Origin: Paludibacteraceae bacterium
Lineage (GTDB): Bacteria; Bacteroidota; Bacteroidia; Bacteroidales; Paludibacteraceae
Assembly: GCA_017628395.1 (NCBI GenBank)
Contig: JAGBZD010000033.1
Location: 1 to 58,102, forward strand
Reading direction: 5' to 3'
Length of the DNA stretch: 58,102 nucleotides
A program made the translations under genes and the position numbers. This document shows, one piece after another, positions 1 through 58,102 of the stretch (positions are counted from its first letter, which is position 1; every line of letters begins with the position of its first letter). The notes under the pieces were generated by a model. The model did not search any database. It was not told where the DNA came from and saw only the letters and a program-made list of their open reading frames with translations.

Positions 1-105
1 TATGAAAGTCAAAAAGGGAAAGGCAAGATGTCTTCCCCAAACAGGATGTCATTAAATAGATGTCTACATAAATAGATATCATCAAACATATAACTTCCTC
101 ATCAA

Positions 106-137
106 AGAGTGTCATTGTGTGTGGCACTCTTTTTTTT
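106..137 (+). terminator. Intrinsic terminator
   Basis: AGAGTGTC (106-113) pairs with GGCACTCT (123-130), 8 bp with one G-U, across a 9-nt loop, and is followed by seven T. It probably ends a transcript that starts left of the window or in its first 100 nt. Confidence 0.7.
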
Positions 138-792
138 AGATTTATCTGTGTAGAATACAGTTTAATATTTTGTTATAAGTAGTCACATATGACTTGTTTG
201 TGACCTACTTGTGACAATAGTCTGGTGGATATTGAATCAATAAAATTAGCACAGTAAGGATATTAGCACATCTATAGTCCAAATTTAGGGTCCAAATGAA
301 ATAAGAAGTAAATGAATATTGTGACTCCAAAATCTATAACTTAGAATGAGAATTTAACAACTATAATCCATTAATAATAGTATAAAACTACATTAAGAAT
401 CATTTATAATGAATTAACATCAATAATAAGTATTAATTATTATTAAGAATAGTATTAAGTATTAGAAATGAACCTATAATAAGAGTTATAATTAGTATTA
501 GTAGTATTATTATATATATTAGGTATATAAGGATTAGAAGTATCAATTATATAATAAGATGGTAGAATATCATTGTAAGTGGTTTATTTACAATAATATG
601 GGTTTTTAACCATAAGATTATACAGCAGTCTTCTTGGTATTCTCATCATAAATGACTACTTTAGCAGGTAATATGGCATATTGGAGAGACCTTTGTTGAG
701 ACCTATAGATGGTTATTGGTGTCAAACACAGGTTATAACTACTTGTAGTAGGGTTTTTGGATGTGGTTAGGAATTACCATCTTCCACCCTGA

Positions 793-827
793 AACCTTGT
801 TACAAGCAATTGTAGCAAGGTTTTTTT
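793..827 (+). terminator. Strong intrinsic terminator
   Basis: AACCTTGTTACAA (793-805) pairs with TTGTAGCAAGGTT (810-822) as a 13-bp stem with one G-U around a GCAA tetraloop, followed by a T tract to 827. The T tract exists only on the plus strand, so it does not serve the minus-strand efflux operon ending at 861. It terminates plus-strand transcription from a region with no visible gene. Confidence 0.75.
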
Positions 828-860
828 GTGCCTATATCTGAGGCGTATAGGGGTAATGGG

Positions 861-2051
861 CTATTCCATTGAGGATTTGTGTAATGCTTTATGTTCTGCA
901 ACGATGGCTAATGCTAAATATACTAAGGTTAAGGCGATTAATACGATGAGGTCTTCCGAGACGTCGATTAACGATGCTCCGGCCGTGCCGATATTCACAT
1001 AGGCATTTACCGCGCTGCTACTGGGAAAGACTCTGCCAATAAGATATAACCACTCGGGAAATGCCTCTTTGGGATACGACACTCCTGCGAGTAGCAATAC
1101 TGGGACGGAACTCCATAGGAGTAGCATTAGTGGGGCTTCGCGTCGCTTGAATAGGTGGGATAATGTGAGGCCTAATGAAGCGGCTGCAATAATGTAGAGG
1201 GTAAATATGATTACTACATCGATAGTTGCGCCCTCATAAGGGAATCCAAATATAGGCCATATAATAGCTAAAATAACGGTTAAATTAATGCCATATATAA
1301 TTATATAGGTCAATAGTTTAGCTACGATGCTTTTAATGGGGTTTAATGTCGTTAATTGTAATCCTTTTCGTCTTACGCCGAGCATCCCAAGGCCAATTAA
1401 TAGTGTCTGCTGAATGATCACAACTACAATTGATGGCATCACAAATGAGCCGTAACCCATCGATGGATTATGCAGAATGTGACCATCATAAATTATCGGC
1501 TGCACAACATCCATAGCTGCGAGATCGTCCGCGCCATTAGCGACAAGGCGCATAACCTCGAGCGACGCCCCCAGGGAAAGAACATCCTCGGTAACCTGCT
1601 CTAAAACCTGGCGATATAGCAGCAGGTGACTGCCATCGAGGATAACTCCTATATTTGCTTGATTACCAGCAAGAACGTCACGCTCAAAGCCATCTGGTAT
1701 GAAGATGATGCCGTGAGCCCCTCGAGTGTAAAATAGTTCTTTTGCCTCTGTCATATTGGCAACTTCATATCGCACGGCGGTTCTTTGTCCAGCGCGCAAG
1801 CCATTAATAACGCTTCTACTCTCGGCGCTATTATCCTCGTCGACCACCACGATAGCAACACTCTCCACAACCTCATTTCCGTATGCCGATGAGTATATCA
1901 TGGTATATATCAGCATCGCGAAAACAAGTATGAGGAGTACTCCGCCATCGGAGAATATCAACTTAAATTCATTGCGAATTATATTCAGGAAACTATCTGA
2001 TTGTTTGATGTTTATATTATTCATATCAACTTCTTCTCCAATAAGTTTCAT
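861..2051 (-). CDS. ABC-2 type transporter permease (second of pair)
   Basis: Integral membrane permease of the ABC-2/YhiH-YbhR type, 396 aa. One transmembrane helix lies near residues 35-55. A long periplasmic domain (about 60-220) follows, with the family pattern of a conserved 'VVDEDNS' strand and 'GIIFIPDGFERDV'. A block of hydrophobic helices fills 225-385. It is last in a minus-strand operon after TolC, HlyD and a paralogous permease. The ATG at 2051 overlaps the end of the upstream permease. A second in-frame ATG at 2024 lies just after that gene's stop and is an equally plausible start. Such pairs probably form a heterodimeric channel feeding HlyD/TolC. Substrate unknown. No ATPase is encoded beside it. 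Confidence 0.85.
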   Translation of the reverse strand: MKLIGEEVDMNNINIKQSDSFLNIIRNEFKLIFSDGGVLLILVFAMLIYTMIYSSAYGNEVVESVAIVVVDEDNSAESRSVINGLRAGQRTAVRYEVANMTEAKELFYTRGAHGIIFIPDGFERDVLAGNQANIGVILDGSHLLLYRQVLEQVTEDVLSLGASLEVMRLVANGADDLAAMDVVQPIIYDGHILHNPSMGYGSFVMPSIVVVIIQQTLLIGLGMLGVRRKGLQLTTLNPIKSIVAKLLTYIIIYGINLTVILAIIWPIFGFPYEGATIDVVIIFTLYIIAAASLGLTLSHLFKRREAPLMLLLWSSVPVLLLAGVSYPKEAFPEWLYLIGRVFPSSSAVNAYVNIGTAGASLIDVSEDLIVLIALTLVYLALAIVAEHKALHKSSME

Positions 2052-3201
2052 CTCTCACTACCCTACTTAATCTGCGCCACGATATTGCAATCAGCGGTAA
2101 AAATAGAAGTAGAGATATCGCCTTTGGTATGTCATACGACAACGGCGTGCCAATCATCATCTGATCTATGAATATGTCGCTAAAATAGCTCAACGGAAAT
2201 AGTTTGGATAGAGGTTGGGTCCATTCGTACATTGCCGAAACAGGAAATGTAATACCCGAAAATGTAAATGCCATAACTGCATATCCTCCACCAAGCGATA
2301 GAGCTAATCTTAGATTTGCTGTTACTGATACTATTGCTATGGCAACTGCTTGATATGCAATAATAAACAATATGCAACCTACAGTTAAAAATAGGTAACT
2401 TCCAGCGCAATTCATCCCCATAAAAACTATCAAAATCAATAGAATGAATTGTGTCATAAGCGACATTATGATTGTAATTGGCAACAATTTCCCCATCAAT
2501 GCACCTGCAAGCGAGTTGCCCGAGGCCTCAAGCCATTTTGTAGCGGTGGCATACCTTAATTCTCTACCTATGGCGTATGTGGTACAAACGACAGTAAGTA
2601 TCACAACAGCCATAAACATAAATATAGGGGCGAGATAATAACCATAATTAAGGTATGGGTTAGCAACTATGTTACTATGTATGTTAATCGGTGTTATCTC
2701 AACTAACGCTTCACTATATCCAATACCCTCAGATTGAAGTTTATTTAACGATATTCCAGCGGATAATGTCATAACAGTCTGCTGCACATCGCGCTCTATA
2801 ACCCCATCCGCCGAGATATTTGTGCCGAGCAGATAACATTCAACCTTTGCTGGGATTCCGCGATAAATATTTGCCTCGAAATCATCTGGAATGTAGAGCA
2901 TCGCAAGAGCATCTCCTTGCAATATCAGCCTATAAGCATCAGCCGTAGATTGAACATTGTAAGTAACTGCAACACCAGGCGTTGCATCAATCATATTAAC
3001 CAATTTATACGATGTTTGCGTGTGGCTGTGATCGACAATCGCAATAGGCAAATCCTCTATCTCGCCTCGGTAAAACATAACGGCAAAGAACAGCACCATT
3101 GCAACGGGAATTACAATCAGTACAGCCATATAAAGTCGATCGCGAGCTACCTCAAGTATTTCGCGTTTAAATGATGATAATATACTGTTAACCAGACTCA
3201 T
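2026..3201 (-). CDS. ABC-2 type transporter permease (first of pair)
   Basis: A 391-aa membrane permease paralogous to the next gene: N-terminal helix (about 25-45), large extracytoplasmic domain containing 'AIVDHSHTQTS' and 'LAMLYIPDDFEANI', then about five hydrophobic helices (185-370). It belongs to the ABC-2 membrane family used in drug or macromolecule export with HlyD/TolC partners. The start is 8 nt after the HlyD stop and its 3' end overlaps the following permease, so the genes are very probably translationally coupled. Unlike YbhF/RbbA-type systems, no nucleotide-binding subunit or fused ATPase domain is visible in this protein. Confidence 0.85.
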   Translation of the reverse strand: MSLVNSILSSFKREILEVARDRLYMAVLIVIPVAMVLFFAVMFYRGEIEDLPIAIVDHSHTQTSYKLVNMIDATPGVAVTYNVQSTADAYRLILQGDALAMLYIPDDFEANIYRGIPAKVECYLLGTNISADGVIERDVQQTVMTLSAGISLNKLQSEGIGYSEALVEITPINIHSNIVANPYLNYGYYLAPIFMFMAVVILTVVCTTYAIGRELRYATATKWLEASGNSLAGALMGKLLPITIIMSLMTQFILLILIVFMGMNCAGSYLFLTVGCILFIIAYQAVAIAIVSVTANLRLALSLGGGYAVMAFTFSGITFPVSAMYEWTQPLSKLFPLSYFSDIFIDQMMIGTPLSYDIPKAISLLLFLPLIAISWRRLSRVVRDETYWRRS

Positions 3202-3209
3202 ATTGCCGA

Positions 3210-4235
3210 TTATATAACATCATTTACAACTACGCTCATCCCGGGTAAAAGGTACTCATTTCGAGGTCTTGCTCTTATCTCAAAGGTTCGTATATCGAAT
3301 CCACCCCTTGCGCGTGTTGCACTCCAGGTGGCGAAGTCAGCCTCGGCTGATATGTAGTACACCTCAAAATCGCAGCTCGCGCCTAATGCCGGCACATAGC
3401 CTTCGAAGTGTGTGCCGATCGAGATACCCCGCATATTATCCTCCTTGATATTAAAAACTGCCCATATATCGCTCAGATCGAGAATTGTCACAACAGGATA
3501 CCCCGAGGAGATTAGCTCTCCGGGCTCGGCGATGATATTCGATACACGTCCTGCGATGGGAGCGTATACACGTGCATCGCTAAGATATGCCCTAACCTCA
3601 TCTACTGCGGCCTGCGCCTCGCGAACCTTGGCCGCAACAGCAGCCCGCTGCTCCTTGGTAGCACCATCCTTAGCCATATCGTAAGCAGCCTTGGCAGCCT
3701 TAGAGGTCGCATCCATAGCAGCGTAATTGGCCATTGCCTCATCATATTGCTGACGCGGCACTACCCCTTTGTTGTATAGATTCTCAACCCGCGCAAGGCT
3801 CTTCTTGGCCAACTCCAGCCCCGCTTCAGCTTTATGCCACAGACTCTTTGCTGCATCAACCTCCTCCCACCTTACGCCACGCTCAACCTCGAGATTCAGA
3901 GCCTCAGCGGCAGCCTCCAACGCAGCAGCTTGTCTCAGTTTGGCATCCAACTCGGGCGTGGAAATAGTGTAGAGAAGTTCACCCTTATCCACCCAATCGC
4001 CCTCCGAGACAAATAATGAGTCGATTCGCCCGGGGAGTTTTGATGATGCACGATAGGTTTTGCACTCAATAGTACCCTCTATCACATTCCCATTTAATGA
4101 ATGAATATATCGCCTAACGAAGATACTAATAGTGACAATAATTGCTATAGATAGAATGATATATATCGAATATTTAGCGTTGGTTTTCATAATTTTACGG
4201 TGTTTATATAAATACTTTTTCACCTTGTGCAACAT
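3210..4235 (-). CDS. HlyD-family membrane fusion (periplasmic adaptor) protein
   Basis: Periplasmic adaptor linking the inner-membrane permeases to the outer-membrane TolC protein. It has one N-terminal membrane anchor (about 23-42), a split barrel-sandwich/lipoyl half ('RIDSLFVSEGDWVDKGELLY'), an alanine-rich coiled-coil hairpin (about 90-215) with a 'VPRQQYDEA' turn, the second lipoyl half ('APIAGRVSNIIAEPGE') and a beta-barrel domain. The 341-aa length is normal for EmrA/YbhG-like adaptors. The ATG at 4235 overlaps the end of tolC by 32 nt. An ATG at 4190 would remove the overlap and leave the anchor intact. The co-oriented neighbours make the partner assignment strong. Confidence 0.88.
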   Translation of the reverse strand: MLHKVKKYLYKHRKIMKTNAKYSIYIILSIAIIVTISIFVRRYIHSLNGNVIEGTIECKTYRASSKLPGRIDSLFVSEGDWVDKGELLYTISTPELDAKLRQAAALEAAAEALNLEVERGVRWEEVDAAKSLWHKAEAGLELAKKSLARVENLYNKGVVPRQQYDEAMANYAAMDATSKAAKAAYDMAKDGATKEQRAAVAAKVREAQAAVDEVRAYLSDARVYAPIAGRVSNIIAEPGELISSGYPVVTILDLSDIWAVFNIKEDNMRGISIGTHFEGYVPALGASCDFEVYYISAEADFATWSATRARGGFDIRTFEIRARPRNEYLLPGMSVVVNDVI

Positions 4236-5631
4236 AATTTATGAGCGTACCACTTAGCCCCGAAGCCTCGAGTAGTCGCGCCAATGATAGACAATATTCG
4301 TATGCCGAATTGAGATATTTAACCTTTGCGGCCGCTACCTCCACATAAGCATCCATAAGCTCTATGGAAGATATTACCCCCTCGCGGAAGCCCTCCGACG
4401 CGGAGTGATAGTAGCTTTCTGTCAGGGCTACAGCTCGCTCATTTGCTGCAATATCGAATAGCCTATTTTGAAGCGTATAATACTCTTTATCAACAAGAAG
4501 CACAATGTCACTTCGAGCGTTTTCCACCTCATATTTTACACTCTCCGCCTCGCTCCTTGCAGCCTTATAGCGATACTCTTTACCCAGTCCGTCAAAGAGA
4601 GGTATTCTCACCCCTATACCCACACTCCACCGCGGCACGATGTCACTAAGTTGATAACTATACAAACTCGCTGCACCCATTGCGACAACCTCGGGTAATA
4701 GAGCGGCTCGAGCAAGCTTTACACCTTCATCTGACAGCTGTTTCCCGAGTTTGGTTTCACATAGAATTGGGTTTAGTATATCTGCCATATTACGGTAATA
4801 ATCAATACTATATATCTGTTTATATAGAAATATTCTACCTACAGGATTGATACTCTGACCAACCAATGCGTTAAGTGCCGACTCTGCAACCTTAACCCTA
4901 TTCTTGGCCTCCTGCATATCTCGCTCAGCCTCTGCAAGTTTGTACTGCACGTAGACCACCTCGCTATGTGCAATTACACCCTCCTCTTCCATCGCAGTGG
5001 CATCGGAGAGGTGTTGCATCATAACACGCACAACCTCCTGTCGGACATTTGCAACGTGGCGCGCCACGATAACACCGTAATATCGCTCCACGAGAGATGT
5101 AACAAGCATATTCTCCACTGCATCAAGACTATACGTAGCCATATCTAAAGTAAGTTTTGCTACACGCTTTGCAATATTTATACTTCCACCCATATAAATG
5201 GGCATCGTCAAAGTCGCACCAATCATTCCGAACGAACGCCTCTGAAGCGTGTACCGCCAATCTACGGATGTCAACGGGGATAACCCTTCGGCAAGGAGCT
5301 GCGCAAGCTCAGAGGTTATAAGCCCACTCGACACACCCTTGTTTATAAATCCGTTCAGTGACTCTGATACTACGCCCTTAGCCCCTCCAAGTTCGACATC
5401 TACATCTCTCTGTAGCAGCGTATAACCACCAATCAAATCAATCTTTGGCAGATATAATCCTCGCGTGGCACGTAGCTCGTTATATGCCGCATCCACACCA
5501 TATTGTTGAGCCTTTACCGAGCTATTATTCTCAAGCATAGCGTTCAACGCTTCGTCGAAACTCATATCCTGCTGCGCACTTAGCGAGGTGAGCGAACATA
5601 GAAATATTAACAAGATAAAAACATCTCTCAT
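4204..5631 (-). CDS. TolC-family outer membrane efflux protein
   Basis: Outer-membrane channel of a tripartite exporter, 475 aa. The Sec signal peptide (about 1-19) ends in SLSAQ. The mature part has two outer-membrane-efflux repeats with long heptad-rich helices, 'MSFDEALNAMLENNSSVKAQQ' at the start and 'ARAALLPEVVAMGAAS' in the second half. It is first in the operon, so the promoter should lie in the 120-nt gap shared with the divergent porin. Substrate is not evident. The operon order TolC-HlyD-permease-permease is common in Bacteroidales. Confidence 0.88.
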   Translation of the reverse strand: MRDVFILLIFLCSLTSLSAQQDMSFDEALNAMLENNSSVKAQQYGVDAAYNELRATRGLYLPKIDLIGGYTLLQRDVDVELGGAKGVVSESLNGFINKGVSSGLITSELAQLLAEGLSPLTSVDWRYTLQRRSFGMIGATLTMPIYMGGSINIAKRVAKLTLDMATYSLDAVENMLVTSLVERYYGVIVARHVANVRQEVVRVMMQHLSDATAMEEEGVIAHSEVVYVQYKLAEAERDMQEAKNRVKVAESALNALVGQSINPVGRIFLYKQIYSIDYYRNMADILNPILCETKLGKQLSDEGVKLARAALLPEVVAMGAASLYSYQLSDIVPRWSVGIGVRIPLFDGLGKEYRYKAARSEAESVKYEVENARSDIVLLVDKEYYTLQNRLFDIAANERAVALTESYYHSASEGFREGVISSIELMDAYVEVAAAKVKYLNSAYEYCLSLARLLEASGLSGTLINYVAQGEKVFI

Positions 5632-5674
5632 AGCTACAGATTTTGGTGCTGCACAATCAAATATCGCACCATAT

Positions 5675-5702
5675 TTTGAAAACCTACAGCGATGTTACTT
5701 TG
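5675..5702 (+). promoter_or_regulatory. Possible promoter of the porin gene
   Basis: TTTG (5675-5678) is followed 17 nt later by TACTTTG (5696-5702), an imperfect version of the Bacteroidota -33/-7 elements, about 50 nt before the porin ATG. Spacing and -7 box are off consensus, so this is tentative. Confidence 0.3.
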
Positions 5703-5753
5703 GCATATTCCTTGTGTAGTCACGAGGCGAGTATTCACTAAAACTAATTGATT

Positions 5754-7070
5754 ATGAAACAAATTAGATTTTTACTTCTATCTTTTTTGAGCCTCGCGGT
5801 TGGTGCTTCTACCCTATCGGCTCAGGTGTTTCTCTATGAGATTGAGGAGTATACACCCACAGTGTATATGATTGCCAAGGGCAAGTCCGAGTGTGAAAAT
5901 ACGCGCCGCAATGTCACTGATGATTTTGCCGATACACACCGCTGCGGCTTCCAGCAATCGCCCAATCCACAGTTTATCTTCACGTCGCACGACAACCGCT
6001 TTGCGTTGGGTATAGGCGGTATGGTAAACCTCCGCACGAGCTACGACTTCAAGGGCGCGATGGGCAATATCGACTTCATTCCCTACGATATCCCGATGAA
6101 ACACAACTATGCCAACAGGCAACGTGTGATGATGGATGCATCCACATCGCGCCTCTTTATCAAGGCCGTCATCAAGAGTGATTTGTTGGGCCGTGTGTTG
6201 ATCTATAGCGATATGGACTTTCGCGGTGGTGGAGAGTTCTCCTATATCCCTCGTCTGCGTTCGGCATATTTAAATTTCAAGGGCTTTACTATTGGTCGCG
6301 ATGTTACGACATTCTGTGACCTCGAAGCCGCACCGACAACCATTGACTTCCAAGGTCCTAATGCCTATAACTTTGCATTTAACGAGATGATACGCTACGA
6401 GCATAGTTTCCTTCGTAACCATCTATCCGTAGGCGCTGCACTCGAGATGCCATCGGTAAACGGTACCTATGGCGAGCATTTTTCACCTATCTACCAGCGT
6501 GTTCCCGATGTAATTGCCTACGTTCAGTATGCGTGGGGTGAGAATCGCTCGAGCCACATCCGCGCTTCGGGTGTTGTGCGCGATATGTATCTTCACAATA
6601 ACCTCACAGGCGAGAATACCACACAGCTCGGCTGGGGCGTGCAGCTCAGCGGACATATCGACTTTAGCCACTGGGTTGACCTATATATGAATGGTGTATA
6701 TGGCGAGGGCATCACTCCTTATATCCAGGATCTCTCTGGCTCGCCTTACGACTTTGGCTTCAATCCCGAGAATCCTACAGAGATGCAGACTATGCCTATG
6801 TGGGGATGGCAGGCTGCGGCGCAGATCAATCTCTTCCCTGGTCAAGCCTGGCTTGCTGGCGGCTACTCGGAGGTACACCTCGAGAAGCACAATGGCTACC
6901 TCTCAAGCGATCAATATCGCAAGGGCCAGTATCTGTTTGTCAACGCCTTCTGCAAGGCAACGCAGAATCTCACCTTTGCCTTGGAGTATCTTCACGGCAC
7001 GCGCGAAAATATGGATGGCGCGAAGAGTCACGCAAATCGCATAAGCATTATGGCACAATATAACTTCTAA
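5754..7070 (+). CDS. DcaP-like trimeric outer membrane porin
   Basis: Outer-membrane beta-barrel of about 438 aa. A signal peptide (to about residue 23, 'STLSAQ') is followed by a short N-terminal segment. The barrel has alternating aromatic strands and ends in F (QYNF), as Bam substrates do. The blocks 'FIPYDIP', 'STSRLFIKAV', 'RLRSAYLNFKG' and 'DLEAAPTTIDFQGPNAYNF' match the DcaP/OprO-like family, in which a TIDFxGPN motif is typical. I chose the ATG at 5754 rather than an upstream in-frame TTG because it starts a standard signal peptide. It is probably a passive channel for small anionic or dicarboxylate-type solutes. Single-gene unit between a divergent efflux operon and a terminator. Confidence 0.78.
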   Translation: MKQIRFLLLSFLSLAVGASTLSAQVFLYEIEEYTPTVYMIAKGKSECENTRRNVTDDFADTHRCGFQQSPNPQFIFTSHDNRFALGIGGMVNLRTSYDFKGAMGNIDFIPYDIPMKHNYANRQRVMMDASTSRLFIKAVIKSDLLGRVLIYSDMDFRGGGEFSYIPRLRSAYLNFKGFTIGRDVTTFCDLEAAPTTIDFQGPNAYNFAFNEMIRYEHSFLRNHLSVGAALEMPSVNGTYGEHFSPIYQRVPDVIAYVQYAWGENRSSHIRASGVVRDMYLHNNLTGENTTQLGWGVQLSGHIDFSHWVDLYMNGVYGEGITPYIQDLSGSPYDFGFNPENPTEMQTMPMWGWQAAAQINLFPGQAWLAGGYSEVHLEKHNGYLSSDQYRKGQYLFVNAFCKATQNLTFALEYLHGTRENMDGAKSHANRISIMAQYNF

Positions 7071-7117
7071 GTCTGTTTTGGTGTTGTCTAACCCTGGTTA
7101 TACATCAGCCTAAAAGA

Positions 7118-7158
7118 GAGGGTGTCCACAAAACTTGTTGGACATCCTCATATTTTTT
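7118..7158 (+). terminator. Intrinsic terminator of the porin gene
   Basis: GAGGGTGTCCA (7118-7128) pairs with TGGACATCCTC (7139-7149) as an 11-bp stem with one G-U, followed by ATATTTTTT. Its descending arm overlaps the -33 element of the sigma-factor promoter. Confidence 0.8.
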
Positions 7159-7168
7159 CCTATTTTTG
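7138..7168 (+). promoter_or_regulatory. Promoter of the ECF sigma operon
   Basis: TTG at 7138-7140, a 20-nt spacer, then TATTTTTG (7161-7168) fits the Bacteroidota TTTG/TAnnTTTG consensus. Transcription would start near 7175, which excludes translation starts placed inside the terminator and supports the downstream TTG start. Confidence 0.55.
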
Positions 7169-7238
7169 CGTACCAGATGTTACAATTTTCGAAGTTGTAC
7201 GTTCTATAGGTAAAGAAACAAAAACACAGGATAAGGAT

Positions 7239-7745
7239 TTGGCTACCGAAACAGAATATATATCACTTGTAGAGCGACTCAAGGATACGGTCTTTAGGTT
7301 GGCGCGAAGCATACTCACAGACACACACCTCGCCGAGGATGTCACGCAGGATGTCTTTGCAAGGGTCTGGCAGCAACGCAATACGGTACTTCACAGCGAC
7401 TACCCCAGAGCATACGTCTGTCGCATAGCGCATAACCTTGCCATAGATCGCCTTCGACATCGCGAACGAGAACGCAGCTTTGCGATTGAGGAGATGGCGA
7501 CAACTCACCAAAGCTGTGAAGATGTGGAGAGGTTGGATATGGTGACACTGACAAAGAGGTTTATAAGTGAACTTCCCGAGAAGCAGCGCACGACGATACA
7601 CCTCCGCGATGTAGAGGGTTACGAATTGGAGGAGATTGCCCGAATCCTCGAAGCCGATGAGGCGAGTGTGAGAGTAAACCTCTCGAGGGCAAGAAAGAGA
7701 GTAAAAGGGCAACTTTTAAACGCGATAAACTATGGAGTGGAATAG
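7239..7745 (+). CDS. ECF-type RNA polymerase sigma factor
   Basis: Sigma-70 family, extracytoplasmic-function type, about 168 aa. Region 2 contains 'AEDVTQDVFARVWQQR' and 'YVCRIAHNLAIDRLRHRERE'. Region 4 contains 'LPEKQRTTIHLRDVEGYELEEIA' and the recognition helix 'VRVNLSRARKRVK'. The frame is open back to about 7122, but that part lies in a terminator and before the promoter start site. TTG at 7239, preceded by AGGATAAGGA, gives the usual ECF length. No ATG exists in the upstream frame. It overlaps the next gene by 14 nt, so the pair is probably translationally coupled. It should direct transcription of this operon and other targets, with the membrane protein downstream as its likely regulator. 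Confidence 0.85.
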   Translation: MATETEYISLVERLKDTVFRLARSILTDTHLAEDVTQDVFARVWQQRNTVLHSDYPRAYVCRIAHNLAIDRLRHRERERSFAIEEMATTHQSCEDVERLDMVTLTKRFISELPEKQRTTIHLRDVEGYELEEIARILEADEASVRVNLSRARKRVKGQLLNAINYGVE

Positions 7746-8208
7746 AGTACAATTGCTATATGATAAGTATCTCGAGGGTGAGACATCTCTTGCCGAGGAG
7801 CGTGAACTTTATGCCCTGCTCTCCGCAACTGATACACTACCAAAGGAGTATCAAGCTATTAAAGCTATGCTTGAGATGTCGCACGAAACATCGCTGGATA
7901 GATGTGTTATAGATATCAAACATAGCGAGCCAAAGAGGAGTGTATGGCGAAGTATTACATTGCGACGCATCGCGGGTGTGGCTGCTGTTGTGGGGCTCAT
8001 TCTTGGCGTAACGATAACGTCAATAACTACCACCCAACCCTCGGCAATCGAGGAGTATGAGATTGTATGCCACATCAATGGTTCGATGATTAGCGACCAA
8101 CTGGTGGCGCAGGCAGAAGCACAGCGAATACTCGGTGGCGTATCGCGAAATATGAATACCGCAAAAGAGCGTATCAACAACATTACAAAACTAACATCAA
8201 ACAAATAA
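7732..8208 (+). CDS. Putative anti-sigma factor (single-pass membrane protein)
   Basis: A 158-aa protein with a cytoplasmic N-terminus (residues 1-75), one hydrophobic helix ('IAGVAAVVGLILGVTIT', about 80-98) and a periplasmic tail. The N-terminal 'YLEGETSLAEERELYALLSA' resembles the short acidic N-terminal motif of Bacteroidota anti-sigma-like proteins. Position directly after, and overlapping, the sigma gene is the main argument for an anti-sigma role. No zinc-binding HxxxCxxC motif is present. Not a FecR: the large FecR domain is absent. Confidence 0.65.
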   Translation: MEWNRVQLLYDKYLEGETSLAEERELYALLSATDTLPKEYQAIKAMLEMSHETSLDRCVIDIKHSEPKRSVWRSITLRRIAGVAAVVGLILGVTITSITTTQPSAIEEYEIVCHINGSMISDQLVAQAEAQRILGGVSRNMNTAKERINNITKLTSNK

Positions 8209-8213
8209 CCATT

Positions 8214-9173
8214 ATGAAACGACTTACATTATTATTTACCCTACTCCTTGCTGCAACAACACTCCACGCACAGGTCACCGATAGCTTGGATCACGAGCAG
8301 GTGATATATCTCGATAGCCGCAGAGGAAATTCGATATCTTCATCCGACAACGGAGGTCTCTCGTTGATGCTCAATGGTATGCGCTTCGAGATTGGCAATA
8401 AGCAAGAGGAGGCGGATAGCGTATGTTACTATAAGAAAAATGCTGACGGCTCGATGGAGCTTCTCTCACGCGAGGAGCTCGCCATTGCAGCATACAACTC
8501 TAACATAGAGATTATAAACGCCAATAAAAAGAGGAGTAGCAATAAGGCGCACTTTGGTCTCCTCGGCATTGGCGCACCGAGCTACAACCACTTCTCGATC
8601 GTAGAGATAGGCTCGAATATGTTCACAGGTCTTAACTACGACGGATATAGCGCCGAGGAGGCAAAGAATCTGACTTTCAGTACCCGCAAGGCTGTATGCG
8701 TAACCTTGAACGTTGCCGAACTGAATGTACCTCTCACTCCAAACCACGCCTTAGCAGCATCTATGGCCTTTGGTTTTACCTGGGAGAACTACACCATTGC
8801 TGGCAACTACACTTTGGAGTATCGCGATGGTATGATGCGTCCACTCGCGGTGGACGCCAACCTCAAGAAGTCGAAGATGGAGGCATCCTATTTCCACGTG
8901 CCGATTACTCTCGACTGGAACATAAAGAGCGACTTCTTCATCTCGGCAGGCGTAAACCTCGACATCCTTATGGAGTCGCACCTCAAGTATAAGTTCCCAA
9001 AGACTAAGATCAAGGATGAGATTACCTTAAACCCATTTCAGTTTGGTGTTACAGCACGTATGGGATGGAGACGCATCTATGTCTTTGCAAACTACGCCTT
9101 CAGCGAGATGTTTCAGCGCGGCACAGGCCCCGAGGCTAATCGTTTCTCGGTAGGTATGGGTATCGGATTCTAA
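8214..9173 (+). CDS. Outer membrane beta-barrel protein of the ECF operon
   Basis: A 319-aa protein with a clear signal peptide (1-19, ends LHAQ), a polar N-terminal region (about 20-110) and a C-terminal barrel-like part of alternating beta strands. It ends '...RFSVGMGIGF' with a terminal F. The barrel half looks like the OmpW/PF13568 class of small Bacteroidota barrels. The 5-nt gap from the membrane regulator and 13-nt gap to the next gene place it in the sigma operon. It may be the envelope component sensed or controlled by the sigma/anti-sigma pair. Exact family and function are not recognised. Confidence 0.65.
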   Translation: MKRLTLLFTLLLAATTLHAQVTDSLDHEQVIYLDSRRGNSISSSDNGGLSLMLNGMRFEIGNKQEEADSVCYYKKNADGSMELLSREELAIAAYNSNIEIINANKKRSSNKAHFGLLGIGAPSYNHFSIVEIGSNMFTGLNYDGYSAEEAKNLTFSTRKAVCVTLNVAELNVPLTPNHALAASMAFGFTWENYTIAGNYTLEYRDGMMRPLAVDANLKKSKMEASYFHVPITLDWNIKSDFFISAGVNLDILMESHLKYKFPKTKIKDEITLNPFQFGVTARMGWRRIYVFANYAFSEMFQRGTGPEANRFSVGMGIGF

Positions 9174-9186
9174 ACCATTACATAAT

Positions 9187-9615
9187 ATGAAACGACTTAT
9201 AATATTGATAATGTTGCTTCTACCGCTAAGCAGTATAGCACAAGAGATAACCTTCACTGATATTATGTCGGAGTACTCATCCAAGGAGGGGTGTACGACA
9301 ATGCGAATCGGAAATAGTCTCTTTAGGTCGATGGAGATAGATATTGATGCCGATAGTATGTATATCATATCGGTGGAAAACCACTCGCTGATTCCGCACT
9401 TCAAAGCCCAGATCGAGACTCTCGCAACCTCTATGGAGGTTCTGATGAGCGTAAACCATAGCAGCGAGAGTGTCAATATATATCAGCTCAAAAACGATGG
9501 GCAAATCAAAGAGATTCTTATCGTGACAAGCGAGAAGGATGTATGTGCAGCTATATATATCATCGGCACAAATTTGGTGCTGAATCAGATAGATTCGCTT
9601 ATAAATTTGTTCTAA
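9187..9615 (+). CDS. DUF4252-like secreted protein
   Basis: A 142-aa exported protein with signal peptide 1-18 (ends SSIAQ). The remainder has the alternating pattern of DUF4252: 'EYSSKEGCTTMRIGNSLFRSM', then a short alpha segment, then 'IKEILIVTSEKDVCAAIYIIG'. DUF4252 proteins are habitual members of Bacteroidota ECF sigma operons of this kind. It has no lipobox cysteine near the cleavage site. It is the last gene before the terminator at 9637. Molecular role unknown. Confidence 0.6.
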   Translation: MKRLIILIMLLLPLSSIAQEITFTDIMSEYSSKEGCTTMRIGNSLFRSMEIDIDADSMYIISVENHSLIPHFKAQIETLATSMEVLMSVNHSSESVNIYQLKNDGQIKEILIVTSEKDVCAAIYIIGTNLVLNQIDSLINLF

Positions 9616-9636
9616 AGTTAGTCGTCTAACATAGTG

Positions 9637-9677
9637 GAGGGTGCCCGACACATTTTGCGGACACCCTCCTCTCTTTT
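9637..9677 (+). terminator. Terminator of the ECF sigma operon
   Basis: GAGGGTGCCCG (9637-9647) pairs with CGGACACCCTC (9658-9668), with one C-A mismatch, followed by CTCTCTTTT. It sits 22 nt after the DUF4252 gene. Confidence 0.75.
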
Positions 9678-9679
9678 AA

Positions 9680-9799
9680 GAAGTTGTATAACAAGAGTTA
9701 GTTTTAGGCGCACGAAGCACGAAAAAGCGGAGTTTACTAATCGTAAATGAGCATTTTGAGTGCAAGTGCAACACCAAAATAACCTTGTTAGACGGCTTC
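9680..9799. repeat. 120-nt imperfect palindromic element
   Basis: Nested inverted repeats span the whole segment. GAAGTTGTATAACAAG (9680-9695) pairs with CTTGTTAGACGGCTTC (9784-9799). Inside it GTTAGTTTTAGG pairs with CCAAAATAAC, and GCACGAAGCAC pairs with GTGCAAGTGC. A TTTAC/GTAAA hairpin is central. It lies between the sigma-operon terminator and the 3' end of rubrerythrin. It could be a dispersed fold-back repeat or a structured 3' RNA element. No second copy is visible in the window. Confidence 0.6.
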
Positions 9800-9803
9800 T
9801 TTT

Positions 9804-10385
9804 TTAATAATTATCTGCCATAGGCTCAAAATACCTCTGCTCGTGTTCACACGAAGGACAAAGCTTCGGAGCTTTGGAGGCCTTGACAATATATCCGCAG
9901 TTGCGACACTGCCACACTATCTCACCATCGCGACGGAAGAAATCGCCATCGGCCAATCTGCTGAGCAGCTTCAGGTATCGACGTTCGTGCTCCTTCTCCA
10001 CCTCCGCCACGTGCTTGAACGTGAGTGCCACCTTCTGAAAACCCTCGGCGTGCGCAGTCTCGGCAAACGAGGCATAGAGATTCGCCCACTCATCGTGTTC
10101 GCCCTCTGCTGCGGCAATAAGATTATCCGCGGTCGTGGAGATTATACCTGCAGGATAGGATGCGTTGTGAATGGTAGCCATACCTCCCTCGAGATATTTG
10201 AAGAAGCGCTTGGCGTGTTCCATCTCCTGCTCGGCAGTAGTAAGGAATACCGCTGCAATCTGCTCATAGCCATCCTTTTTCGCCTGCTTCGCGAAGAATG
10301 TATAGCGGTTACGCGCCTGACTCTCACCCGCAAAGGCCTTCAATAAATTCTCCTCGGTAAGTGTGCCCTTAAGTCTATCTTTCAT
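9804..10385 (-). CDS. rbr: Rubrerythrin
   Basis: Cytosolic non-haem iron peroxidase that reduces hydrogen peroxide and protects anaerobes from oxygen. About 193 aa: an N-terminal four-helix ferritin-like domain with di-iron ligands in 'EQEMEH' and 'EVEKEHERRY', and a C-terminal rubredoxin-like [Fe(SCys)4] domain with CRNCG and CPSCE pairs. The ATG at 10385 (MKDRLKGTLTEENL) is the standard family start. The open frame continues further upstream without family similarity. Single-gene unit. Confidence 0.93.
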   Translation of the reverse strand: MKDRLKGTLTEENLLKAFAGESQARNRYTFFAKQAKKDGYEQIAAVFLTTAEQEMEHAKRFFKYLEGGMATIHNASYPAGIISTTADNLIAAAEGEHDEWANLYASFAETAHAEGFQKVALTFKHVAEVEKEHERRYLKLLSRLADGDFFRRDGEIVWQCRNCGYIVKASKAPKLCPSCEHEQRYFEPMADNY

Positions 10386-10446
10386 AATTATCAATGTTTT
10401 AAGATTCATATTGGAACAGTGCAAAATGAGAGCCAAATATTATATA

Positions 10447-10478
10447 TTTGCGAATTAATGGAAATATTGTTATCTTTG
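10447..10478 (+). promoter_or_regulatory. Promoter of ettA-hisS
   Basis: TTTG (10447-10450), exactly 20 nt, TATCTTTG (10471-10478). This is a textbook Bacteroidota -33/-7 pair, 37 nt before the ettA ATG. Confidence 0.78.
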
Positions 10479-10514
10479 CACGATATGGACGAAAAAATCA
10501 AAAACTAACTATAT

Positions 10515-12194
10515 ATGGCAGACGAGAAAATTATTTTTTCGATGGTTGGTGTGAGCAAGGTGCTTAACAACAACAAGAAGATTTTGAACAACATCTACCT
10601 GTCGTTCTTCTATGGCGCAAAGATCGGTATCATCGGTCTTAACGGTTCGGGTAAGTCTACCCTTATGAAGATCATCGCAGGTATCGACAAGAGCTACCAG
10701 GGCGAGGTGGTGTTCTCGCCAGGCTACAGCGTGGGCTACCTCGAGCAGGAGCCACAGCTTGACCCTACCAAGACCGTTAAGGAGATCGTGGAGGAGGGTG
10801 CAGCTGCTACCGTAGCACTCTTGAAGGAGTACGAGGATATCAATATGAAGCTCTGCGAGCCTATGGACGACGACGAGATGGCTCGTCTTGTGGAGCGTCA
10901 GGGTGAGCTTTATGAGATGATCGACCACGTAAACGGTTGGGAGTTGGATAGCGTTTTGGAGCGCGCTATGGATGCGTTGCGATGCCCAGATCCTGATCAG
11001 AACGTAAGCGTTTTGTCGGGTGGTGAGCGTCGCCGTGTGGCGTTGTGTCGCTTGTTGTTGCAGCAGCCTGATGTGTTGCTTCTCGATGAGCCTACCAACC
11101 ACCTCGATGCCGAGAGTATCGACTGGTTGGAGCAGCACCTCCAGCAGTATAAGGGTACGGTTATCGCCGTAACCCACGACCGTTACTTCCTCGACAACGT
11201 AGCAGGTTGGATCTTGGAGCTTGACCGCGGTGAGGGTATTCCTTGGAAGGGTAACTACTCTGGCTGGTTGGAGCAGAAGACTCAGCGTATGGCTATGGAG
11301 GAGAAGCAGGAGAGCAAGCGTCGCAAGACCCTCGAGCGCGAGTTGGAGTGGGTACGTATGTCACCATCGGGCCGTCACGCCAAGTCAAAGGCTCGTCTCT
11401 CGGCTTACGATAAGATGATGAACGCCGACACAAAGGAGCGCGAGGAGAAGCTCGAGATCTACATCCCTAACGGTCCACGTTTGGGTGATCTCGTTATCGA
11501 GGCTCAGGGCGTTACCAAGGCCTTCGGCGACAGAGTGTTGTACGAAAACCTCGAGTTCTCGTTGCCACCAGCAGGTATCGTAGGTGTTATCGGTGCTAAC
11601 GGTACTGGTAAGACTACCTTGTTCCGTATGATTATGGGCTTGGAGGAGCCTACATCGGGTAGCTTCCGCGTAGGTCCTACCGTGAAGCTTGCGTACGTAG
11701 ACCAGCAGCATAAGTCTATCGACCCTGAGAAGACCGTATACGAGGTTATCTCTCAGAACTCAGACCTTATCCAGCTCGGTAACCGTCAGGTTCCAGCACG
11801 TGCATACGTAGGTCGCTTCAACTTCAACGGCGCAGACCAGGAGAAGAAGTGCGGCGTGTTGTCGGGTGGTGAGCGTAACCGTCTCCACCTCGCCCTTGCA
11901 CTCAAGGAGCAGGGCAACGTGTTGCTCCTCGATGAGCCTACCAACGATATCGACGTTAACACACTTCGTGCGTTGGAGGAGGGTCTCGAGAACTTCGCAG
12001 GATGTGCTGTGGTTATCTCGCACGACCGTTGGTTCTTGGATCGTATTGCCACCCACATCCTCTCATTTGAGGGCGACTCTAAGGTGGTATTCTACGAGGG
12101 TACATACTCGGAGTATGAGGCGTGGAAGAAGGCTCAGGGTGAGGATACAACCCCTAAGCGCGTGAAGTATAAGAAGTTGTTGGCAGAGCAGTAG
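10515..12194 (+). CDS. ettA: Energy-dependent translational throttle protein EttA (ABC-F)
   Basis: Cytosolic ABC-F ATPase that binds the ribosomal E site and gates entry into elongation according to ATP/ADP ratio. 559 aa, near the usual 555. It has two ABC domains: Walker A 'GLNGSGKST' (about 42) and 'GANGTGKTT', signatures 'LSGGERRRVALCR' and 'LSGGERNRLHLALAL', and Walker B 'LLLDEPTNHLD' and 'LLLDEPTNDID'. The linker holds the helical PtIM arm ('EWVRMSPSGRHAKSKARL'). No transmembrane segments. hisS follows after 14 nt, so the two are probably co-transcribed from the promoter at 10447. Antibiotic-resistance ABC-F paralogues are less likely because the EttA-specific signatures are intact. Confidence 0.93.
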   Translation: MADEKIIFSMVGVSKVLNNNKKILNNIYLSFFYGAKIGIIGLNGSGKSTLMKIIAGIDKSYQGEVVFSPGYSVGYLEQEPQLDPTKTVKEIVEEGAAATVALLKEYEDINMKLCEPMDDDEMARLVERQGELYEMIDHVNGWELDSVLERAMDALRCPDPDQNVSVLSGGERRRVALCRLLLQQPDVLLLDEPTNHLDAESIDWLEQHLQQYKGTVIAVTHDRYFLDNVAGWILELDRGEGIPWKGNYSGWLEQKTQRMAMEEKQESKRRKTLERELEWVRMSPSGRHAKSKARLSAYDKMMNADTKEREEKLEIYIPNGPRLGDLVIEAQGVTKAFGDRVLYENLEFSLPPAGIVGVIGANGTGKTTLFRMIMGLEEPTSGSFRVGPTVKLAYVDQQHKSIDPEKTVYEVISQNSDLIQLGNRQVPARAYVGRFNFNGADQEKKCGVLSGGERNRLHLALALKEQGNVLLLDEPTNDIDVNTLRALEEGLENFAGCAVVISHDRWFLDRIATHILSFEGDSKVVFYEGTYSEYEAWKKAQGEDTTPKRVKYKKLLAEQ

Positions 12195-12208
12195 AATTTC
12201 AGTAGACT

Positions 12209-13549
12209 ATGGCACAGAAACCATCTATTCCAAAGGGTACGCGCGACTTCTCGCCAGAGGAGATGATGCGCCGCACCTATATATTCGATACCATTAAGAG
12301 TGTATTCCGCCTCTTTGGCTATGCTCCACTCGAGACTCCATCTATGGAGAACCTCTCTACCCTACTGGGCAAATATGGCGACGAGGGCGATAAGCTTCTC
12401 TTCAAGATTTTGAACTCTGGTGACTACGGCGCAAAGCTCTCGGAGGAGGAGCTGCGCCAGGCTTCGAAGATCTCGGAGAAGGGTCTTCGTTACGACCTCA
12501 CCGTTCCTTTTGCTCGCTACGTGGTGCAGCACCAGAACGAGATTGTATTCCCATTCAAGCGCTACCAGATTCAGCCTGTATGGCGTGCCGACCGTCCTCA
12601 GAAGGGTCGTTATCGTGAGTTCTACCAGTGCGATGTGGATGTCATCGGCTCTAAGTCACTCCTTTCGGAGGTGGAGTTGGTGGATATCGTAGCACGAGTA
12701 TTCTCGAAGCTCGGCATCTCGGTAACGCTCAAGATGAACAACCGCAAAATATTGTTCGGTATTGCTGAGTCGATTGGTCACGCAGATAAGATGATCGACA
12801 TCACCGTTGCTATCGACAAACTCGACAAAATCGGTTTGGACAACGTGAAGGCTGAGTTGCGCGAGCGCGGCATCGACGATGAGGCTATCGCCAAGCTTCA
12901 ACCAATCCTTGAGCTTAGCGGCACTAATGCCGAGAAACTCTATAAGTTGGAGTCGGTTATCGGTGCGTCGGAGACAGGTATGCTCGGCATCGAGGAGATG
13001 CGCACTATCTTCGAGGGTATCGAGAAGCTCGGCATCAACCTTACACCTGAGCTCGACCTCTCACTCGCTCGCGGCTTGAACTACTACACCGGTGCTATTT
13101 TCGAGGTTAAGGCTAACGACTATCAGATTGGCTCTATCTCGGGTGGTGGACGTTACGACGACCTCACCGGCATCTTCGGAATGCCAGGTATGTCGGGCGT
13201 AGGTATCTCGTTCGGTGCAGACCGTATTTATGACGTTATGCTCGGCCTAAGCCTCTTCCCCGAGGAGTTGGCCTGCTCAACAAAGGTTCTCTTCATCAAT
13301 CTCGGCAAGGCTGAGGAGGAGGCCTCGATGCGCCTTATCTCGAAGTTGCGCGACAACAATGTAGCTGCGGAGATATACCCCGAGTCGGCAAAGATGAAGA
13401 AGCAGATGGAGTATGCCAACCGTCGCGGCATCCCATACGTTGTCATCATCGGTTCGGAGGAGTTGGAGCGCGGTGTAGCGACCCTCAAGGATATGCGCTC
13501 GGGAGAGCAGCGCGAGGTAACTTTCGAGGAGTTGCCAACAGCAATTTAA
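12209..13549 (+). CDS. hisS: Histidine-tRNA ligase
   Basis: Class II aminoacyl-tRNA synthetase charging tRNA-His. 446 aa. The start '[16 protein letters not shown]' is the family N-terminus. Motif 2 is '[19 protein letters not shown]'. The histidine-specific blocks '[15 protein letters not shown]' and 'GGGRYDDL' are present. An anticodon-binding domain occupies the last 100 residues ('[21 protein letters not shown]'). It is 14 nt after ettA and ends before the hairpin at 13568. Confidence 0.95.
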
Positions 13550-13567
13550 GCGGCATACCACAAAATC

Positions 13568-13603
13568 AATAGCGGAGAGAATGTTATATTTTGCTCCGCT
13601 ATT
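13568..13603 (+). terminator. Hairpin after hisS
   Basis: AATAGCGGAG (13568-13577) pairs perfectly with CTCCGCTATT (13594-13603), 10 bp with a 16-nt loop, followed by GGTTTATA. The T tract is weak, so it may be a partial terminator. It also shows that an in-frame ATG at 13581, inside the loop, is not the start of the next gene. Confidence 0.55.
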
Positions 13604-13634
13604 GGTTTATATAACAGAGTGTAAACCTCATAAT

Positions 13635-14600
13635 ATGAAACGATTAGTCTTACTTCTACTCTCGGTATTAGGCGCACACCTCTGCGCCTCGGCACAGCTT
13701 ACGGAACTGCAACAGATACAGAAACTAAACTTAGTGTATCAGCAGATTCGCAACAACTATGTCGACGATGTGTCCCTCGAGCCATTAGTAGAGGAGGCTA
13801 TTCGCGCTACACTCAAGGAGCTTGACCCGCACTCGCAATACCTCACCAAGGAGGAGATGACTGAGACACGCGAGCGACTCCGTGAGCCTGATGCTATAAC
13901 CAGCTCTCAGCGCAGTGGCGACATTGGATACATAGCCGTTTCGAGATTCTCGAAGCCTCTTGCCGCAGAGTTTTATAAGGCGTACCGCGCCCTCGGAGAT
14001 ATCGAGAGCTTGGTTGTCGACCTGCGCGACAATGGCGGCGGCGCAATAACATCGGCCATAGATCTCACGTCGCTATTTCTACACAAGGGAGATGTCATAG
14101 TGTCGACAGAGGGGCGTAACACCAACGCTATATATGATACGAAGCATGATGGCAAGCTGTGTGATATTCCCGTTATTGTGCTTATAAACGAGAATAGTGC
14201 CTCGGCAAGCGAGATCTTCGCAGGTGCTATTCAGGATCACGATCGTGGTGTTGTCGTAGGTCGCACAAGCTTTGGCAAGGGTCTTGTGCAGCGACTCATA
14301 AACCTAAAGGATGGCTCGGGCGTGACAATCACCGTGGCACGCTACAAGACACCCTCGGGGCGAGTAATTCAGCGTCCGTACCAGATGGGGCGCAGTGATG
14401 ATTATCAGCGTGATACTATGCGTTATCAGCATCCTGACTCTATACGCCACGACGATGCACCCATCTTCAAAACCCTAAAACTGGGACGCGAGGTGTATGG
14501 TGGCGGAGGCATAACACCCGACATATATATCGAGAGTGACACCATAGCACTCACCAAAGATGCGATAGATAGGTGGTTAGAGGTTATCTCGCCACGCTAA
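13635..14600 (+). CDS. S41-family C-terminal processing protease lacking the PDZ domain
   Basis: Exported serine protease of the CtpA/Prc family, about 321 aa from the ATG at 13635. The signal peptide 1-20 ends in CASA-Q. An N-terminal helical segment contains 'LKELDPHSQYLTKEEM' (59-75), and the catalytic core begins near residue 95 ('GDIGYIAVSRFS'). The core has 'VVDLRDNGGGA', the nucleophile Ser190 in 'NENSASASEIFAGA' and the general base Lys215 in 'TSFGKG', 25 residues apart as in Prc (S430/K455). The PDZ domain that normally lies between the DPHS helix and the core, about 90 residues, is absent: only 24 residues join them. The reading frame is intact, so the loss is clean. Target specificity must depend on something other than a PDZ. 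Confidence 0.85.
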   Translation: MKRLVLLLLSVLGAHLCASAQLTELQQIQKLNLVYQQIRNNYVDDVSLEPLVEEAIRATLKELDPHSQYLTKEEMTETRERLREPDAITSSQRSGDIGYIAVSRFSKPLAAEFYKAYRALGDIESLVVDLRDNGGGAITSAIDLTSLFLHKGDVIVSTEGRNTNAIYDTKHDGKLCDIPVIVLINENSASASEIFAGAIQDHDRGVVVGRTSFGKGLVQRLINLKDGSGVTITVARYKTPSGRVIQRPYQMGRSDDYQRDTMRYQHPDSIRHDDAPIFKTLKLGREVYGGGGITPDIYIESDTIALTKDAIDRWLEVISPR

Positions 14601-14642
14601 GTTTATCCAAGCGCCGTTTTTTGCATCATTACCCCAAAAATA

Positions 14643-14675
14643 AACCCCTCGGAACCGCACAGATTCCGAGGGGTT
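14643..14675 (-). terminator. Terminator of dnaE-trxA (bidirectional hairpin)
   Basis: AACCCCTCGGAA (14643-14654) pairs with TTCCGAGGGGTT (14664-14675), a perfect 12-bp stem. On the minus strand it is followed by TTATTTTTGG, so it mainly serves trxA. It may also stop readthrough from the convergent S41 gene. Confidence 0.8.
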
Positions 14676-14708
14676 ATCGTTTGCATTAGGGTACTACCCT
14701 ATTGCCCA

Positions 14709-15026
14709 CTACAAAAGAGCGTCGATCTTAGCCTTGAGCTGCTCCTTGTCTGCAGTACCTACGTGCTTGTCAACCTGAGCACCATCCTTGAAGAAGAGGA
14801 TAGTAGGCACGTTGCGAACGCGGTGCTGTGCTGCGATCTCATCGCCATCCTCACCTACATCACACTTGCAGATGATAACCTTACCATCATACTCCTCAGC
14901 AAGCTCGTCGATGATAGGGCTTACCATACGGCAAGGACCACACCAAGTTGCCCAGAAATCAATTACTACAGGCAAACCCTTGCCCATTACCTCGTCAAAG
15001 TTCTCGTTGTTTAGTTTAAGTGCCAT
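14709..15026 (-). CDS. trxA: Thioredoxin
   Basis: Small cytosolic dithiol-disulfide reductase, 105 aa. It carries the canonical active site WCGPC (residues 28-32), the cis-Pro 'VRNVPTILFF' and the C-terminal 'GTADKEQLKAKIDALL'. No signal peptide or membrane segment. The ATG lies 13 nt after the dnaE stop, so the two form an operon. Confidence 0.95.
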   Translation of the reverse strand: MALKLNNENFDEVMGKGLPVVIDFWATWCGPCRMVSPIIDELAEEYDGKVIICKCDVGEDGDEIAAQHRVRNVPTILFFKDGAQVDKHVGTADKEQLKAKIDALL

Positions 15027-15039
15027 AATTGTAAAAATT

Positions 15040-18000
15040 TTATATGTTTATAAAATAGTTGAATTCATTTTTAATCAAGAAGTTCATAAAATCGCTGCTC
15101 GTAGCGACACGATACTTCTTGGAGTTAAGCTTAATCTTGACATCGTTTTGGTGGTCATATATCGTAAACTCCAAAACCGTCTTGCCGGGATTAGCCTCAA
15201 TATGCTGCACGAGCATCTGCGTGAGGGTCGAACACACCTCGTTTATCTCCAACTCGATGCGAATCTTCGAGACATTCTCGGCAACCTCCGCAAGATGCTG
15301 GATCGACTGAATCTTATACACCAACTCGCCCTCCTTGCCAAATCGAGGCTGCACGCGACCTCTGATAAATAGGAAGTTATCCATCTCGATGAATATGCCA
15401 AATTGCTCAAACTCCTTACTCCAGAGTGTAAACTCGTGGTGGGTATTGTAATCCTCGAGGACGAAACGTGCATAGCGACGACCATCCTTGGTTGTGAGGG
15501 GTGTAACGGATGTAATGATACCCGCAACCGACAACTCCTTGCCATTGAGCAGCGTAAGCTCATCCAAATCACCAAGCTCCACCTGACACATCTTCGAGAG
15601 AATAAAATCGAAGCGGTCGAGGGGATGTCCCGAAAGGTAGAGGCCGATAACCTCCTTCTCCTTGTTCAGAACCGCGATATTACTCCAATCCTCCGCCGCG
15701 GGAACACGTGGCGGTGGAACATCCGATCCGCTGTCGCTAAACATACCGAAGAGGCTCTGCTGCGCATTGTTCTTATCCGACTGCACACGCTGTCCGTAGC
15801 GCACCAGCATATCGAGGAACTGAGCGTTGTTGTTATTAGCATCCACAGCAAAGAATCGCGAGCGATTGAAGTCGATAATCGAGTCGAAACCTCCAGCAAA
15901 TGCGATGCTCTCGAGAGATTTGCGGTTGACAACCGAGAAGTTTACACGCTCCATAAAGTCGTAGATAGACTTATATGGGCCATTCTTCAGACGCTCGTTG
16001 ACAATAGACTCTGATGCCGCCTCACCAACACCCTTGATAGCTGCGAGACCAAAACGAATATCACCGCTCTTGGATGTCGAGAACTTAATCATAGAGGCGT
16101 TTACGTCGGGACCGAGAACGGAGATACCCATACTCTTACACTCCGACATATATACCGTCACCTGCTTGATATCGTTCAGGTTGCGGCTGAGCACCGTCGC
16201 CATATACTCCGAAGGGTAGTGAGCCTTGATATATGCAGTCTGGTACGCCACCCACGAGTAGCACGTTGCGTGCGACTTGTTGAAGGCATACGATGCAAAC
16301 TTCTCCCAGTCTGCCCAAATCTTCTCCAGCACCTTCTCGTCGTGACCGTTGGAGATTCCGCCCTCGATAAACTTAGGCTTCAGCTCATCCAGCTTCGACT
16401 TGATCTTCTTACCCATCGCCTTACGCAGCGTATCCGACTCGCCTCGCGTAAAGTTACCCAACAGACGCGACAGCAACATCACCTGCTCCTGATAAACAGT
16501 GATACCGTAGGTATCCTTCAAGTAACGCTCCATAATCGGGATATCGTAGACAATAGGCTTGCGCCCGTGCTTACGATCGATGAAGTCGGGGATGTAGTCC
16601 ATAGGTCCCGGACGGTAGAGGGCATTCATCGCGATAAGATCCTCAAAAGTAGAGGGCTGCAACTCGCGAAGATATTTCTGCATACCTGGCGACTCAAACT
16701 GGAACGTACCAATAGTACCTCCCGCGCAATAGAGTTCGTATGTCTTTCTATCGTCGATAGGGATATTGTCGATATCTATCTCCACGCCGTGGGTCTGCTT
16801 CACATTCTCCACGGCATCTTTGATGATGGACAAGGTCTTCAGACCGAGGAAGTCCATCTTAATAAGACCCGTATCCTCAATCACAGAGCCCTCATACTGC
16901 GTAACAAGCATATTTTCGCCCGTCTCCTTATCCACCGCAGTACTTACAGGTACCCAGTCGGTGATATCATCGCGGCAGATGATAGTGCCGCAGGCGTGAA
17001 CACCCGTACCTCGCACGTTACCCTCAAGCATCTTGGCATACTTGATGGTATCGCGCATCACAGGGTCGTTGGACTCCTCCGCCTCCTTAAGCTCTGGAAC
17101 TGCCATAATGGCATTACGGAGATTGATCTTGAGGAGCTTATCATGGTCATTAGGATCGGGAATACGCTCTGGAATCCACTTACACAGCTGGTTGGCTTGC
17201 GCAAGAGGGAGCTTCTGCACACGTGCGACATCCTTCAGAGCCATCTTCGTGGCCATAGTGCCGTAGGTGATGATGTGCGCCACCTTCTCCTTACCATACT
17301 TCTGTGTCACCCAGTTGAGCACCCTGCCTCGGCCGTCATCGTCAAAGTCGATATCGATATCTGGCAACGAGATACGGTCGGGATTGAGGAATCGCTCGAA
17401 AAGCAAGTCATATTTAATAGGGTCTATCTGCGTGATACCCAAGCAGTAGGCCACCGCAGAACCTGCGGCAGAACCACGACCTGGACCGACCGAGACATCG
17501 AGCTCCTCGCGGGCAGCACGTATGAAGTCCTGGACAATAAGGAAGTAGCCCGGGAAACCCATCGTCTTCATAATGTGCAACTCGAACTTCAGACGTGTAG
17601 TAGTCTCCTCGTCAAGCACTTCGCCATAACGCTTATGCGCGCCATCCATAGCCAATTTGGCGAGGTAATCTGCCTCAAGCTTTATACGATATAGCTTGTC
17701 GTAACCACCTAATTTCTCGATCTTTTTCTTGGCATCCTCCTCTGACATCACCACGTTTCCATTCTCGTCGCGCGTAAACTCATCGAAGAGATTCTGCTCC
17801 GTAAGCGTGGCGCGATAGCCCTCCTCCGTGCCAAACTCCTCGGGGATGGCAAAGGTTGGCATAATAGGTGCGTGGTCGATGCTGTAACCCTCAATCTTGT
17901 TACATATCTCCACGGTGTTATCCAACGCCTCGGGGATATAGTCGAATATGGCGTTCATCTCCGCCGTAGTCTTCATCCACTCCTGCTTGGTGTAGAGCAT

Positions 18001-18882
18001 ACGCTTTGGGTCGTCGAAATCCTTGCTTGTACCGAGGCATATCAGTCGGTCGTGAGCCTCGGCGTGCTCCTCATCCACAAAGTGAACATCATTTGTACAC
18101 ACTAACTTAACACCTAACTCTCGAGATAGCTTTATAAGCTGCTCATTGACAGCCTCCTGAATCTTATATGTCTCGTGATTAGCACGCTCAACGGTCGCCT
18201 TATGGAGCTGCAACTCGAGGTAGTAGTCATCGCCAAAAATGCTCTTATGCCACAGAATCGCCTCGCGAGCCTGGTCGATATTTCCCGCGCGTATATGTCG
18301 TGGAATCTCGCCACCGATACACGCCGAGCAGCAGATTATACCCTCGTGGTACTTCTCTAACTCCGTACGATCGGTACGCGGACGTCCATAAAAACCCTCG
18401 GTGTATGCCTTCGAGACAATCTTGATAAGGTTCTTATAGCCTGTCATATTCTTCGCCAGAAGAATCAAGTGGTAGCCACTGTAGTCGCCCATCGCCTTCT
18501 CGCGATACTGCAAGCCGCGGCGTGCCACATAGACCTCGCAACCGATAATACCCTTGAAATCAGCCTTTGGAATAGCATCCAATTCGGCACGTGTCTTGGC
18601 AAGCGTAGCCTGCTCATCCTCACCCTTCTCGACATCCGAAGCAGTGCCATTTTCGAGCTTCTCGAGGAGTGATTTGAGGGCCTTGATCTTATCTTTTCGC
18701 GCACCATTCTTCTTCTTTACATAGTTGAAGAACTCCTTGACACCGAACATATTGCCGTGGTCGGTAAGCGCGATACCGGGCATACCGTCTGCAATAGCCT
18801 TATCGACAAGCTTTGTGATGCTTGCCTGGCCATCCAGCAGCGAGTACTGGCTATGAACGTGAAGGTGTACAAATGGTCGCAT
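15040..18882 (-). CDS. dnaE: DNA polymerase III subunit alpha
   Basis: Replicative polymerase, about 1280 aa from the ATG at 18882 (MRPFVHLHVHSQYSLLDG). That start begins directly at the PHP domain; the frame stays open 66 codons further but those have no family similarity. It has PHP-domain histidines HLHVHS, a polymerase-X-like palm with the catalytic 'LPDIDIDFDDDGR' near residue 505, 'GPGRGSAAGS', the fingers region 'GTIGTFQFES', a helix-hairpin-helix region ('LAAIKGVGEAA') and a C-terminal OB fold ('SVAGIITSVTPLTTKDGR'). The length is slightly above the E. coli enzyme because of insertions near residues 60-100. trxA follows immediately. Confidence 0.95.
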   Translation of the reverse strand: MRPFVHLHVHSQYSLLDGQASITKLVDKAIADGMPGIALTDHGNMFGVKEFFNYVKKKNGARKDKIKALKSLLEKLENGTASDVEKGEDEQATLAKTRAELDAIPKADFKGIIGCEVYVARRGLQYREKAMGDYSGYHLILLAKNMTGYKNLIKIVSKAYTEGFYGRPRTDRTELEKYHEGIICCSACIGGEIPRHIRAGNIDQAREAILWHKSIFGDDYYLELQLHKATVERANHETYKIQEAVNEQLIKLSRELGVKLVCTNDVHFVDEEHAEAHDRLICLGTSKDFDDPKRMLYTKQEWMKTTAEMNAIFDYIPEALDNTVEICNKIEGYSIDHAPIMPTFAIPEEFGTEEGYRATLTEQNLFDEFTRDENGNVVMSEEDAKKKIEKLGGYDKLYRIKLEADYLAKLAMDGAHKRYGEVLDEETTTRLKFELHIMKTMGFPGYFLIVQDFIRAAREELDVSVGPGRGSAAGSAVAYCLGITQIDPIKYDLLFERFLNPDRISLPDIDIDFDDDGRGRVLNWVTQKYGKEKVAHIITYGTMATKMALKDVARVQKLPLAQANQLCKWIPERIPDPNDHDKLLKINLRNAIMAVPELKEAEESNDPVMRDTIKYAKMLEGNVRGTGVHACGTIICRDDITDWVPVSTAVDKETGENMLVTQYEGSVIEDTGLIKMDFLGLKTLSIIKDAVENVKQTHGVEIDIDNIPIDDRKTYELYCAGGTIGTFQFESPGMQKYLRELQPSTFEDLIAMNALYRPGPMDYIPDFIDRKHGRKPIVYDIPIMERYLKDTYGITVYQEQVMLLSRLLGNFTRGESDTLRKAMGKKIKSKLDELKPKFIEGGISNGHDEKVLEKIWADWEKFASYAFNKSHATCYSWVAYQTAYIKAHYPSEYMATVLSRNLNDIKQVTVYMSECKSMGISVLGPDVNASMIKFSTSKSGDIRFGLAAIKGVGEAASESIVNERLKNGPYKSIYDFMERVNFSVVNRKSLESIAFAGGFDSIIDFNRSRFFAVDANNNNAQFLDMLVRYGQRVQSDKNNAQQSLFGMFSDSGSDVPPPRVPAAEDWSNIAVLNKEKEVIGLYLSGHPLDRFDFILSKMCQVELGDLDELTLLNGKELSVAGIITSVTPLTTKDGRRYARFVLEDYNTHHEFTLWSKEFEQFGIFIEMDNFLFIRGRVQPRFGKEGELVYKIQSIQHLAEVAENVSKIRIELEINEVCSTLTQMLVQHIEANPGKTVLEFTIYDHQNDVKIKLNSKKYRVATSSDFMNFLIKNEFNYFINI

Positions 18883-18907
18883 AAACAATTCGATATTTAT
18901 CAGCGTA

Positions 18908-18915
18908 CAAATATA
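18908..18915 (-). promoter_or_regulatory. Possible -7 box of dnaE
   Basis: The minus strand reads TATATTTG (TAnnTTTG) about 25 nt before the dnaE ATG. A clear -33 TTTG at the right distance is not seen. Confidence 0.4.
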
Positions 18916-18949
18916 GGCATATTTTTTGGAAAATATAAGGGTAAAAGTA

Positions 18950-18980
18950 TTGTATTTGTTGATAAATTTTCCTAACTTTA
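18950..18980 (+). promoter_or_regulatory. Possible promoter of the DUF2007 gene
   Basis: TTG (18950-18952), 20 nt, TAACTTTA (18973-18980), one mismatch to the -7 consensus and about 30 nt before the ATG. It is back to back with the dnaE promoter. Confidence 0.4.
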
Positions 18981-19009
18981 CATTTGAATAACTCTTAATA
19001 GTTTTTATT

Positions 19010-19231
19010 ATGGATGCAACAACCTCTACACTGGTTGTCATCGAGACGTATGACAATCCTATGCGTGCAGAAATTGCCAAGTCTATTCTTGAGAGTGCAG
19101 GTATTTTTTGTACGTTGAATGATGAGTATATCTCGGTAATATACTCTACGGGAGCCTTCCCGATGCGGCTTATGGTGCGTAGCGAGGATGCCGAAAGCGC
19201 ACTGCAACTTTTAAGAACCGAAAACTATTAG
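19010..19231 (+). CDS. DUF2007 domain protein
   Basis: A 73-aa soluble protein matching DUF2007 (putative signal-transducing, ferredoxin-like fold): 'VVIETYDNPMRAEIAKSILESAGI' followed by 'FPMRLMVRSEDAESALQLL'. Such proteins resemble a free-standing regulatory module and are often called GlnB-like, but no ligand is established. Monocistronic, divergent from dnaE, with a terminator at 19256. Confidence 0.75.
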   Translation: MDATTSTLVVIETYDNPMRAEIAKSILESAGIFCTLNDEYISVIYSTGAFPMRLMVRSEDAESALQLLRTENY

Positions 19232-19255
19232 CCCCCACATATAGTTTTGCTTACG

Positions 19256-19297
19256 AAAATGGGCCTATCCAATAATCATACTGGATAAGCCCATTTT
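19256..19297. terminator. Bidirectional terminator
   Basis: AAAATGGGCCTATCCA pairs with TGGATAAGCCCATTTT with one C-A mismatch and a loop of about 10 nt. T tracts lie on both strands. It separates the convergent DUF2007 gene and aroE. Confidence 0.8.
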
Positions 19298-19324
19298 CAT
19301 TATATAATCTCTTTCAGCCTCTGT

Positions 19325-20065
19325 CTACTCAATACCCAACTCTCGCTGCCATATATGCCACGATGCTATGGCCTGAGTCTGAAGCATAAGAATGCCATTC
19401 ATAGTATTCGCTCCCTGAGCCTCACCACGCTTCAGAAACTCCGAGGTAACAGGATTGTAGACCAAGTCGAAGAGCTGATGCTGAGCACCAAGTGCCGAGT
19501 AATCCAACATAGGAGCCTCCTCGATATTTGGAGCTGTACCCACTGGCGTTGCATTGATAATAAGGAGATGAATACCAACGATATCTGCATCGAGCTGCTC
19601 GTATGTAAGATCACCCCTATCCGCATCACGCGACACCACCTTATACTCCACACCCATTCTCTTCAGAACATACTGCACAGCCTTCGATGCACCTCCCGTA
19701 CCAAGCACCAACGCCTTGGTATTTTCGTCCACGCTCAGCCATCCCAATGATGCCTCGATACCCTTAACATCGGTATTATAGCCGACGGTTTTGCCGTCAC
19801 GTACAACGACACAGTTTACCGCGCCAACCGCCTTGGCCTCGGCAGAGAGCTCGTCGAGGTAGGGAATAATACTCTCCTTATATGGTATCGTGACATTGAA
19901 GCCGCAAAGCCCATTCTTAGCAATCACACTATTAATAGTCGAGATATCCTCGATCTCAATAAGCGAGTAATCTGCAGCACGCTGCTCAGCCTCAAACTTC
20001 GCAGTGAAGAAGTTACGAGAGAAGGAGTGCGCAAGGGTGCGTCCTATAAGTCCGAAATATAACAT
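19325..20065 (-). CDS. aroE: Shikimate dehydrogenase
   Basis: NADPH-dependent reduction of 3-dehydroshikimate in aromatic amino acid synthesis. 246 aa, short as in Bacteroidota. It has 'AHSFSRNFF' (substrate serines), the catalytic Lys in 'NVTIPYKESIIPYLD', 'GAVNCVV', the paired Asp in 'GYNTDVKG', and the Rossmann motif 'VLGTGGASKAV'. It is third in the minus-strand group mnmA - membrane protein - aroE, with 24 nt to its upstream neighbour. Confidence 0.93.
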   Translation of the reverse strand: MLYFGLIGRTLAHSFSRNFFTAKFEAEQRAADYSLIEIEDISTINSVIAKNGLCGFNVTIPYKESIIPYLDELSAEAKAVGAVNCVVVRDGKTVGYNTDVKGIEASLGWLSVDENTKALVLGTGGASKAVQYVLKRMGVEYKVVSRDADRGDLTYEQLDADIVGIHLLIINATPVGTAPNIEEAPMLDYSALGAQHQLFDLVYNPVTSEFLKRGEAQGANTMNGILMLQTQAIASWHIWQRELGIE

Positions 20066-20089
20066 AATCTGATTTTTTGAGATAAATTA

Positions 20090-20707
20090 TTACGCCTCGC
20101 CGCCACCAAAGAGCCACAATGCAAGCGTTGTAAAACCAATCAACAACACAGCGAACAGCGTCGCCAACAGGTTGAAATACTTATCTATGAAGCTCTTAAT
20201 CGGCGCTCCGAATCTCCATATAAGCCACGCGATAAGGAAGAAACGCATACCTCGCGACACCACAGAGGCGATGATAAACATCGCGAAATTGATATGGAAC
20301 ATACCGCCAGCGATGGTAAAGAGCTTAAACGGAAGCGGCGTGAAGCCTGCCGTAAAGACAATCCAGAAGTTGAACCTATCGTAGAGCGAACCTACATTAT
20401 TGAAACTCTCGACACTGAAGACGTGGTTATAAAAGAAGTCCGCAATCACCGTAGCATCACCCGAAGGTGTTGTCCAAAGATAGTAGCCTATGCAATAGCC
20501 GAGCGCAGCGCCTAACACCGAACCTACGAGGCACAGCGTAGCGAAGCGAAACGATCTCTTCGTAGCACCCAAGCAGAGTGCGATAAGTAGAATATCGGGC
20601 GGCAGAGGAAACCAGCTCGCCTCGAAAAGTGCTATAACAAAGAGAGCAAGCCAACCCCAGCGGCTATCGCTCCACGAAAGTACCCAGTTATAAAGACGTC
20701 TTACCAT
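20090..20707 (-). CDS. VTT/DedA-like membrane protein (YqaA family)
   Basis: About 205 aa with four or five hydrophobic segments. The VTT-domain hallmarks are 'FEASWFPLPPDILLIALCLG' (about 28-47), the glycine-rich 'LVGSVLGAALGYCIGYYLW', and 'FTAGFTPLPFKLFTIAGGMF', where the G-F-x-P-L-P-x-K arrangement replaces the usual R-F-x-P. This matches YqaA-type relatives of DedA, a family implicated in lipid-carrier or phospholipid flipping. The ATG at 20707 is preferred over an upstream TTG at 20737 that would lie next to the mnmA stop. Confidence 0.8.
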   Translation of the reverse strand: MVRRLYNWVLSWSDSRWGWLALFVIALFEASWFPLPPDILLIALCLGATKRSFRFATLCLVGSVLGAALGYCIGYYLWTTPSGDATVIADFFYNHVFSVESFNNVGSLYDRFNFWIVFTAGFTPLPFKLFTIAGGMFHINFAMFIIASVVSRGMRFFLIAWLIWRFGAPIKSFIDKYFNLLATLFAVLLIGFTTLALWLFGGGEA

Positions 20708-20740
20708 ATCTAAAAATAATGAGCGACAAATGTACAATAA

Positions 20741-21748
20741 TTACTCGAAACCTACAACAATACCACCACCAATAACCAAATTATCGCGATAGAAAACCAA
20801 AGGTTGACCCTTTGCCGGGGCGTATGCCGCATCAGGAGATGTGATTACATAACTGTCATTCCACCTCTCTACCTTCACAGGCTGCTGGGGATTAACACCT
20901 ATGCCGCGTATCTTTATCGTAACATCATCCGACGAGAGCAACTCTCGCTCATCCACAATATTACAATCGTTTATATAGAGTTTATGTTTATATAGCGAAG
21001 TCGCCGCGCCAACGATCAGATGATTCTTTGTGGCATCTATATCCACCACACGCCAGCCATCTCTCAACCCCTCGCCGCGCTTCTGACCTATGGTATATCG
21101 CGCTATGCCGTTATGCCTACCACATAGCTCGCCACGCTCATTGACGATATCTCCCGCAGCCATTGCCACTCCGCGACTCTCGAGAAACTCGGCATAGGGT
21201 TGCCCAGCAAGAAAACAGATACCCATACTCTCGCTCTTATCCTTAAACTGCTCCTTAACCTCGCGCTTGAGTAGCTGCCCCATCGGTGTCAGCGCGCGAC
21301 GAAGAGCCTCCTGTGATAGTCCCCAGAGATAGTACGACTGATCTTTTGCGGAGTCTACACCCTGCGCCACGTAGTAGCGTCCGTCACGTTGCTCAACATT
21401 AAAGTAGTGTCCCGTAGCGATATATTGGATACCGAGACGTTCCGCCTCCTCGAGAAGAATCTGCCACTTTATGAGGGTGTTGCAGCGCGTGCAAGGTGCG
21501 GGGGTGCGGCCAGAGGCATATTCGCGGCAGAAGTAGTCGATAATATCTCGCTCGAAACGCTCACGACCCTCATAAAGATACCACTCTATACCTATCTCCG
21601 CGGCACGGTTCTGTGCGCGTTCCACAGCCTTAGAGTCGAGCATAGTGTCGATGGTCAATGCCACCACACGATACCCCTCACTTTTCAGCTTCTCCGCCGC
21701 CGTGGTGCTATCTATGCCACCGCTAAACCCCAATAATACACTCTTCAT
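20741..21748 (-). CDS. mnmA: tRNA-specific 2-thiouridylase MnmA
   Basis: ATP-dependent thiolation of U34 in tRNA-Lys/Glu/Gln. 335 aa. The PP-loop is 'GFSGGIDSTTAAEKL' (the usual SGGVDSS is slightly altered), the first catalytic Cys is in 'TPAPCTRCNTLIKW' and the second in 'SMGICFLAG'. 'RYTIGQKRGEGL' and a C-terminal beta barrel ('YAPAKGQPLVFY') complete it. Its partner in wobble modification, mnmE, lies 6 kb away. The length is toward the short end of the family. Confidence 0.92.
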   Translation of the reverse strand: MKSVLLGFSGGIDSTTAAEKLKSEGYRVVALTIDTMLDSKAVERAQNRAAEIGIEWYLYEGRERFERDIIDYFCREYASGRTPAPCTRCNTLIKWQILLEEAERLGIQYIATGHYFNVEQRDGRYYVAQGVDSAKDQSYYLWGLSQEALRRALTPMGQLLKREVKEQFKDKSESMGICFLAGQPYAEFLESRGVAMAAGDIVNERGELCGRHNGIARYTIGQKRGEGLRDGWRVVDIDATKNHLIVGAATSLYKHKLYINDCNIVDERELLSSDDVTIKIRGIGVNPQQPVKVERWNDSYVITSPDAAYAPAKGQPLVFYRDNLVIGGGIVVGFE

Positions 21749-21865
21749 AGGCTATAGAAACGTTATCTTTACAGCTATTATTTTATACGTGATTACATTT
21801 TTTTGAGGCTTTGTCATTGACACACCTCGCAGTTGAGCGTTATCCCCCCTCCTTGTATTATATTA

Positions 21866-21890
21866 GGAGGCTGCCCGATGAGCAACCTCC
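21866..21890 (-). terminator. Possible terminator hairpin after the DUF3276 gene
   Basis: GGAGG-C-TGC pairs with GCA-A-CCTCC, and an alternative CCTCC/GGAGG hairpin overlaps it. The T tract is poor on both strands, so this is only a weak candidate. Confidence 0.35.
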
Positions 21891-21913
21891 CAAATATATT
21901 TTCTATTATTCTA

Positions 21914-22246
21914 TTACAATTTCTCGAACTCCTCGTCGATAGAGGTCTCGGGCTTAGCCTCGAAATACTCAGGCTTGTGCTCCTTTACGAAATCGACCAT
22001 CTCCGTAAGACCCTCGGCGAACTTAGCGAAATCCTCCTTATAGAGATAGATCTGGTTGCGTGAGAATGATGCCGAGCCATCGGGATTCATCTTCTTGCGC
22101 GACTCGGTGATGGTTATGAAGTAATCGTCTCCTCGCGTAGCCTTCACATCGATGAAATATGTACGCTTACCTGCTCGCACTGCCTTTGAGCAGATATGTT
22201 CGCCACGATCATCGCCATCGTGGCGAGAAAAGAAGTCTGATGTCAT
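21914..22246 (-). CDS. DUF3276 / PUR-alpha-like nucleic-acid-binding protein
   Basis: A 110-aa soluble protein. The core 'ICSKAVRAGKRTYFIDVKATRGDDYFITITES' is the PUR repeat pattern of DUF3276, whose Bacteroidota and Borrelia homologues fold like PUR-alpha and bind DNA or RNA. The tail is acidic (ETSIDEEFEKL). Monocistronic. The specific nucleic-acid target is unknown. Confidence 0.85.
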   Translation of the reverse strand: MTSDFFSRHDGDDRGEHICSKAVRAGKRTYFIDVKATRGDDYFITITESRKKMNPDGSASFSRNQIYLYKEDFAKFAEGLTEMVDFVKEHKPEYFEAKPETSIDEEFEKL

Positions 22247-22364
22247 AGTTGTAGTTTTATGGTTTCAATTTGGGTTTGTAACAATTGTATTACGAAGATA
22301 CGACTTTTTTTATGAATGACCAAATTTTGAAGAAAAAAGTTACTCCGACGCAACCTCGCCAGCA

Positions 22365-23165
22365 TCATCTACTTGTCGCACTCTTCGCCACCTCTACATC
22401 CGCACAACGCTTGCCATATCGCGCTATAAAGGTCACAAATCGCACCAATCCAGCAAGCACCACCACCGCACTAACGGCATAGATTAGGATGTAGTTGGTT
22501 TTGCTGTCCACAAGCTCCAAAAGCGACTGCTCGTTGTATGATAATACAATAAGAGCATAGGCCAAGGCATTGTTGCACACGTGAAGGATTATAGGCGCAA
22601 TAATCGACCTTGTGCGAAGGTAGACAAAACCAAACAAGAAGCCCAATGGTATGCAAGATACAAATACAGCAAGTTCGAAATGCAACACACCAAAAATCAG
22701 CGACGACAGCAGTACAGATAGCGTGGGTGATACACTGACATTCAAGATATTATACAGCTTGCCACGAAATAGTATCTCCTCGAATATAGGAGCTATGATA
22801 GTTACGGTAAGCAGCGTCCAGACGCTATCATTATACGCGCTATTATCCACTGACATAACCTCTTTGAGAGGCGACAAAACGACGCTCAACGCCACCACAA
22901 AGATAACTCCCGCAAGGGTTATTACTGGATTGAAACCCGCGATAGACTTCATCACCGACCTTGGCGCAGGCTTGATGCGCGATGTATATAACTTAACCGC
23001 AATAAAGGTCAGTACCATTGACAAGGTGTAACCCACAAACAGCTGCAGCGACGCGTCGTCGGAGTGTGGCATAACAGCCGCAACAACACCCGCCACAATC
23101 TGCATAGCGACAAATATAATGGCAAAAACCGCAAGACGTATAATCGTATCAGCAAATTTCTTCAT
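22365..23165 (-). CDS. CPBP-family intramembrane metalloprotease
   Basis: A polytopic membrane protein of about 266 aa with seven or eight hydrophobic segments. CPBP (Rce1/Abi) motifs are present: the glutamate pair in 'APIFEEILFRGKLYNIL', the histidine in 'IFGVLHFELAVF', and 'IIAPIILHVCNNALA'. Family members include the eukaryotic CAAX prenyl protease, and bacterial roles range from bacteriocin immunity to unknown. The ATG at 23165 is preferred; an upstream in-frame TTG at 23201 lies over the promoter. Divergent from parA. Confidence 0.87.
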   Translation of the reverse strand: MKKFADTIIRLAVFAIIFVAMQIVAGVVAAVMPHSDDASLQLFVGYTLSMVLTFIAVKLYTSRIKPAPRSVMKSIAGFNPVITLAGVIFVVALSVVLSPLKEVMSVDNSAYNDSVWTLLTVTIIAPIFEEILFRGKLYNILNVSVSPTLSVLLSSLIFGVLHFELAVFVSCIPLGFLFGFVYLRTRSIIAPIILHVCNNALAYALIVLSYNEQSLLELVDSKTNYILIYAVSAVVVLAGLVRFVTFIARYGKRCADVEVAKSATSR

Positions 23166-23209
23166 ATCGGAAAAACCCTTATTGTGAGTCTCATAAAACA
23201 AATTTCAAA

Positions 23210-23217
23210 CAAAGATA
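23210..23217 (-). promoter_or_regulatory. -7 box of the CPBP protease gene
   Basis: The minus strand reads TATCTTTG about 45 nt before the ATG. A TTG lies upstream at a shortened 16-nt spacing. Confidence 0.5.
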
Positions 23218-23260
23218 GGAAATTTTCGAAAAACAAGAGTTAAAAATAGAAGAAAATTAC

Positions 23261-23268
23261 TACTTTTG
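23261..23268 (+). promoter_or_regulatory. -7 box of parA
   Basis: TACTTTTG matches TAnnTTTG 41 nt before the parA ATG. No clear -33 TTTG is seen. It probably drives the parA-parB-DUF5683-mltD-mnmE run. Confidence 0.5.
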
Positions 23269-23309
23269 CAAGAATTATTTTTTCTTTGAAAACGAAACGA
23301 AAAGTATAG

Positions 23310-24074
23310 ATGGCAAAAGTTGTTGCATTAGCAAATCAAAAGGGCGGCGTGGGCAAGACCACAACCGCGATAAACCTCGCTGCATCGGTGGCACTCCTCG
23401 GTAAAAAGGTGCTTCTCATTGATGCCGACCCACAGGCAAACGCCACATCGGGACTCGGCTTCAGCATCGACCTTCCGGGTATTTACGAGTGTATCGTGGG
23501 CGATAGTGAGGCAAAGGATGTCATCCTCCACTCCGAGGATATTAAGAAGCTATGGCTCTTGCCATCATCTATAAATTTGGTAGCAGCCGACACCGAACTC
23601 TCGACAATGGAGAATGCACACCACATCATCAAGGGTATCGTCGATTCGGTGCGCGAGGCATACGACTACATATTCATTGACTGTTCGCCATCGCTTGGTT
23701 TCACCACCGTGAACATCCTCACCGCTGCCGACTCGGTTTTGGTACCAGTGCAGTGCGAGTATTTGGCATTGGAGGGACTTAGCAAACTGCTCAATACCAT
23801 CAAGATGGTTAAGAGTCGCTTGAATCCCGCCCTTGCAATCGAGGGTTTCGTGCTTACGATGTATATGCGCAACAGACTTAACAACCAGGTAGTAAGCGAG
23901 GTTCGCGAGCACTTTGGCGAGTTGGCATACGAGACCATCATACAGCGTAACATCCGTCTCGGCGAGGCTCCGTCACACGGCAAGCCAGTGATGCTCTACG
24001 ACGCCGCGGCATCAGGCTCGGTAAACTACCTAAACCTTGCACGTGAGTTTTTGAAGCGAAACAAAAAGAAGTAA
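23310..24074 (+). CDS. parA: Chromosome-partitioning ATPase ParA (Soj)
   Basis: Deviant Walker-type ATPase that positions the ParB-parS complex and chromosome origin. 254 aa. It has 'LANQKGGVGKTTTAINLA' (deviant Walker A with signature lysine), 'YIFIDCSPSLGF' (Walker A') and 'QCEYLALEGLSKLL'. The lack of an N-terminal HTH identifies the chromosomal Soj type rather than plasmid P1 ParA. parB follows after 11 nt. In many bacteria this pair lies near oriC. Confidence 0.95.
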   Translation: MAKVVALANQKGGVGKTTTAINLAASVALLGKKVLLIDADPQANATSGLGFSIDLPGIYECIVGDSEAKDVILHSEDIKKLWLLPSSINLVAADTELSTMENAHHIIKGIVDSVREAYDYIFIDCSPSLGFTTVNILTAADSVLVPVQCEYLALEGLSKLLNTIKMVKSRLNPALAIEGFVLTMYMRNRLNNQVVSEVREHFGELAYETIIQRNIRLGEAPSHGKPVMLYDAAASGSVNYLNLAREFLKRNKKK

Positions 24075-24085
24075 TCTTAGAGAGT

Positions 24086-24958
24086 ATGACAGCACAGAAG
24101 AAGAGAGGCTTGGGACGTGGTCTGGATGCGCTATTCGGTCCTACAAACCCCACACAGCAATCTACACCTATGTCCGAAATGGCGGAGGTGGCAATATCAG
24201 ATATCATCCCTAACCCTTTGCAGCCACGTCGCGACTTCGACGACGAGACACTACAGGAGTTGGCGACATCCATCGCAGAGTTGGGCGTTATCCAGCCTAT
24301 TACGCTTAAGCGCCAAGCGGGTGGCAAATATATAATTATCAGCGGCGAGCGTCGTTGGCGTGCCTCGCAGATCGCAGGACTCGAGACGCTGCCTGCTTAT
24401 ATTCGCGATGTCGACGACGAGGATCTGCACGCTATGGCTCTTGTTGAGAATATCCAGCGCGAGAATCTAAATGCCATAGAGATAGCACTCGGTATGCAGC
24501 GCCTTGTGGAGGAGTGTGGCCTCACACAGGAGGCTATGGCACAGAAGGTGGGCAAGAAGCGCTCTACGGTATCTAACTATATGCGTCTTTTGAGCCTACC
24601 ATCTGAGGTTCAGCTCGCACTTAAAGAGGGCATCATCTCTATGGGTCACGCCAAAGCTATTGCGGGTCTCGACCACGCACTTCAGGTTAAGGCCCTCAAG
24701 AAGTGTGTAAAGAGATCTCTCTCGGTTCGTCAGGCTGAGGAGTTGGCGCGCAAGCTTGTCGACACACCAAAAGGTGTAGCAGCGGAGGATGAGGATTACC
24801 CAGAGTCATACTCACGTCTTGTTGTGGAGATGGAGCGCGTGTTGAGCGACAATATCTCTATCAAGCGCACCAAGAGCGGCACGACACGCATCACACTCGA
24901 GTGTGCAAGTGATGCCGAGGTGGAGCTTCTCGTGGCAAAACTCAGCAATATAAAATAA
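24086..24958 (+). CDS. parB: ParB/Spo0J-family partition protein
   Basis: parS-binding CTPase clamp. 290 aa. The basic N-terminal ParA-interacting segment is 'KKRGLGRGLDALFG'. CTP-binding boxes follow ('QPRRDF', 'GERRWRASQIAGL', 'ENIQRENLN'), then the HTH region 'LTQEAMAQKVGKKRSTVSNYMRLL' and a C-terminal dimerisation domain. No TGTTTCACGTGAAACA-like parS is visible in this window. Confidence 0.95.
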   Translation: MTAQKKRGLGRGLDALFGPTNPTQQSTPMSEMAEVAISDIIPNPLQPRRDFDDETLQELATSIAELGVIQPITLKRQAGGKYIIISGERRWRASQIAGLETLPAYIRDVDDEDLHAMALVENIQRENLNAIEIALGMQRLVEECGLTQEAMAQKVGKKRSTVSNYMRLLSLPSEVQLALKEGIISMGHAKAIAGLDHALQVKALKKCVKRSLSVRQAEELARKLVDTPKGVAAEDEDYPESYSRLVVEMERVLSDNISIKRTKSGTTRITLECASDAEVELLVAKLSNIK

Positions 24959-24983
24959 ATCAACCTTAAGAAACGTTTATCAA

Positions 24984-26204
24984 ATGATGAGTAGGCGAAT
25001 ATACAGATTCTTGGCATTGATGGTGGTTGCTATAGCGGCCATCTGCAGCAGTGCATCTGCTCAGGAGTATAACCGCGAAAGGCTGAGAGGTAATATTCGC
25101 ACCATCAACCAAGGTGGTCTTGTGCCTATCGATTCGGCCGCCATACTTCGCGAAAAGGCTGCTGCAGCCGCACGACGCGACTCGCTCTACTACAACTATA
25201 TCGACTCCATAGCCCGCGGTGAGTATGGCAAGTATAACGAAGCTGCCGTGGAAGTTCGCGACTCGATTCGCACAATTATCGCGGAGCGTGTAAGGCGCGA
25301 CTCGGCCATCGTAATGCGTGGCGACAGCATATCGCCCGACGGCAGACGTATCAAGCTCAACAGACGTGGCGAGGAACGAAAGCCATTCTTCAGCGACTCT
25401 ATGGGTCTGTCGAAGGTGTGCTGGCTGTCGTTACCCCTTCCCGGATTTGGACAGATATATAATAAGCAGTACTGGAAGCTCGGCATCCTCTACCCTGTAG
25501 TGGGTGCATCGGTGGGACTCTTCGCATACGAGAACAAGCAGTACAAACCTCTGAAGAAGCAGTATGATCAGTATCTTATTGACCACGGTTACTTCCGCAC
25601 CAAGGAGCTCGATGAGATACAGACCAATATGATCAAACATAACACCCGCCAGCAGATATATGCGGGTATCGCCATAGCGTCATACCTCTATTTTATTGGT
25701 GATGCGGCGGTAAACTATACCACCAACGATGTGTCGCGCGTGAAGAAGGCAACTACCCTATCAACCATCTTCCCTGGTGCGGGTCAGGTTTTTAATAAAA
25801 GCTACTGGCGTGTGCCTATCGTGCTCGGAGGTATAGCTTCGACAATCTATACCATAGACTGGAATAATCGTGGTTATCAGCGTTTCAAGACGGCATATGC
25901 TCTACGCGTAGACTACGACAAAAACCCTGAGAAGTACCCACAAGGTGCGGCTGATGAGTTCCGCGGCGCATACTCAGCGACGTTCCTCAAGAACTTGAAG
26001 GATAGCTATCGTCGTAATCGCGACCTCTGTATCATCCTTACTGCGGGAGTTTATCTGCTCAACATCCTCGATGCCCACGTCGATGCCCATCTCCAGGATT
26101 ATGACATCTCCGATGACCTCACGATGAATCTTGAGCCATATTTCGATGTTACGTCTGTCGGCGCACAACCGGTATACGGCGTGAATATGAGCATCAAATT
26201 CTAA
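24984..26204 (+). CDS. DUF5683 domain envelope protein
   Basis: A 406-aa exported or membrane protein. The signal peptide 1-27 ends in SASAQ. A charged region (30-130) with ARRDS repeats follows, then the DUF5683 domain with 'LPLPGFGQIYNKQYWKLGILY' and a second copy-like 'FPGAGQVFNKSYWRVPIVLGG', each followed by hydrophobic helices. The GQ(I/V)(Y/F)NKxYW pattern resembles TM2-type loops. Its fixed place between parB and mltD suggests an envelope role, but no function is established. Confidence 0.8.
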   Translation: MMSRRIYRFLALMVVAIAAICSSASAQEYNRERLRGNIRTINQGGLVPIDSAAILREKAAAAARRDSLYYNYIDSIARGEYGKYNEAAVEVRDSIRTIIAERVRRDSAIVMRGDSISPDGRRIKLNRRGEERKPFFSDSMGLSKVCWLSLPLPGFGQIYNKQYWKLGILYPVVGASVGLFAYENKQYKPLKKQYDQYLIDHGYFRTKELDEIQTNMIKHNTRQQIYAGIAIASYLYFIGDAAVNYTTNDVSRVKKATTLSTIFPGAGQVFNKSYWRVPIVLGGIASTIYTIDWNNRGYQRFKTAYALRVDYDKNPEKYPQGAADEFRGAYSATFLKNLKDSYRRNRDLCIILTAGVYLLNILDAHVDAHLQDYDISDDLTMNLEPYFDVTSVGAQPVYGVNMSIKF

Positions 26205-26220
26205 TCCCCTAAACCCAATT

Positions 26221-27618
26221 ATGAAATTACGACATATCTTTTCTATTTTTGTGCTCTTCGCTGCGCTGATGTTTGTATCGGCACTCAATGCCGATTGCTA
26301 TGCGCAGCGTCATAACCGTAGGGTTAAGAAGGTCTATACATCACCAGAAACCATTAAAGCACAGCAGGATAGCCTTAAGCGAGACTCGATTATAGTAGCT
26401 GCAGGAGCTGTGGATGAGGAGCCTACGGAGGTAAAGCCCCGCGGCAACACCTTGCAGCAGATAGACTCGGTGCTTGCGATGTGGCGCGCCACAACTACCG
26501 TAGAGGCATACGAGAACTATTTTAACCGCTACGTTGCCGTGTGTGAGCGTATAGACAGCGCGGCGACAACCACCAACATCGACTCGATATATGTCGAGCG
26601 TCTCAATGCGCTGCTATCGCCAGTGCCACTGCAGTACAACCACGAGGTGCGAGCGGCTATTAATCGCTACACCACCAAGGAGTTCGCGCCGATGATGGGA
26701 TACGCCTACTACTACTTCCCGATGATCGAGGAGGAGCTTATACGCGCTGGATTGCCTGTCGAGTTACGCGCATTGGCAATCATCGAGTCGGGACTCAATC
26801 CACTGGCAACATCGCGTATGGGCGCGAAGGGTCTCTGGCAGTTTATGCCATCAACAGGCAAGGAGTATGGTCTCGAGATCAACTCGCTGATAGACGAGCG
26901 TTGCAACCCTCGCCTTGCAACACGTGCGGCGTGTCAGTATCTAAAAAATATGTATAATGTCTATGGTGACTGGACCTTAGCCATCGCTTCATATAACTGC
27001 GGTCCAGGCAATGTAAATAAGGCTATTATACGTGCTGGAGGTAACCCAAGGGATTACCACGGTTCTTTCTGGGATGTCTACTCAGGCCTACCTCGCGAGA
27101 CACGTAGCTACGTGCCGCTATTTATGGGTGCAACATACGCCTTCGCCTACCACAAGAAGCATAATATGGAGCTCCCCGTGCCACCTATGCCTCTTGCTGT
27201 GGATACCGTGATGATCGACCGCCCTATGCACCTCGAGCAGATCTCTTCGACCATTGATATAAGCCTCGAACTACTCCAGATGCTCAACCCAGAGTATCGC
27301 CTCTCGATTATCCCGGCAACAACCAAGCAGTATCCACTGACACTGCCTACAGAGTGCATCACGGAGTTTATCATCAACCAAGACTCTATATTTGCCAAGG
27401 ATAGCCTCTACCTCAAGGAGTATGTCATCCACGCCAATATAGAGAAAAAGCGTCACGAAGCACCTCCTGCGACATATCACACCGTCAAGAAGGGTGACAC
27501 GCTGGGGGCCATTGCACGCAAGTATGGTCGCACCGTGAAGCAGCTTATGCAGTGGAATAACCTCAAGAATGCCAATTCATTGCGCATAGGCCAGCGTCTG
27601 CGTGTCAGCGCACAATAA
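26221..27618 (+). CDS. mltD: Membrane-bound lytic transglycosylase with LysM (MltD-like)
   Basis: Peptidoglycan lytic transglycosylase, 465 aa. It has a signal peptide (1-29), an unstructured region to about 120, then a family 1D SLT domain with catalytic Glu in 'AIIESGLNPLATSRMGAKGLWQFMPSTG' and 'AIASYNCGPGNVNKAI'. One C-terminal LysM (about 417-463, 'YHTVKKGDTLGAIARKYG') binds glycan. E. coli MltD has two LysM repeats; this protein has one. No lipobox cysteine is obvious after the signal, so it may be periplasmic rather than a lipoprotein. Confidence 0.9.
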   Translation: MKLRHIFSIFVLFAALMFVSALNADCYAQRHNRRVKKVYTSPETIKAQQDSLKRDSIIVAAGAVDEEPTEVKPRGNTLQQIDSVLAMWRATTTVEAYENYFNRYVAVCERIDSAATTTNIDSIYVERLNALLSPVPLQYNHEVRAAINRYTTKEFAPMMGYAYYYFPMIEEELIRAGLPVELRALAIIESGLNPLATSRMGAKGLWQFMPSTGKEYGLEINSLIDERCNPRLATRAACQYLKNMYNVYGDWTLAIASYNCGPGNVNKAIIRAGGNPRDYHGSFWDVYSGLPRETRSYVPLFMGATYAFAYHKKHNMELPVPPMPLAVDTVMIDRPMHLEQISSTIDISLELLQMLNPEYRLSIIPATTKQYPLTLPTECITEFIINQDSIFAKDSLYLKEYVIHANIEKKRHEAPPATYHTVKKGDTLGAIARKYGRTVKQLMQWNNLKNANSLRIGQRLRVSAQ

Positions 27619-27631
27619 CAGATAGCAAACG

Positions 27632-28987
27632 ATGTCTATATACCATCACGATACCGACACTACAATCATCGCCCCTGCAACAGCCGCAGGTGGCGCAGTA
27701 GTCGTCGTTCGCATAAGTGGCCCAGATGCCATACCTATCGCCGATAAACTATTCCGTGGTCGCACCCAACTCGCAGATGCTAAGGGATATACGCTCCACT
27801 ATGGAGATATTGTATACCCTACTGGCGAGCCACTGGACGATGTTATCGTGGCACTCTTCCGCGCTCCACACTCCTATACCGAAGAGGATAGCGTGGAGAT
27901 CACGATTCACGGCTCTGAGTATATCACATCTGAACTTCTGCGACTGGCCATAGGCTACGGCGCGACGATGGCAACACCTGGCGAGTTTACACGCAGAGCA
28001 TTCCTCGCAGGAAAGATGGATCTCAGCCGTGCCGAGGCTGTTGCAGATATCATAGCATCTGACTCACAGTGGTCTCACAATGTGGCACGTACGCAGATGC
28101 GTGGCAAATACTCTGAGCGTCTGGGGGTAATGCGCCAGTCATTGTTAAAGCTCTGCTCGCTACTGGAGCTCGAGCTCGACTTCTCGGAGGAGGATGTGGA
28201 GTTTGCCAACCGCAGCGAACTCCGAGATATGCTAAAATCTATCAAATCGGAAGTCGAACAACTGAGATCATCTTTTGCTTTAGGTAATGTGCTTAAAAAC
28301 GGTGTTACCGTGGCGATTATCGGAGAACCTAATGTCGGCAAAAGCACGCTTCTCAACGCCCTTATAGAGGATGATCGCGCTATGGTTTCGGATATAGCTG
28401 GCACCACGCGCGATACCATTGAGGCCACGACAACTATCGACGGCATCCGCTATCGCTTTGTAGACACAGCAGGTCTACGCACCACGGAGGACAAGCTTGA
28501 GCAGATGGGTATCGACCGCACATATCGCGCTATTGAGAACGCTCAAATTATACTCCACATAGCCGCTGCCGACAACCCGTTTTTTGACAAAGTATCGGTA
28601 GATATGCAACAGAAATATATTCGGGTTATCAATAAGATAGATAAGCTTATATCAACCGACAATATAGATAGTGATACTACATTGATGATATCTGCTAAGG
28701 AGGGTATTGGCATCGATGCACTACGCACCGCACTGCGCGAATGCACCGACACAAGCCATATAAACAGCAGCTCGATTGTCGTCACAAATATGCGCCACTA
28801 CGCCGCATTGGAGCGTGCTGCGGAGAGTATCGGCATGGCATTAACAGCGATGGATAACGACCTCCCATCCGACTTACTGAGCGAAGATATCCGCCAAACC
28901 CTACACCACTTAGGCGAAATCACCGGCGACATCACCTCCGACGACATCCTCCACACCATCTTCTCCACATTCTGCATCGGAAAGTAA
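27632..28987 (+). CDS. mnmE: tRNA modification GTPase MnmE
   Basis: With MnmG it forms the 5-carboxymethylaminomethyl group at U34 of certain tRNAs. 451 aa. It has an N-terminal tetrahydrofolate-binding domain (AGGAVVVVRISG), a helical domain, an inserted G domain with 'GEPNVGKSTLLNAL', 'DIAGTTRDTIE' and 'DTAGLR', and the C-terminal 'FCIGK' whose Cys is catalytic. Last gene of the parAB run, followed by a terminator and then the mobile region. Confidence 0.95.
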   Translation: MSIYHHDTDTTIIAPATAAGGAVVVVRISGPDAIPIADKLFRGRTQLADAKGYTLHYGDIVYPTGEPLDDVIVALFRAPHSYTEEDSVEITIHGSEYITSELLRLAIGYGATMATPGEFTRRAFLAGKMDLSRAEAVADIIASDSQWSHNVARTQMRGKYSERLGVMRQSLLKLCSLLELELDFSEEDVEFANRSELRDMLKSIKSEVEQLRSSFALGNVLKNGVTVAIIGEPNVGKSTLLNALIEDDRAMVSDIAGTTRDTIEATTTIDGIRYRFVDTAGLRTTEDKLEQMGIDRTYRAIENAQIILHIAAADNPFFDKVSVDMQQKYIRVINKIDKLISTDNIDSDTTLMISAKEGIGIDALRTALRECTDTSHINSSSIVVTNMRHYAALERAAESIGMALTAMDNDLPSDLLSEDIRQTLHHLGEITGDITSDDILHTIFSTFCIGK

Positions 28988-29029
28988 GTAGTTGATTACA
29001 TATAATTAAAATCAATCATAACTAATTGA

Positions 29030-29057
29030 AATAGCACTCTTTACGGGTGCTATTTTT
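29030..29057 (+). terminator. Terminator after mnmE
   Basis: AATAGCAC (29030-29037) pairs with GTGCTATT (29047-29054) and runs into TTTTTG. It marks the end of the left chromosomal block. Confidence 0.75.
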
Positions 29058-29170
29058 GTTTGCACAAGCATCGTTGTTAATCGTTGCTAAGCCTTTTTAC
29101 GCCTGTTTTTGTACCTCCTGTGTACCTCGCAAACCGAAGTGCGAAATTTCATTGGTCAGATGACGGAGAA

Positions 29171-29200
29171 GTTGGTACGCATTGGTACGCTGTGGTACGC
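29171..29200. repeat. Three tandem 10-bp repeats (TGGTACGC)
   Basis: GTTGGTACGC, ATTGGTACGC and TGTGGTACGC follow one another with an exact 10-bp period, one helical turn, 38 nt before the zinc-finger/HTH gene. Two GTACCTC words lie just upstream (about 29110-29127). They look like binding sites for that protein or arm-type sites for the integrase. Confidence 0.6.
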
Positions 29201-29237
29201 AATGAAACAGATTTGGCGAACTAAAAAGAGAATTAAA

Positions 29238-30131
29238 ATGGCTAGTAACATTGACATTCAGAAAAAATGCGAGTGGTGCGGTGTGATTTTTACCGCACAC
29301 AAGACCTCTACTGCCTACTGTTCTCACAGGTGTGCAAACCTTGCATACAAGGAGAGATTAAGGAAAAAGAGAGTACAAGAGTTTCAACTCAAATTTGATG
29401 AAGAGGTAAAGCCTCATTCTGAAAAGGAGTTCTTAACACCAACCGAAGTGTCTGCATTTTTAGGTGTCGGGAGAACTTCAATCTACCGTTACATTAGGTT
29501 TGGCAAAATTAAGGCTGTTAGATTTGATGGTAAGACACTCATAAGGCGATTAGACATCGATAAAATGTTTGACTATATCACTGTGAGTGAAAAGAACAAG
29601 CCAAAAGAAAAAGTCCCCATCACCGACTTCTACACCACAGCCGAGATTAAAGAGAAATTTGGCGTTAAGGAATCGTGGATTTATGAGATTGCGAAGGAGC
29701 ATAATATCCCTCGCACCTTCAATCGTGGCAGAACCTATTGGAGCAAGAAACATATCGATTCCTACTTTGCCAAGAAAGCACCTGATGCGAGTATCACAGA
29801 GTGGTACAGCGTGGCAGAGTTGCAAGAGAAGTTCGGTATGACGCTATCGGCAATCTACACCTTTGTATATAAGAATGTAATCCCCAAGCGCAAGGAGGGT
29901 AAGATAGTCTATTACTCGAAAAAGCATTTCGACATAGCCAAAGGTATCGCCACACCCGAAGAGCCGCAATACTATACCATCCCCGAAGCGATGGGAAAAT
30001 ACAACCTCACTCGCGACCAACTCTACCACTATGTGAAGTATCACAACATCACTCGCATCAAGGTTGGCAAGTACACCAAGATTCTACGCTCCGAACTCGA
30101 CAAATTCTTTGAGCCACCGAAGATTGAGTAA
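29238..30131 (+). CDS. Zinc-finger protein with four HTH (MerR/HTH_17-like) modules
   Basis: A 297-aa DNA-binding protein. Residues 11-32 form a Cys4 zinc knuckle (CEWC ... CSHRC). Four excisionase-type helix-turn-helix repeats follow at about 65-112, 130-176, 188-234 and 245-291. Each has the pattern (F/Y)xTxxEhxxxhGhxxxxIYxxhxxxxIP...hxxxDhDxhF. The ATG at 29238 is chosen because the open frame upstream runs through the 10-bp repeats and begins at a TTG. The integrase follows after 85 nt, so a role in excision or element control is likely. Multi-module proteins like this occur next to integrases in Bacteroides elements, but the function is not established. Confidence 0.75.
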   Translation: MASNIDIQKKCEWCGVIFTAHKTSTAYCSHRCANLAYKERLRKKRVQEFQLKFDEEVKPHSEKEFLTPTEVSAFLGVGRTSIYRYIRFGKIKAVRFDGKTLIRRLDIDKMFDYITVSEKNKPKEKVPITDFYTTAEIKEKFGVKESWIYEIAKEHNIPRTFNRGRTYWSKKHIDSYFAKKAPDASITEWYSVAELQEKFGMTLSAIYTFVYKNVIPKRKEGKIVYYSKKHFDIAKGIATPEEPQYYTIPEAMGKYNLTRDQLYHYVKYHNITRIKVGKYTKILRSELDKFFEPPKIE

Positions 30132-30216
30132 AGTTACTTGATGGTGATTGATACCACCATCGGAACACCAATTTAATTTGCAACAAAAAGTATAAACAAT
30201 TAAAGTATAAATAGCT

Positions 30217-31218
30217 ATGACACTAACTTGCACAAATGTAACCTTGCGCCAAAAGGCGTTACGCAACGACCGTATCTCACTCTATTTGGATTACTACCCT
30301 GCAATCCGTAACCCCTACACGATGAAAATGAGCCGCCGAGAGTTCCTCGGCATCTACCTCTATGCCAAGCCACGCAACGAGCAGCAACGAATGTTCAACC
30401 AAGAGATGCTCAACAAGGCGGAGGCGATACGCTGTATCCGTGTGCAGTCGCTCATCAACGAGGAATTCGGCTTCCTCGACAAGAACAAGCAGAAGGTCGA
30501 TTTCCTCGCCTACTTCCGAGCAAAGGCACGCGAGCGATATGAAAAATGGGATTGCGTCTGCAACCATTTCGAGAAGTTCTGCGGTGGCAAATGCACCTTT
30601 GGCGATATCACCGTTGAACTGTGCGAAAAGTTCCGAGATTATCTACTGAAATGCAAGCAGATACATCATCCCAACTCATATATCAGTCGAAATTCGGCAG
30701 CGGGATATTACTCAACCTTCCGCGCCCTGTTGAAAATTGCTTATAAGGAGAAGATGTTACGAGAAAACCTCAATGACTTCCTTGAAAAAATCGAGTGGAA
30801 AGAGGTCAAGAAAGAGTACCTGACACTCGACGAGGTAAAGCAACTCGCCGCCACACCCTGCCGTATTCCTGTGCTGAAACAAGCATCGCTGTTTGCTTGT
30901 ATGACGGGACTTCGCATCAGCGACATACTCAAATTGCAATGGAGCGACTTTGAAATGGGGCCCGATCAGGGCTACTATATCCGCATCTGCACCGAGAAGA
31001 CCGAGACCGAGGCGACACTCCCCATCAGCCACGAAGCGTTGGAACTATGCGGTGAATGGGGCAAAGGATTGGTGTTCAAAGGACTCACTCGTGCAATGAC
31101 ACACCACCCACTCAAACAATGGATTGCCGAGGCTGGGATAAAGAAGAAAATAACCTTCCACCTCGCGAGTCATAGCATTTCTTCTTTTACGCTGAGAACG
31201 AGCGATTTACAGAATTAG
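30217..31218 (+). pseudogene. Tyrosine recombinase, truncated in the catalytic domain
   Basis: Integrase of the Bacteroides phage-integrase type. It keeps the arm-binding N-terminus, the SAM-like core-binding domain ('FGDITVELCEKFRDYLL') and the first half of the catalytic domain, including Arg I in 'ACMTGLRISDILKLQW'. Similarity stops after 'KKKITFH' (codon ending 31161), where the family continues with CxRHTFA, the GH box and the nucleophilic Tyr. Here unrelated residues run to a stop at 31218. Arg II, the GH box and Tyr are missing, so the enzyme should be inactive. The junction is the left edge of an AT-rich cargo. Confidence 0.8.
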
Positions 31219-31279
31219 AATTTACGACAGGTAACGATTTAGAAACGAGCAAAGTTCCCTTATCTGTCTTATTCTGCAT
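31187..31279 (-). CDS. Possible small ORF or leader next to the cargo junction
   Basis: A 30-codon ORF on the minus strand (MQNKTDKGTLLVSKSLPVV...). A TACCTTTG box lies just upstream on the same strand (about 31307-31314). It ends about 25 nt before the point where the truncated integrase loses similarity. It may be the beginning of a gene cut by the junction, or simply an upstream region. I do not recognise it. Confidence 0.25.
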   Translation of the reverse strand: MQNKTDKGTLLVSKSLPVVNSNSVNRSFSA

Positions 31280-31337
31280 TATTGAAAAGAACGCTTTATT
31301 CTGACTGCAAAGGTAGCAAATAATCTGAATACTTTAA

Positions 31338-31949
31338 CTATCTTAATTTCTTTAGTTCTAGATAAGCTGTCCCATCTGACAATCTATGATATTGTCTTAA
31401 TGTTTTTTCCAATCCATTTGCAAACTCTAATTGTATAAATGTAGGAACACTCATACTATTAAATTTATGATGAATAGTTTTCACTGATTGTATAGGATCT
31501 TCTGCATTAGAGACTTGCATATAAGCCGCATTATAGTAATGCCAAACTTTGCTATCTATCGATTGCTGTATTTTCTGTTTAATATATATTTGTTGCTCAC
31601 GTATGCGGTATGCAACTTTGAAGAATGCATCAATCTTTTCAAAGGTTTCTTGAGAAACAGCACCGACAATCAAATGAGAATACTTATTCCACTGATTTTC
31701 CTCACAAATTATTGCAGAATAATGCATAGGAGCTTCTTGTAAAGCTCCATTTATTATGCCCTCGGACATAACATACTCTATATTTCGTTCTATATCATCA
31801 ATTTGCAACAACAATATTGTAGCTGCATTACTTAACTCTTTCCTTTTATGACTGTGAAATTTCCAAAGAGCTATTACAATAGTGGCAATTACTGACACAA
31901 TCATTACAACAGTCTGAAAAAAGTTTGAATCCCAAAATGTATTTTCCAT
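31338..31949 (-). CDS. Single-pass membrane protein of unknown function (cargo)
   Basis: A 203-aa AT-rich gene. An N-terminal transmembrane helix ('TVVMIVSVIATIVIALW', about 13-30) is followed by a basic stretch and a long, mostly helical cytoplasmic domain. No family recognised. It is the last gene of the minus-strand cargo after the Mrr-like nuclease and PIN_8 nuclease. It could be a membrane effector or anchor in a defence locus, but only its position suggests that. Confidence 0.6.
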   Translation of the reverse strand: MENTFWDSNFFQTVVMIVSVIATIVIALWKFHSHKRKELSNAATILLLQIDDIERNIEYVMSEGIINGALQEAPMHYSAIICEENQWNKYSHLIVGAVSQETFEKIDAFFKVAYRIREQQIYIKQKIQQSIDSKVWHYYNAAYMQVSNAEDPIQSVKTIHHKFNSMSVPTFIQLEFANGLEKTLRQYHRLSDGTAYLELKKLR

Positions 31950-32093
31950 AAATCATTCTTTAGTTAAACTCGTGTTTTTCTGACAAAGTTAAGGGTAAAC
32001 TCCTGCGTTTTGCAAATTTTCAACCCATTGATTTTTCGACACTTTATTCACACTTTTTGAAAAGATGTGCCACAACTATCTACAGCAGGATTT

Positions 32094-33530
32094 TTAGTCT
32101 TTTTTGTACAAGCGTTTGGCTTGTTCGATATCAATGTGTGCTTTTTTACCATGCTTCTCTAAAAGATATAGAAGGTGTCCACCATTTAGTAGAGTGATTG
32201 GTTTCCCTTTTGCAAAATTGTACGAATCAGAGCCATAGTCAGAAGTGGTTATCAATATCCCTTTGTTTGCACCTTCGTTTATTACTGTTCCATACAAATC
32301 TCTAACGGCAGAAACTCCCACAGTGTTAGTATATCTTTTGGCTTGAATTACAATTTTACCTCCTCGTATTGGGTCAGGGTCAAATGCTATGGCATCTACA
32401 CCCCCGTCACGACTTGCCTGTGTTATCTTTACCTCTCCTCCATTGTTATTAAATTCCATGTCGAATAACTCTCGAACTAAATGCTCGAACTCTTCCCAAT
32501 CCATTGTTGCAAGATTAGTAGATGAATCAGTAGAAACATTATGACTATCCACAAATCTTTTATCATCTTTACTCATCTGCATAATAGGTACAATAGGAGA
32601 ATAGTCATATAATTTTGCTCCTACGACACCTTTTAGATGTTTGAAACAAACTTTAGCATCTACATACCTTAATTCTACATTGTTGAATTCCTCTCGGCGA
32701 ACCGATAACGACAATATGCAATTATCTTCCAATTTTCCTGTTCCTGCATTTCTAACTTTCACTCTTCCGTTAAAGCATACCGATGATATTCTCCTCAAAT
32801 AATCATAATGGAATATCTCAGCAATAGTCCTGAGTGTAATTCTATAAATTAATTCTTCATACAGTTTCTTTAAGGCTGTTTGCGAAAGTAATTTATCAAA
32901 TTCGTTTGGGTCGTACTCCTTAATCTTAGGGCATTCTTCCAATGTGGGTAAATAGTATTCTGCAATAGCAACTTGATTATTACTATTGTATTCAATAGTT
33001 GGTTGGCAAGACCACTCAAAAGGATAAAATGAATCTTTTAACAAATAGCATAGATATTTTACTGTTTCATCTTCGTTTTCTTCGTATTGATTCCTAAGTA
33101 GGCATACATAATCGACCTTTTTCTGCTGCTCTATATTGAATGACTCTGAATATTGTTGATACTTATTCTCAATAACTTGTATTTTTCCATTATAGTATTC
33201 CCTATCTTCATTGGCATCTGTAGTTTTCAGTATCTCTTTATACTTACCCACGGTTGTGATCTGGTCGCCTTTTATAAATTTACAATATGGTATATTAAGA
33301 TGAAATCCATAAGAGCCATCTTTCAGTGAATCATAATCCTTAATGTAATATATATCTTCTATTCTTTTGCTGTAGATCTCTTCCAAGTAATATGGAATAA
33401 TATAATCAGAAATTGCTTGAGCAATAATATGATAATCCTTGTATCTATAGTACAAACCATTTAATCCTCCAAGAGGTTTGCCATCTTGTACTTGTTTCCT
33501 AATCTTATTGATCTTAAGGTTATCTTTCAT
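32094..33530 (-). CDS. Mrr-type restriction endonuclease (PD-(D/E)XK)
   Basis: A 478-aa protein. Residues 1-335 are a large unassigned N-terminal region, probably the target-recognition or sensing part. Residues 343-460 form an Mrr_cat nuclease domain: 'MDWEEFEHLVRELF', then 'ASRDGGVDAIAFD' (catalytic D379), 'GKIVIQAKRY' (Q396-x-K398) and 'VSAVRDLYG', 'KGILITTSDYG'. The QxK form is typical of Mrr-like enzymes, many of which cut modified DNA. No methyltransferase lies beside it, which fits a modification-dependent or solitary nuclease. Low GC marks it as recently acquired cargo. Confidence 0.8.
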   Translation of the reverse strand: MKDNLKINKIRKQVQDGKPLGGLNGLYYRYKDYHIIAQAISDYIIPYYLEEIYSKRIEDIYYIKDYDSLKDGSYGFHLNIPYCKFIKGDQITTVGKYKEILKTTDANEDREYYNGKIQVIENKYQQYSESFNIEQQKKVDYVCLLRNQYEENEDETVKYLCYLLKDSFYPFEWSCQPTIEYNSNNQVAIAEYYLPTLEECPKIKEYDPNEFDKLLSQTALKKLYEELIYRITLRTIAEIFHYDYLRRISSVCFNGRVKVRNAGTGKLEDNCILSLSVRREEFNNVELRYVDAKVCFKHLKGVVGAKLYDYSPIVPIMQMSKDDKRFVDSHNVSTDSSTNLATMDWEEFEHLVRELFDMEFNNNGGEVKITQASRDGGVDAIAFDPDPIRGGKIVIQAKRYTNTVGVSAVRDLYGTVINEGANKGILITTSDYGSDSYNFAKGKPITLLNGGHLLYLLEKHGKKAHIDIEQAKRLYKKD

Positions 33531-33557
33531 AATTGCTGGACATTTGTAGTTTGTGTG

Positions 33558-33680
33558 TCAATATTGCAGACTATCATTAACATGCACTTTGCCATCGTGA
33601 GCAGCGTTATTACCCACCTTACGCACATAGTGAACTGCCATCATCACACGCTCATCACCGATGAACTCACGAGTTTTAAA
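33558..33680 (-). pseudogene. Relic of a DUF4145-type (HsdR-like) coding region
   Basis: About 40 codons on the minus strand read ...FIGDERVMMAVHYVRKVGNNAAHDGKVH... before a TGA. The 'hHYVRKVGNNAAHDGKV' core matches DUF4145, found in type I restriction HsdR-related and defence proteins. There is no start codon, and the frame is closed shortly upstream. It sits in the gap between the PIN_8 and Mrr genes and is richer in GC than both. Probably the remains of an earlier cargo gene. Confidence 0.6.
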
Positions 33681-33703
33681 TAGTAGAGTTGGGTTTCATT
33701 GAA

Positions 33704-34858
33704 TTATTGTTCGCCCTCTAAATCATTATTTCTCGGTGTAATAATCCGAGCTATTTCTGCTCTTCGTTGTTCAAATTCTTCTATTATGTCATCCTTTTGA
33801 GGAATCCCCATCAAAGTAGTTGGAGTAATGGTTGGTATTGCAATAGAACTTGATATTTGTTCTTGCATTCTTTTCATAGACGCAGAATATTGTCCTAATC
33901 TATCAGCAAATTCCCTAATTGCATCGAAGTTAATCCCACTAAAAATATTCCCATAATGCGCTCGCTCGTTGCGTCGAATTATTTCTGATTTAACTTTCTC
34001 AACCTCATTGATGGTCTTTTGACTCACTTTAAGTTCCTTATTTCGCTTTGCGTACTCTAAGAATCTACCACTGTCATATATCAATATGCTTTGCCCTGTA
34101 TTGTCTGTGAATTCTTTTATTAACTCCTTTCGTGGAGAGTGTTTACCCTCAACTTTAACCCACCAATCGGGTTTATGGTCATCAGTTATAAAGATTACAC
34201 TTTTTGACTGCTCTTTGCAATGATGAATCGTCTGCTTCCAAACAATTAAATCTCCATACAAACTTCTTTTAGCCTTATCCTTTTTATTCTTTTCATCACA
34301 ATAACCAGGCGGAACTTGATTTGCATATCGCTTCTCGCCTTCCTTATACAACGCTTCTAAATCTTTATCCTCGAAATCATTTCCTACATGCCCATCAAAT
34401 AATTCCGTGATTGATTGGAGAATTTCGTCACCTTTTGAATAGTCAGGATGTGCCTTTTCTTGCTTTTCTAATGACTTTTTTATTGATTCGGCACATCTTT
34501 CTACCTTCTTCTTTATATCTTTGATGTTGATATATGGGTGGCGTGAATACTCACCCTCTAAAGAACTAATAACGCCTACCAATTCTTTTGAGAGTTTTTC
34601 TGCCAAAACATTATACGCTTTGGTATTCTTACGCATTATATCTTCTCTGCGCCGATGAAACTCAAGTCCGACTTGATAGGGTATCCACAAACGCTCTTGA
34701 TAAAACTTTATAACCTTTATAAACTCATTGCGAGCATCATCATTATAACGATATAAATTCAACAATACATTCGTATCAAACACAATCAATGAGTTTTCCC
34801 ATATTTCATTGATGCATTCTTCGGATAATTCGTAGTATTCTGCAAAACGGTTCTTCAT
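33704..34858 (-). CDS. PIN_8-domain nuclease (PIN-like, DUF4935 type)
   Basis: A 384-aa protein. The N-terminal 250 residues form a PIN-like nuclease of the PF18476 type: D28 in 'LIVFDTNVLLNLYRY', E66 in 'GLEFHRRR', D203 in 'YGDLIVWKQ' and D226 in 'VIFITDDHKPDWW' are the expected metal-binding acids. A helical insert with basic and acidic stretches lies at 85-180. The C-terminal 110 residues are helical. Such large stand-alone PIN_8 proteins are frequent in bacterial defence islands. It is first of the minus-strand cargo genes and has a -7 box upstream. RNA or DNA target unknown. Confidence 0.78.
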   Translation of the reverse strand: MKNRFAEYYELSEECINEIWENSLIVFDTNVLLNLYRYNDDARNEFIKVIKFYQERLWIPYQVGLEFHRRREDIMRKNTKAYNVLAEKLSKELVGVISSLEGEYSRHPYINIKDIKKKVERCAESIKKSLEKQEKAHPDYSKGDEILQSITELFDGHVGNDFEDKDLEALYKEGEKRYANQVPPGYCDEKNKKDKAKRSLYGDLIVWKQTIHHCKEQSKSVIFITDDHKPDWWVKVEGKHSPRKELIKEFTDNTGQSILIYDSGRFLEYAKRNKELKVSQKTINEVEKVKSEIIRRNERAHYGNIFSGINFDAIREFADRLGQYSASMKRMQEQISSSIAIPTITPTTLMGIPQKDDIIEEFEQRRAEIARIITPRNNDLEGEQ

Positions 34859-34935
34859 ATCTTTTCAAATACTTGATGAGCATAACGCTTCTTCTTTTTT
34901 CATATGTCTTGAATCAAGTTTCCTCAATTCTCCTA

Positions 34936-34943
34936 CAAAAGTA
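34936..34943 (-). promoter_or_regulatory. -7 box upstream of the PIN_8 gene
   Basis: The minus strand reads TACTTTTG (TAnnTTTG) about 78 nt before the ATG. No -33 element is seen at the normal distance. Confidence 0.4.
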
Positions 34944-34990
34944 CTAAAAAATCGTAATAATAAGCCCTTTACAGGCAAATTATTACGATT
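34944..34990 (-). terminator. Terminator of the mobilization operon
   Basis: AATCGTAATAAT (34950-34961) pairs perfectly with ATTATTACGATT (34979-34990), with an inner GCC/GGC. On the minus strand it is followed by TTTTTAG. It ends transcription of the mob genes just after the integrase relic and isolates the cargo. Confidence 0.75.
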
Positions 34991-35012
34991 GGGAAACACA
35001 ATTAAAATTGAA

Positions 35013-35075
35013 TTATTCTAGTTCTGCAAGAAAATCTGCTATCAAGGGTCTAAACTTTACCTTGATACTTGCCAT
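35013..35075 (-). pseudogene. N-terminal relic of a second integrase
   Basis: Twenty codons starting MASIKVKFRP, the standard N-terminus of a common Bacteroides tyrosine recombinase family (MASIKVKFRPS...). The similarity then breaks off and the frame closes. It directly follows the 279-aa mobilization membrane gene. It marks the right edge of the cargo insertion as the truncated integrase at 31161 marks the left. Confidence 0.55.
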
Positions 35076-35079
35076 AGGC

Positions 35080-35919
35080 TCATGGTTTTGATTTCTTGTT
35101 TGGGTTATCCTTTGGCTGTTGCTTGTTCTTGATGGACTTGGCTTTGCTCTCCTGTTCCTTTGCCGCTTGCCCTTTGAGTCTTGCTTGCTCTGCAAGGGCG
35201 GCTTGTTTGCGGACAGCCTCTTCATAAGTCTCCACATCTTCACGCATCAGCTCAATCTTTTGGTTATCTCGGTTGAGTTCACATATGTTCTCCAATGTGG
35301 CTATCTGCTCAGCCGAAGCATCGCCTTTCATCTTGATATAGCGGTATTTGAGGTCGTTATCTATGCGGTTTTGGTTGGGTTTCTCTGATATTATTATCCA
35401 AGCAAATAGCCCCAAAATCAGCATCGTTTCTATCACAATAGTCCAACAGACAAATGGTGTTTCAAAGCCAATTCTATGGTGCTTGAAATTGTGAACACCA
35501 TCCTCAATGGTTGTTTTCAGCTTCTGAACAAGCGTCTTGACCTCTTCAGATTTCTGTTCTTGATTCTGCTTTATTTCAGCTAATGAGTTTAGGATCTCGC
35601 TCGAAGATTGCGATTTATTGACAATCGCTTTTACATCCCTAACGCTCTCACCAATGGCACTAAAATTTGAATTGAGAACCTTAGTCTGTTCATCAAGTTT
35701 GCGGTCGGTATGTCGGCAATTAAGCCCTGTGGCATTGGCAACAAGTGCTTTAATCTCCTCTACTAATGCTTCATTAGCATCGTTATCAACAGCCGAACTG
35801 CAATTGTTCTGTTTAGCTTTCTGCAATTCGATTATACCTGTCTCGATTCTCTCCAAGCATCCGTAGATGCCTTCCATAAACGACTCGTGGTCGTTGTGGT
35901 TAAAGTTTTTATTACTCAT
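35080..35919 (-). CDS. Mobilization-associated coiled-coil membrane protein
   Basis: A 279-aa protein with a long helical N-terminal region (1-150), one transmembrane helix ('CWTIVIETMLILGLFAWIIIS', about 158-178), then a charged coiled coil and a Lys/Gln-rich tail. It lies 34 nt downstream of the relaxase on the same strand. Proteins of this build usually follow the relaxase in Bacteroides mobilizable elements. The biochemical role is unknown; it could link the relaxosome to the membrane. Confidence 0.7.
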   Translation of the reverse strand: MSNKNFNHNDHESFMEGIYGCLERIETGIIELQKAKQNNCSSAVDNDANEALVEEIKALVANATGLNCRHTDRKLDEQTKVLNSNFSAIGESVRDVKAIVNKSQSSSEILNSLAEIKQNQEQKSEEVKTLVQKLKTTIEDGVHNFKHHRIGFETPFVCWTIVIETMLILGLFAWIIISEKPNQNRIDNDLKYRYIKMKGDASAEQIATLENICELNRDNQKIELMREDVETYEEAVRKQAALAEQARLKGQAAKEQESKAKSIKNKQQPKDNPNKKSKP

Positions 35920-35953
35920 ATCAATTTGTTTTAAGTGTGAAAAATTTGTTTGC

Positions 35954-36886
35954 TTAGAATCTTATTCCTCGATTCTTTTTTCGCTCCTTCTTCTTTTGTT
36001 TCTGCCAAGAAGGTGGTTGCTCATCCTCTGGTGGAGCATCCGATGGAGCCAATAAGCCTAATCCGTTACTCTCAATAAGGCTATCCATAACGCTGAAATT
36101 TAGCTCTGCTTCTTGTCTTATCGGTCGTTGTTTAGGCTCTATTTCGGTATGCGTTTTCGGCATATCCCAACTTAATTGCTTATCAAGTTTTGAATAACTG
36201 AACTGACGGCTGACATCGGAAGCCTTGAAAGTGTAGCCATCTTTGGTGAAACTCAAGCCCTCATTCTTACCCGTTCTGCGGTTAATCTTGAAGGTCATTC
36301 CAATGCCTTGCTTTTGTAGTTGGTTGCCTAAGTCCCACCAAGTCCTACTGCGTTTCAAAGCTGCCTTAACTGCATTATGAATCTCGTACTTCACCCGTTC
36401 AGGAGCGTGGAGTTTCTGCACATTGGTCTTGCTCTTATCCTCCGCGTAGGTCAATCCGTATTTATCTTTCAGCTTCTTCGTAGCAATCTCATTTCGCTTA
36501 AAATCGTTCTGCGAAGAGATTACTTTACCATCATAGTTGATGCGATTATAGACCAAATGACAATGCGGATTGTCGGTATTATGATGCCTTACCAAGATGA
36601 ATTGAGTGTTCTTAATTCCCATAAGTTGCATATACTCCAATGCTATTTTAGCCATAAACTCATCGCTTAACCGTGGTGCATCTTCGGGCTTAAAACTCAG
36701 TGCAATGTGTCCTAACGGCTGCTTAATTTTCGGATTTAAGAGGCACTGACAGTTGAAACTATCAATCATCTCCTTATTTGTTCCGAGTAATACACCGTCC
36801 GATGCTATGATTTCGGCATCATCTTTTCCCATCACATAGCGTATGCATCCTCCAAAGGATTTTCCCTTCTTGATTTTGCCTATCAT
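35954..36886 (-). CDS. mobB: Relaxase / mobilization nuclease (MobP-type)
   Basis: Nicks oriT and pilots the transferred strand. 310 aa from ATG 36886, which overlaps the MobC stop by ATGA; an in-frame GTG at 36892 is less likely. PF03432 features are present: 'GKSFGGCIRYVMG' with the probable nucleophile Tyr17, and the three-histidine metal motif in 'HHNTDNPHCHLVYNRI' (101-116; H108, H110). A central segment 'TWWDLGNQLQKQGIGM' and a basic C-terminus (KKKERKKN) follow. The length is typical of Bacteroides MobB-like relaxases. It needs a type IV secretion system supplied in trans, since none is in the window. Confidence 0.88.
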   Translation of the reverse strand: MIGKIKKGKSFGGCIRYVMGKDDAEIIASDGVLLGTNKEMIDSFNCQCLLNPKIKQPLGHIALSFKPEDAPRLSDEFMAKIALEYMQLMGIKNTQFILVRHHNTDNPHCHLVYNRINYDGKVISSQNDFKRNEIATKKLKDKYGLTYAEDKSKTNVQKLHAPERVKYEIHNAVKAALKRSRTWWDLGNQLQKQGIGMTFKINRRTGKNEGLSFTKDGYTFKASDVSRQFSYSKLDKQLSWDMPKTHTEIEPKQRPIRQEAELNFSVMDSLIESNGLGLLAPSDAPPEDEQPPSWQKQKKKERKKNRGIRF

Positions 36887-37266
36887 CTGCACCTTTTTTC
36901 TGTAGCCTTGTAGTCGCTTAATACTTCTTTCAACTTGGCAAGCAGTTCCATTACTATATTCTTCGTGCGATAGAATCCCGTCTGATGCGACAGCTTCGTC
37001 AGCTGATTAAGGTTGTTTGCCATACCCGTAAGGTTGCGAATTATGGCTGCATCCTCAGCCGAATGTTTGGCAACAATTCGGGCATCAAAGGCTGAATCTC
37101 GGATGTACTCGGCAAGCGTGCGATTGGCGTTTTTGCTTCGGTGGCGTAGCTTCTCATAGTCGGGCTTTGAGAACTTCACCGTTACCGATTTTGTAAGTCG
37201 TTTCAAGGTGCTTACCTGTGGTCTGCCTCTGGGCTTGGGTTTCGTTATTTTCTTATTATTCATCAT
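36883..37266 (-). CDS. mobC: MobC-like relaxosome accessory protein
   Basis: A 127-aa basic protein. An N-terminal ribbon-helix-helix-like region ('SVTVKFSKPDYEKLRHRSKNANRTLAEYIRDSAF') is followed by the MobC signature 'IRNLTGMANNLNQLTKLSH'. It binds oriT DNA and helps relaxase nicking. The stop overlaps the relaxase start by 4 nt, giving tight coupling. The upstream gap (37267-37641) holds the probable oriT. Confidence 0.85.
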   Translation of the reverse strand: MMNNKKITKPKPRGRPQVSTLKRLTKSVTVKFSKPDYEKLRHRSKNANRTLAEYIRDSAFDARIVAKHSAEDAAIIRNLTGMANNLNQLTKLSHQTGFYRTKNIVMELLAKLKEVLSDYKATEKRCR

Positions 37267-37641
37267 TGCGATTTTTTACTTGGTTATTGATTCTTCAATT
37301 TAGCTTTTCACAATCTGCGACCATCGGGAGCGGATTGCCTCCACCTTCGGGGTGGAGCGAGGTTTTTCGGGTGCAATGGCGGCTTGTCCGACATTTTTCG
37401 GCATCCCGAAAGATAACCTCGCTACACCCCAAGACCGAGGCCTTGCTGCTTCCAGCGTCATTGACGGTTTTCGATGGTTTCGATTGCTTTTTCAGCCTCG
37501 ATTAGCAACAGTTCGTTGTCATAAGTGACCAACAGACTGTGGTCTGTACTTCAGGCTTTCGAGACTGCGGGAGAGCCGTAAAGTAGTACCTCCAGAATGC
37601 CGTCCTTCGGTAGGGCTGGCATTACGGCATGCAGTCCTGCA
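37267..37641. other. Probable origin of transfer (oriT) region
   Basis: A 375-nt gene-free stretch just upstream of mobC-mobB, rich in inverted repeats. CTCCACC/GGTGGAG (37339-37345/37351-37357) forms a TTCG-type hairpin. CGAGGTTTTTCGGG (37358-37371) pairs with CCCGAAAGATAACCTCG (37405-37421). GCCGTAA/TTACGGC (37575-37581/37622-37628) is a third pair. Position and repeat content fit a relaxase recognition and nicking region, but the nick site is not identifiable by eye. Confidence 0.55.
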
Positions 37642-38115
37642 TTACAACTTTCTCCACTGCTCAAAGTCGGCATCGTAGGTGTCGAGGTGTTGACGGGCTA
37701 TGTTCTCAAGCAAGCCCGAAACACTCATCTTTCGACCTCCGAGTTTGCGTACATAATCTTCAAGCCTATCCCTTACCTCGCAACTAACAAATACAGGTTT
37801 GCGGTCGATAATGATAGGTACTTTCAGATAGGCATTGCGGTACTCCTCCAATGAGAGTCTGCGTTGCTTACTGCTTACTCTGCGTTGGATAGTGGGCGGT
37901 TCCTCATCCACAGTTTTGACTTCTGCAATGGATTGTGGTTCGGCTACTGCCCCTCCCTCGATTACAGGGTCTGCAATACCATTCTTTGGATTGAAATCCT
38001 GCAATGCCATTTCAACACTCTTTTTAACTTCGGCATCTTTCGCTGCCGAGGGCGATACGCTCGGACTCATTATTTCAGTCAAAGCGTCTTTTTCAATTGA
38101 TTCGGTCTTTTTCAT
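37642..38115 (-). CDS. DUF3408 domain protein
   Basis: A 157-aa protein. Residues 1-85 are a low-complexity acidic region. The C-terminal 70 residues ('SLEEYRNAYLKVPIIIDRKPVFVSCEVRDRLEDYVRKLGGRKMSVSGLLENI') match DUF3408, a DNA-binding-like domain carried by many Bacteroides conjugative and mobilizable elements near the mob genes. It is probably an accessory or regulatory protein of mobilization. Separated from mobC by the oriT-like region. Confidence 0.82.
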   Translation of the reverse strand: MKKTESIEKDALTEIMSPSVSPSAAKDAEVKKSVEMALQDFNPKNGIADPVIEGGAVAEPQSIAEVKTVDEEPPTIQRRVSSKQRRLSLEEYRNAYLKVPIIIDRKPVFVSCEVRDRLEDYVRKLGGRKMSVSGLLENIARQHLDTYDADFEQWRKL

Positions 38116-38894
38116 ATTTGCAATTTTTTTTGGTTATCACTCCGGTCTCAGTGCGCACATTGACCAATTGTCGTGAGCAAAATAAGTGTGTATAGTTCGG
38201 CAGGTCAAGCAATTGGATTCGGTTAGACAATTAAGTATAGTTCTGCATCTTAGGTAGGTAAACGAATGGTGCGGACTGCTCAAAATTTCCACTATTGGGG
38301 GTGGTGAAGGGTGAATGAGGACTGAATCCTAAAATTAGAGAATTAAGGGCTTAATTTCGATGGTGGATAGACGGACTGCCGAAACATCGGGAGTTGGTCT
38401 ATCCTCAATCATGTTATTACTGATTAGTGGCAATCTGTTTCGGCTGTTCGGGCAAAAGTTTGACAGACGGATAAGTATCGGTTTGACAAACGACAATGCA
38501 GCGAACAAGATCCGAAACGGGCAGTCGCTTTAATTTCTAACTAAGTGTATAGGTGTGATAACTATACTTGATTTGTGAGTAAAACTATTAGCATAGGCAG
38601 TTAAAGTGCCACGAACTACGCCATATACTGCAACAGGCTTGATGAATCATTGTGATGTGATTACTCCTATATTTCTTTGCACCAACAAAACGGGTTAACA
38701 GCGAAAAGAAAAATGATTGTAACGATGGATATGATAGGTTTTAGTGGAGTGATTTATCGCACCGAATATGCAATGATATGTCAGTCTATGACACGTATAG
38801 ACACCCCCATTGCAGTATGATTTTTCGTGCTTTTATTTGCAGTGGAAATAACAACAGAACAAGAAAAATATGTATAACTAAAATATTGACAACA
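38116..38894. other. 779-nt non-coding stretch of the element
   Basis: No convincing gene. It contains GGATAGAC (38365-38372) with inverted GTCTATCC (38397-38404). A near-perfect direct repeat GTTTGACAGACG / GTTTGACAAACG lies at 38458-38469 and 38481-38492. The divergent regulatory sequences of the DUF3408 gene (left) and the first HTH gene (right) should be here. No clear TTTG/TAnnTTTG pair was found. Confidence 0.5.
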
Positions 38895-39206
38895 ATGAAC
38901 ATCATCAGTTTTGAAGAGAGAACCTTTGAGGGAATTGCTGCCAAGTTTGAGTACTTCGTGCAGCGAGTGGATAACCTTTGTCGCCGACACGGTGAGAAGA
39001 AAATTGACGAGTGGATGGATAACCACGATGTATGCCGAAAGCTGCGCATCAGTCCGAGGACATTGCAGACACTCCGTGATAACGGGACGCTTGCATTCAG
39101 CAAGATTGGCAACAAAACCTACTACCGTCCCGAAGATGTTGAACGCATTATCAAAATTGTGGAGGATAGACGCAAGGAAGCCAAATGGCGAGGTCGAACC
39201 ATTTAA
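38895..39206 (+). CDS. HTH_17-family DNA-binding protein (excisionase-like)
   Basis: A 103-aa protein from the ATG at 38895 (MNIISFEERTFEGIAAKF). The first 40 residues are helical. Residues 48-95 form the MerR-like HTH: 'WMDNHDVCRKLRISPRTLQTLRDNGTLAFSKIGNKTYYRPEDVERII'. Such small proteins precede integrase and mob modules in Bacteroides transposons and act as excision or transfer regulators. A paralogue follows after 44 nt. The open frame upstream to 38778 has no family similarity. Confidence 0.8.
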   Translation: MNIISFEERTFEGIAAKFEYFVQRVDNLCRRHGEKKIDEWMDNHDVCRKLRISPRTLQTLRDNGTLAFSKIGNKTYYRPEDVERIIKIVEDRRKEAKWRGRTI

Positions 39207-39250
39207 CCGACTGTAATGAGTAAAGTAACAACAAATAATACTTAGAGCCT

Positions 39251-39562
39251 ATGAACAATGAAATCAGAGAGAAAGACCATGAGTGGGTAAAGATGTTCCA
39301 CTCAAGCATCGACAGGCTATTGATGTCGATTGAGAAGATGTTTGAAAGCCGACAGCTGGGTGCGTTCAACGATGAACTGCTGACCGACAAGGAGGTCGCT
39401 CATATTTTGAAAGTGAGCCGAAGGACTTTACAGGATTACCGCAACAATGGTATCTTGTCTTACATTCAGGTAGGTGGTAAAATCCTCTACCGTACCTCCG
39501 ATGTGCAACGGACAATAATGAGTGGATTCAAGGAGGCATATAGGCTACGGGATAGTGGATAA
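39251..39562 (+). CDS. HTH_17-family DNA-binding protein (second copy)
   Basis: A 103-aa paralogue of the preceding gene: an N-terminal helical part, then 'LLTDKEVAHILKVSRRTLQDYRNNGILSYIQVGGKILYRTSDVQRTI'. Tandem pairs of this size are usual in Bacteroides mobilizable elements and probably act together on excision or transfer promoters. Followed 16 nt later by a perfect inverted repeat that terminates minus-strand transcripts converging on it. Confidence 0.8.
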   Translation: MNNEIREKDHEWVKMFHSSIDRLLMSIEKMFESRQLGAFNDELLTDKEVAHILKVSRRTLQDYRNNGILSYIQVGGKILYRTSDVQRTIMSGFKEAYRLRDSG

Positions 39563-39577
39563 TTGCCAAAAAAGAAT

Positions 39578-39610
39578 AGAGGTTGTGTCATAAATAAAAA
39601 CACAACCTCT
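39578..39610 (-). terminator. Terminator after the tRNA-like RNA
   Basis: AGAGGTTGTGT (39578-39588) pairs perfectly with ACACAACCTCT (39600-39610). Read on the minus strand it is followed by ATTCTTTTTTGG. It starts only 6 nt beyond the 3' end of the tRNA-like structure. Confidence 0.75.
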
Positions 39611-39616
39611 AACTAT

Positions 39617-39725
39617 GTGGGCAGGAAAGGAATCGAACCTTTTATGCGGATCTATTGACTTCGGTCTTTGCCAATTTCAGTACATTTATTTAGTTTGAGC
39701 CCTGCCCAGTCCGCATATTGCCCAC
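39617..39725 (-). ncRNA. tRNA/tmRNA-like structured RNA
   Basis: Read on the minus strand, GTGGGCA (39719-39725) pairs with TGCCCAC (39617-39623) like a 7-bp acceptor stem. ATGCGGA (39710-39716) pairs with TCCGCAT (39644-39650) as a second helix. Between them and the 3' strand lies a perfect T arm: AAAGG, loop TTCGATT, CCTTT (39626-39642). An alternative 7-bp acceptor GGGCAGG/CCTGCCC (39701-39707/39619-39625) gives an 89-nt class-II-tRNA-sized fold. No convincing D arm or anticodon arm is seen. A terminator follows within 6 nt. It could be a degenerate tRNA, a tmRNA-like relic, or a functional tRNA mimic. Confidence 0.45.
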
Positions 39726-39879
39726 CTTACTAAAAATTTACCTAATGTCATCATAGTATTCAGAGATTTATTGAGATTATACAAGCTAATCCATCCAAGT
39801 ACCCACTGGTAAAAGGTAGGCAGAGGACATCCGAATAAATGAACTGAAACTAAACAAATTCCTACGTTCAATCTGTTTG

Positions 39880-40191
39880 TTAGTATGTCAAGGCGAATTT
39901 CAATCCGACTGCCTCCGAAATCATAATGAATGTAGATAGCTGCATATCGGTTTCTCCTTTTTCAAGCATAGCCACATACTCACGCTTCTTGCCAATCTTA
40001 TCTGCAAGCTGCTGTTGGGTAATTCCTGCTGATTTGCGGGCGTTCTTCAACACCTCGGCATAATACCAGGCACGAGACTTCGCATCGAACTCATCACGCG
40101 AAGCAGTACCCTTTGCTCCGTACTCATCGACAAACATGTCCTCTGTGGTAGGAAGATGTTTGAGCTTGTTAATGTCAATCTTTGGTCTCAT
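39880..40191 (-). CDS. higA: HigA-like XRE antitoxin
   Basis: A 103-aa protein with a Cro/C1-type HTH in its C-terminal half ('LKNARKSAGITQQQLADKIGKKREYVAMLEKGETDMQLSTFIMISEAVGL'). The N-terminal region ('TTEDMFVDEYGAKGT') probably contacts the toxin. The start overlaps the toxin stop by 4 nt. In HigBA systems the toxin gene comes first, as here, and the antitoxin represses the shared promoter. Confidence 0.85.
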   Translation of the reverse strand: MRPKIDINKLKHLPTTEDMFVDEYGAKGTASRDEFDAKSRAWYYAEVLKNARKSAGITQQQLADKIGKKREYVAMLEKGETDMQLSTFIMISEAVGLKFALTY

Positions 40192-40520
40192 TGCTGTAAA
40201 CTGTTTAAAATTTGTTCTGCTTTTTGTATCTCTTTCTTATAGTCCTTTGTGGACTTCTTCATAAAACCATTCAAAAGAAGTATCTGCTCGGCTTCAATGA
40301 AGTTATCGTGGTCAATGGTGAAGAGGATTACTCTATACTCATTACCTACAGATATGCGCAACTCATAGAAATCTGTATCTACAAGTTTCTTTACCAACTT
40401 GGTATTTACGACCTTTACATCTGCTAAAATGTTCATCGCATATTTGACCTTGTTCTGAACATTTGCAGGCAGTGAGTTGTAAAACTCATCGAATTCTGTA
40501 CTTCTTATCATAGTTCTCAT
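40188..40520 (-). CDS. higB: HigB-like RelE-superfamily toxin
   Basis: About 110 aa from the ATG at 40520 (MRTMIRSTEFDEF). It is a ribosome-dependent mRNase of the phage-derived Gp49/HigB type: 'NVQNKVKYAMNIL', 'TDFYELRISVGNEYRVILFTID', 'ILLLNGFMKKSTKDYKKEIQKAE'. The GFxKK(S/T) block and the C-terminal basic helix are the family signature. An ATG at 40538 also exists but overlaps the -7 box at 40525-40532, so it is unlikely. It forms a toxin-first operon with higA. Confidence 0.85.
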   Translation of the reverse strand: MRTMIRSTEFDEFYNSLPANVQNKVKYAMNILADVKVVNTKLVKKLVDTDFYELRISVGNEYRVILFTIDHDNFIEAEQILLLNGFMKKSTKDYKKEIQKAEQILNSLQQ

Positions 40521-40524
40521 GTTG

Positions 40525-40555
40525 CAAATGTAATACATTTATTACATTTTACAAA
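40525..40555 (-). promoter_or_regulatory. higBA promoter with palindromic operator
   Basis: On the minus strand TTTG (40552-40555), 19 nt, TACATTTG (40525-40532) is an excellent Bacteroidota promoter. The spacer and -7 box contain the inverted repeat TGTAAT-ACATTT-ATTACA (40529-40546). It lies exactly where a dimeric HigA/HigBA repressor would block RNA polymerase. Confidence 0.7.
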
Positions 40556-40691
40556 GCAAATGCCAAAAAAGTTTACGAAAGAGAGGAAAATCAGCGATGC
40601 GAAGCCAATTATTTTTCTGGAGGGAGTGCAGTTTACCGTCTGCCCAATTATGATTATCGCTAAAAAATATCCCTCTTATGAATAGATACAG

Positions 40692-40741
40692 GAGCAGCGT
40701 ACATTTAGGCTATCAAGTTATTACCTATCTGTACGCTGCTC
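40692..40741. repeat. 50-nt hairpin, possible terminator
   Basis: GAGCAGCGTACA (40692-40703) pairs perfectly with TGTACGCTGCTC (40730-40741), with an additional AGG/CCT inside. The plus-strand flank TTCTTGTGTTTT is mildly T-rich. It lies between higB and the large inverted repeat. Confidence 0.6.
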
Positions 40742-40763
40742 TTCTTGTGTTTTAATTACATTT

Positions 40764-40949
40764 CCGTCAGTCGTTTGTTTCCGTTGCCGATAGCGTCCAT
40801 TGTACAGACGTGAAAGGGGAAAGGTTTTCGGGCTGAATACTCTCCGTAGGAGGAAGATTCTGCCCGAAACGGCTTGCCGCTTGACCTTTTCTCTTTCAGA
40901 AATGTCTGTACTAACTTAATGGACAGCAACGGAAATAAGCGACTGACGG
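40764..40949. repeat. 186-bp large imperfect inverted repeat
   Basis: The two halves are near complements over their whole length. CCGTCAGTCG (40764-40773) matches CGACTGACGG (40940-40949). Further in, TTTCCGTTGC, GTCCATT, GTACAGAC, an AAAGG block and TTTCGGG-GAAT recur inverted on the other side. It lies between higB and the 3' end of the HNH-like gene. Candidates are a MITE or fold-back element, an IS end pair, an att/oriT-like site or a structured RNA. No flanking target duplication is obvious. Confidence 0.6.
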
Positions 40950-40957
40950 GTATTAAA

Positions 40958-41869
40958 TTAAAATTTCAAACTCCAACCATAACACCATTGATTTAACTTC
41001 TCAATGGATGCCATATTATTAAAATAATCCAAATCAGGCATTCGTAGAACTTTAACTTGACTTTTTGAGTCTATTTTTTCCAATTCTTTCACGGCCATCA
41101 AATATGGCACATTTGGCGTAGGGATTAAGACGCATACACGATATAAAAGTTTAAGTCTAAGAGTATAAATCACAAAAAAACCACAATAACGATTATCTTG
41201 TGTTAAATATATTCCATCTGGAATCGGAATGTTCTGCATTGTCCATAACCTATCTGGAACATGAAAGACATCTGGCTCTAATATTTGCTTTCTTAAAGAG
41301 TCATAATATTTGTCAAGTAAAAAAGTATAACCTGTTTTTGCAAAAAGTAGAAGATATGCATTCTTTAGTAAAGCTGCACTAATTCTGCGTTCGTTTCTTT
41401 TCAACGGCACATCTTCCACATTGACGACCTCATTAGGTAGTAATATATTATTGTGAAAATCAATCCAAGTATCAGGTTTATTTCTCTTTGTATCTACCAA
41501 TAATTTAATCGTTCTATCCTCATCTATTTGAAGATTGGCATTTAATAATTGACCATCCTTTTCAATACGAATTTTTCTTTCTGAACATGGTAAGAAAAGG
41601 CGATGTTCTCTAGTTGTAATCGCATTTAACAAATGAATGTCGATATCTGAGCCACAACGACTATTACATTTTCTGCATGTAAGAGCAATTCGATTACCAC
41701 CTAATGACTTTTGAGGGACATCTTCCTCTGTTAAGACATTCTTAACATCTTGCTCACTATACTCATTTAAACATATTGGACATAAATAATCTCCGTTACA
41801 ATTATTCTTTTTTACATATTGAAGATTACTATGCATTCTAATATAATATTCTTTTTTATCCATATTCAT
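40958..41869 (-). CDS. HNH-like zinc-ribbon protein (putative nuclease)
   Basis: A 303-aa AT-rich cargo gene. The N-terminus has two Cys pairs (C30-x2-C33 and C65-x2-C68) flanking 'LTEEDVPQKSLGGNRIALTCRKCNS', the layout of HNH_5-type endonucleases. The first catalytic His expected in 'T-x-E-H-(I/V)-P' is Asp here, so activity is uncertain. The remaining 220 residues are unassigned. ATG at 41869 or 41863, both just after a TACCTTTG -7 box. It may belong to a defence or mobile-intron-like function; only the zinc-ribbon part supports the call. Confidence 0.55.
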   Translation of the reverse strand: MNMDKKEYYIRMHSNLQYVKKNNCNGDYLCPICLNEYSEQDVKNVLTEEDVPQKSLGGNRIALTCRKCNSRCGSDIDIHLLNAITTREHRLFLPCSERKIRIEKDGQLLNANLQIDEDRTIKLLVDTKRNKPDTWIDFHNNILLPNEVVNVEDVPLKRNERRISAALLKNAYLLLFAKTGYTFLLDKYYDSLRKQILEPDVFHVPDRLWTMQNIPIPDGIYLTQDNRYCGFFVIYTLRLKLLYRVCVLIPTPNVPYLMAVKELEKIDSKSQVKVLRMPDLDYFNNMASIEKLNQWCYGWSLKF

Positions 41870-41877
41870 TTTTTTTG

Positions 41878-41885
41878 CAAAGGTA
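41878..41885 (-). promoter_or_regulatory. -7 box of the HNH-like gene
   Basis: The minus strand reads TACCTTTG 9-16 nt before the ATG, suggesting a very short leader. The -33 element is weak (TTG about 22 nt upstream). Confidence 0.45.
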
Positions 41886-41925
41886 CATTAATACAACTAA
41901 TTAAGGACAATGCTTTCACTTTTTA

Positions 41926-43116
41926 TTATACCATAGATCTCCGTACTATCAACCTATCCATATCCTCCGAAATCTTATCATCGGTCACTTTGGCATATCC
42001 CTGAGTAGTACGGATATTGGTATGTCCCATCATCTTTGCAATACTCTCCATTGGAACACCAGCTGATACAAGCAAGGTTCCGAATGTGTGTCTGGACTGA
42101 TGGTAGGACAAGTTATGCTTGAATTGGTGAGCAAATCCCAATTCGTGTATCTCGAACCAAATCATATCTCTACATGGCAATGGGAAGATTGGCTTGCTGT
42201 CATCTGTGGTATTGTACAGCGAAATAATCTGTTCGGCAATCGGGTGCAGTGGAATAAATGCCTCTACATCTGTTTTCTTACGGTAGGTTCTAATGTATTT
42301 GCGCCCTTCCGCTGTTGTTCCTATGTGATGAGGATATAATCGTTGCACATCTACATACGCTAAGCCACAAAAACAAGAGAAAACAAATGTCCGTCTTGCC
42401 AATTCTTGCAATGGATCGAGTTTTGGATGGTTCATAATATCCTGCAATTGACTTTTGCTTATGTACATCAATTTCTTTGGAGGCTTTTTCTCATACTGGA
42501 CATCTTCTATTGGATTGAAACGCAAGATGCCATTATCCACAGCCAAATAGACCAATCGTTTTAGCCAACACAAACAATGGTTCCTATATGATGGCTTATG
42601 CGGGTAGTTCATCTTCATATAGAGTATGAAGTTATTGCCAAACTCCTCTGTAATGTCGGTAAATAGCATATCCTCTTTGCCCAACGAATTGATATACTCA
42701 CGCAAATAGTGTTGATACATCTTTGATTGGCGATATGTAGATGTGGAGTCAATCTGTACGGAACGGATTTTAAGGTTTTCCCTTTCAACCTCACCGGCTT
42801 GCAATATGTATTTTGGAATATCTGAAACACCCGTAATGGTATTCTTTAGCAATTCGGCAGTAATGACACCATTTGCTTTTAGCAGACTATTGTAAGTATC
42901 ATCAATACGATTCTTATAGTCATTGAGCATACCATTGATTCTACTATTCTTTGTTTCTCCCTTCTTGCTGTTCCATTCATTAGGAGTGCAATAAAGCCCT
43001 GTCGCCAACACCGCAGCTTTGCCATCAATGGTTACTCTGCACATAATGGCAGTTGTACCATCAGCCTTAATCTTGCTGCGGTTAATGTAGTATAGTTGTT
43101 TATATGTACTTCTCAT
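41926..43116 (-). CDS. Tyrosine recombinase (integrase), intact
   Basis: A 396-aa full-length Bacteroides-type integrase: N-terminal arm-binding domain ('LYYINRSKIKADGTTAIMCRVTIDG'), SAM-like core-binding domain (about 105-205) and catalytic domain. It has HQSR (HxxR) in 'LSYHQSRHTFGTLL', the GH box 'MMGHTNIRTTQ' and the nucleophile in 'GYAKVTDDKI'. The first catalytic Arg is replaced: the box reads 'FSCFCGLAYVDV'. This substitution is known in the CTnDOT-like recombinase group, which remains active. It is 19 nt downstream of a second, broken integrase on the same strand. Probably the functional recombinase for this element or for a local inversion. Confidence 0.88.
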   Translation of the reverse strand: MRSTYKQLYYINRSKIKADGTTAIMCRVTIDGKAAVLATGLYCTPNEWNSKKGETKNSRINGMLNDYKNRIDDTYNSLLKANGVITAELLKNTITGVSDIPKYILQAGEVERENLKIRSVQIDSTSTYRQSKMYQHYLREYINSLGKEDMLFTDITEEFGNNFILYMKMNYPHKPSYRNHCLCWLKRLVYLAVDNGILRFNPIEDVQYEKKPPKKLMYISKSQLQDIMNHPKLDPLQELARRTFVFSCFCGLAYVDVQRLYPHHIGTTAEGRKYIRTYRKKTDVEAFIPLHPIAEQIISLYNTTDDSKPIFPLPCRDMIWFEIHELGFAHQFKHNLSYHQSRHTFGTLLVSAGVPMESIAKMMGHTNIRTTQGYAKVTDDKISEDMDRLIVRRSMV

Positions 43117-43135
43117 AATTCAAACTGTTTATGGA

Positions 43136-44210
43136 TTATAAGACTAATGTCATATCACTTGTTGCCTTGATGAATATATCCATATCATCGAACAACTTCT
43201 TAGGTGTTACCTTAGCATAAAGTTGAGTAGTGGTAAGGTTGGTATGCCCAAGCATTTTGCTGATTGTTTCTATTGGAACACCAGCTTCAAGCGTAATCAG
43301 ACTTCCGAAGGTATGACGCCCCATGTGATAGACCAAATCAGTCTTAATCCCGGCTAAATCCCTAAGTCCTTTCATATGCCTTCGCAGATTAGGGTGGTGT
43401 ATCATCGGGAATAACTCCTTGCGCTCATTACTGCGATATTTCTCTATCAGAGCAATAGCTTCAGGCAATAATTTTACTCTACCCAAATGCTCATTCTTTT
43501 TACGCAGATATTTCAGCCATAATGCACCATTGTCATCGGTATAAATGTTATCGTCTGTTATTGAAACAGCATCGGCATAGGGAACACCTGTATAGCAAGC
43601 AAACAAGAATAGATCCCTTGCAATATTATGTGTTACTCTGGATGCCGGAATTTCCAAATCTCGGATCTTTTCAAAGTCCTCACGACTTAATGCTCGTGGT
43701 GCTTTCCTGTTTTCTTTTGGAAGTTTGAAATTTACGAAATAGCGTTTTTCTGCATGACCTTCTTTGAAAGCCAATCGGCAAATCTTTTTGAGTATGGGCA
43801 GATAATGCCTTGCCGTATCAACAGCAAGACCTTTATCCTTCAATACATACTCCTGAAACTCATATGGTAAATGCTCATTCAATTGCCCGAAAGCCAAATC
43901 TTCAACCTTGAAACGCTTTTTGATAAACTCACCAAGATATCTGCGAGTATAGATATAGGTTGACATAGATGACTTGGCGACATCGATACCGATTCTCGAC
44001 TACATATCCTCAATATGAAATAGCCTCCTTGCTTTTGCCATTTAGTCGGCTTTCGCGAGGATTCCATAATTCTGGAGTACACGACAGCTTGCTGCTGAAC
44101 TGCGCCATCGTTCGGTTTACGGTAATTCGTCCCATGATGGGAGCCTTACCCAACTTGTCTAATCCGCTCCTTTTAAGGTAGAGCAATACCTTGAATTTTT
44201 CTACTTTCAT
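43136..44210 (-). pseudogene. Second integrase, broken by an internal out-of-frame deletion
   Basis: The N-terminal 63 codons (44210-44022, 'MKVEKFKVLLYLKRSGLDK...NGKSKEA') and the C-terminal part (about 43999-43136, 'SRIGIDVAKSSMSTYIYTRRY...') are in different frames, separated by about 20 nt. From my memory of homologues, roughly 50-60 residues between KSKEA and ARIGID are missing. The C-terminal catalytic domain is otherwise intact ('YHMGRHTFGSL', 'MLGHTNLTTTQLYAKVTP'), with Arg I replaced in 'ACYTGVPYADA'. An internal ATG at 43966 could still give a 276-aa protein lacking the arm-binding domain. Confidence 0.8.
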
Positions 44211-44475
44211 ACGCTTATATTTTTGGTTGCTAAGTTAGCCCATATATAAGCGTTCTTTACTATGCAACGTAATGACAATCAGCGCAATGTGATGCTATTG
44301 CAGATTATTTTGTTACCTCTCGGCTTTAGGTAACATCCAAGCTAACGATTTGGTAACTGAACTCCTGCTCATAACCGTTACTTTTTGCGTTAAGTAGATA
44401 GTGCAATAATATCGCTTTTAGTTGTTTTTCAACCGTTTACGTTTGCCTTATTCAATTCCGAAATCGTTTGCTTTG
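44211..44475. other. Upstream region of the tandem integrases
   Basis: A 265-nt gene-free sequence. It holds two GTTAC-type words near GGTAACATCC and GGTAACTGAA but no convincing promoter pair. This is where the right attachment site of the element could lie. No clear match to the left boundary at 29058-29110 was found beyond a 9-bp word. Confidence 0.35.
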
Positions 44476-44709
44476 CTACTTAGTTTCCATGTACTTCACC
44501 ATCAATAGCCCACAATACATTCCATGGAATTTATTCCAGCACTCTTCAATTACTTCTTCATAGCATGGGTTCCAAATATACTCATGGTAGATTTTCATGC
44601 ACAACTGCTCAGATTCTATCCAATCAGCCATCCGCAAAGCATTTATGAAATCTTGTGGTTGTGCAATTTTGCTCACAGTTGTTTCCTTCTTGCCTGTTAA
44701 TCTATCCAT
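44476..44709 (-). CDS. Small hypothetical protein
   Basis: A 77-aa soluble, acidic protein rich in Trp, Cys and Met ('QDFINALRMADWIESEQLCMKIYHEYIW'). No family recognised. It starts 6 nt after the stop of the HD-domain gene on the same strand, so the two form an operon. Probably element-encoded. Confidence 0.55.
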   Translation of the reverse strand: MDRLTGKKETTVSKIAQPQDFINALRMADWIESEQLCMKIYHEYIWNPCYEEVIEECWNKFHGMYCGLLMVKYMETK

Positions 44710-44715
44710 TTACAT

Positions 44716-45312
44716 TCATTTCTTCTCCTCAAACAACCTTGAGGCAAGTCCATCAGCTGTCTTAATCACAATTAACAAAGGACACTTCTCCATAGCTAAA
44801 TTCAGGTTAGCCTTTGATGAGGAGTCTTGAAATGCCAAATCCCATGCAGTCATGTGCCAACGAATAGCCAAAATCTCGTCATCCGTCAGTTGCAATCCCA
44901 ATTGCAACAAGCGAATCACAGACTTCTCACCATGTCCTACGGGGAACTCAGAATAGTCAACAGTAAACGCATTATATTCCTCCCAATATCCCGCAGCATT
45001 TTGTCGTTTTTTTGCTACACTTTTATAGATATTGGCTTTGCAAATATCGTGTAATAATGCTGCAATAATGATGTTCTCTTTGCTCATGGTATCCTTCAGT
45101 TCCGGCTTTCTCCGCACTAACATCTCATACACGTCAATAGCTAGTTCACACACATTCAGTGAATGCTCTGCCAATCCACCAGTGTAGTTTCCATGAAACG
45201 CAGTGGATGCAGGTGCTATAAAAAAATCTGACTTTTCACATAACCAAGTAATCACGTTCTCCAGACCCTCTCTGTTGGTAGAACGAAGCAGTTGAATGAT
45301 TTTTGTTTTCAT
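44716..45312 (-). CDS. HD-domain phosphohydrolase
   Basis: A 198-aa protein with an HD hydrolase fold resembling the YhaM/TraI-type HD domain: His in 'GNYTGGLAEHSLNVCELA', the His-Asp pair in 'IAALLHDICKAN' (about 89-100) and 'GHGEKSVIRLL', and a distal Asp in 'IKTADGLAS'. The metal-dependent activity could be nuclease or nucleotide phosphohydrolase. It is the first gene after a 500-nt non-coding stretch and is co-transcribed with the 77-aa protein. It may be at the right edge of the mobile region. Confidence 0.72.
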   Translation of the reverse strand: MKTKIIQLLRSTNREGLENVITWLCEKSDFFIAPASTAFHGNYTGGLAEHSLNVCELAIDVYEMLVRRKPELKDTMSKENIIIAALLHDICKANIYKSVAKKRQNAAGYWEEYNAFTVDYSEFPVGHGEKSVIRLLQLGLQLTDDEILAIRWHMTAWDLAFQDSSSKANLNLAMEKCPLLIVIKTADGLASRLFEEKK

Positions 45313-45624
45313 AGTATTATAGTATTTTTGATTATCTCACAACGAGTATTATATTTGGGATTAATAGTGTATGAATTTCATTACGAATATACATCATCTC
45401 ACTCATAACAACAAGTCATTTATCTTAAAATGTATGAAATGCTCTGCTGATGTATGAAACCAAGCCTACGGTGTATGAAATGGAAAATTTGTTTTAGGAT
45501 TTGCAAGGAGTAGCATCCTTTCTTATGAAAATTGGATGAACAACAGATACTTTCTAACGCTGTGGTTGTTGACAGGAAATGACACTCAGGGGCTAGATAG
45601 AGTATGAGGGAAGGTATCTGAATA

Positions 45625-45668
45625 GCCTAGTAATAACCTAGTAATATCCTACTAATAACCTACTAATG
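45625..45668. repeat. Four tandem 11-bp repeats (ACCTACTAATA type)
   Basis: GCCTAGTAATA, ACCTAGTAATA, TCCTACTAATA and ACCTACTAATG follow with an exact 11-bp period. The same unit occurs twice in opposite orientation at 55259-55280, downstream of pheT. Confidence 0.75.
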
Positions 45669-45759
45669 TATGCAGGGCCTTGTGTGTGGGGTGTGCCGGA
45701 GGTGTTGTTAGTGGGACGAGGGATAGTGGAGAGGATAGAGAGGGGTGGATATAAACACT

Positions 45760-45785
45760 AAGGGCCACCCCTGTGGGCGACCCTT
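45760..45785 (-). terminator. Hairpin after the V-ATPase operon
   Basis: On the minus strand AAGGGTCGCCC pairs with GGGTGGCCCTT over 11 bp, including two G-U pairs, around a 4-nt loop (45760-45770/45775-45785). It is followed by AGTGTTTAT. It lies 26 nt beyond the subunit K stop. Confidence 0.65.
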
Positions 45786-45811
45786 AATATAGGATATGAT
45801 GCAGGGATGTA

Positions 45812-46237
<426 letters not shown>

Positions 46238-46258
46238 TTAGAGTTATTATTTGATTTA

Positions 46259-48088
46259 TTATTTTTCTGTTTTAAATGGAGCGTATTTTTCTCCTTTGCC
46301 TTCATATCCGGCATTTTTAAAGTATTCTACAAAGGTGAGACGCAATGGGTGTACGAATGCTCCTAATGCTGACATTGCGAGGTTGAGCAAGTGTCCTAAG
46401 AGTAGGATAAAGACGAATCCTATCCAGGAGACTATGCCTGGTTGGTCGCCGAGAATCATGAGTCCCAAATTGTTGAATGCTCCTCCGAGCATACCTCCTG
46501 CGAGTCCGAGTGCATAAAGACGGATGTAGCTCAAGACGTCACCGAGAATACCTGTAGCCATGTTGTAGGTGTCCCAAAGTCCGGCTCCGATGTTAATCAA
46601 GGGATTGCGTTTAGGGTCATTAAAGATATAAATGCCTAAAGCGGATACAGCCCCCACAGCAATCAGAGCATACTTGGTTGTCTCAGCAGATAAGTAGTGG
46701 AGCATGCTTAATGCTGTGACCACCAGTCCGCCCACGATGAGCAAGAGCCAACCGTAGGTGCTGAGGTTTTTCATTGCGCCTTCACGTTGAGTGTAACAAA
46801 CAGCCTTCACCACAAGCGCCAAAATGATGTGGAATACACCTATGGCCAGGGCCAAGACCATCTGATAGTCAAATCCTGCCACTTCGCCCTTTATCATCAC
46901 TGCTTTGAGGGATTCCGGCATGAAGGATGCAGCGTAGAGGTCAACTCCAAAGGCCGTTCCAAGGAAGAATCCGATGACTGTAGTGGCTACTCCTAAGACT
47001 GTAATAATACCACCCAATCCGGAGAACATCTCCATTTTGATTTTGTCGTACTTCACACCCAATCCAAAGAGTATAAGCAAGAGTCCATAGCCTGCATCTC
47101 CCATACACATGGCAAAGAAAAGCAAGAAGAAAGGTGCCAGAATAGGCGTAGGGTCAAACTCTGCATAGACCGGCATTCCGTACATTCCTGTGAGCGGCTC
47201 GAACATGCGGGTAAATGCATTGTTGCGCAACTTGATGGGCACATTGTCTTCAGCTTCGGGTTCTGCCACTTCATAGTAGATGTTTTCTTGTCGGAGCATG
47301 TCTTGCAAGGCTTTTTCTACTGCCACAGGGCAATAGCCTTCCAGAAGCATTAGCTTATTGTCGGCTTGTGGAAGGGTGTTTAACAAGACTTTGTCAAACT
47401 TCATACCTTCGCGTATGTCGGTAGCCCATTGGCGCAAGTTGTTCAGGTTAGCCACAGCCCATGCTTGCATTTTAGCAATTTGAGCCACTTCCAATCCTTT
47501 AATATTCTCCATGTCGGAATTCAACTGTTCTACGTTGCGTGCATTGAGCACGACAGGTTCAGCTTCTATTTCCACCGGAGAGTGATTGACTGTGACAAAA
47601 TAGTAGTTGGAGGTGGTTTCACCTACGATGACTGCATGTTGCTCGGTTTTCCAGTCATCGTTGAAACGAGCTTTCTGGCACACAAAATACTGCAAGACCC
47701 AACCTTCGTTCGCAATGTGTTGCAAGACAGTTGTGTCAAACTTACCCCAAACGGCCATACGTTCCATTTCTTTTTCAGTAGCCTCAGCTAACTGACGGAT
47801 GCGTTGGAGTTCTTCCTTCATGGCTTCATAATCAGCAAAGACTCTCTCGGTGCATCCTCCTTCTGCAGGCAAGGCTTGCATATCAGGTGTGAGAATAGCA
47901 GCCACTTCGTCGGCCAGCTTATCAATCTGTGCCGCCAACTGCATTTTTTGTCGCAAGGCATCATTCTCTGCCACTCCTTCCGGCCGTTCTTTTACATGCA
48001 GCACTCCGACCTGCTTGAGTTTGTGCAGGAAGTCTTCGTATTGCCTATGAAAGACGAGGAAGGCATATTTATGCATTTTTTCTATCAT
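46259..48088 (-). CDS. atpI: V-type ATPase subunit I (stator membrane subunit)
   Basis: A 609-aa subunit homologous to NtpI/Vph1: a cytoplasmic N-terminal half (1-310) with two alpha-helical stretches, and seven or eight transmembrane helices in the C-terminal half. It includes 'FFAMCMGDAGYGLLLILFG' and 'LSYIRLYALGLAGGMLGGAFN', whose Arg is the conserved residue of the ion half-channels. It joins the peripheral stalks to the membrane and passes ions to the K ring. 11 nt after subunit D. Confidence 0.92.
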   Translation of the reverse strand: MIEKMHKYAFLVFHRQYEDFLHKLKQVGVLHVKERPEGVAENDALRQKMQLAAQIDKLADEVAAILTPDMQALPAEGGCTERVFADYEAMKEELQRIRQLAEATEKEMERMAVWGKFDTTVLQHIANEGWVLQYFVCQKARFNDDWKTEQHAVIVGETTSNYYFVTVNHSPVEIEAEPVVLNARNVEQLNSDMENIKGLEVAQIAKMQAWAVANLNNLRQWATDIREGMKFDKVLLNTLPQADNKLMLLEGYCPVAVEKALQDMLRQENIYYEVAEPEAEDNVPIKLRNNAFTRMFEPLTGMYGMPVYAEFDPTPILAPFFLLFFAMCMGDAGYGLLLILFGLGVKYDKIKMEMFSGLGGIITVLGVATTVIGFFLGTAFGVDLYAASFMPESLKAVMIKGEVAGFDYQMVLALAIGVFHIILALVVKAVCYTQREGAMKNLSTYGWLLLIVGGLVVTALSMLHYLSAETTKYALIAVGAVSALGIYIFNDPKRNPLINIGAGLWDTYNMATGILGDVLSYIRLYALGLAGGMLGGAFNNLGLMILGDQPGIVSWIGFVFILLLGHLLNLAMSALGAFVHPLRLTFVEYFKNAGYEGKGEKYAPFKTEK

Positions 48089-48099
48089 ATTCAGTTCAA

Positions 48100-48705
48100 T
48101 TATGATTCCACATTCACCTCACGTTCACGTTTGGCTTTAACTATTTTCTGTGAAGACTTAGAGAGGTTTTCTTCATCTTCCATAAAGCGCTTAATCTTAC
48201 GAATAGCGTCTTCATAACCCGGTATTTGCACCTTTTCAAAGAGGTTTACCTTCTGAGTGGTTTTCTTACGCGCATACTCCAAGAGGCGTAGTTTCTCAGC
48301 ACTAAACTCTGCTTCAATTCCCACTTGTGCGAGCTCTTTGAGTTGTGTAAAACCATCGGCATACCATTTAGGCGAGGTAAAGAGACTGAAAGGTTTGGTT
48401 TCATATTCCACCTCGTCAAGGACAGGAACGCGCACACCAGCTATCTTCTTAATAGACATCTTCACATCCTTTACTCTTAACAAAGAAGTGTCAAATTCTC
48501 CCCAGAGAGAGAGCATTTGGTCATATGCATTCAAGCGACGTTCCACCTCTTCATTCAACTGCTTAATCTCATCTTTAGAACGCTTCACTTCGAGTCGAAG
48601 TGCACTTTCTTTGCTCTTGATGGTAGGTAAAGCACGTACACGCATCTTCAGATTCTTCTCAAGATTCTGAAGCGATGTTTTGTTATATTGAAATGCTATT
48701 GCCAT
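48100..48705 (-). CDS. atpD: V-type ATPase subunit D (central shaft)
   Basis: A 201-aa, almost wholly helical coiled-coil protein, the rotor shaft inside the A3B3 head. The N-terminal 'YNKTSLQNLEKNLKMRVRALPTIKSKESALRLE' and the C-terminal 'RKKTTQKVNLFEKVQIPGYEDAIRKIKRFMEDEE' are the family's conserved ends. An SMR-type exporter gene separates it from subunit B. ATG 22 nt after the SMR stop. Confidence 0.9.
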   Translation of the reverse strand: MAIAFQYNKTSLQNLEKNLKMRVRALPTIKSKESALRLEVKRSKDEIKQLNEEVERRLNAYDQMLSLWGEFDTSLLRVKDVKMSIKKIAGVRVPVLDEVEYETKPFSLFTSPKWYADGFTQLKELAQVGIEAEFSAEKLRLLEYARKKTTQKVNLFEKVQIPGYEDAIRKIKRFMEDEENLSKSSQKIVKAKREREVNVES

Positions 48706-48727
48706 ATATGTCAGTATATATATGTAA

Positions 48728-49054
48728 TCAACTTACTAATTTGAGTCCGATAATGCTTGCTATCAAGGTCACTATAAAAAAGATACGTCCGAATGTGGCA
48801 GGTTCTTGAAAAAAGAAGATTCCCAGCAACACGGCTCCCACTGCACCAATTCCGGTCCAGACCGGATAAACCGTACCTATAGGCAGATGATGGCTCGCTA
48901 TGGTCATTCCTATCATACTGATAGCCAATGCAACTATAAATCCAAAGAGCCAAGCCCACCATTCATTAGTTCCACTCGTCTGATTCATCATGCCAAGGCA
49001 GAAAGTGAACCCTGCCTCAAATAAGCCTGCAATTATCAGAATAGCCCAATACAT
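48728..49054 (-). CDS. SMR-family exporter, SugE/Gdx-like
   Basis: A 108-aa protein with four transmembrane helices. The proton/substrate carboxylate Glu13 is in 'AILIIAGLFEAGFTFCLG'. 'LPIGTVYPVWTGIGAVGAVLLG' corresponds to the SugE/Gdx signature (GTxYxVWTGIGAVG) rather than EmrE. Gdx proteins export guanidinium ion, usually as antiparallel dimers. It is inserted co-directionally in the V-ATPase operon, 11 nt after subunit B and 22 nt before subunit D, so it should be co-expressed with the pump. No guanidine riboswitch was noticed. Confidence 0.87.
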   Translation of the reverse strand: MYWAILIIAGLFEAGFTFCLGMMNQTSGTNEWWAWLFGFIVALAISMIGMTIASHHLPIGTVYPVWTGIGAVGAVLLGIFFFQEPATFGRIFFIVTLIASIIGLKLVS

Positions 49055-49065
49055 TATCTCTTAGC

Positions 49066-50388
49066 CTAAGCCTTGTTTTGCCAATACTTTTCTACCAATT
49101 CTTGTTTGATGTTCACTTCTTCCGGTTTGAAGTGTTCAGCAAATAATGACCATGCCACATCAAGCATCTGTGTAGTGTCAATGTTTACGTCAATCGCCAA
49201 CAACTGCTTAGAGTAGTCTTTTGCAAAATCAAGCGCACGTTCGTCATAGTTTGTGAGGTCAAAACCGTTTTCCAACTTGGTCTTAGCATTAGCAGCATCG
49301 GCATACAGACGTACAGCAGCATTCATCACTTGAGCATGGTCTTCACGTGTTTTCTTACCGGCAACCAATTGTTTCAAACGAGAAAGTGAGCGGAATGGGT
49401 CAACAATTACTTTACCCACATCCGAGTCGCGACGGAGGAAGAGCTGACCTTCTGTGATATAACCTGTGTTATCAGGAATAGCGTGCGTGATATCACCTCC
49501 GGAGAGAGTGGTCACAGCGATGATAGTGATAGAACCACCGGCAGGGAACTGCACAGCCTTTTCATAAATCTTAGCCAAGTCAGAATAAAGTGAACCCGGC
49601 ATAGAGTCTTTAGAAGGGATTTGGTCCATACGGTTAGACACGATTGCCAATGCATCCGCATAAGAGGTCATATCCGTAAGCAGAACAAGAACCTTTTGGT
49701 TTTTCTCTACTGCAAAATATTCAGCAGCCGTAAGCGCCATATCCGGAATCAAAAGACGTTCAACAGGAGGATTTTCAGTAGTGTTTACGAAAGACACGAT
49801 GCGGTCGAGCACTCCTGCATTGTTAAACACATTCTTAAAATAGAGGTAGTCGTCATTGGTAAGCCCCATACCCCCAAGAATAATTTTGTCAGCCTTAGCA
49901 CGGAGTGCCACATTGGCCATTACTTGGTTGTAAGGTTGGTCAGGGTCAGCAAAGAACGGAATCTTTTGTCCTGATACCAGGGTGTTGTTCAAGTCAATAC
50001 CAGCAATACCCGTTGCAATAAGTTCAGAAGGTTGTTTACGACGAACGGGATTAACAGAAGGTCCACCGATTTCCACTTCTTCACCTTCAATAGCAGGACC
50101 TCCATCGATTGGGTCACCGAAGGCATTGAAGAAACGTCCTGCGAGTTGTTCGCTCACCTTGAGTGAAGGAGCCTTTCCAAGGAAGATTACCTCAGCATTG
50201 GTAGGAATACCCTCTGTACCTTCAAACACCTGTAGTGTAACTTCATTACCCATAATGCGCACCACCTGTGCCAATTTACCATTAACGGTAGCGAGCTCGT
50301 CATTACCTACCCCATCGGCCTTCAAAGAACACGTAGCCTTAGTGATAGCTGTAATTTTAGTATATATTTTTTGAAATGCTTGTGCCAT
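49066..50388 (-). CDS. atpB: V-type ATPase subunit B
   Basis: Non-catalytic nucleotide-binding-fold subunit of the A3B3 head, 440 aa. 'IAGIDLNNTLVSGQKIPFFADPDQP' replaces the P-loop of subunit A, with 'IPDMALTAAEYFAVEKNQKVLVLLTDMTSYADAL' and 'GYITEGQLFLRRDSDVGKV' following. It resembles archaeal/bacterial V-type B subunits in sequence and length. 17 nt after subunit A. Confidence 0.93.
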   Translation of the reverse strand: MAQAFQKIYTKITAITKATCSLKADGVGNDELATVNGKLAQVVRIMGNEVTLQVFEGTEGIPTNAEVIFLGKAPSLKVSEQLAGRFFNAFGDPIDGGPAIEGEEVEIGGPSVNPVRRKQPSELIATGIAGIDLNNTLVSGQKIPFFADPDQPYNQVMANVALRAKADKIILGGMGLTNDDYLYFKNVFNNAGVLDRIVSFVNTTENPPVERLLIPDMALTAAEYFAVEKNQKVLVLLTDMTSYADALAIVSNRMDQIPSKDSMPGSLYSDLAKIYEKAVQFPAGGSITIIAVTTLSGGDITHAIPDNTGYITEGQLFLRRDSDVGKVIVDPFRSLSRLKQLVAGKKTREDHAQVMNAAVRLYADAANAKTKLENGFDLTNYDERALDFAKDYSKQLLAIDVNIDTTQMLDVAWSLFAEHFKPEEVNIKQELVEKYWQNKA

Positions 50389-50405
50389 AATCTACTTCCA
50401 ATTAG

Positions 50406-52166
50406 TTATTTTTTAATTTGTTTTTCTGCCAGCAGTTCATTCAGTTTGTTTTGATAATCTTTAAAGCTTTCTGAATGGAACTCACTATAGTTCATTTGTT
50501 TACAGATATTGATTATGCGTTTGAAATAGTCGCTCACATCCAAGAAGTTGTTAAAGTCATAGTCATGATTACAGATGTCGATCACGAGGTCTAACATATA
50601 CTTCTGACGTTCGAGCGGGCAGACAGCATCAATCTTATCGAAGGCATCTTGTTGGAGGATAACAAAGTCCACCACTTCCGATTTCCAGAAAGTTTCATGA
50701 TAATCAACAGGCACGCCATCGTCACCCAAGATGTTGATTTGTTCTTGCACTTCTTTACCTCTTTGCAACAAGGTTTTGATTTCATTTACCTTTTGTGTCC
50801 AGTCAGGTGAAATAATCTTAGAGATATATTCTTCAAACTCCGGATACTCGATGTATTTAGAATAACTATCAATAGGATTAACAGCCGGATAGCGTTTACG
50901 GTCAGCACGGTTTTGTTCAAGCGCATAGAAGCAACGAGCAGCCTTCTTGGTTCCTTCAGTTACAGGCTCCTTCAAGTTACCCCCTGCAGGAGACACAGTA
51001 CCAATGAAAGTGATAGAACCGGTAGCGCCATTCTTGAGGTGTACATATCCTGCACGGCTATAGAAAGCACCAATGATGGCTGAAAGGTCCATTGGGAAAG
51101 CATCTTGCCCCGGAAGTTCCTCCATACGGTTAGACATTTCGCGAAGTGCTTGTGCCCAACGTGAGGTAGAGTCGGCCATGAGCAAGACTTTGAGTCCCAT
51201 TGCACGATAGTATTCTGCAATGGTCATTGCTGTGTAAACAGAAGCCTCGCGTGAAGCCACAGGCATGTTGGATGTATTAGCAATAATGATGGTACGTTCC
51301 ATCAATTTGCGTCCTGTGTGTGGGTCTTCCAATTCAGGGAATTCAACGAATATTTCCACCACCTCATTAGCACGTTCACCACAAGCCGCCATGATAACGA
51401 TGTCGGCATCGGCTTGTTTAGAAATAGCATGTTGCAATACAGTTTTTCCGGTACCGAAAGGACCAGGGATAAAGCCTGTACCACCTTCTACGATTGGATT
51501 GACCGTATCGATGGTTCTCACCCCTGTTTCCAACAAACGGAATGGTCTTGGTTTGTCAGTGTGCACGAGTATAGCCTTCTTCACCGGCCATTTTTGAATC
51601 ATATTGATTTCATGGTCAGCACCATCTTCGTCTGTGATTACAGCAATGGTGTCGTGAATGGTGTATTGTCCGGCTGCTGCAACCGATTTAACGGTGTATG
51701 TACCTTCCATTACGAAAGGAACCATAATCTTATGTGGTTGGAAGTTTTCTTCCACCTCACCCAACCATGATGCAGCTTCCACTTTGTCACCCACTTGTGC
51801 CAAAGGTTTGAAGTCCCAAAGTTTTTCATTATCTAGTGGGAAGTTATATTCTCCACGTTTCAAGAAGACTCCGGTCAATTTGTCAAGGTCGTTTTGCAAT
51901 CCGTCATAGTTGCGTGAAAGCATACCCGGACCGAGTGTCACTTCCAACATGTGACCGGTAAATTCCACTTCATTGCCTACTTTCAGTCCACGTGTGCTTT
52001 CAAAAACTTGCACGAAGACATTGTCGCCATTGACTTTTAATACCTCGGCCATGAGTTTTACTTCTCCGAGCGAGATATAGCAAATTTCGTTTTGCGCTAC
52101 AGGTCCATCCACTCCCACAGTCACGAGGTTGGAGATAATCCCTTTTACTTTTCCTTTTGTTGCCAT
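50406..52166 (-). CDS. atpA: V-type ATPase catalytic subunit A
   Basis: Catalytic subunit of the A3B3 head, 586 aa. The N-terminal beta barrel is 'VTVGVDGPVAQNEICYI'. A non-homologous bulge domain (about 115-200) distinguishes it from F-type beta. The P-loop is 'IPGPFGTGKTVLQHAI', the catalytic-Glu region is 'IVIMAACGERANEVVEIFVEFPEL', and 'LLMADSTSRWAQALREMSNRMEELPG' follows. Slightly shorter than E. hirae NtpA (593). Central gene of the operon. Confidence 0.95.
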   Translation of the reverse strand: MATKGKVKGIISNLVTVGVDGPVAQNEICYISLGEVKLMAEVLKVNGDNVFVQVFESTRGLKVGNEVEFTGHMLEVTLGPGMLSRNYDGLQNDLDKLTGVFLKRGEYNFPLDNEKLWDFKPLAQVGDKVEAASWLGEVEENFQPHKIMVPFVMEGTYTVKSVAAAGQYTIHDTIAVITDEDGADHEINMIQKWPVKKAILVHTDKPRPFRLLETGVRTIDTVNPIVEGGTGFIPGPFGTGKTVLQHAISKQADADIVIMAACGERANEVVEIFVEFPELEDPHTGRKLMERTIIIANTSNMPVASREASVYTAMTIAEYYRAMGLKVLLMADSTSRWAQALREMSNRMEELPGQDAFPMDLSAIIGAFYSRAGYVHLKNGATGSITFIGTVSPAGGNLKEPVTEGTKKAARCFYALEQNRADRKRYPAVNPIDSYSKYIEYPEFEEYISKIISPDWTQKVNEIKTLLQRGKEVQEQINILGDDGVPVDYHETFWKSEVVDFVILQQDAFDKIDAVCPLERQKYMLDLVIDICNHDYDFNNFLDVSDYFKRIINICKQMNYSEFHSESFKDYQNKLNELLAEKQIKK

Positions 52167-52214
52167 ATTATGGATTTTTATTATTTCTATTCAATGTTAA
52201 TTTTTGGAGGTGTA

Positions 52215-53045
52215 TTACTGGAACTTTACTTCTTTTTTGAAGTCATCCATCATGTCTTGGAACACTTTTCTTCCCTTTTCTGTTGTGAGTCCGTCCCAAC
52301 GTTGGAGCAATTCACATTGCAACCAAAAAGCAAGAATCTTTTCCACAGAGAACGGACACATAAGAATGTGTTCTTCAAGCCAATTCCACTTCAGAGCATC
52401 CAACTTCTTTTCTCTTTCGAGCAAATCTGCCATCTCTGCTATGCGTGCCACGTCTTCATACTGTTCAAACAAATCTGCCACATCAAAGTCCCTGGCATTA
52501 CTTGTTCGTAAGTTTTTAGCCACTTCGTTGTTGCCCACCACACGTCTTTTCAAGTCCCAGCCTTGCTTCTTACACGTGATTGCCACCAACACATTGTTCA
52601 AATTCAAATTAAACTCAAACCATGCTGCCAAAAACTTATTCTTGCATGCCATAGCACACGCATAGTATTCTGTTGCCAAAACATCCTCCATGAGGAGCTC
52701 TTGTTGGTTGTCTGCATATTTGGCATTAAACGCTTGAAAGTAGGTCAAAAGTGTCTTTGGGGCTTTTCTTTTCTCCGTCACTTTGCCTTCCTCTTCGTAA
52801 GCTGCCTTCCAAGCATTCCAATCCTCCTCTGTCATCACCGCCAAAGGATGTGGTTCTTCTTCCCTTCCCTGCAACAATGCCAAGAGGTGTTGATTGTCAT
52901 ATTTCATACGGAGCAACTGAAACAGGTACAGGTCTTTCTTTGAAAGCACACCTTCCAATTCTGCCGCCAGGTCTGTCATAGACAAAACCTTCGTATCCGA
53001 CAAATGAATATCAGCCAATCCGGCAATGGTATAATAATAATTCAT
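52215..53045 (-). CDS. DUF2764 family protein, V-ATPase operon
   Basis: About 276 aa, largely helical. The start 'MNYYYTIAGLADIHLSDTKVLSMTD' is typical of DUF2764, found almost only in Bacteroidota and spirochaete V-ATPase operons between subunits E and A. No subunit C/d gene is found elsewhere in the operon, so this protein may serve as its functional counterpart linking stalk and rotor. That is inference from position and helical content. The ATG at 53045 is preferred over a TTG at 53069. Confidence 0.8.
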   Translation of the reverse strand: MNYYYTIAGLADIHLSDTKVLSMTDLAAELEGVLSKKDLYLFQLLRMKYDNQHLLALLQGREEEPHPLAVMTEEDWNAWKAAYEEEGKVTEKRKAPKTLLTYFQAFNAKYADNQQELLMEDVLATEYYACAMACKNKFLAAWFEFNLNLNNVLVAITCKKQGWDLKRRVVGNNEVAKNLRTSNARDFDVADLFEQYEDVARIAEMADLLEREKKLDALKWNWLEEHILMCPFSVEKILAFWLQCELLQRWDGLTTEKGRKVFQDMMDDFKKEVKFQ

Positions 53046-53097
53046 GGTGTAATCTTTACCTTTAAGCAATCTTTATTTTCCAAGACTCTCCACGTTC

Positions 53098-53697
53098 TTA
53101 TTTGCCGGCAAAAAGCATTTCCACCAATTTCGGACGCAAGAATGCCTTGAAGTATGCTTCAAATTCTGCATCTCCGAAAGTCACCTTATAGGAACCATCT
53201 GCAGGCATGATGGCAAATTCAGCTGCCATTTTCTTTACTTCTGTAATCTTCACGCCCTTATCCAAGAGTTCTTTCACATTTGCTGCAAAATAATCGGTGA
53301 GTTGTTGTGCTTCTTTGGCTTGAATCTCCACATTGCCGTTTTGTGCCCATTGTTTGGTCAAATCAGCAATTACGCCTCTCAAGAAATCAGGATTACTGGT
53401 TGCATCTTTCACACATCCTTCCACCACTTTATTGCAGATAAGGTCAGTGACTTCTGTTTTCAGCGCATTAAGAGCTTGTTTTGCAAACAGTTCTAATTCT
53501 GCTTTTGTGTTTCGCTCAATATCTTCTGCTTTCTTTTGCGCTGCCAAAACGATTTGTTCTGCTTCTTTTTGTGCCTTACCAATCGTTTCTTCTGCTTTTG
53601 CATTAGCTTCCGCCACAATCTTTGCAGCCTCTTGGTTTCCTTTTTCTACGCCTTCGGTGTAGATCTTTTCAGTAAGTTCTTGAAGTGTTGTATTCAT
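53098..53697 (-). CDS. atpE: V-type ATPase subunit E (peripheral stalk)
   Basis: About 199 aa from the ATG at 53697 (MNTTLQELTEKIYTEG). A long alanine-, lysine- and glutamate-rich N-terminal coiled coil ('AEANAKAEETIGKAQKEAEQIVLAAQKKAEDI') is followed by a globular C-terminal domain ('YKVTFGDAEFEAYFKAFLRPKLVEMLF'). It forms the stator stalk that holds the A3B3 head. A partner subunit G/H is not evident nearby. First V-ATPase gene, 57 nt after the lipoprotein gene. Confidence 0.88.
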   Translation of the reverse strand: MNTTLQELTEKIYTEGVEKGNQEAAKIVAEANAKAEETIGKAQKEAEQIVLAAQKKAEDIERNTKAELELFAKQALNALKTEVTDLICNKVVEGCVKDATSNPDFLRGVIADLTKQWAQNGNVEIQAKEAQQLTDYFAANVKELLDKGVKITEVKKMAAEFAIMPADGSYKVTFGDAEFEAYFKAFLRPKLVEMLFAGK

Positions 53698-53754
53698 TAC
53701 TCTCTGCTTTATATGATTATTTTCAATTTTTATTTCCAAATTCTGCAGGATGGA

Positions 53755-55089
53755 CTATTTTACAAAATCCATCTCATTTAATTTCGTCCGCCACACATCA
53801 CTATAAATTCTGGTTTTAGTCTTACCCCCAACAAGATAAATATAGTGTTTTTCATCCACAATGACGGACGGACAATTGCGTGGCTCATAACCTTCGGGAT
53901 AACGATTAAAGAGGGTGTCAGGCACACTCCAGTTCAGCCCTTCATCCATTGACTCAAACAATTGCCCTCCGATACCATCGTTTTCTTCATCCACTCCGCC
54001 AAACATCAAGAGCTTGTCGCCATACTGCACCACAGCAGCACCGGTCAAGTTCATAAAGTCGGGTTGCTCCACAGAATAATCAATCCACAATTTCCCGTTT
54101 TCTGTACACCATCTCGTGTTCAATGTTCTGCCATTCTCTGACACTCCTCCCATAACCATTGCTTTCTCTGTTTTGGTACGCGAGAAGAAAGTCACGGCCG
54201 CATATTCTGCCACAGGGAAATCAGTTGGCATTTCGGTCTCTGCCACCCAATTCACACCATCCACGGTACAGGCAAAATAGTTTTTGGCATCATCCGCCTT
54301 CACCGTTGCCCACAATGCGTTTCGGAATGGGAACAATAGATTGATAAAACGTACGTCACTCGTTGTTTGTGCCACCCATGCCTGTCCATTTTCCGACACA
54401 AAGAGCATGCCATCGCACACAACATAAAGTTTTTCACCGAATAACTGCGCCTGTCTGAAATCTACATCATTCGGCAAACCATTTATCAAAACTTCAGTCC
54501 ACACCTTTGCATCTGCTGATGTGTACAAATAGTTGCGCAAGCCATTGCTCACCAACCAACAAAACATGCCTTCTTTGCGAAACAATTTTTGCGAACTACC
54601 CTCGCGTGTCGAAATTTTATCACACATCTTTTCCCACACATACAAGTCAGGATTCACCTGATGCACATTCACCGTGATGATGTATTCTTTACTATCCACC
54701 CCATTTGCGGCAAAGTTAAGCAAGCGCATCGGTTGGCGGGTAAAGTCAATCGTGTCTTTATTGCCCAAATAGATGGTGTCATCCTCCACAAAAAGCAACG
54801 AAGCTGCCGTACTGGCAAAGCTAAACTTCGGAATCACACTATCAATGCGGGTTTGATAGGGCAACGAGTCAGTGTTATACACCAAACCATTGTCTTGATC
54901 TATGGTAAATACTGCTTTTTCCAGATGGGGAACACTGTCATTTTTCTCAAATTGGAAAGAAAGTAAACGTGGGTCATCCGACACTTCCACATCCGAACTG
55001 CTTTCACCCAAACAAGCCGTCATTCCCACCAAGATTACCATCATGAGGGCAATAACAACCATCCTATTTTTATGTCTTTTAAATGCCAT
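53755..55089 (-). CDS. DUF6242-type lipoprotein
   Basis: About 444 aa from the ATG at 55089. The lipoprotein signal peptide 'MVVIALMMVILVGMTACLG' carries a lipobox GMTAC. A beta-rich N-terminal domain (about 40-145) is followed by a kelch/BNR-like propeller with repeated 'L(Y/F)TSADAKVW', 'LFVSENGQAWV', 'ACTVDGVNWV' and 'LFESMDEGLNW' Asp/Trp boxes. This fits DUF6242 of Bacteroidota. It is first in the unit that continues into the V-ATPase genes, with its own strong promoter. Function unknown; probably exposed on the outer membrane. Confidence 0.78.
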   Translation of the reverse strand: MAFKRHKNRMVVIALMMVILVGMTACLGESSSDVEVSDDPRLLSFQFEKNDSVPHLEKAVFTIDQDNGLVYNTDSLPYQTRIDSVIPKFSFASTAASLLFVEDDTIYLGNKDTIDFTRQPMRLLNFAANGVDSKEYIITVNVHQVNPDLYVWEKMCDKISTREGSSQKLFRKEGMFCWLVSNGLRNYLYTSADAKVWTEVLINGLPNDVDFRQAQLFGEKLYVVCDGMLFVSENGQAWVAQTTSDVRFINLLFPFRNALWATVKADDAKNYFACTVDGVNWVAETEMPTDFPVAEYAAVTFFSRTKTEKAMVMGGVSENGRTLNTRWCTENGKLWIDYSVEQPDFMNLTGAAVVQYGDKLLMFGGVDEENDGIGGQLFESMDEGLNWSVPDTLFNRYPEGYEPRNCPSVIVDEKHYIYLVGGKTKTRIYSDVWRTKLNEMDFVK

Positions 55090-55113
55090 TTTATTCAAGA
55101 TTCTAATTCCGAG

Positions 55114-55145
55114 CAAAGATAACACAAAGCAACTAAAATAGCAAA
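55114..55145 (-). promoter_or_regulatory. Promoter of the lipoprotein / V-ATPase operon
   Basis: On the minus strand TTTG (55142-55145), 20 nt, TATCTTTG (55114-55121) is a full Bacteroidota consensus 25 nt before the ATG. No other strong promoter was seen before subunit E. Confidence 0.72.
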
Positions 55146-55224
55146 TATATACAGGGCTTATTTCTACCTAAAATGAAGAGCTTATGAGGTAATAACGATC
55201 GGAGGCAATGGAGATATAACAACA

Positions 55225-55256
55225 AGAGACTGACCGGATATGCACAGTCAGCCTCT
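55225..55256 (-). terminator. Terminator hairpin after pheT
   Basis: On the minus strand AGAGGCTGAC pairs with GTCAGTCTCT (10 bp with one G-U) around a 12-nt loop, followed by TGTTGTTAT. It lies 35 nt beyond the pheT stop. Confidence 0.65.
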
Positions 55257-55258
55257 TT

Positions 55259-55280
55259 GTAGGTTATTAGTAGGTTATTA
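55259..55280. repeat. Two tandem 11-bp repeats (GTAGGTTATTA)
   Basis: Two exact copies of GTAGGTTATTA lie between the pheT stop and its terminator. They are the reverse complement of the units at 45625-45668, so inverted copies flank the V-ATPase gene cluster. Confidence 0.65.
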
Positions 55281-55290
55281 ATCTTTACTC

Positions 55291-57753
55291 CTAACGCAGT
55301 TTAGCATCAAATTGCGTTTCAAACGCTGTCTGAATACGCTTCATCACATTTTCAATTTGCTTATCATTCAGTGTCTTTTCGTTGTCTTGAAGCACAAAAT
55401 TAAGAGCATAGGATTTCTTTCCGGCCTCCAAGTTCTTGCCTTCATACACATCAAAGAGTGTCACCTCACGGAGCAATTTGCGTTCTGCTGCAAAGGCTGC
55501 CGCATGCAAGTCTGCATATTTAACATTTTTATCCACCAATAGAGCCAAGTCACGACGCACTTCTGGATACTTGGATATCTCACTATAACTCACCTTATGA
55601 TTACGTATTTCTTTCATAAGAGCGTTCCATTCCAAGTCTGCATAATACACCTCATTATCAATATCAAAGCCCTTACGCAACTTCTTACTTACAACACCCA
55701 CACACCCAAGCACACGCTTTGAAGCCGACACAATTTGCATTCCCTCTGCTATGAGTTCATTACCAAATGGTTCATAACGCAACGCCTTCACATTCACACC
55801 CAGACGACAGAGTACATTCTCCACATAAGCCTTGAGTTCATAGAAAGAGGTCTTTTCGTCCGCACGCATCCATGTTTGAGGTGCACGATTACCCGTAATC
55901 CACATAGCCAGATGGGCTTCTTCTGAATAGGCTGCCAAGGCCTTTTCCCCATCTTTCTTTTCTGCGTTGTAATGATAGCAGTTACCAAACTCATAAAACT
56001 TAAGGTCTGTGTTACGACGATTAGCATTATAGGCAATGCTTTCCAATCCGCCAAACAAGAGCGTCTGACGCATCACACCCAAATCATTACTCAAAGCATT
56101 CATAATCTTCACAGCATGTTCCACCGGATAGGTCTGAAGCTCTGCATAGTAAGAGAGTTTTGTGAGCGAATTATTGAGTATTTCATTAAAACCTTGTGCC
56201 GTTAATTGTTCTGACACTCTGTTCTGCAATTTATGACTATTAGGTTTTTTATCATAACTGAGACACGCATTCAGCTTATCTGAAATCTCCACATTATTGT
56301 AACCGTAAATACGCAAAATATCTTCAATCACATCCACATCACGTTGCACATCCACGCGATAGCGAGGCACTTCCAACTGATAAACTCCTTCTTTTTCTGA
56401 AAGAATCTTTATCTCCAAGGCAGTCAAAATGGTTTCAACTGCTTCTTTTCCGATTTCCTTTCCAATCAATTGATACACCTTATCCAAAGCAAGAGAAACA
56501 GGGAAATCCGACAACACTTCCGAATACACATCCACAGGTTCAGAAGCAATGGTTCCGCCGGCCACTTCTTGGATGAGCAATGCACAACGTTTCAAGATAT
56601 AAAGGGTATTATTGGGGTCACATCCTCGTTCATAGCGGAAACTTGCATCGGTATTGAGCCCGTGGCGACGCGCTGTTTTACGCACAGAAACGGGATCAAA
56701 ATAAGCACTTTCAATAAACACATTGGTTGTCTCTTCAGTCACTCCTGAATTAAGTCCACCAAACACACCGGCAATACACATCGGTTTGCATTCTCCATCA
56801 CAAATCATCAAGTCGGCCTCGTTCAATTCACGTTCCACTCCGTCTAAGGTAACGAAACGCGTGCCTTGTGGCGTAGTATCCACAATGATTTTTCCACCTG
56901 TAATATAATTTGCATCAAAAGCGTGCAGCGGTTGTCCCAGTTCGTGCATTACATAGTTTGTCACGTCCACAACATTATTGATAGGATTCAATCCGATAGA
57001 GCGCAAAGCGTTTTGCAACCACTCTGGAGATTCTTTCACGGTAACGCCTTTCACAGTCACACCTGAATAGCGAGGACATGCTTTTGGATTACGCACTTCC
57101 ACTGCTATTTCCAAATCATGATTATCCACCTTAAACGCATCTACCGACGGACGTGTCAATTGAATACCTTTTCCGTGTAATGCATAATAGGCTGCCAAGT
57201 CGCGAGCCACACCATAATGTGAAATAGCGTCTGCTCTGTTAGGCGTAATATCCACCTCTATCAACGTATCATCCTCCACATGGAAGTATTCCTTCGCGGG
57301 CATACCCACAGGAGTATCTGCTGGCAACACCATAATGCCATCATGTGATGTTCCAACCCCGATTTCATCTTCCGCACATATCATACCCAAAGATTCCACA
57401 CCACGTATTTTCGAACGCTTGATAGTAAAACTTTCCTCACCGGAATAAAGCACTGTTCCAACTGTAGCCACAATCACTTTCTGACCGGCTGCCACATTCG
57501 CAGCGCCACACACAATCTGCAGTGGCGACTCACCTCCCACATTAACGGTAGTTACATGCAGATGGTCTGAATTTTCGTGGTCAACACATGTCAGAACCTC
57601 ACCCACTACCAATCCTTCCAGACCACCCTTGATGGTTTGAACAGTCTCGATAGTACCCACTTCAAGGCCGATAGAGGTTAACACTTTTGATATTTCTTCC
57701 GGAGATTCGGATACGTTGATGTACTTTTTAAGCCAATTATACGATATATTCAT
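55291..57753 (-). CDS. pheT: Phenylalanine-tRNA ligase beta subunit
   Basis: Beta subunit of the alpha2-beta2 PheRS, 820 aa from the ATG at 57753 (MNISYNWLKKYINV). Domains in order: B1; the tRNA-binding EMAP-like domain ('VVGEVLTCVDHENSDHLHVTTVNVG', about 42-150); B3/B4 with the editing site; B5 DNA-binding-like fold; the inactive synthetase core (B6/B7); and the C-terminal anticodon-binding FDX-ACB domain ('YSEISKYPEVRRDLALLVD'). pheS is not in the window. It has its own promoter and terminator. The codon at 57798 is in frame but sits over the -7 box. Confidence 0.95.
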   Translation of the reverse strand: MNISYNWLKKYINVSESPEEISKVLTSIGLEVGTIETVQTIKGGLEGLVVGEVLTCVDHENSDHLHVTTVNVGGESPLQIVCGAANVAAGQKVIVATVGTVLYSGEESFTIKRSKIRGVESLGMICAEDEIGVGTSHDGIMVLPADTPVGMPAKEYFHVEDDTLIEVDITPNRADAISHYGVARDLAAYYALHGKGIQLTRPSVDAFKVDNHDLEIAVEVRNPKACPRYSGVTVKGVTVKESPEWLQNALRSIGLNPINNVVDVTNYVMHELGQPLHAFDANYITGGKIIVDTTPQGTRFVTLDGVERELNEADLMICDGECKPMCIAGVFGGLNSGVTEETTNVFIESAYFDPVSVRKTARRHGLNTDASFRYERGCDPNNTLYILKRCALLIQEVAGGTIASEPVDVYSEVLSDFPVSLALDKVYQLIGKEIGKEAVETILTALEIKILSEKEGVYQLEVPRYRVDVQRDVDVIEDILRIYGYNNVEISDKLNACLSYDKKPNSHKLQNRVSEQLTAQGFNEILNNSLTKLSYYAELQTYPVEHAVKIMNALSNDLGVMRQTLLFGGLESIAYNANRRNTDLKFYEFGNCYHYNAEKKDGEKALAAYSEEAHLAMWITGNRAPQTWMRADEKTSFYELKAYVENVLCRLGVNVKALRYEPFGNELIAEGMQIVSASKRVLGCVGVVSKKLRKGFDIDNEVYYADLEWNALMKEIRNHKVSYSEISKYPEVRRDLALLVDKNVKYADLHAAAFAAERKLLREVTLFDVYEGKNLEAGKKSYALNFVLQDNEKTLNDKQIENVMKRIQTAFETQFDAKLR

Positions 57754-57784
57754 TTCAACCTTTATTATATTCCTTTTCAATTTG

Positions 57785-57816
57785 CAAAGATAGTGCAAGG
57801 TGAGAGAAATGCCAAA
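57785..57816 (-). promoter_or_regulatory. Promoter of pheT
   Basis: On the minus strand TTTG (57813-57816), exactly 20 nt, TATCTTTG (57785-57792), 32 nt before the ATG. This promoter is also the first unit of the tandem repeat array. Confidence 0.75.
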
Positions 57817-58102
57817 TTTATTTGAGCATTTCCGAACCGCAGCCTATCTTGGCTGAAAGCAAAGATAGTGAAAACGAGCGAGAAATATGAAGTTTACTTC
57901 AATATTTTTCACAGCGAGTGAAGTATATCTTATTTAAAGATAGTGAAAGGCGAGCGAAGAAGCAAAAAAATAAACTCGTTTAATTTTTTTGATACTTCCG
58001 AGCCGCATCCTATCTTATTTAAAGATAGTGAAAACCGAAAGCAGAACAAAATAAAATTCATTTTATTTTTTATGCTGAGGTGCATCCTATCTTATTTAAA
58101 GA
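57786..58102. repeat. Tandem array of 75-85-bp promoter-bearing repeats
   Basis: Units begin AAAGATAGTG at 57786, 57861, 57936 and 58021, and a fifth starts at 58098 and leaves the window. Later units end CATCCTATCTTATTT, so unit borders form the palindrome CTATCTTATTTAAAGATAG. Each unit carries a TATCTTT box on the minus strand and an internal inverted repeat of different sequence, for example AAAATAAAAT/ATTTTATTTT. No coding sequence is present in this 349-nt region. Confidence 0.75.

Follow-up and report, generated by a model that had tools for sequence, protein, structure and literature searches.

What breaks an integrase gene in the middle of its active site, and what do the genes beyond the break have to do with it? 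The question is raised by the window, the whole stretch of 58,102 nucleotides from a Paludibacteraceae bacterium that was analyzed. A sequence-only reading had described a minus-strand block of three genes (a membrane protein, an Mrr-type nuclease, and a PIN_8 nuclease) between two broken integrase genes. It took the block for a cargo slot bounded by both breaks, in which defense genes are exchanged, and considered that the three genes could form an undescribed anti-phage locus. The block is AT-rich, with a GC content of 32-37% (in 1-kb steps) compared to 44-52% on its left (23-29 kb) and 40-48% on its right (46 kb on).

The plus-strand integrase gene, intA, lies in an open reading frame (ORF) at 30217-31218 with Arm-DNA-bind_5, SAM-like, and truncated Phage_integrase domains (Pfam). 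Its lack of a C-terminus had been noticed, and the gene in fact stops in the catalytic HxxR box at 31156-31173. An intact paralogue of 368 aa is present on contig C129 of the same genome, and DNA homology to it ends at window position 31160. The two flanking pieces are true integrases, as supposed, since intact relatives in the same genome reveal both cuts. From these comparisons, the cut in intA appears to be the insertion site of an element, called E here, rather than the border of a cargo slot. The DNA up to the cut reads as follows:

27632..28987, plus strand: mnmE (trmE), chromosomal (ORF), with the host element IME-A located 3' of it
29109..30131, plus strand: HTH_17 repeat protein of IME-A (Pfam), 93% nucleotide identity to C129 from 29252 on
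30217..31160, plus strand: N-terminal part of intA, the insertion target, cut in the FHxxRH box (31156-31173)

Of the 20 loci with intA relatives that were compared, 16 have mnmE as the neighbor. SGI1-type islands, located at the 3' end of trmE (PMC8409611), are in this respect like IME-A and not like E.

The DNA from 31161 to about 44481 is very probably one copy of an integrative and mobilizable element that carries a tandem pair of tyrosine recombinases. E is about 13 kb long and is ordered as left end, cargo, mobilization genes, recombinase pair, and right end:

31161..31322, no strand: left end of E, core at 31230-31250, probable recombinase-binding region
31338..31949, minus strand: cargo 203-aa protein, one N-terminal hydrophobic segment by eye
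32094..33530, minus strand: cargo Mrr_cat type IV restriction-like nuclease (Pfam), conserved central region
33704..34858, minus strand: cargo PIN_8 nuclease (Pfam)
34854..34988, minus strand: leader/promoter region of the PIN_8 gene, similar DNA 5' of unrelated genes in other Bacteroidales
35045..35075, minus strand: MASIKVKFRP, apparently the first codons of an accessory integrase, intB, with the remainder lost
35080..35919, minus strand: coiled-coil/TM-like protein adjoining the mobilization genes
35954..36892, minus strand: MobA-type relaxase (PF03432, 1.8e-33)
36883..37266, minus strand: MobC/NikA-like protein (Pfam scan)
37642..38115, minus strand: DUF3408 protein (Pfam scan)
38778-39206 and 39251-39562, plus strand: two HTH_17 proteins (ORFs, Pfam scan)
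39880..40538, minus strand: Gp49-like protein and HTH partner, toxin-antitoxin-like (Pfam scan)
40958..41869, minus strand: HNH_5-like protein of the right cargo bay (below the Pfam cut-off)
41926..43116, minus strand: tandem tyrosine recombinase A, 84% aa identity to the G141 copy
43136..44210, minus strand: tandem tyrosine recombinase B, broken into two ORFs (43136-43966 and 44010-44210)
44222..44481, no strand: right end of E, homologous to the C36 and G141 right ends and ending at 44481 against C36
44476..45312, minus strand: right flank, a 77-aa ORF and an HD-domain protein, not the missing half of intA

E has a relaxase (MobA with MobC, by Pfam), and mating-pore families are absent from the Pfam-scanned ORFs of 31161-44481. 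Recombinases A and B both have arm-binding domains, are about 30% identical to each other, and are adjacent in the window, G141, G225, G408, and other copies. The order cargo, intB, coil, MobA, MobC, DUF3408, HTHs, and recombinase pair is common to the window and G141 and is partly kept in contig C64 and in Segatella copri NZ_CP137558. Allowing up to 3 mismatches, the window has a single copy of the left-end core, GGTAACGATTTAGAAACNAGC, and 100 shuffles have none. Exact copies are found at 15 sites in 13 of 393 Bacteroidales genomes, the window's own genome included, and the matches listed from these 393 genomes include none to the reversed left-end pattern. The minus strand of the left end also carries a TAnnTTTG-like box, which we take to be a promoter motif.

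The second break has a different origin. The minus-strand integrase had been read as reduced to MASIKVKFRP, and these residues are the start of an integrase that is intact on contig C64 (398 aa, MASIKVKFRPSTSENKEGT...), with homology stopping at window position 35045. Judged from this alignment, the ten codons would be the remnant of an accessory integrase that belongs inside E. Two broken integrases are present as described, but they are not symmetrical borders of a slot, with intA being the target and intB an internal remnant.

The relatives of E reveal what the target is. For most clade members examined, the host gene is a tyrosine recombinase gene belonging to another mobile element, interrupted where it encodes the catalytic box, [F/T/S/W]-H-x-x-R-H, and the integrases hit are unrelated to each other. 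In 17 of the 23 left-end rows examined, window intA included, an integrase N-half extends to the box. The six rows not at an integrase are L125, L127, L133, L134, L121, and L123; L121 and L123 share one context, and L125 is counted here because its integrase match, 508 nt away from the core, does not run into it. The site CAY-N6-ARRCAY is found at the left junction in 16 of the 23 rows and CAY-N6-AGTCAY in three more, the window among them. Both motifs are absent from L125, L099, L134, and L095, of which L099 and L095 are nevertheless at integrase boxes. Since four of the six non-integrase rows still have one or the other motif, the target is one at the level of DNA, and integrases are not its exclusive home.

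Right ends commonly show an integrase C-half. The recombinase B set comprises 24 rows (16 genome matches, 4 from the plasmid collection, 2 from Prevotella, and 2 phage-collection records). Rows are not all independent, as some matches are close relatives. Among the 19 rows in which recombinase B reaches at least 63% identity, 16 have the C-half at the right end, as do 11 of the 16 genome-set matches, whereas the five more divergent relatives have none there. The C-half lies 258-282 nt past the point at which the recombinase B alignment starts, or 125 nt in L199, in which the alignment starts later. In two elements, both halves match one intact integrase. For G141, the N-half resembles residues 25-363 (58%) and the C-half residues 342-402 (61%) of the intact L096 integrase, and for G225, the corresponding figures are 49-428 (88.5%) and 420-477 (96.6%) of the intact L094 integrase. 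G427 and G325 carry the same 4,480-bp block (99.84%) behind two different integrases, joined at the box. L126 and L132, which share 4,480 bp, diverge inside an ars-type gene cluster, so the block marks the left end only, and the ars cargo boundary was rejected as a right end of E. In Segatella copri, only the left end is at an integrase.

A phage origin of E was also considered and rejected. The left end has no match in phage records, and although recombinase B matched 10 unverified metagenomic “Bacteriophage sp.” records, the two used (L198 and L199) have an integrase C-half at the right end and so look like relatives of E. A phylum sample of 138 genomes has recombinase B matches (E <= 1e-60) in two besides the own genome, at 33% identity.

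Could the junctions have arisen in some other way? One could suppose ordinary decay, in which cargo between two elements is left beside integrases truncated by unrelated deletions. The intB fragment does resemble what a deletion leaves behind, recombinase B is broken too, and for intB this explanation stands. As an account of the locus it is improbable, and at the left junction it is strongly disfavored: the same codons of unrelated integrases are hit in many genomes, each followed by a similar stretch of about 150 bp, and the integrase C-half lies at a near-fixed distance from the recombinase pair. Less probable still is a suicidal integrase of the archaeal SSV type, by which E would integrate using the flanking integrase and split that gene in the process. 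The order here is N-half, E, C-half, all in the same direction, so that both halves are external to E and would be missing from its circle. By eye, the G141 C-half is followed by a gene resembling the one after the intact L096 integrase, and the flanking integrases belong to many families, compared to one recombinase pair inside the clade's E. The archaeal precedent (PMC8371274) is like the target of E in that an integrase gene is split into N and C parts. However, by the same account the archaeal element splits its own integrase, whereas E lies between the halves of another's and has its own recombinase pair, and self-disrupting integrases, according to this review (PMC8371274), are found only in archaea.

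An RNA is another candidate, with the conserved left-end DNA encoding a non-coding RNA that guides insertion. About 150 bp are conserved and the TAnnTTTG-like box is directed at the broken integrase, which speaks in its favor. Rfam gives no convincing match, however; a known RNA family at the ends was rejected, the two matches in 31000-35300 being far below gathering scores and not at the left end. Core-like repeats are present at the right end too, and E encodes two tyrosine recombinases with arm-binding domains, which makes a guide RNA very improbable.

Among known systems, CTnDOT and the NBU elements are like E in having Bacteroidota tyrosine recombinases with arm-binding domains. The ends of CTnDOT attachment sites carry different short segments, which can be likened to E. 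CTnDOT/NBU elements have one integrase, compared to two in E. Also unlike E, NBU1 and NBU2 are listed at tRNA genes (PMC5704250). The closest likeness is to the “Tyr duo” mobilizable transposons MTnPi1, MTnPi2, and MTnPi3 of Prevotella intermedia (Naito 2015, PMC4755523; PMC5704250). These have two distantly related tandem tyrosine recombinases, a relaxase, accessory cargo, and an att site with a 5-nt variable segment, as in E. The published att (TTAC/TTGC-N5-AA) is not an integrase box, and it does not fit the left junctions of E with their CAY-N6-ARRCAY. E has its intB, coil, and DUF3408 genes in conserved order, and the MTnPi elements share a primase family gene (PMC4755523). The comparison was made via the published description and probable relatives of the MTnPi group; in Prevotella nigrescens and oral taxon 299, where recombinase B of these relatives is 48-49% identical, the right end lacks an integrase C-half. 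E thus resembles the Tyr duo elements, and what is new in it is the integrase-box target. One copy of CTnPi2-a, a conjugative transposon, is reported in the integrase gene II_0226, but this is presented as a single case, and the other copy sits in a tRNA gene (PMC4755523). A literature search, mostly without full texts, brought up no description that we recognized of elements targeting integrase HxxR boxes.

How might E work? The recombinase pair would bind the conserved subterminal repeats (GGTAAC/GCTAAC-type), and recombination would occur in the short variable segment of a CAY-N6-ARRCAY-like site. As this site approximates the DNA spelling of an active-site motif, many tyrosine recombinase genes can offer it. 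Insertion would part the box from the remaining catalytic domain, so that the host element's integrase is lost and the host element is held in place, while E would gain a site that is hard for evolution to remove. E carries its cargo in a bay adjoining its left end. On balance, we think that a Bacteroidales clade has evolved to attach at the catalytic-site codons of rivals' tyrosine recombinases, disabling and holding the rivals and using them as a protected home for defense or fitness cargo. If rivals are hunted in this way, hosts cannot mutate the target without losing mobility, since it encodes the active site.

Many mobile elements home in tRNA or housekeeping genes, whereas the usual home of E is the active-site motif of a competing recombinase, a motif conserved across a very large protein family. 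This offers a direct, testable case of one mobile element sterilizing another and hints at a recombinase pair whose target is unusual and widely available. Some of the truncated integrases seen in genomes of gut Bacteroidales may also be accounted for in this way.

The window copy of E is decayed. Recombinase B is interrupted by one in-frame stop and lacks an internal stretch relative to contig C36, and intB is down to ten codons. At the right end, a 77-aa ORF is found instead of the intA C-half, which is on contig C36, beside another right end of E, 93% identical. The window contig therefore probably joins the ends of two insertions, whether by recombination or by mis-assembly of the metagenome-assembled genome. 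A chimeric assembly, in which the left and right parts come from different E copies, is quite possible for the window copy, given that the genome is in 129 contigs, is 81% complete, and has two E right ends that are 93% alike (C19 and C36) besides the intA C-half on C36. Homologous recombination between two copies would give the same picture, and since many other genomes have the same type of left junction, that junction is not assembler-made.

That leaves the cargo. The three genes are on the same strand, adjacent, and in a bay that carries defense systems elsewhere, all of which would suit one undescribed three-gene system. The test named for this idea was co-occurrence, and none was found in the loci examined. 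The 16 Mrr-family loci have no relative of either the PIN_8 gene or the membrane gene (E 1e-4); the six PIN_8 loci surveyed outside the window, apart from 64 plasmid PIN_8 records, have neither partner, one of the six being covered for only 1.5 kb on each side; and the sole membrane-protein relative has neither Mrr nor PIN_8 at its locus. Gaps of 144 and 173 bp also lie between the genes, and PIN_8 has its own leader, so a joint system is unlikely. The conserved sequence before PIN_8 was tried and rejected as the other end of E because similar DNA is found 5' of unrelated genes.

The idea of a slot with exchangeable defense genes fared better, as the same bay in relatives carries other defense sets. 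In G141 it holds Hachiman along with type IIG-like restriction genes, G140 has a DUF4263/Shedu-like set there, and in an IMG/VR contig the bay is occupied by Zorya II. PADLOC, run on the cargo at 5 of 22 distinct left-end contexts (G141, IMG/VR L122, G262, G140, and IMG/VR L121), gave matches in all but L121. It was also applied to C64, NZ_OY725960, and one G141 right-bay gene, with other bays judged by eye. The left end and recombinase pair can serve as a marker for locating cargo bays. Because the bay holds Hachiman and Zorya elsewhere, the Mrr, PIN_8, and membrane genes are probably independent defense genes, anti-phage or anti-element, a reading drawn from bay position and gene families.

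The PIN_8 gene matches PF18476 at 2.6e-65 over 227/227 positions, and among the literature matches listed for PIN_8 there are plant papers only. The 203-aa protein (31338-31949) has no Pfam match and has a 52% relative in IMG/VR L065. Relatives of Mrr and PIN_8 are absent from the IMG/VR scans, and Mrr has two weak matches in phage records. The Mrr_cat match (32094-33530) is at 1e-30 in Pfam, and residues 160-465 match PADLOC mREase_IV PDLC03663 at 1.9e-47, with a variable N-terminal region and a predicted nuclease activity. D379 and K398 of the Mrr protein and D28, the first acidic residue of the PIN protein's domain, are present where they had been placed. Both Mrr residues, which are of the PD-(D/E)xK catalytic type, are invariant in 15 aligned members.

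The sequence-only reading took two broken integrase genes as the bounds of a nuclease cargo. Both cuts are real, but they differ in meaning: the one in intA is the insertion site of an integrative and mobilizable element, here called E (31161 to about 44481), while the short reading frame MASIKVKFRP is the beginning of a second integrase, intB. The window is contig C19 of what appears, from its features and relatives, to be a Bacteroidales metagenome-assembled genome (129 contigs, 81% complete). It is arranged as follows.

From 27632: mnmE, then an HTH protein, then the plus-strand tyrosine recombinase intA, cut in its FHxxRH box (31156-31173)
31338-34858, minus strand: three AT-rich genes (membrane protein, Mrr nuclease, PIN_8 nuclease)
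35045-35075, minus strand: MASIKVKFRP, the remnant of intB
To the right of the AT-rich genes, in order: coil protein, MobA, MobC, DUF3408, two HTH genes
Next along: toxin-antitoxin-like pair, HNH-like gene, tandem tyrosine recombinases A and B
Past the recombinases: HD-domain gene and V-ATPase-like genes (the latter by eye)

The same genome has an intact paralogue of intA on contig C129 (98% protein and 93% DNA identity), and homology to it ends at 31160, within the box. When the cargo DNA was searched against 200 genomes, the sequence directly past intA proved conserved, and in several places it again adjoins an integrase that breaks off in this box. Within the order, 13 of 393 genomes, the own one counted, carry the exact left-end core pattern, at 15 sites in all, and four IMG/VR contigs carry it too; its reversed control gave no match among the genome rows listed. 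Together with L095, L189, L184 and L181, these matches make up 23 left-end rows. The integrase N-half extends to the box in 17 of them, the N-halves being 27-98% identical to the best reference used, and does not in L125, L127, L133, L134, L121 and L123. In DNA, Phe-His-x-x-Arg-His is spelled TTYCAY-N6-MGNCAY. The left junction reads CAY-N6-ARRCAY in 16 rows and CAY-N6-AGTCAY in three more (the window, L127 and L181), with neither form in L125, L099, L134 or L095. Because four of the six rows without an integrase have a site of one of these types, target recognition probably acts at the DNA level.

The target integrase gene is cut within its catalytic domain. In genome G141, the missing C-half lies about 21.7 kb downstream, begins with the same box and directly follows a tandem pair of tyrosine recombinases and a terminal sequence, also present in the window. 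A recombinase B protein probe (E <= 1e-80) gave 16 matches in 11 of 295 genomes, and at 11 of the 16 matches the right end adjoins an integrase C-half. Eight named records from plasmid and phage collections bring the set to 24 rows; the C-half is present in 16 of the 19 rows with at least 63% recombinase B identity; the exceptions are L169 and L177, with box-like remnants only, and the window itself (L178). None of the five rows with 48-56% identity (S. copri, two Prevotella records and two genomes) has an integrase C-half, and in an unrooted tree the C-half-positive rows separate from the divergent rows, which group with the outgroup. Compared without being joined, the halves in G141 and G225 match the two sections of a single intact integrase and overlap slightly at the box; in G408 (contig 25) they are consistent with one integrase at lower identity (31% and 63%). 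A Segatella copri plasmid (NZ_CP137558.1, 6723-25469) carries an E-like element whose left end is at an integrase and whose right end is not.

E would enter by recombination at the target box. Window recombinase A and G141 recombinase B have arm-binding, core-binding and catalytic domains, and both ends of E share AAGCGTTCTTT and GGTAAC/GCTAACGATTT-like repeats, which are putative recombinase-binding sites. In elements with both junctions identified, the core that these share varies (TTCCACTGCTT in G141, CATACCGC in G225); in G408 contig 25 the junctions share only TTCCAT, and the middle bases differ between ends. This variable core is similar to the variable segment of 5 nt in MTnPi1-3 (PMC4755523, PMC5704250). 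An archaeal-type suicidal integrase (PMC8371274) does not fit, since the integrase halves sit outside E. Among published elements, the Tyr duo mobilizable ones come nearest. One copy of a conjugative transposon, CTnPi2-a, is reported to lie inside an integrase gene (PMC4755523, section 3.2.3), and searches of the open-licence literature listed no report of a family targeting integrase active-site boxes.

The window copy of E is probably stuck, because its recombinase B is broken (a single in-frame TAG, two ORFs, and an internal stretch missing relative to contig C36) and intB has been lost. Contig C64 and G141 each have an intact intB, with a common gene order: 220-aa methylase, intB, coil, MobA, MobC, DUF3408, HTH genes; window homology to C64 ends at 35045. 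The right end (44222-44481) adjoins a 77-aa ORF, and the C-half of intA is not there. An intA C-half, 96% identical to the intact paralogue, lies on C36; the E right end beside it shares about 93% identity with the window copy across 43067-44481. Either two copies of E have recombined, or the assembly has crossed between them.

The stretch from E's left end to the mobilisation genes is a cargo bay with different genes in different copies. This varying content among homologous elements supports the proposal that genes are exchanged in this slot. PADLOC was run on the bays of five of 22 distinct left-end contexts. It identified Hachiman and type IIG-like genes in G141 and Zorya II in IMG/VR L122; G262 has genes of type IIG-like and SNF2-like kinds, and G140 has DUF4263/Shedu-like genes; the bay of IMG/VR L121 gave no match in this defence-system scan. 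Other bays hold arsenic-type and metabolic genes by eye, and on C64 (L053 7100-9572) a related element has, on its other side, genes for a retron type III-A reverse transcriptase and a PRTase. A block of 4,480 bp that includes arsenic-type genes is 99.84% identical between L126 and L132, whose genomes belong to two different families, and is joined at the box to a different integrase in each. L094 has two divergent left-end copies in tandem (7097-7506), with a methyltransferase and HATPase-like gene set alongside.

The suggestion that the Mrr, PIN_8 and membrane genes form one anti-phage set did not hold up: they never occur together in the other loci examined, so they are best taken as candidate separate defence genes. 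The family of the Mrr protein is broad (16 loci) and matches a PADLOC type IV restriction model, with catalytic D379 and K398 invariant in an alignment of 15 sequences. Relatives of PIN_8 are scattered across plasmids and genomes.

Of 20 fetched loci with members of the intA family, 16 have mnmE nearby (window 27632-30131; L020-L039), 13 of the 16 with a relative of the HTH protein; the location parallels SGI1 at trmE (PMC8409611). PADLOC's mad1 model picks up the window's HTH-repeat protein (29109-30131) at 1.3e-18, probably by way of its HTH fold only. The intact mnmE element on C129 carries, by eye, an ATPase and TOPRIM-like gene pair (L040 4649-6382).

PIN_8 is preceded by a leader (34854-34988), with no Rfam match, that contains a TAnnTTTG-like promoter box. 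Other Bacteroidales have similar copies in front of unrelated genes; a segment of 20 nt has seven sites in six of 101 genomes, own counted (reversed control, 0). In two genomes the PIN_8 gene is immediately preceded by a small ORF, similar in both (L061 5928-6272 and L064 5951-6286) and absent from the window, which is a possible partner.
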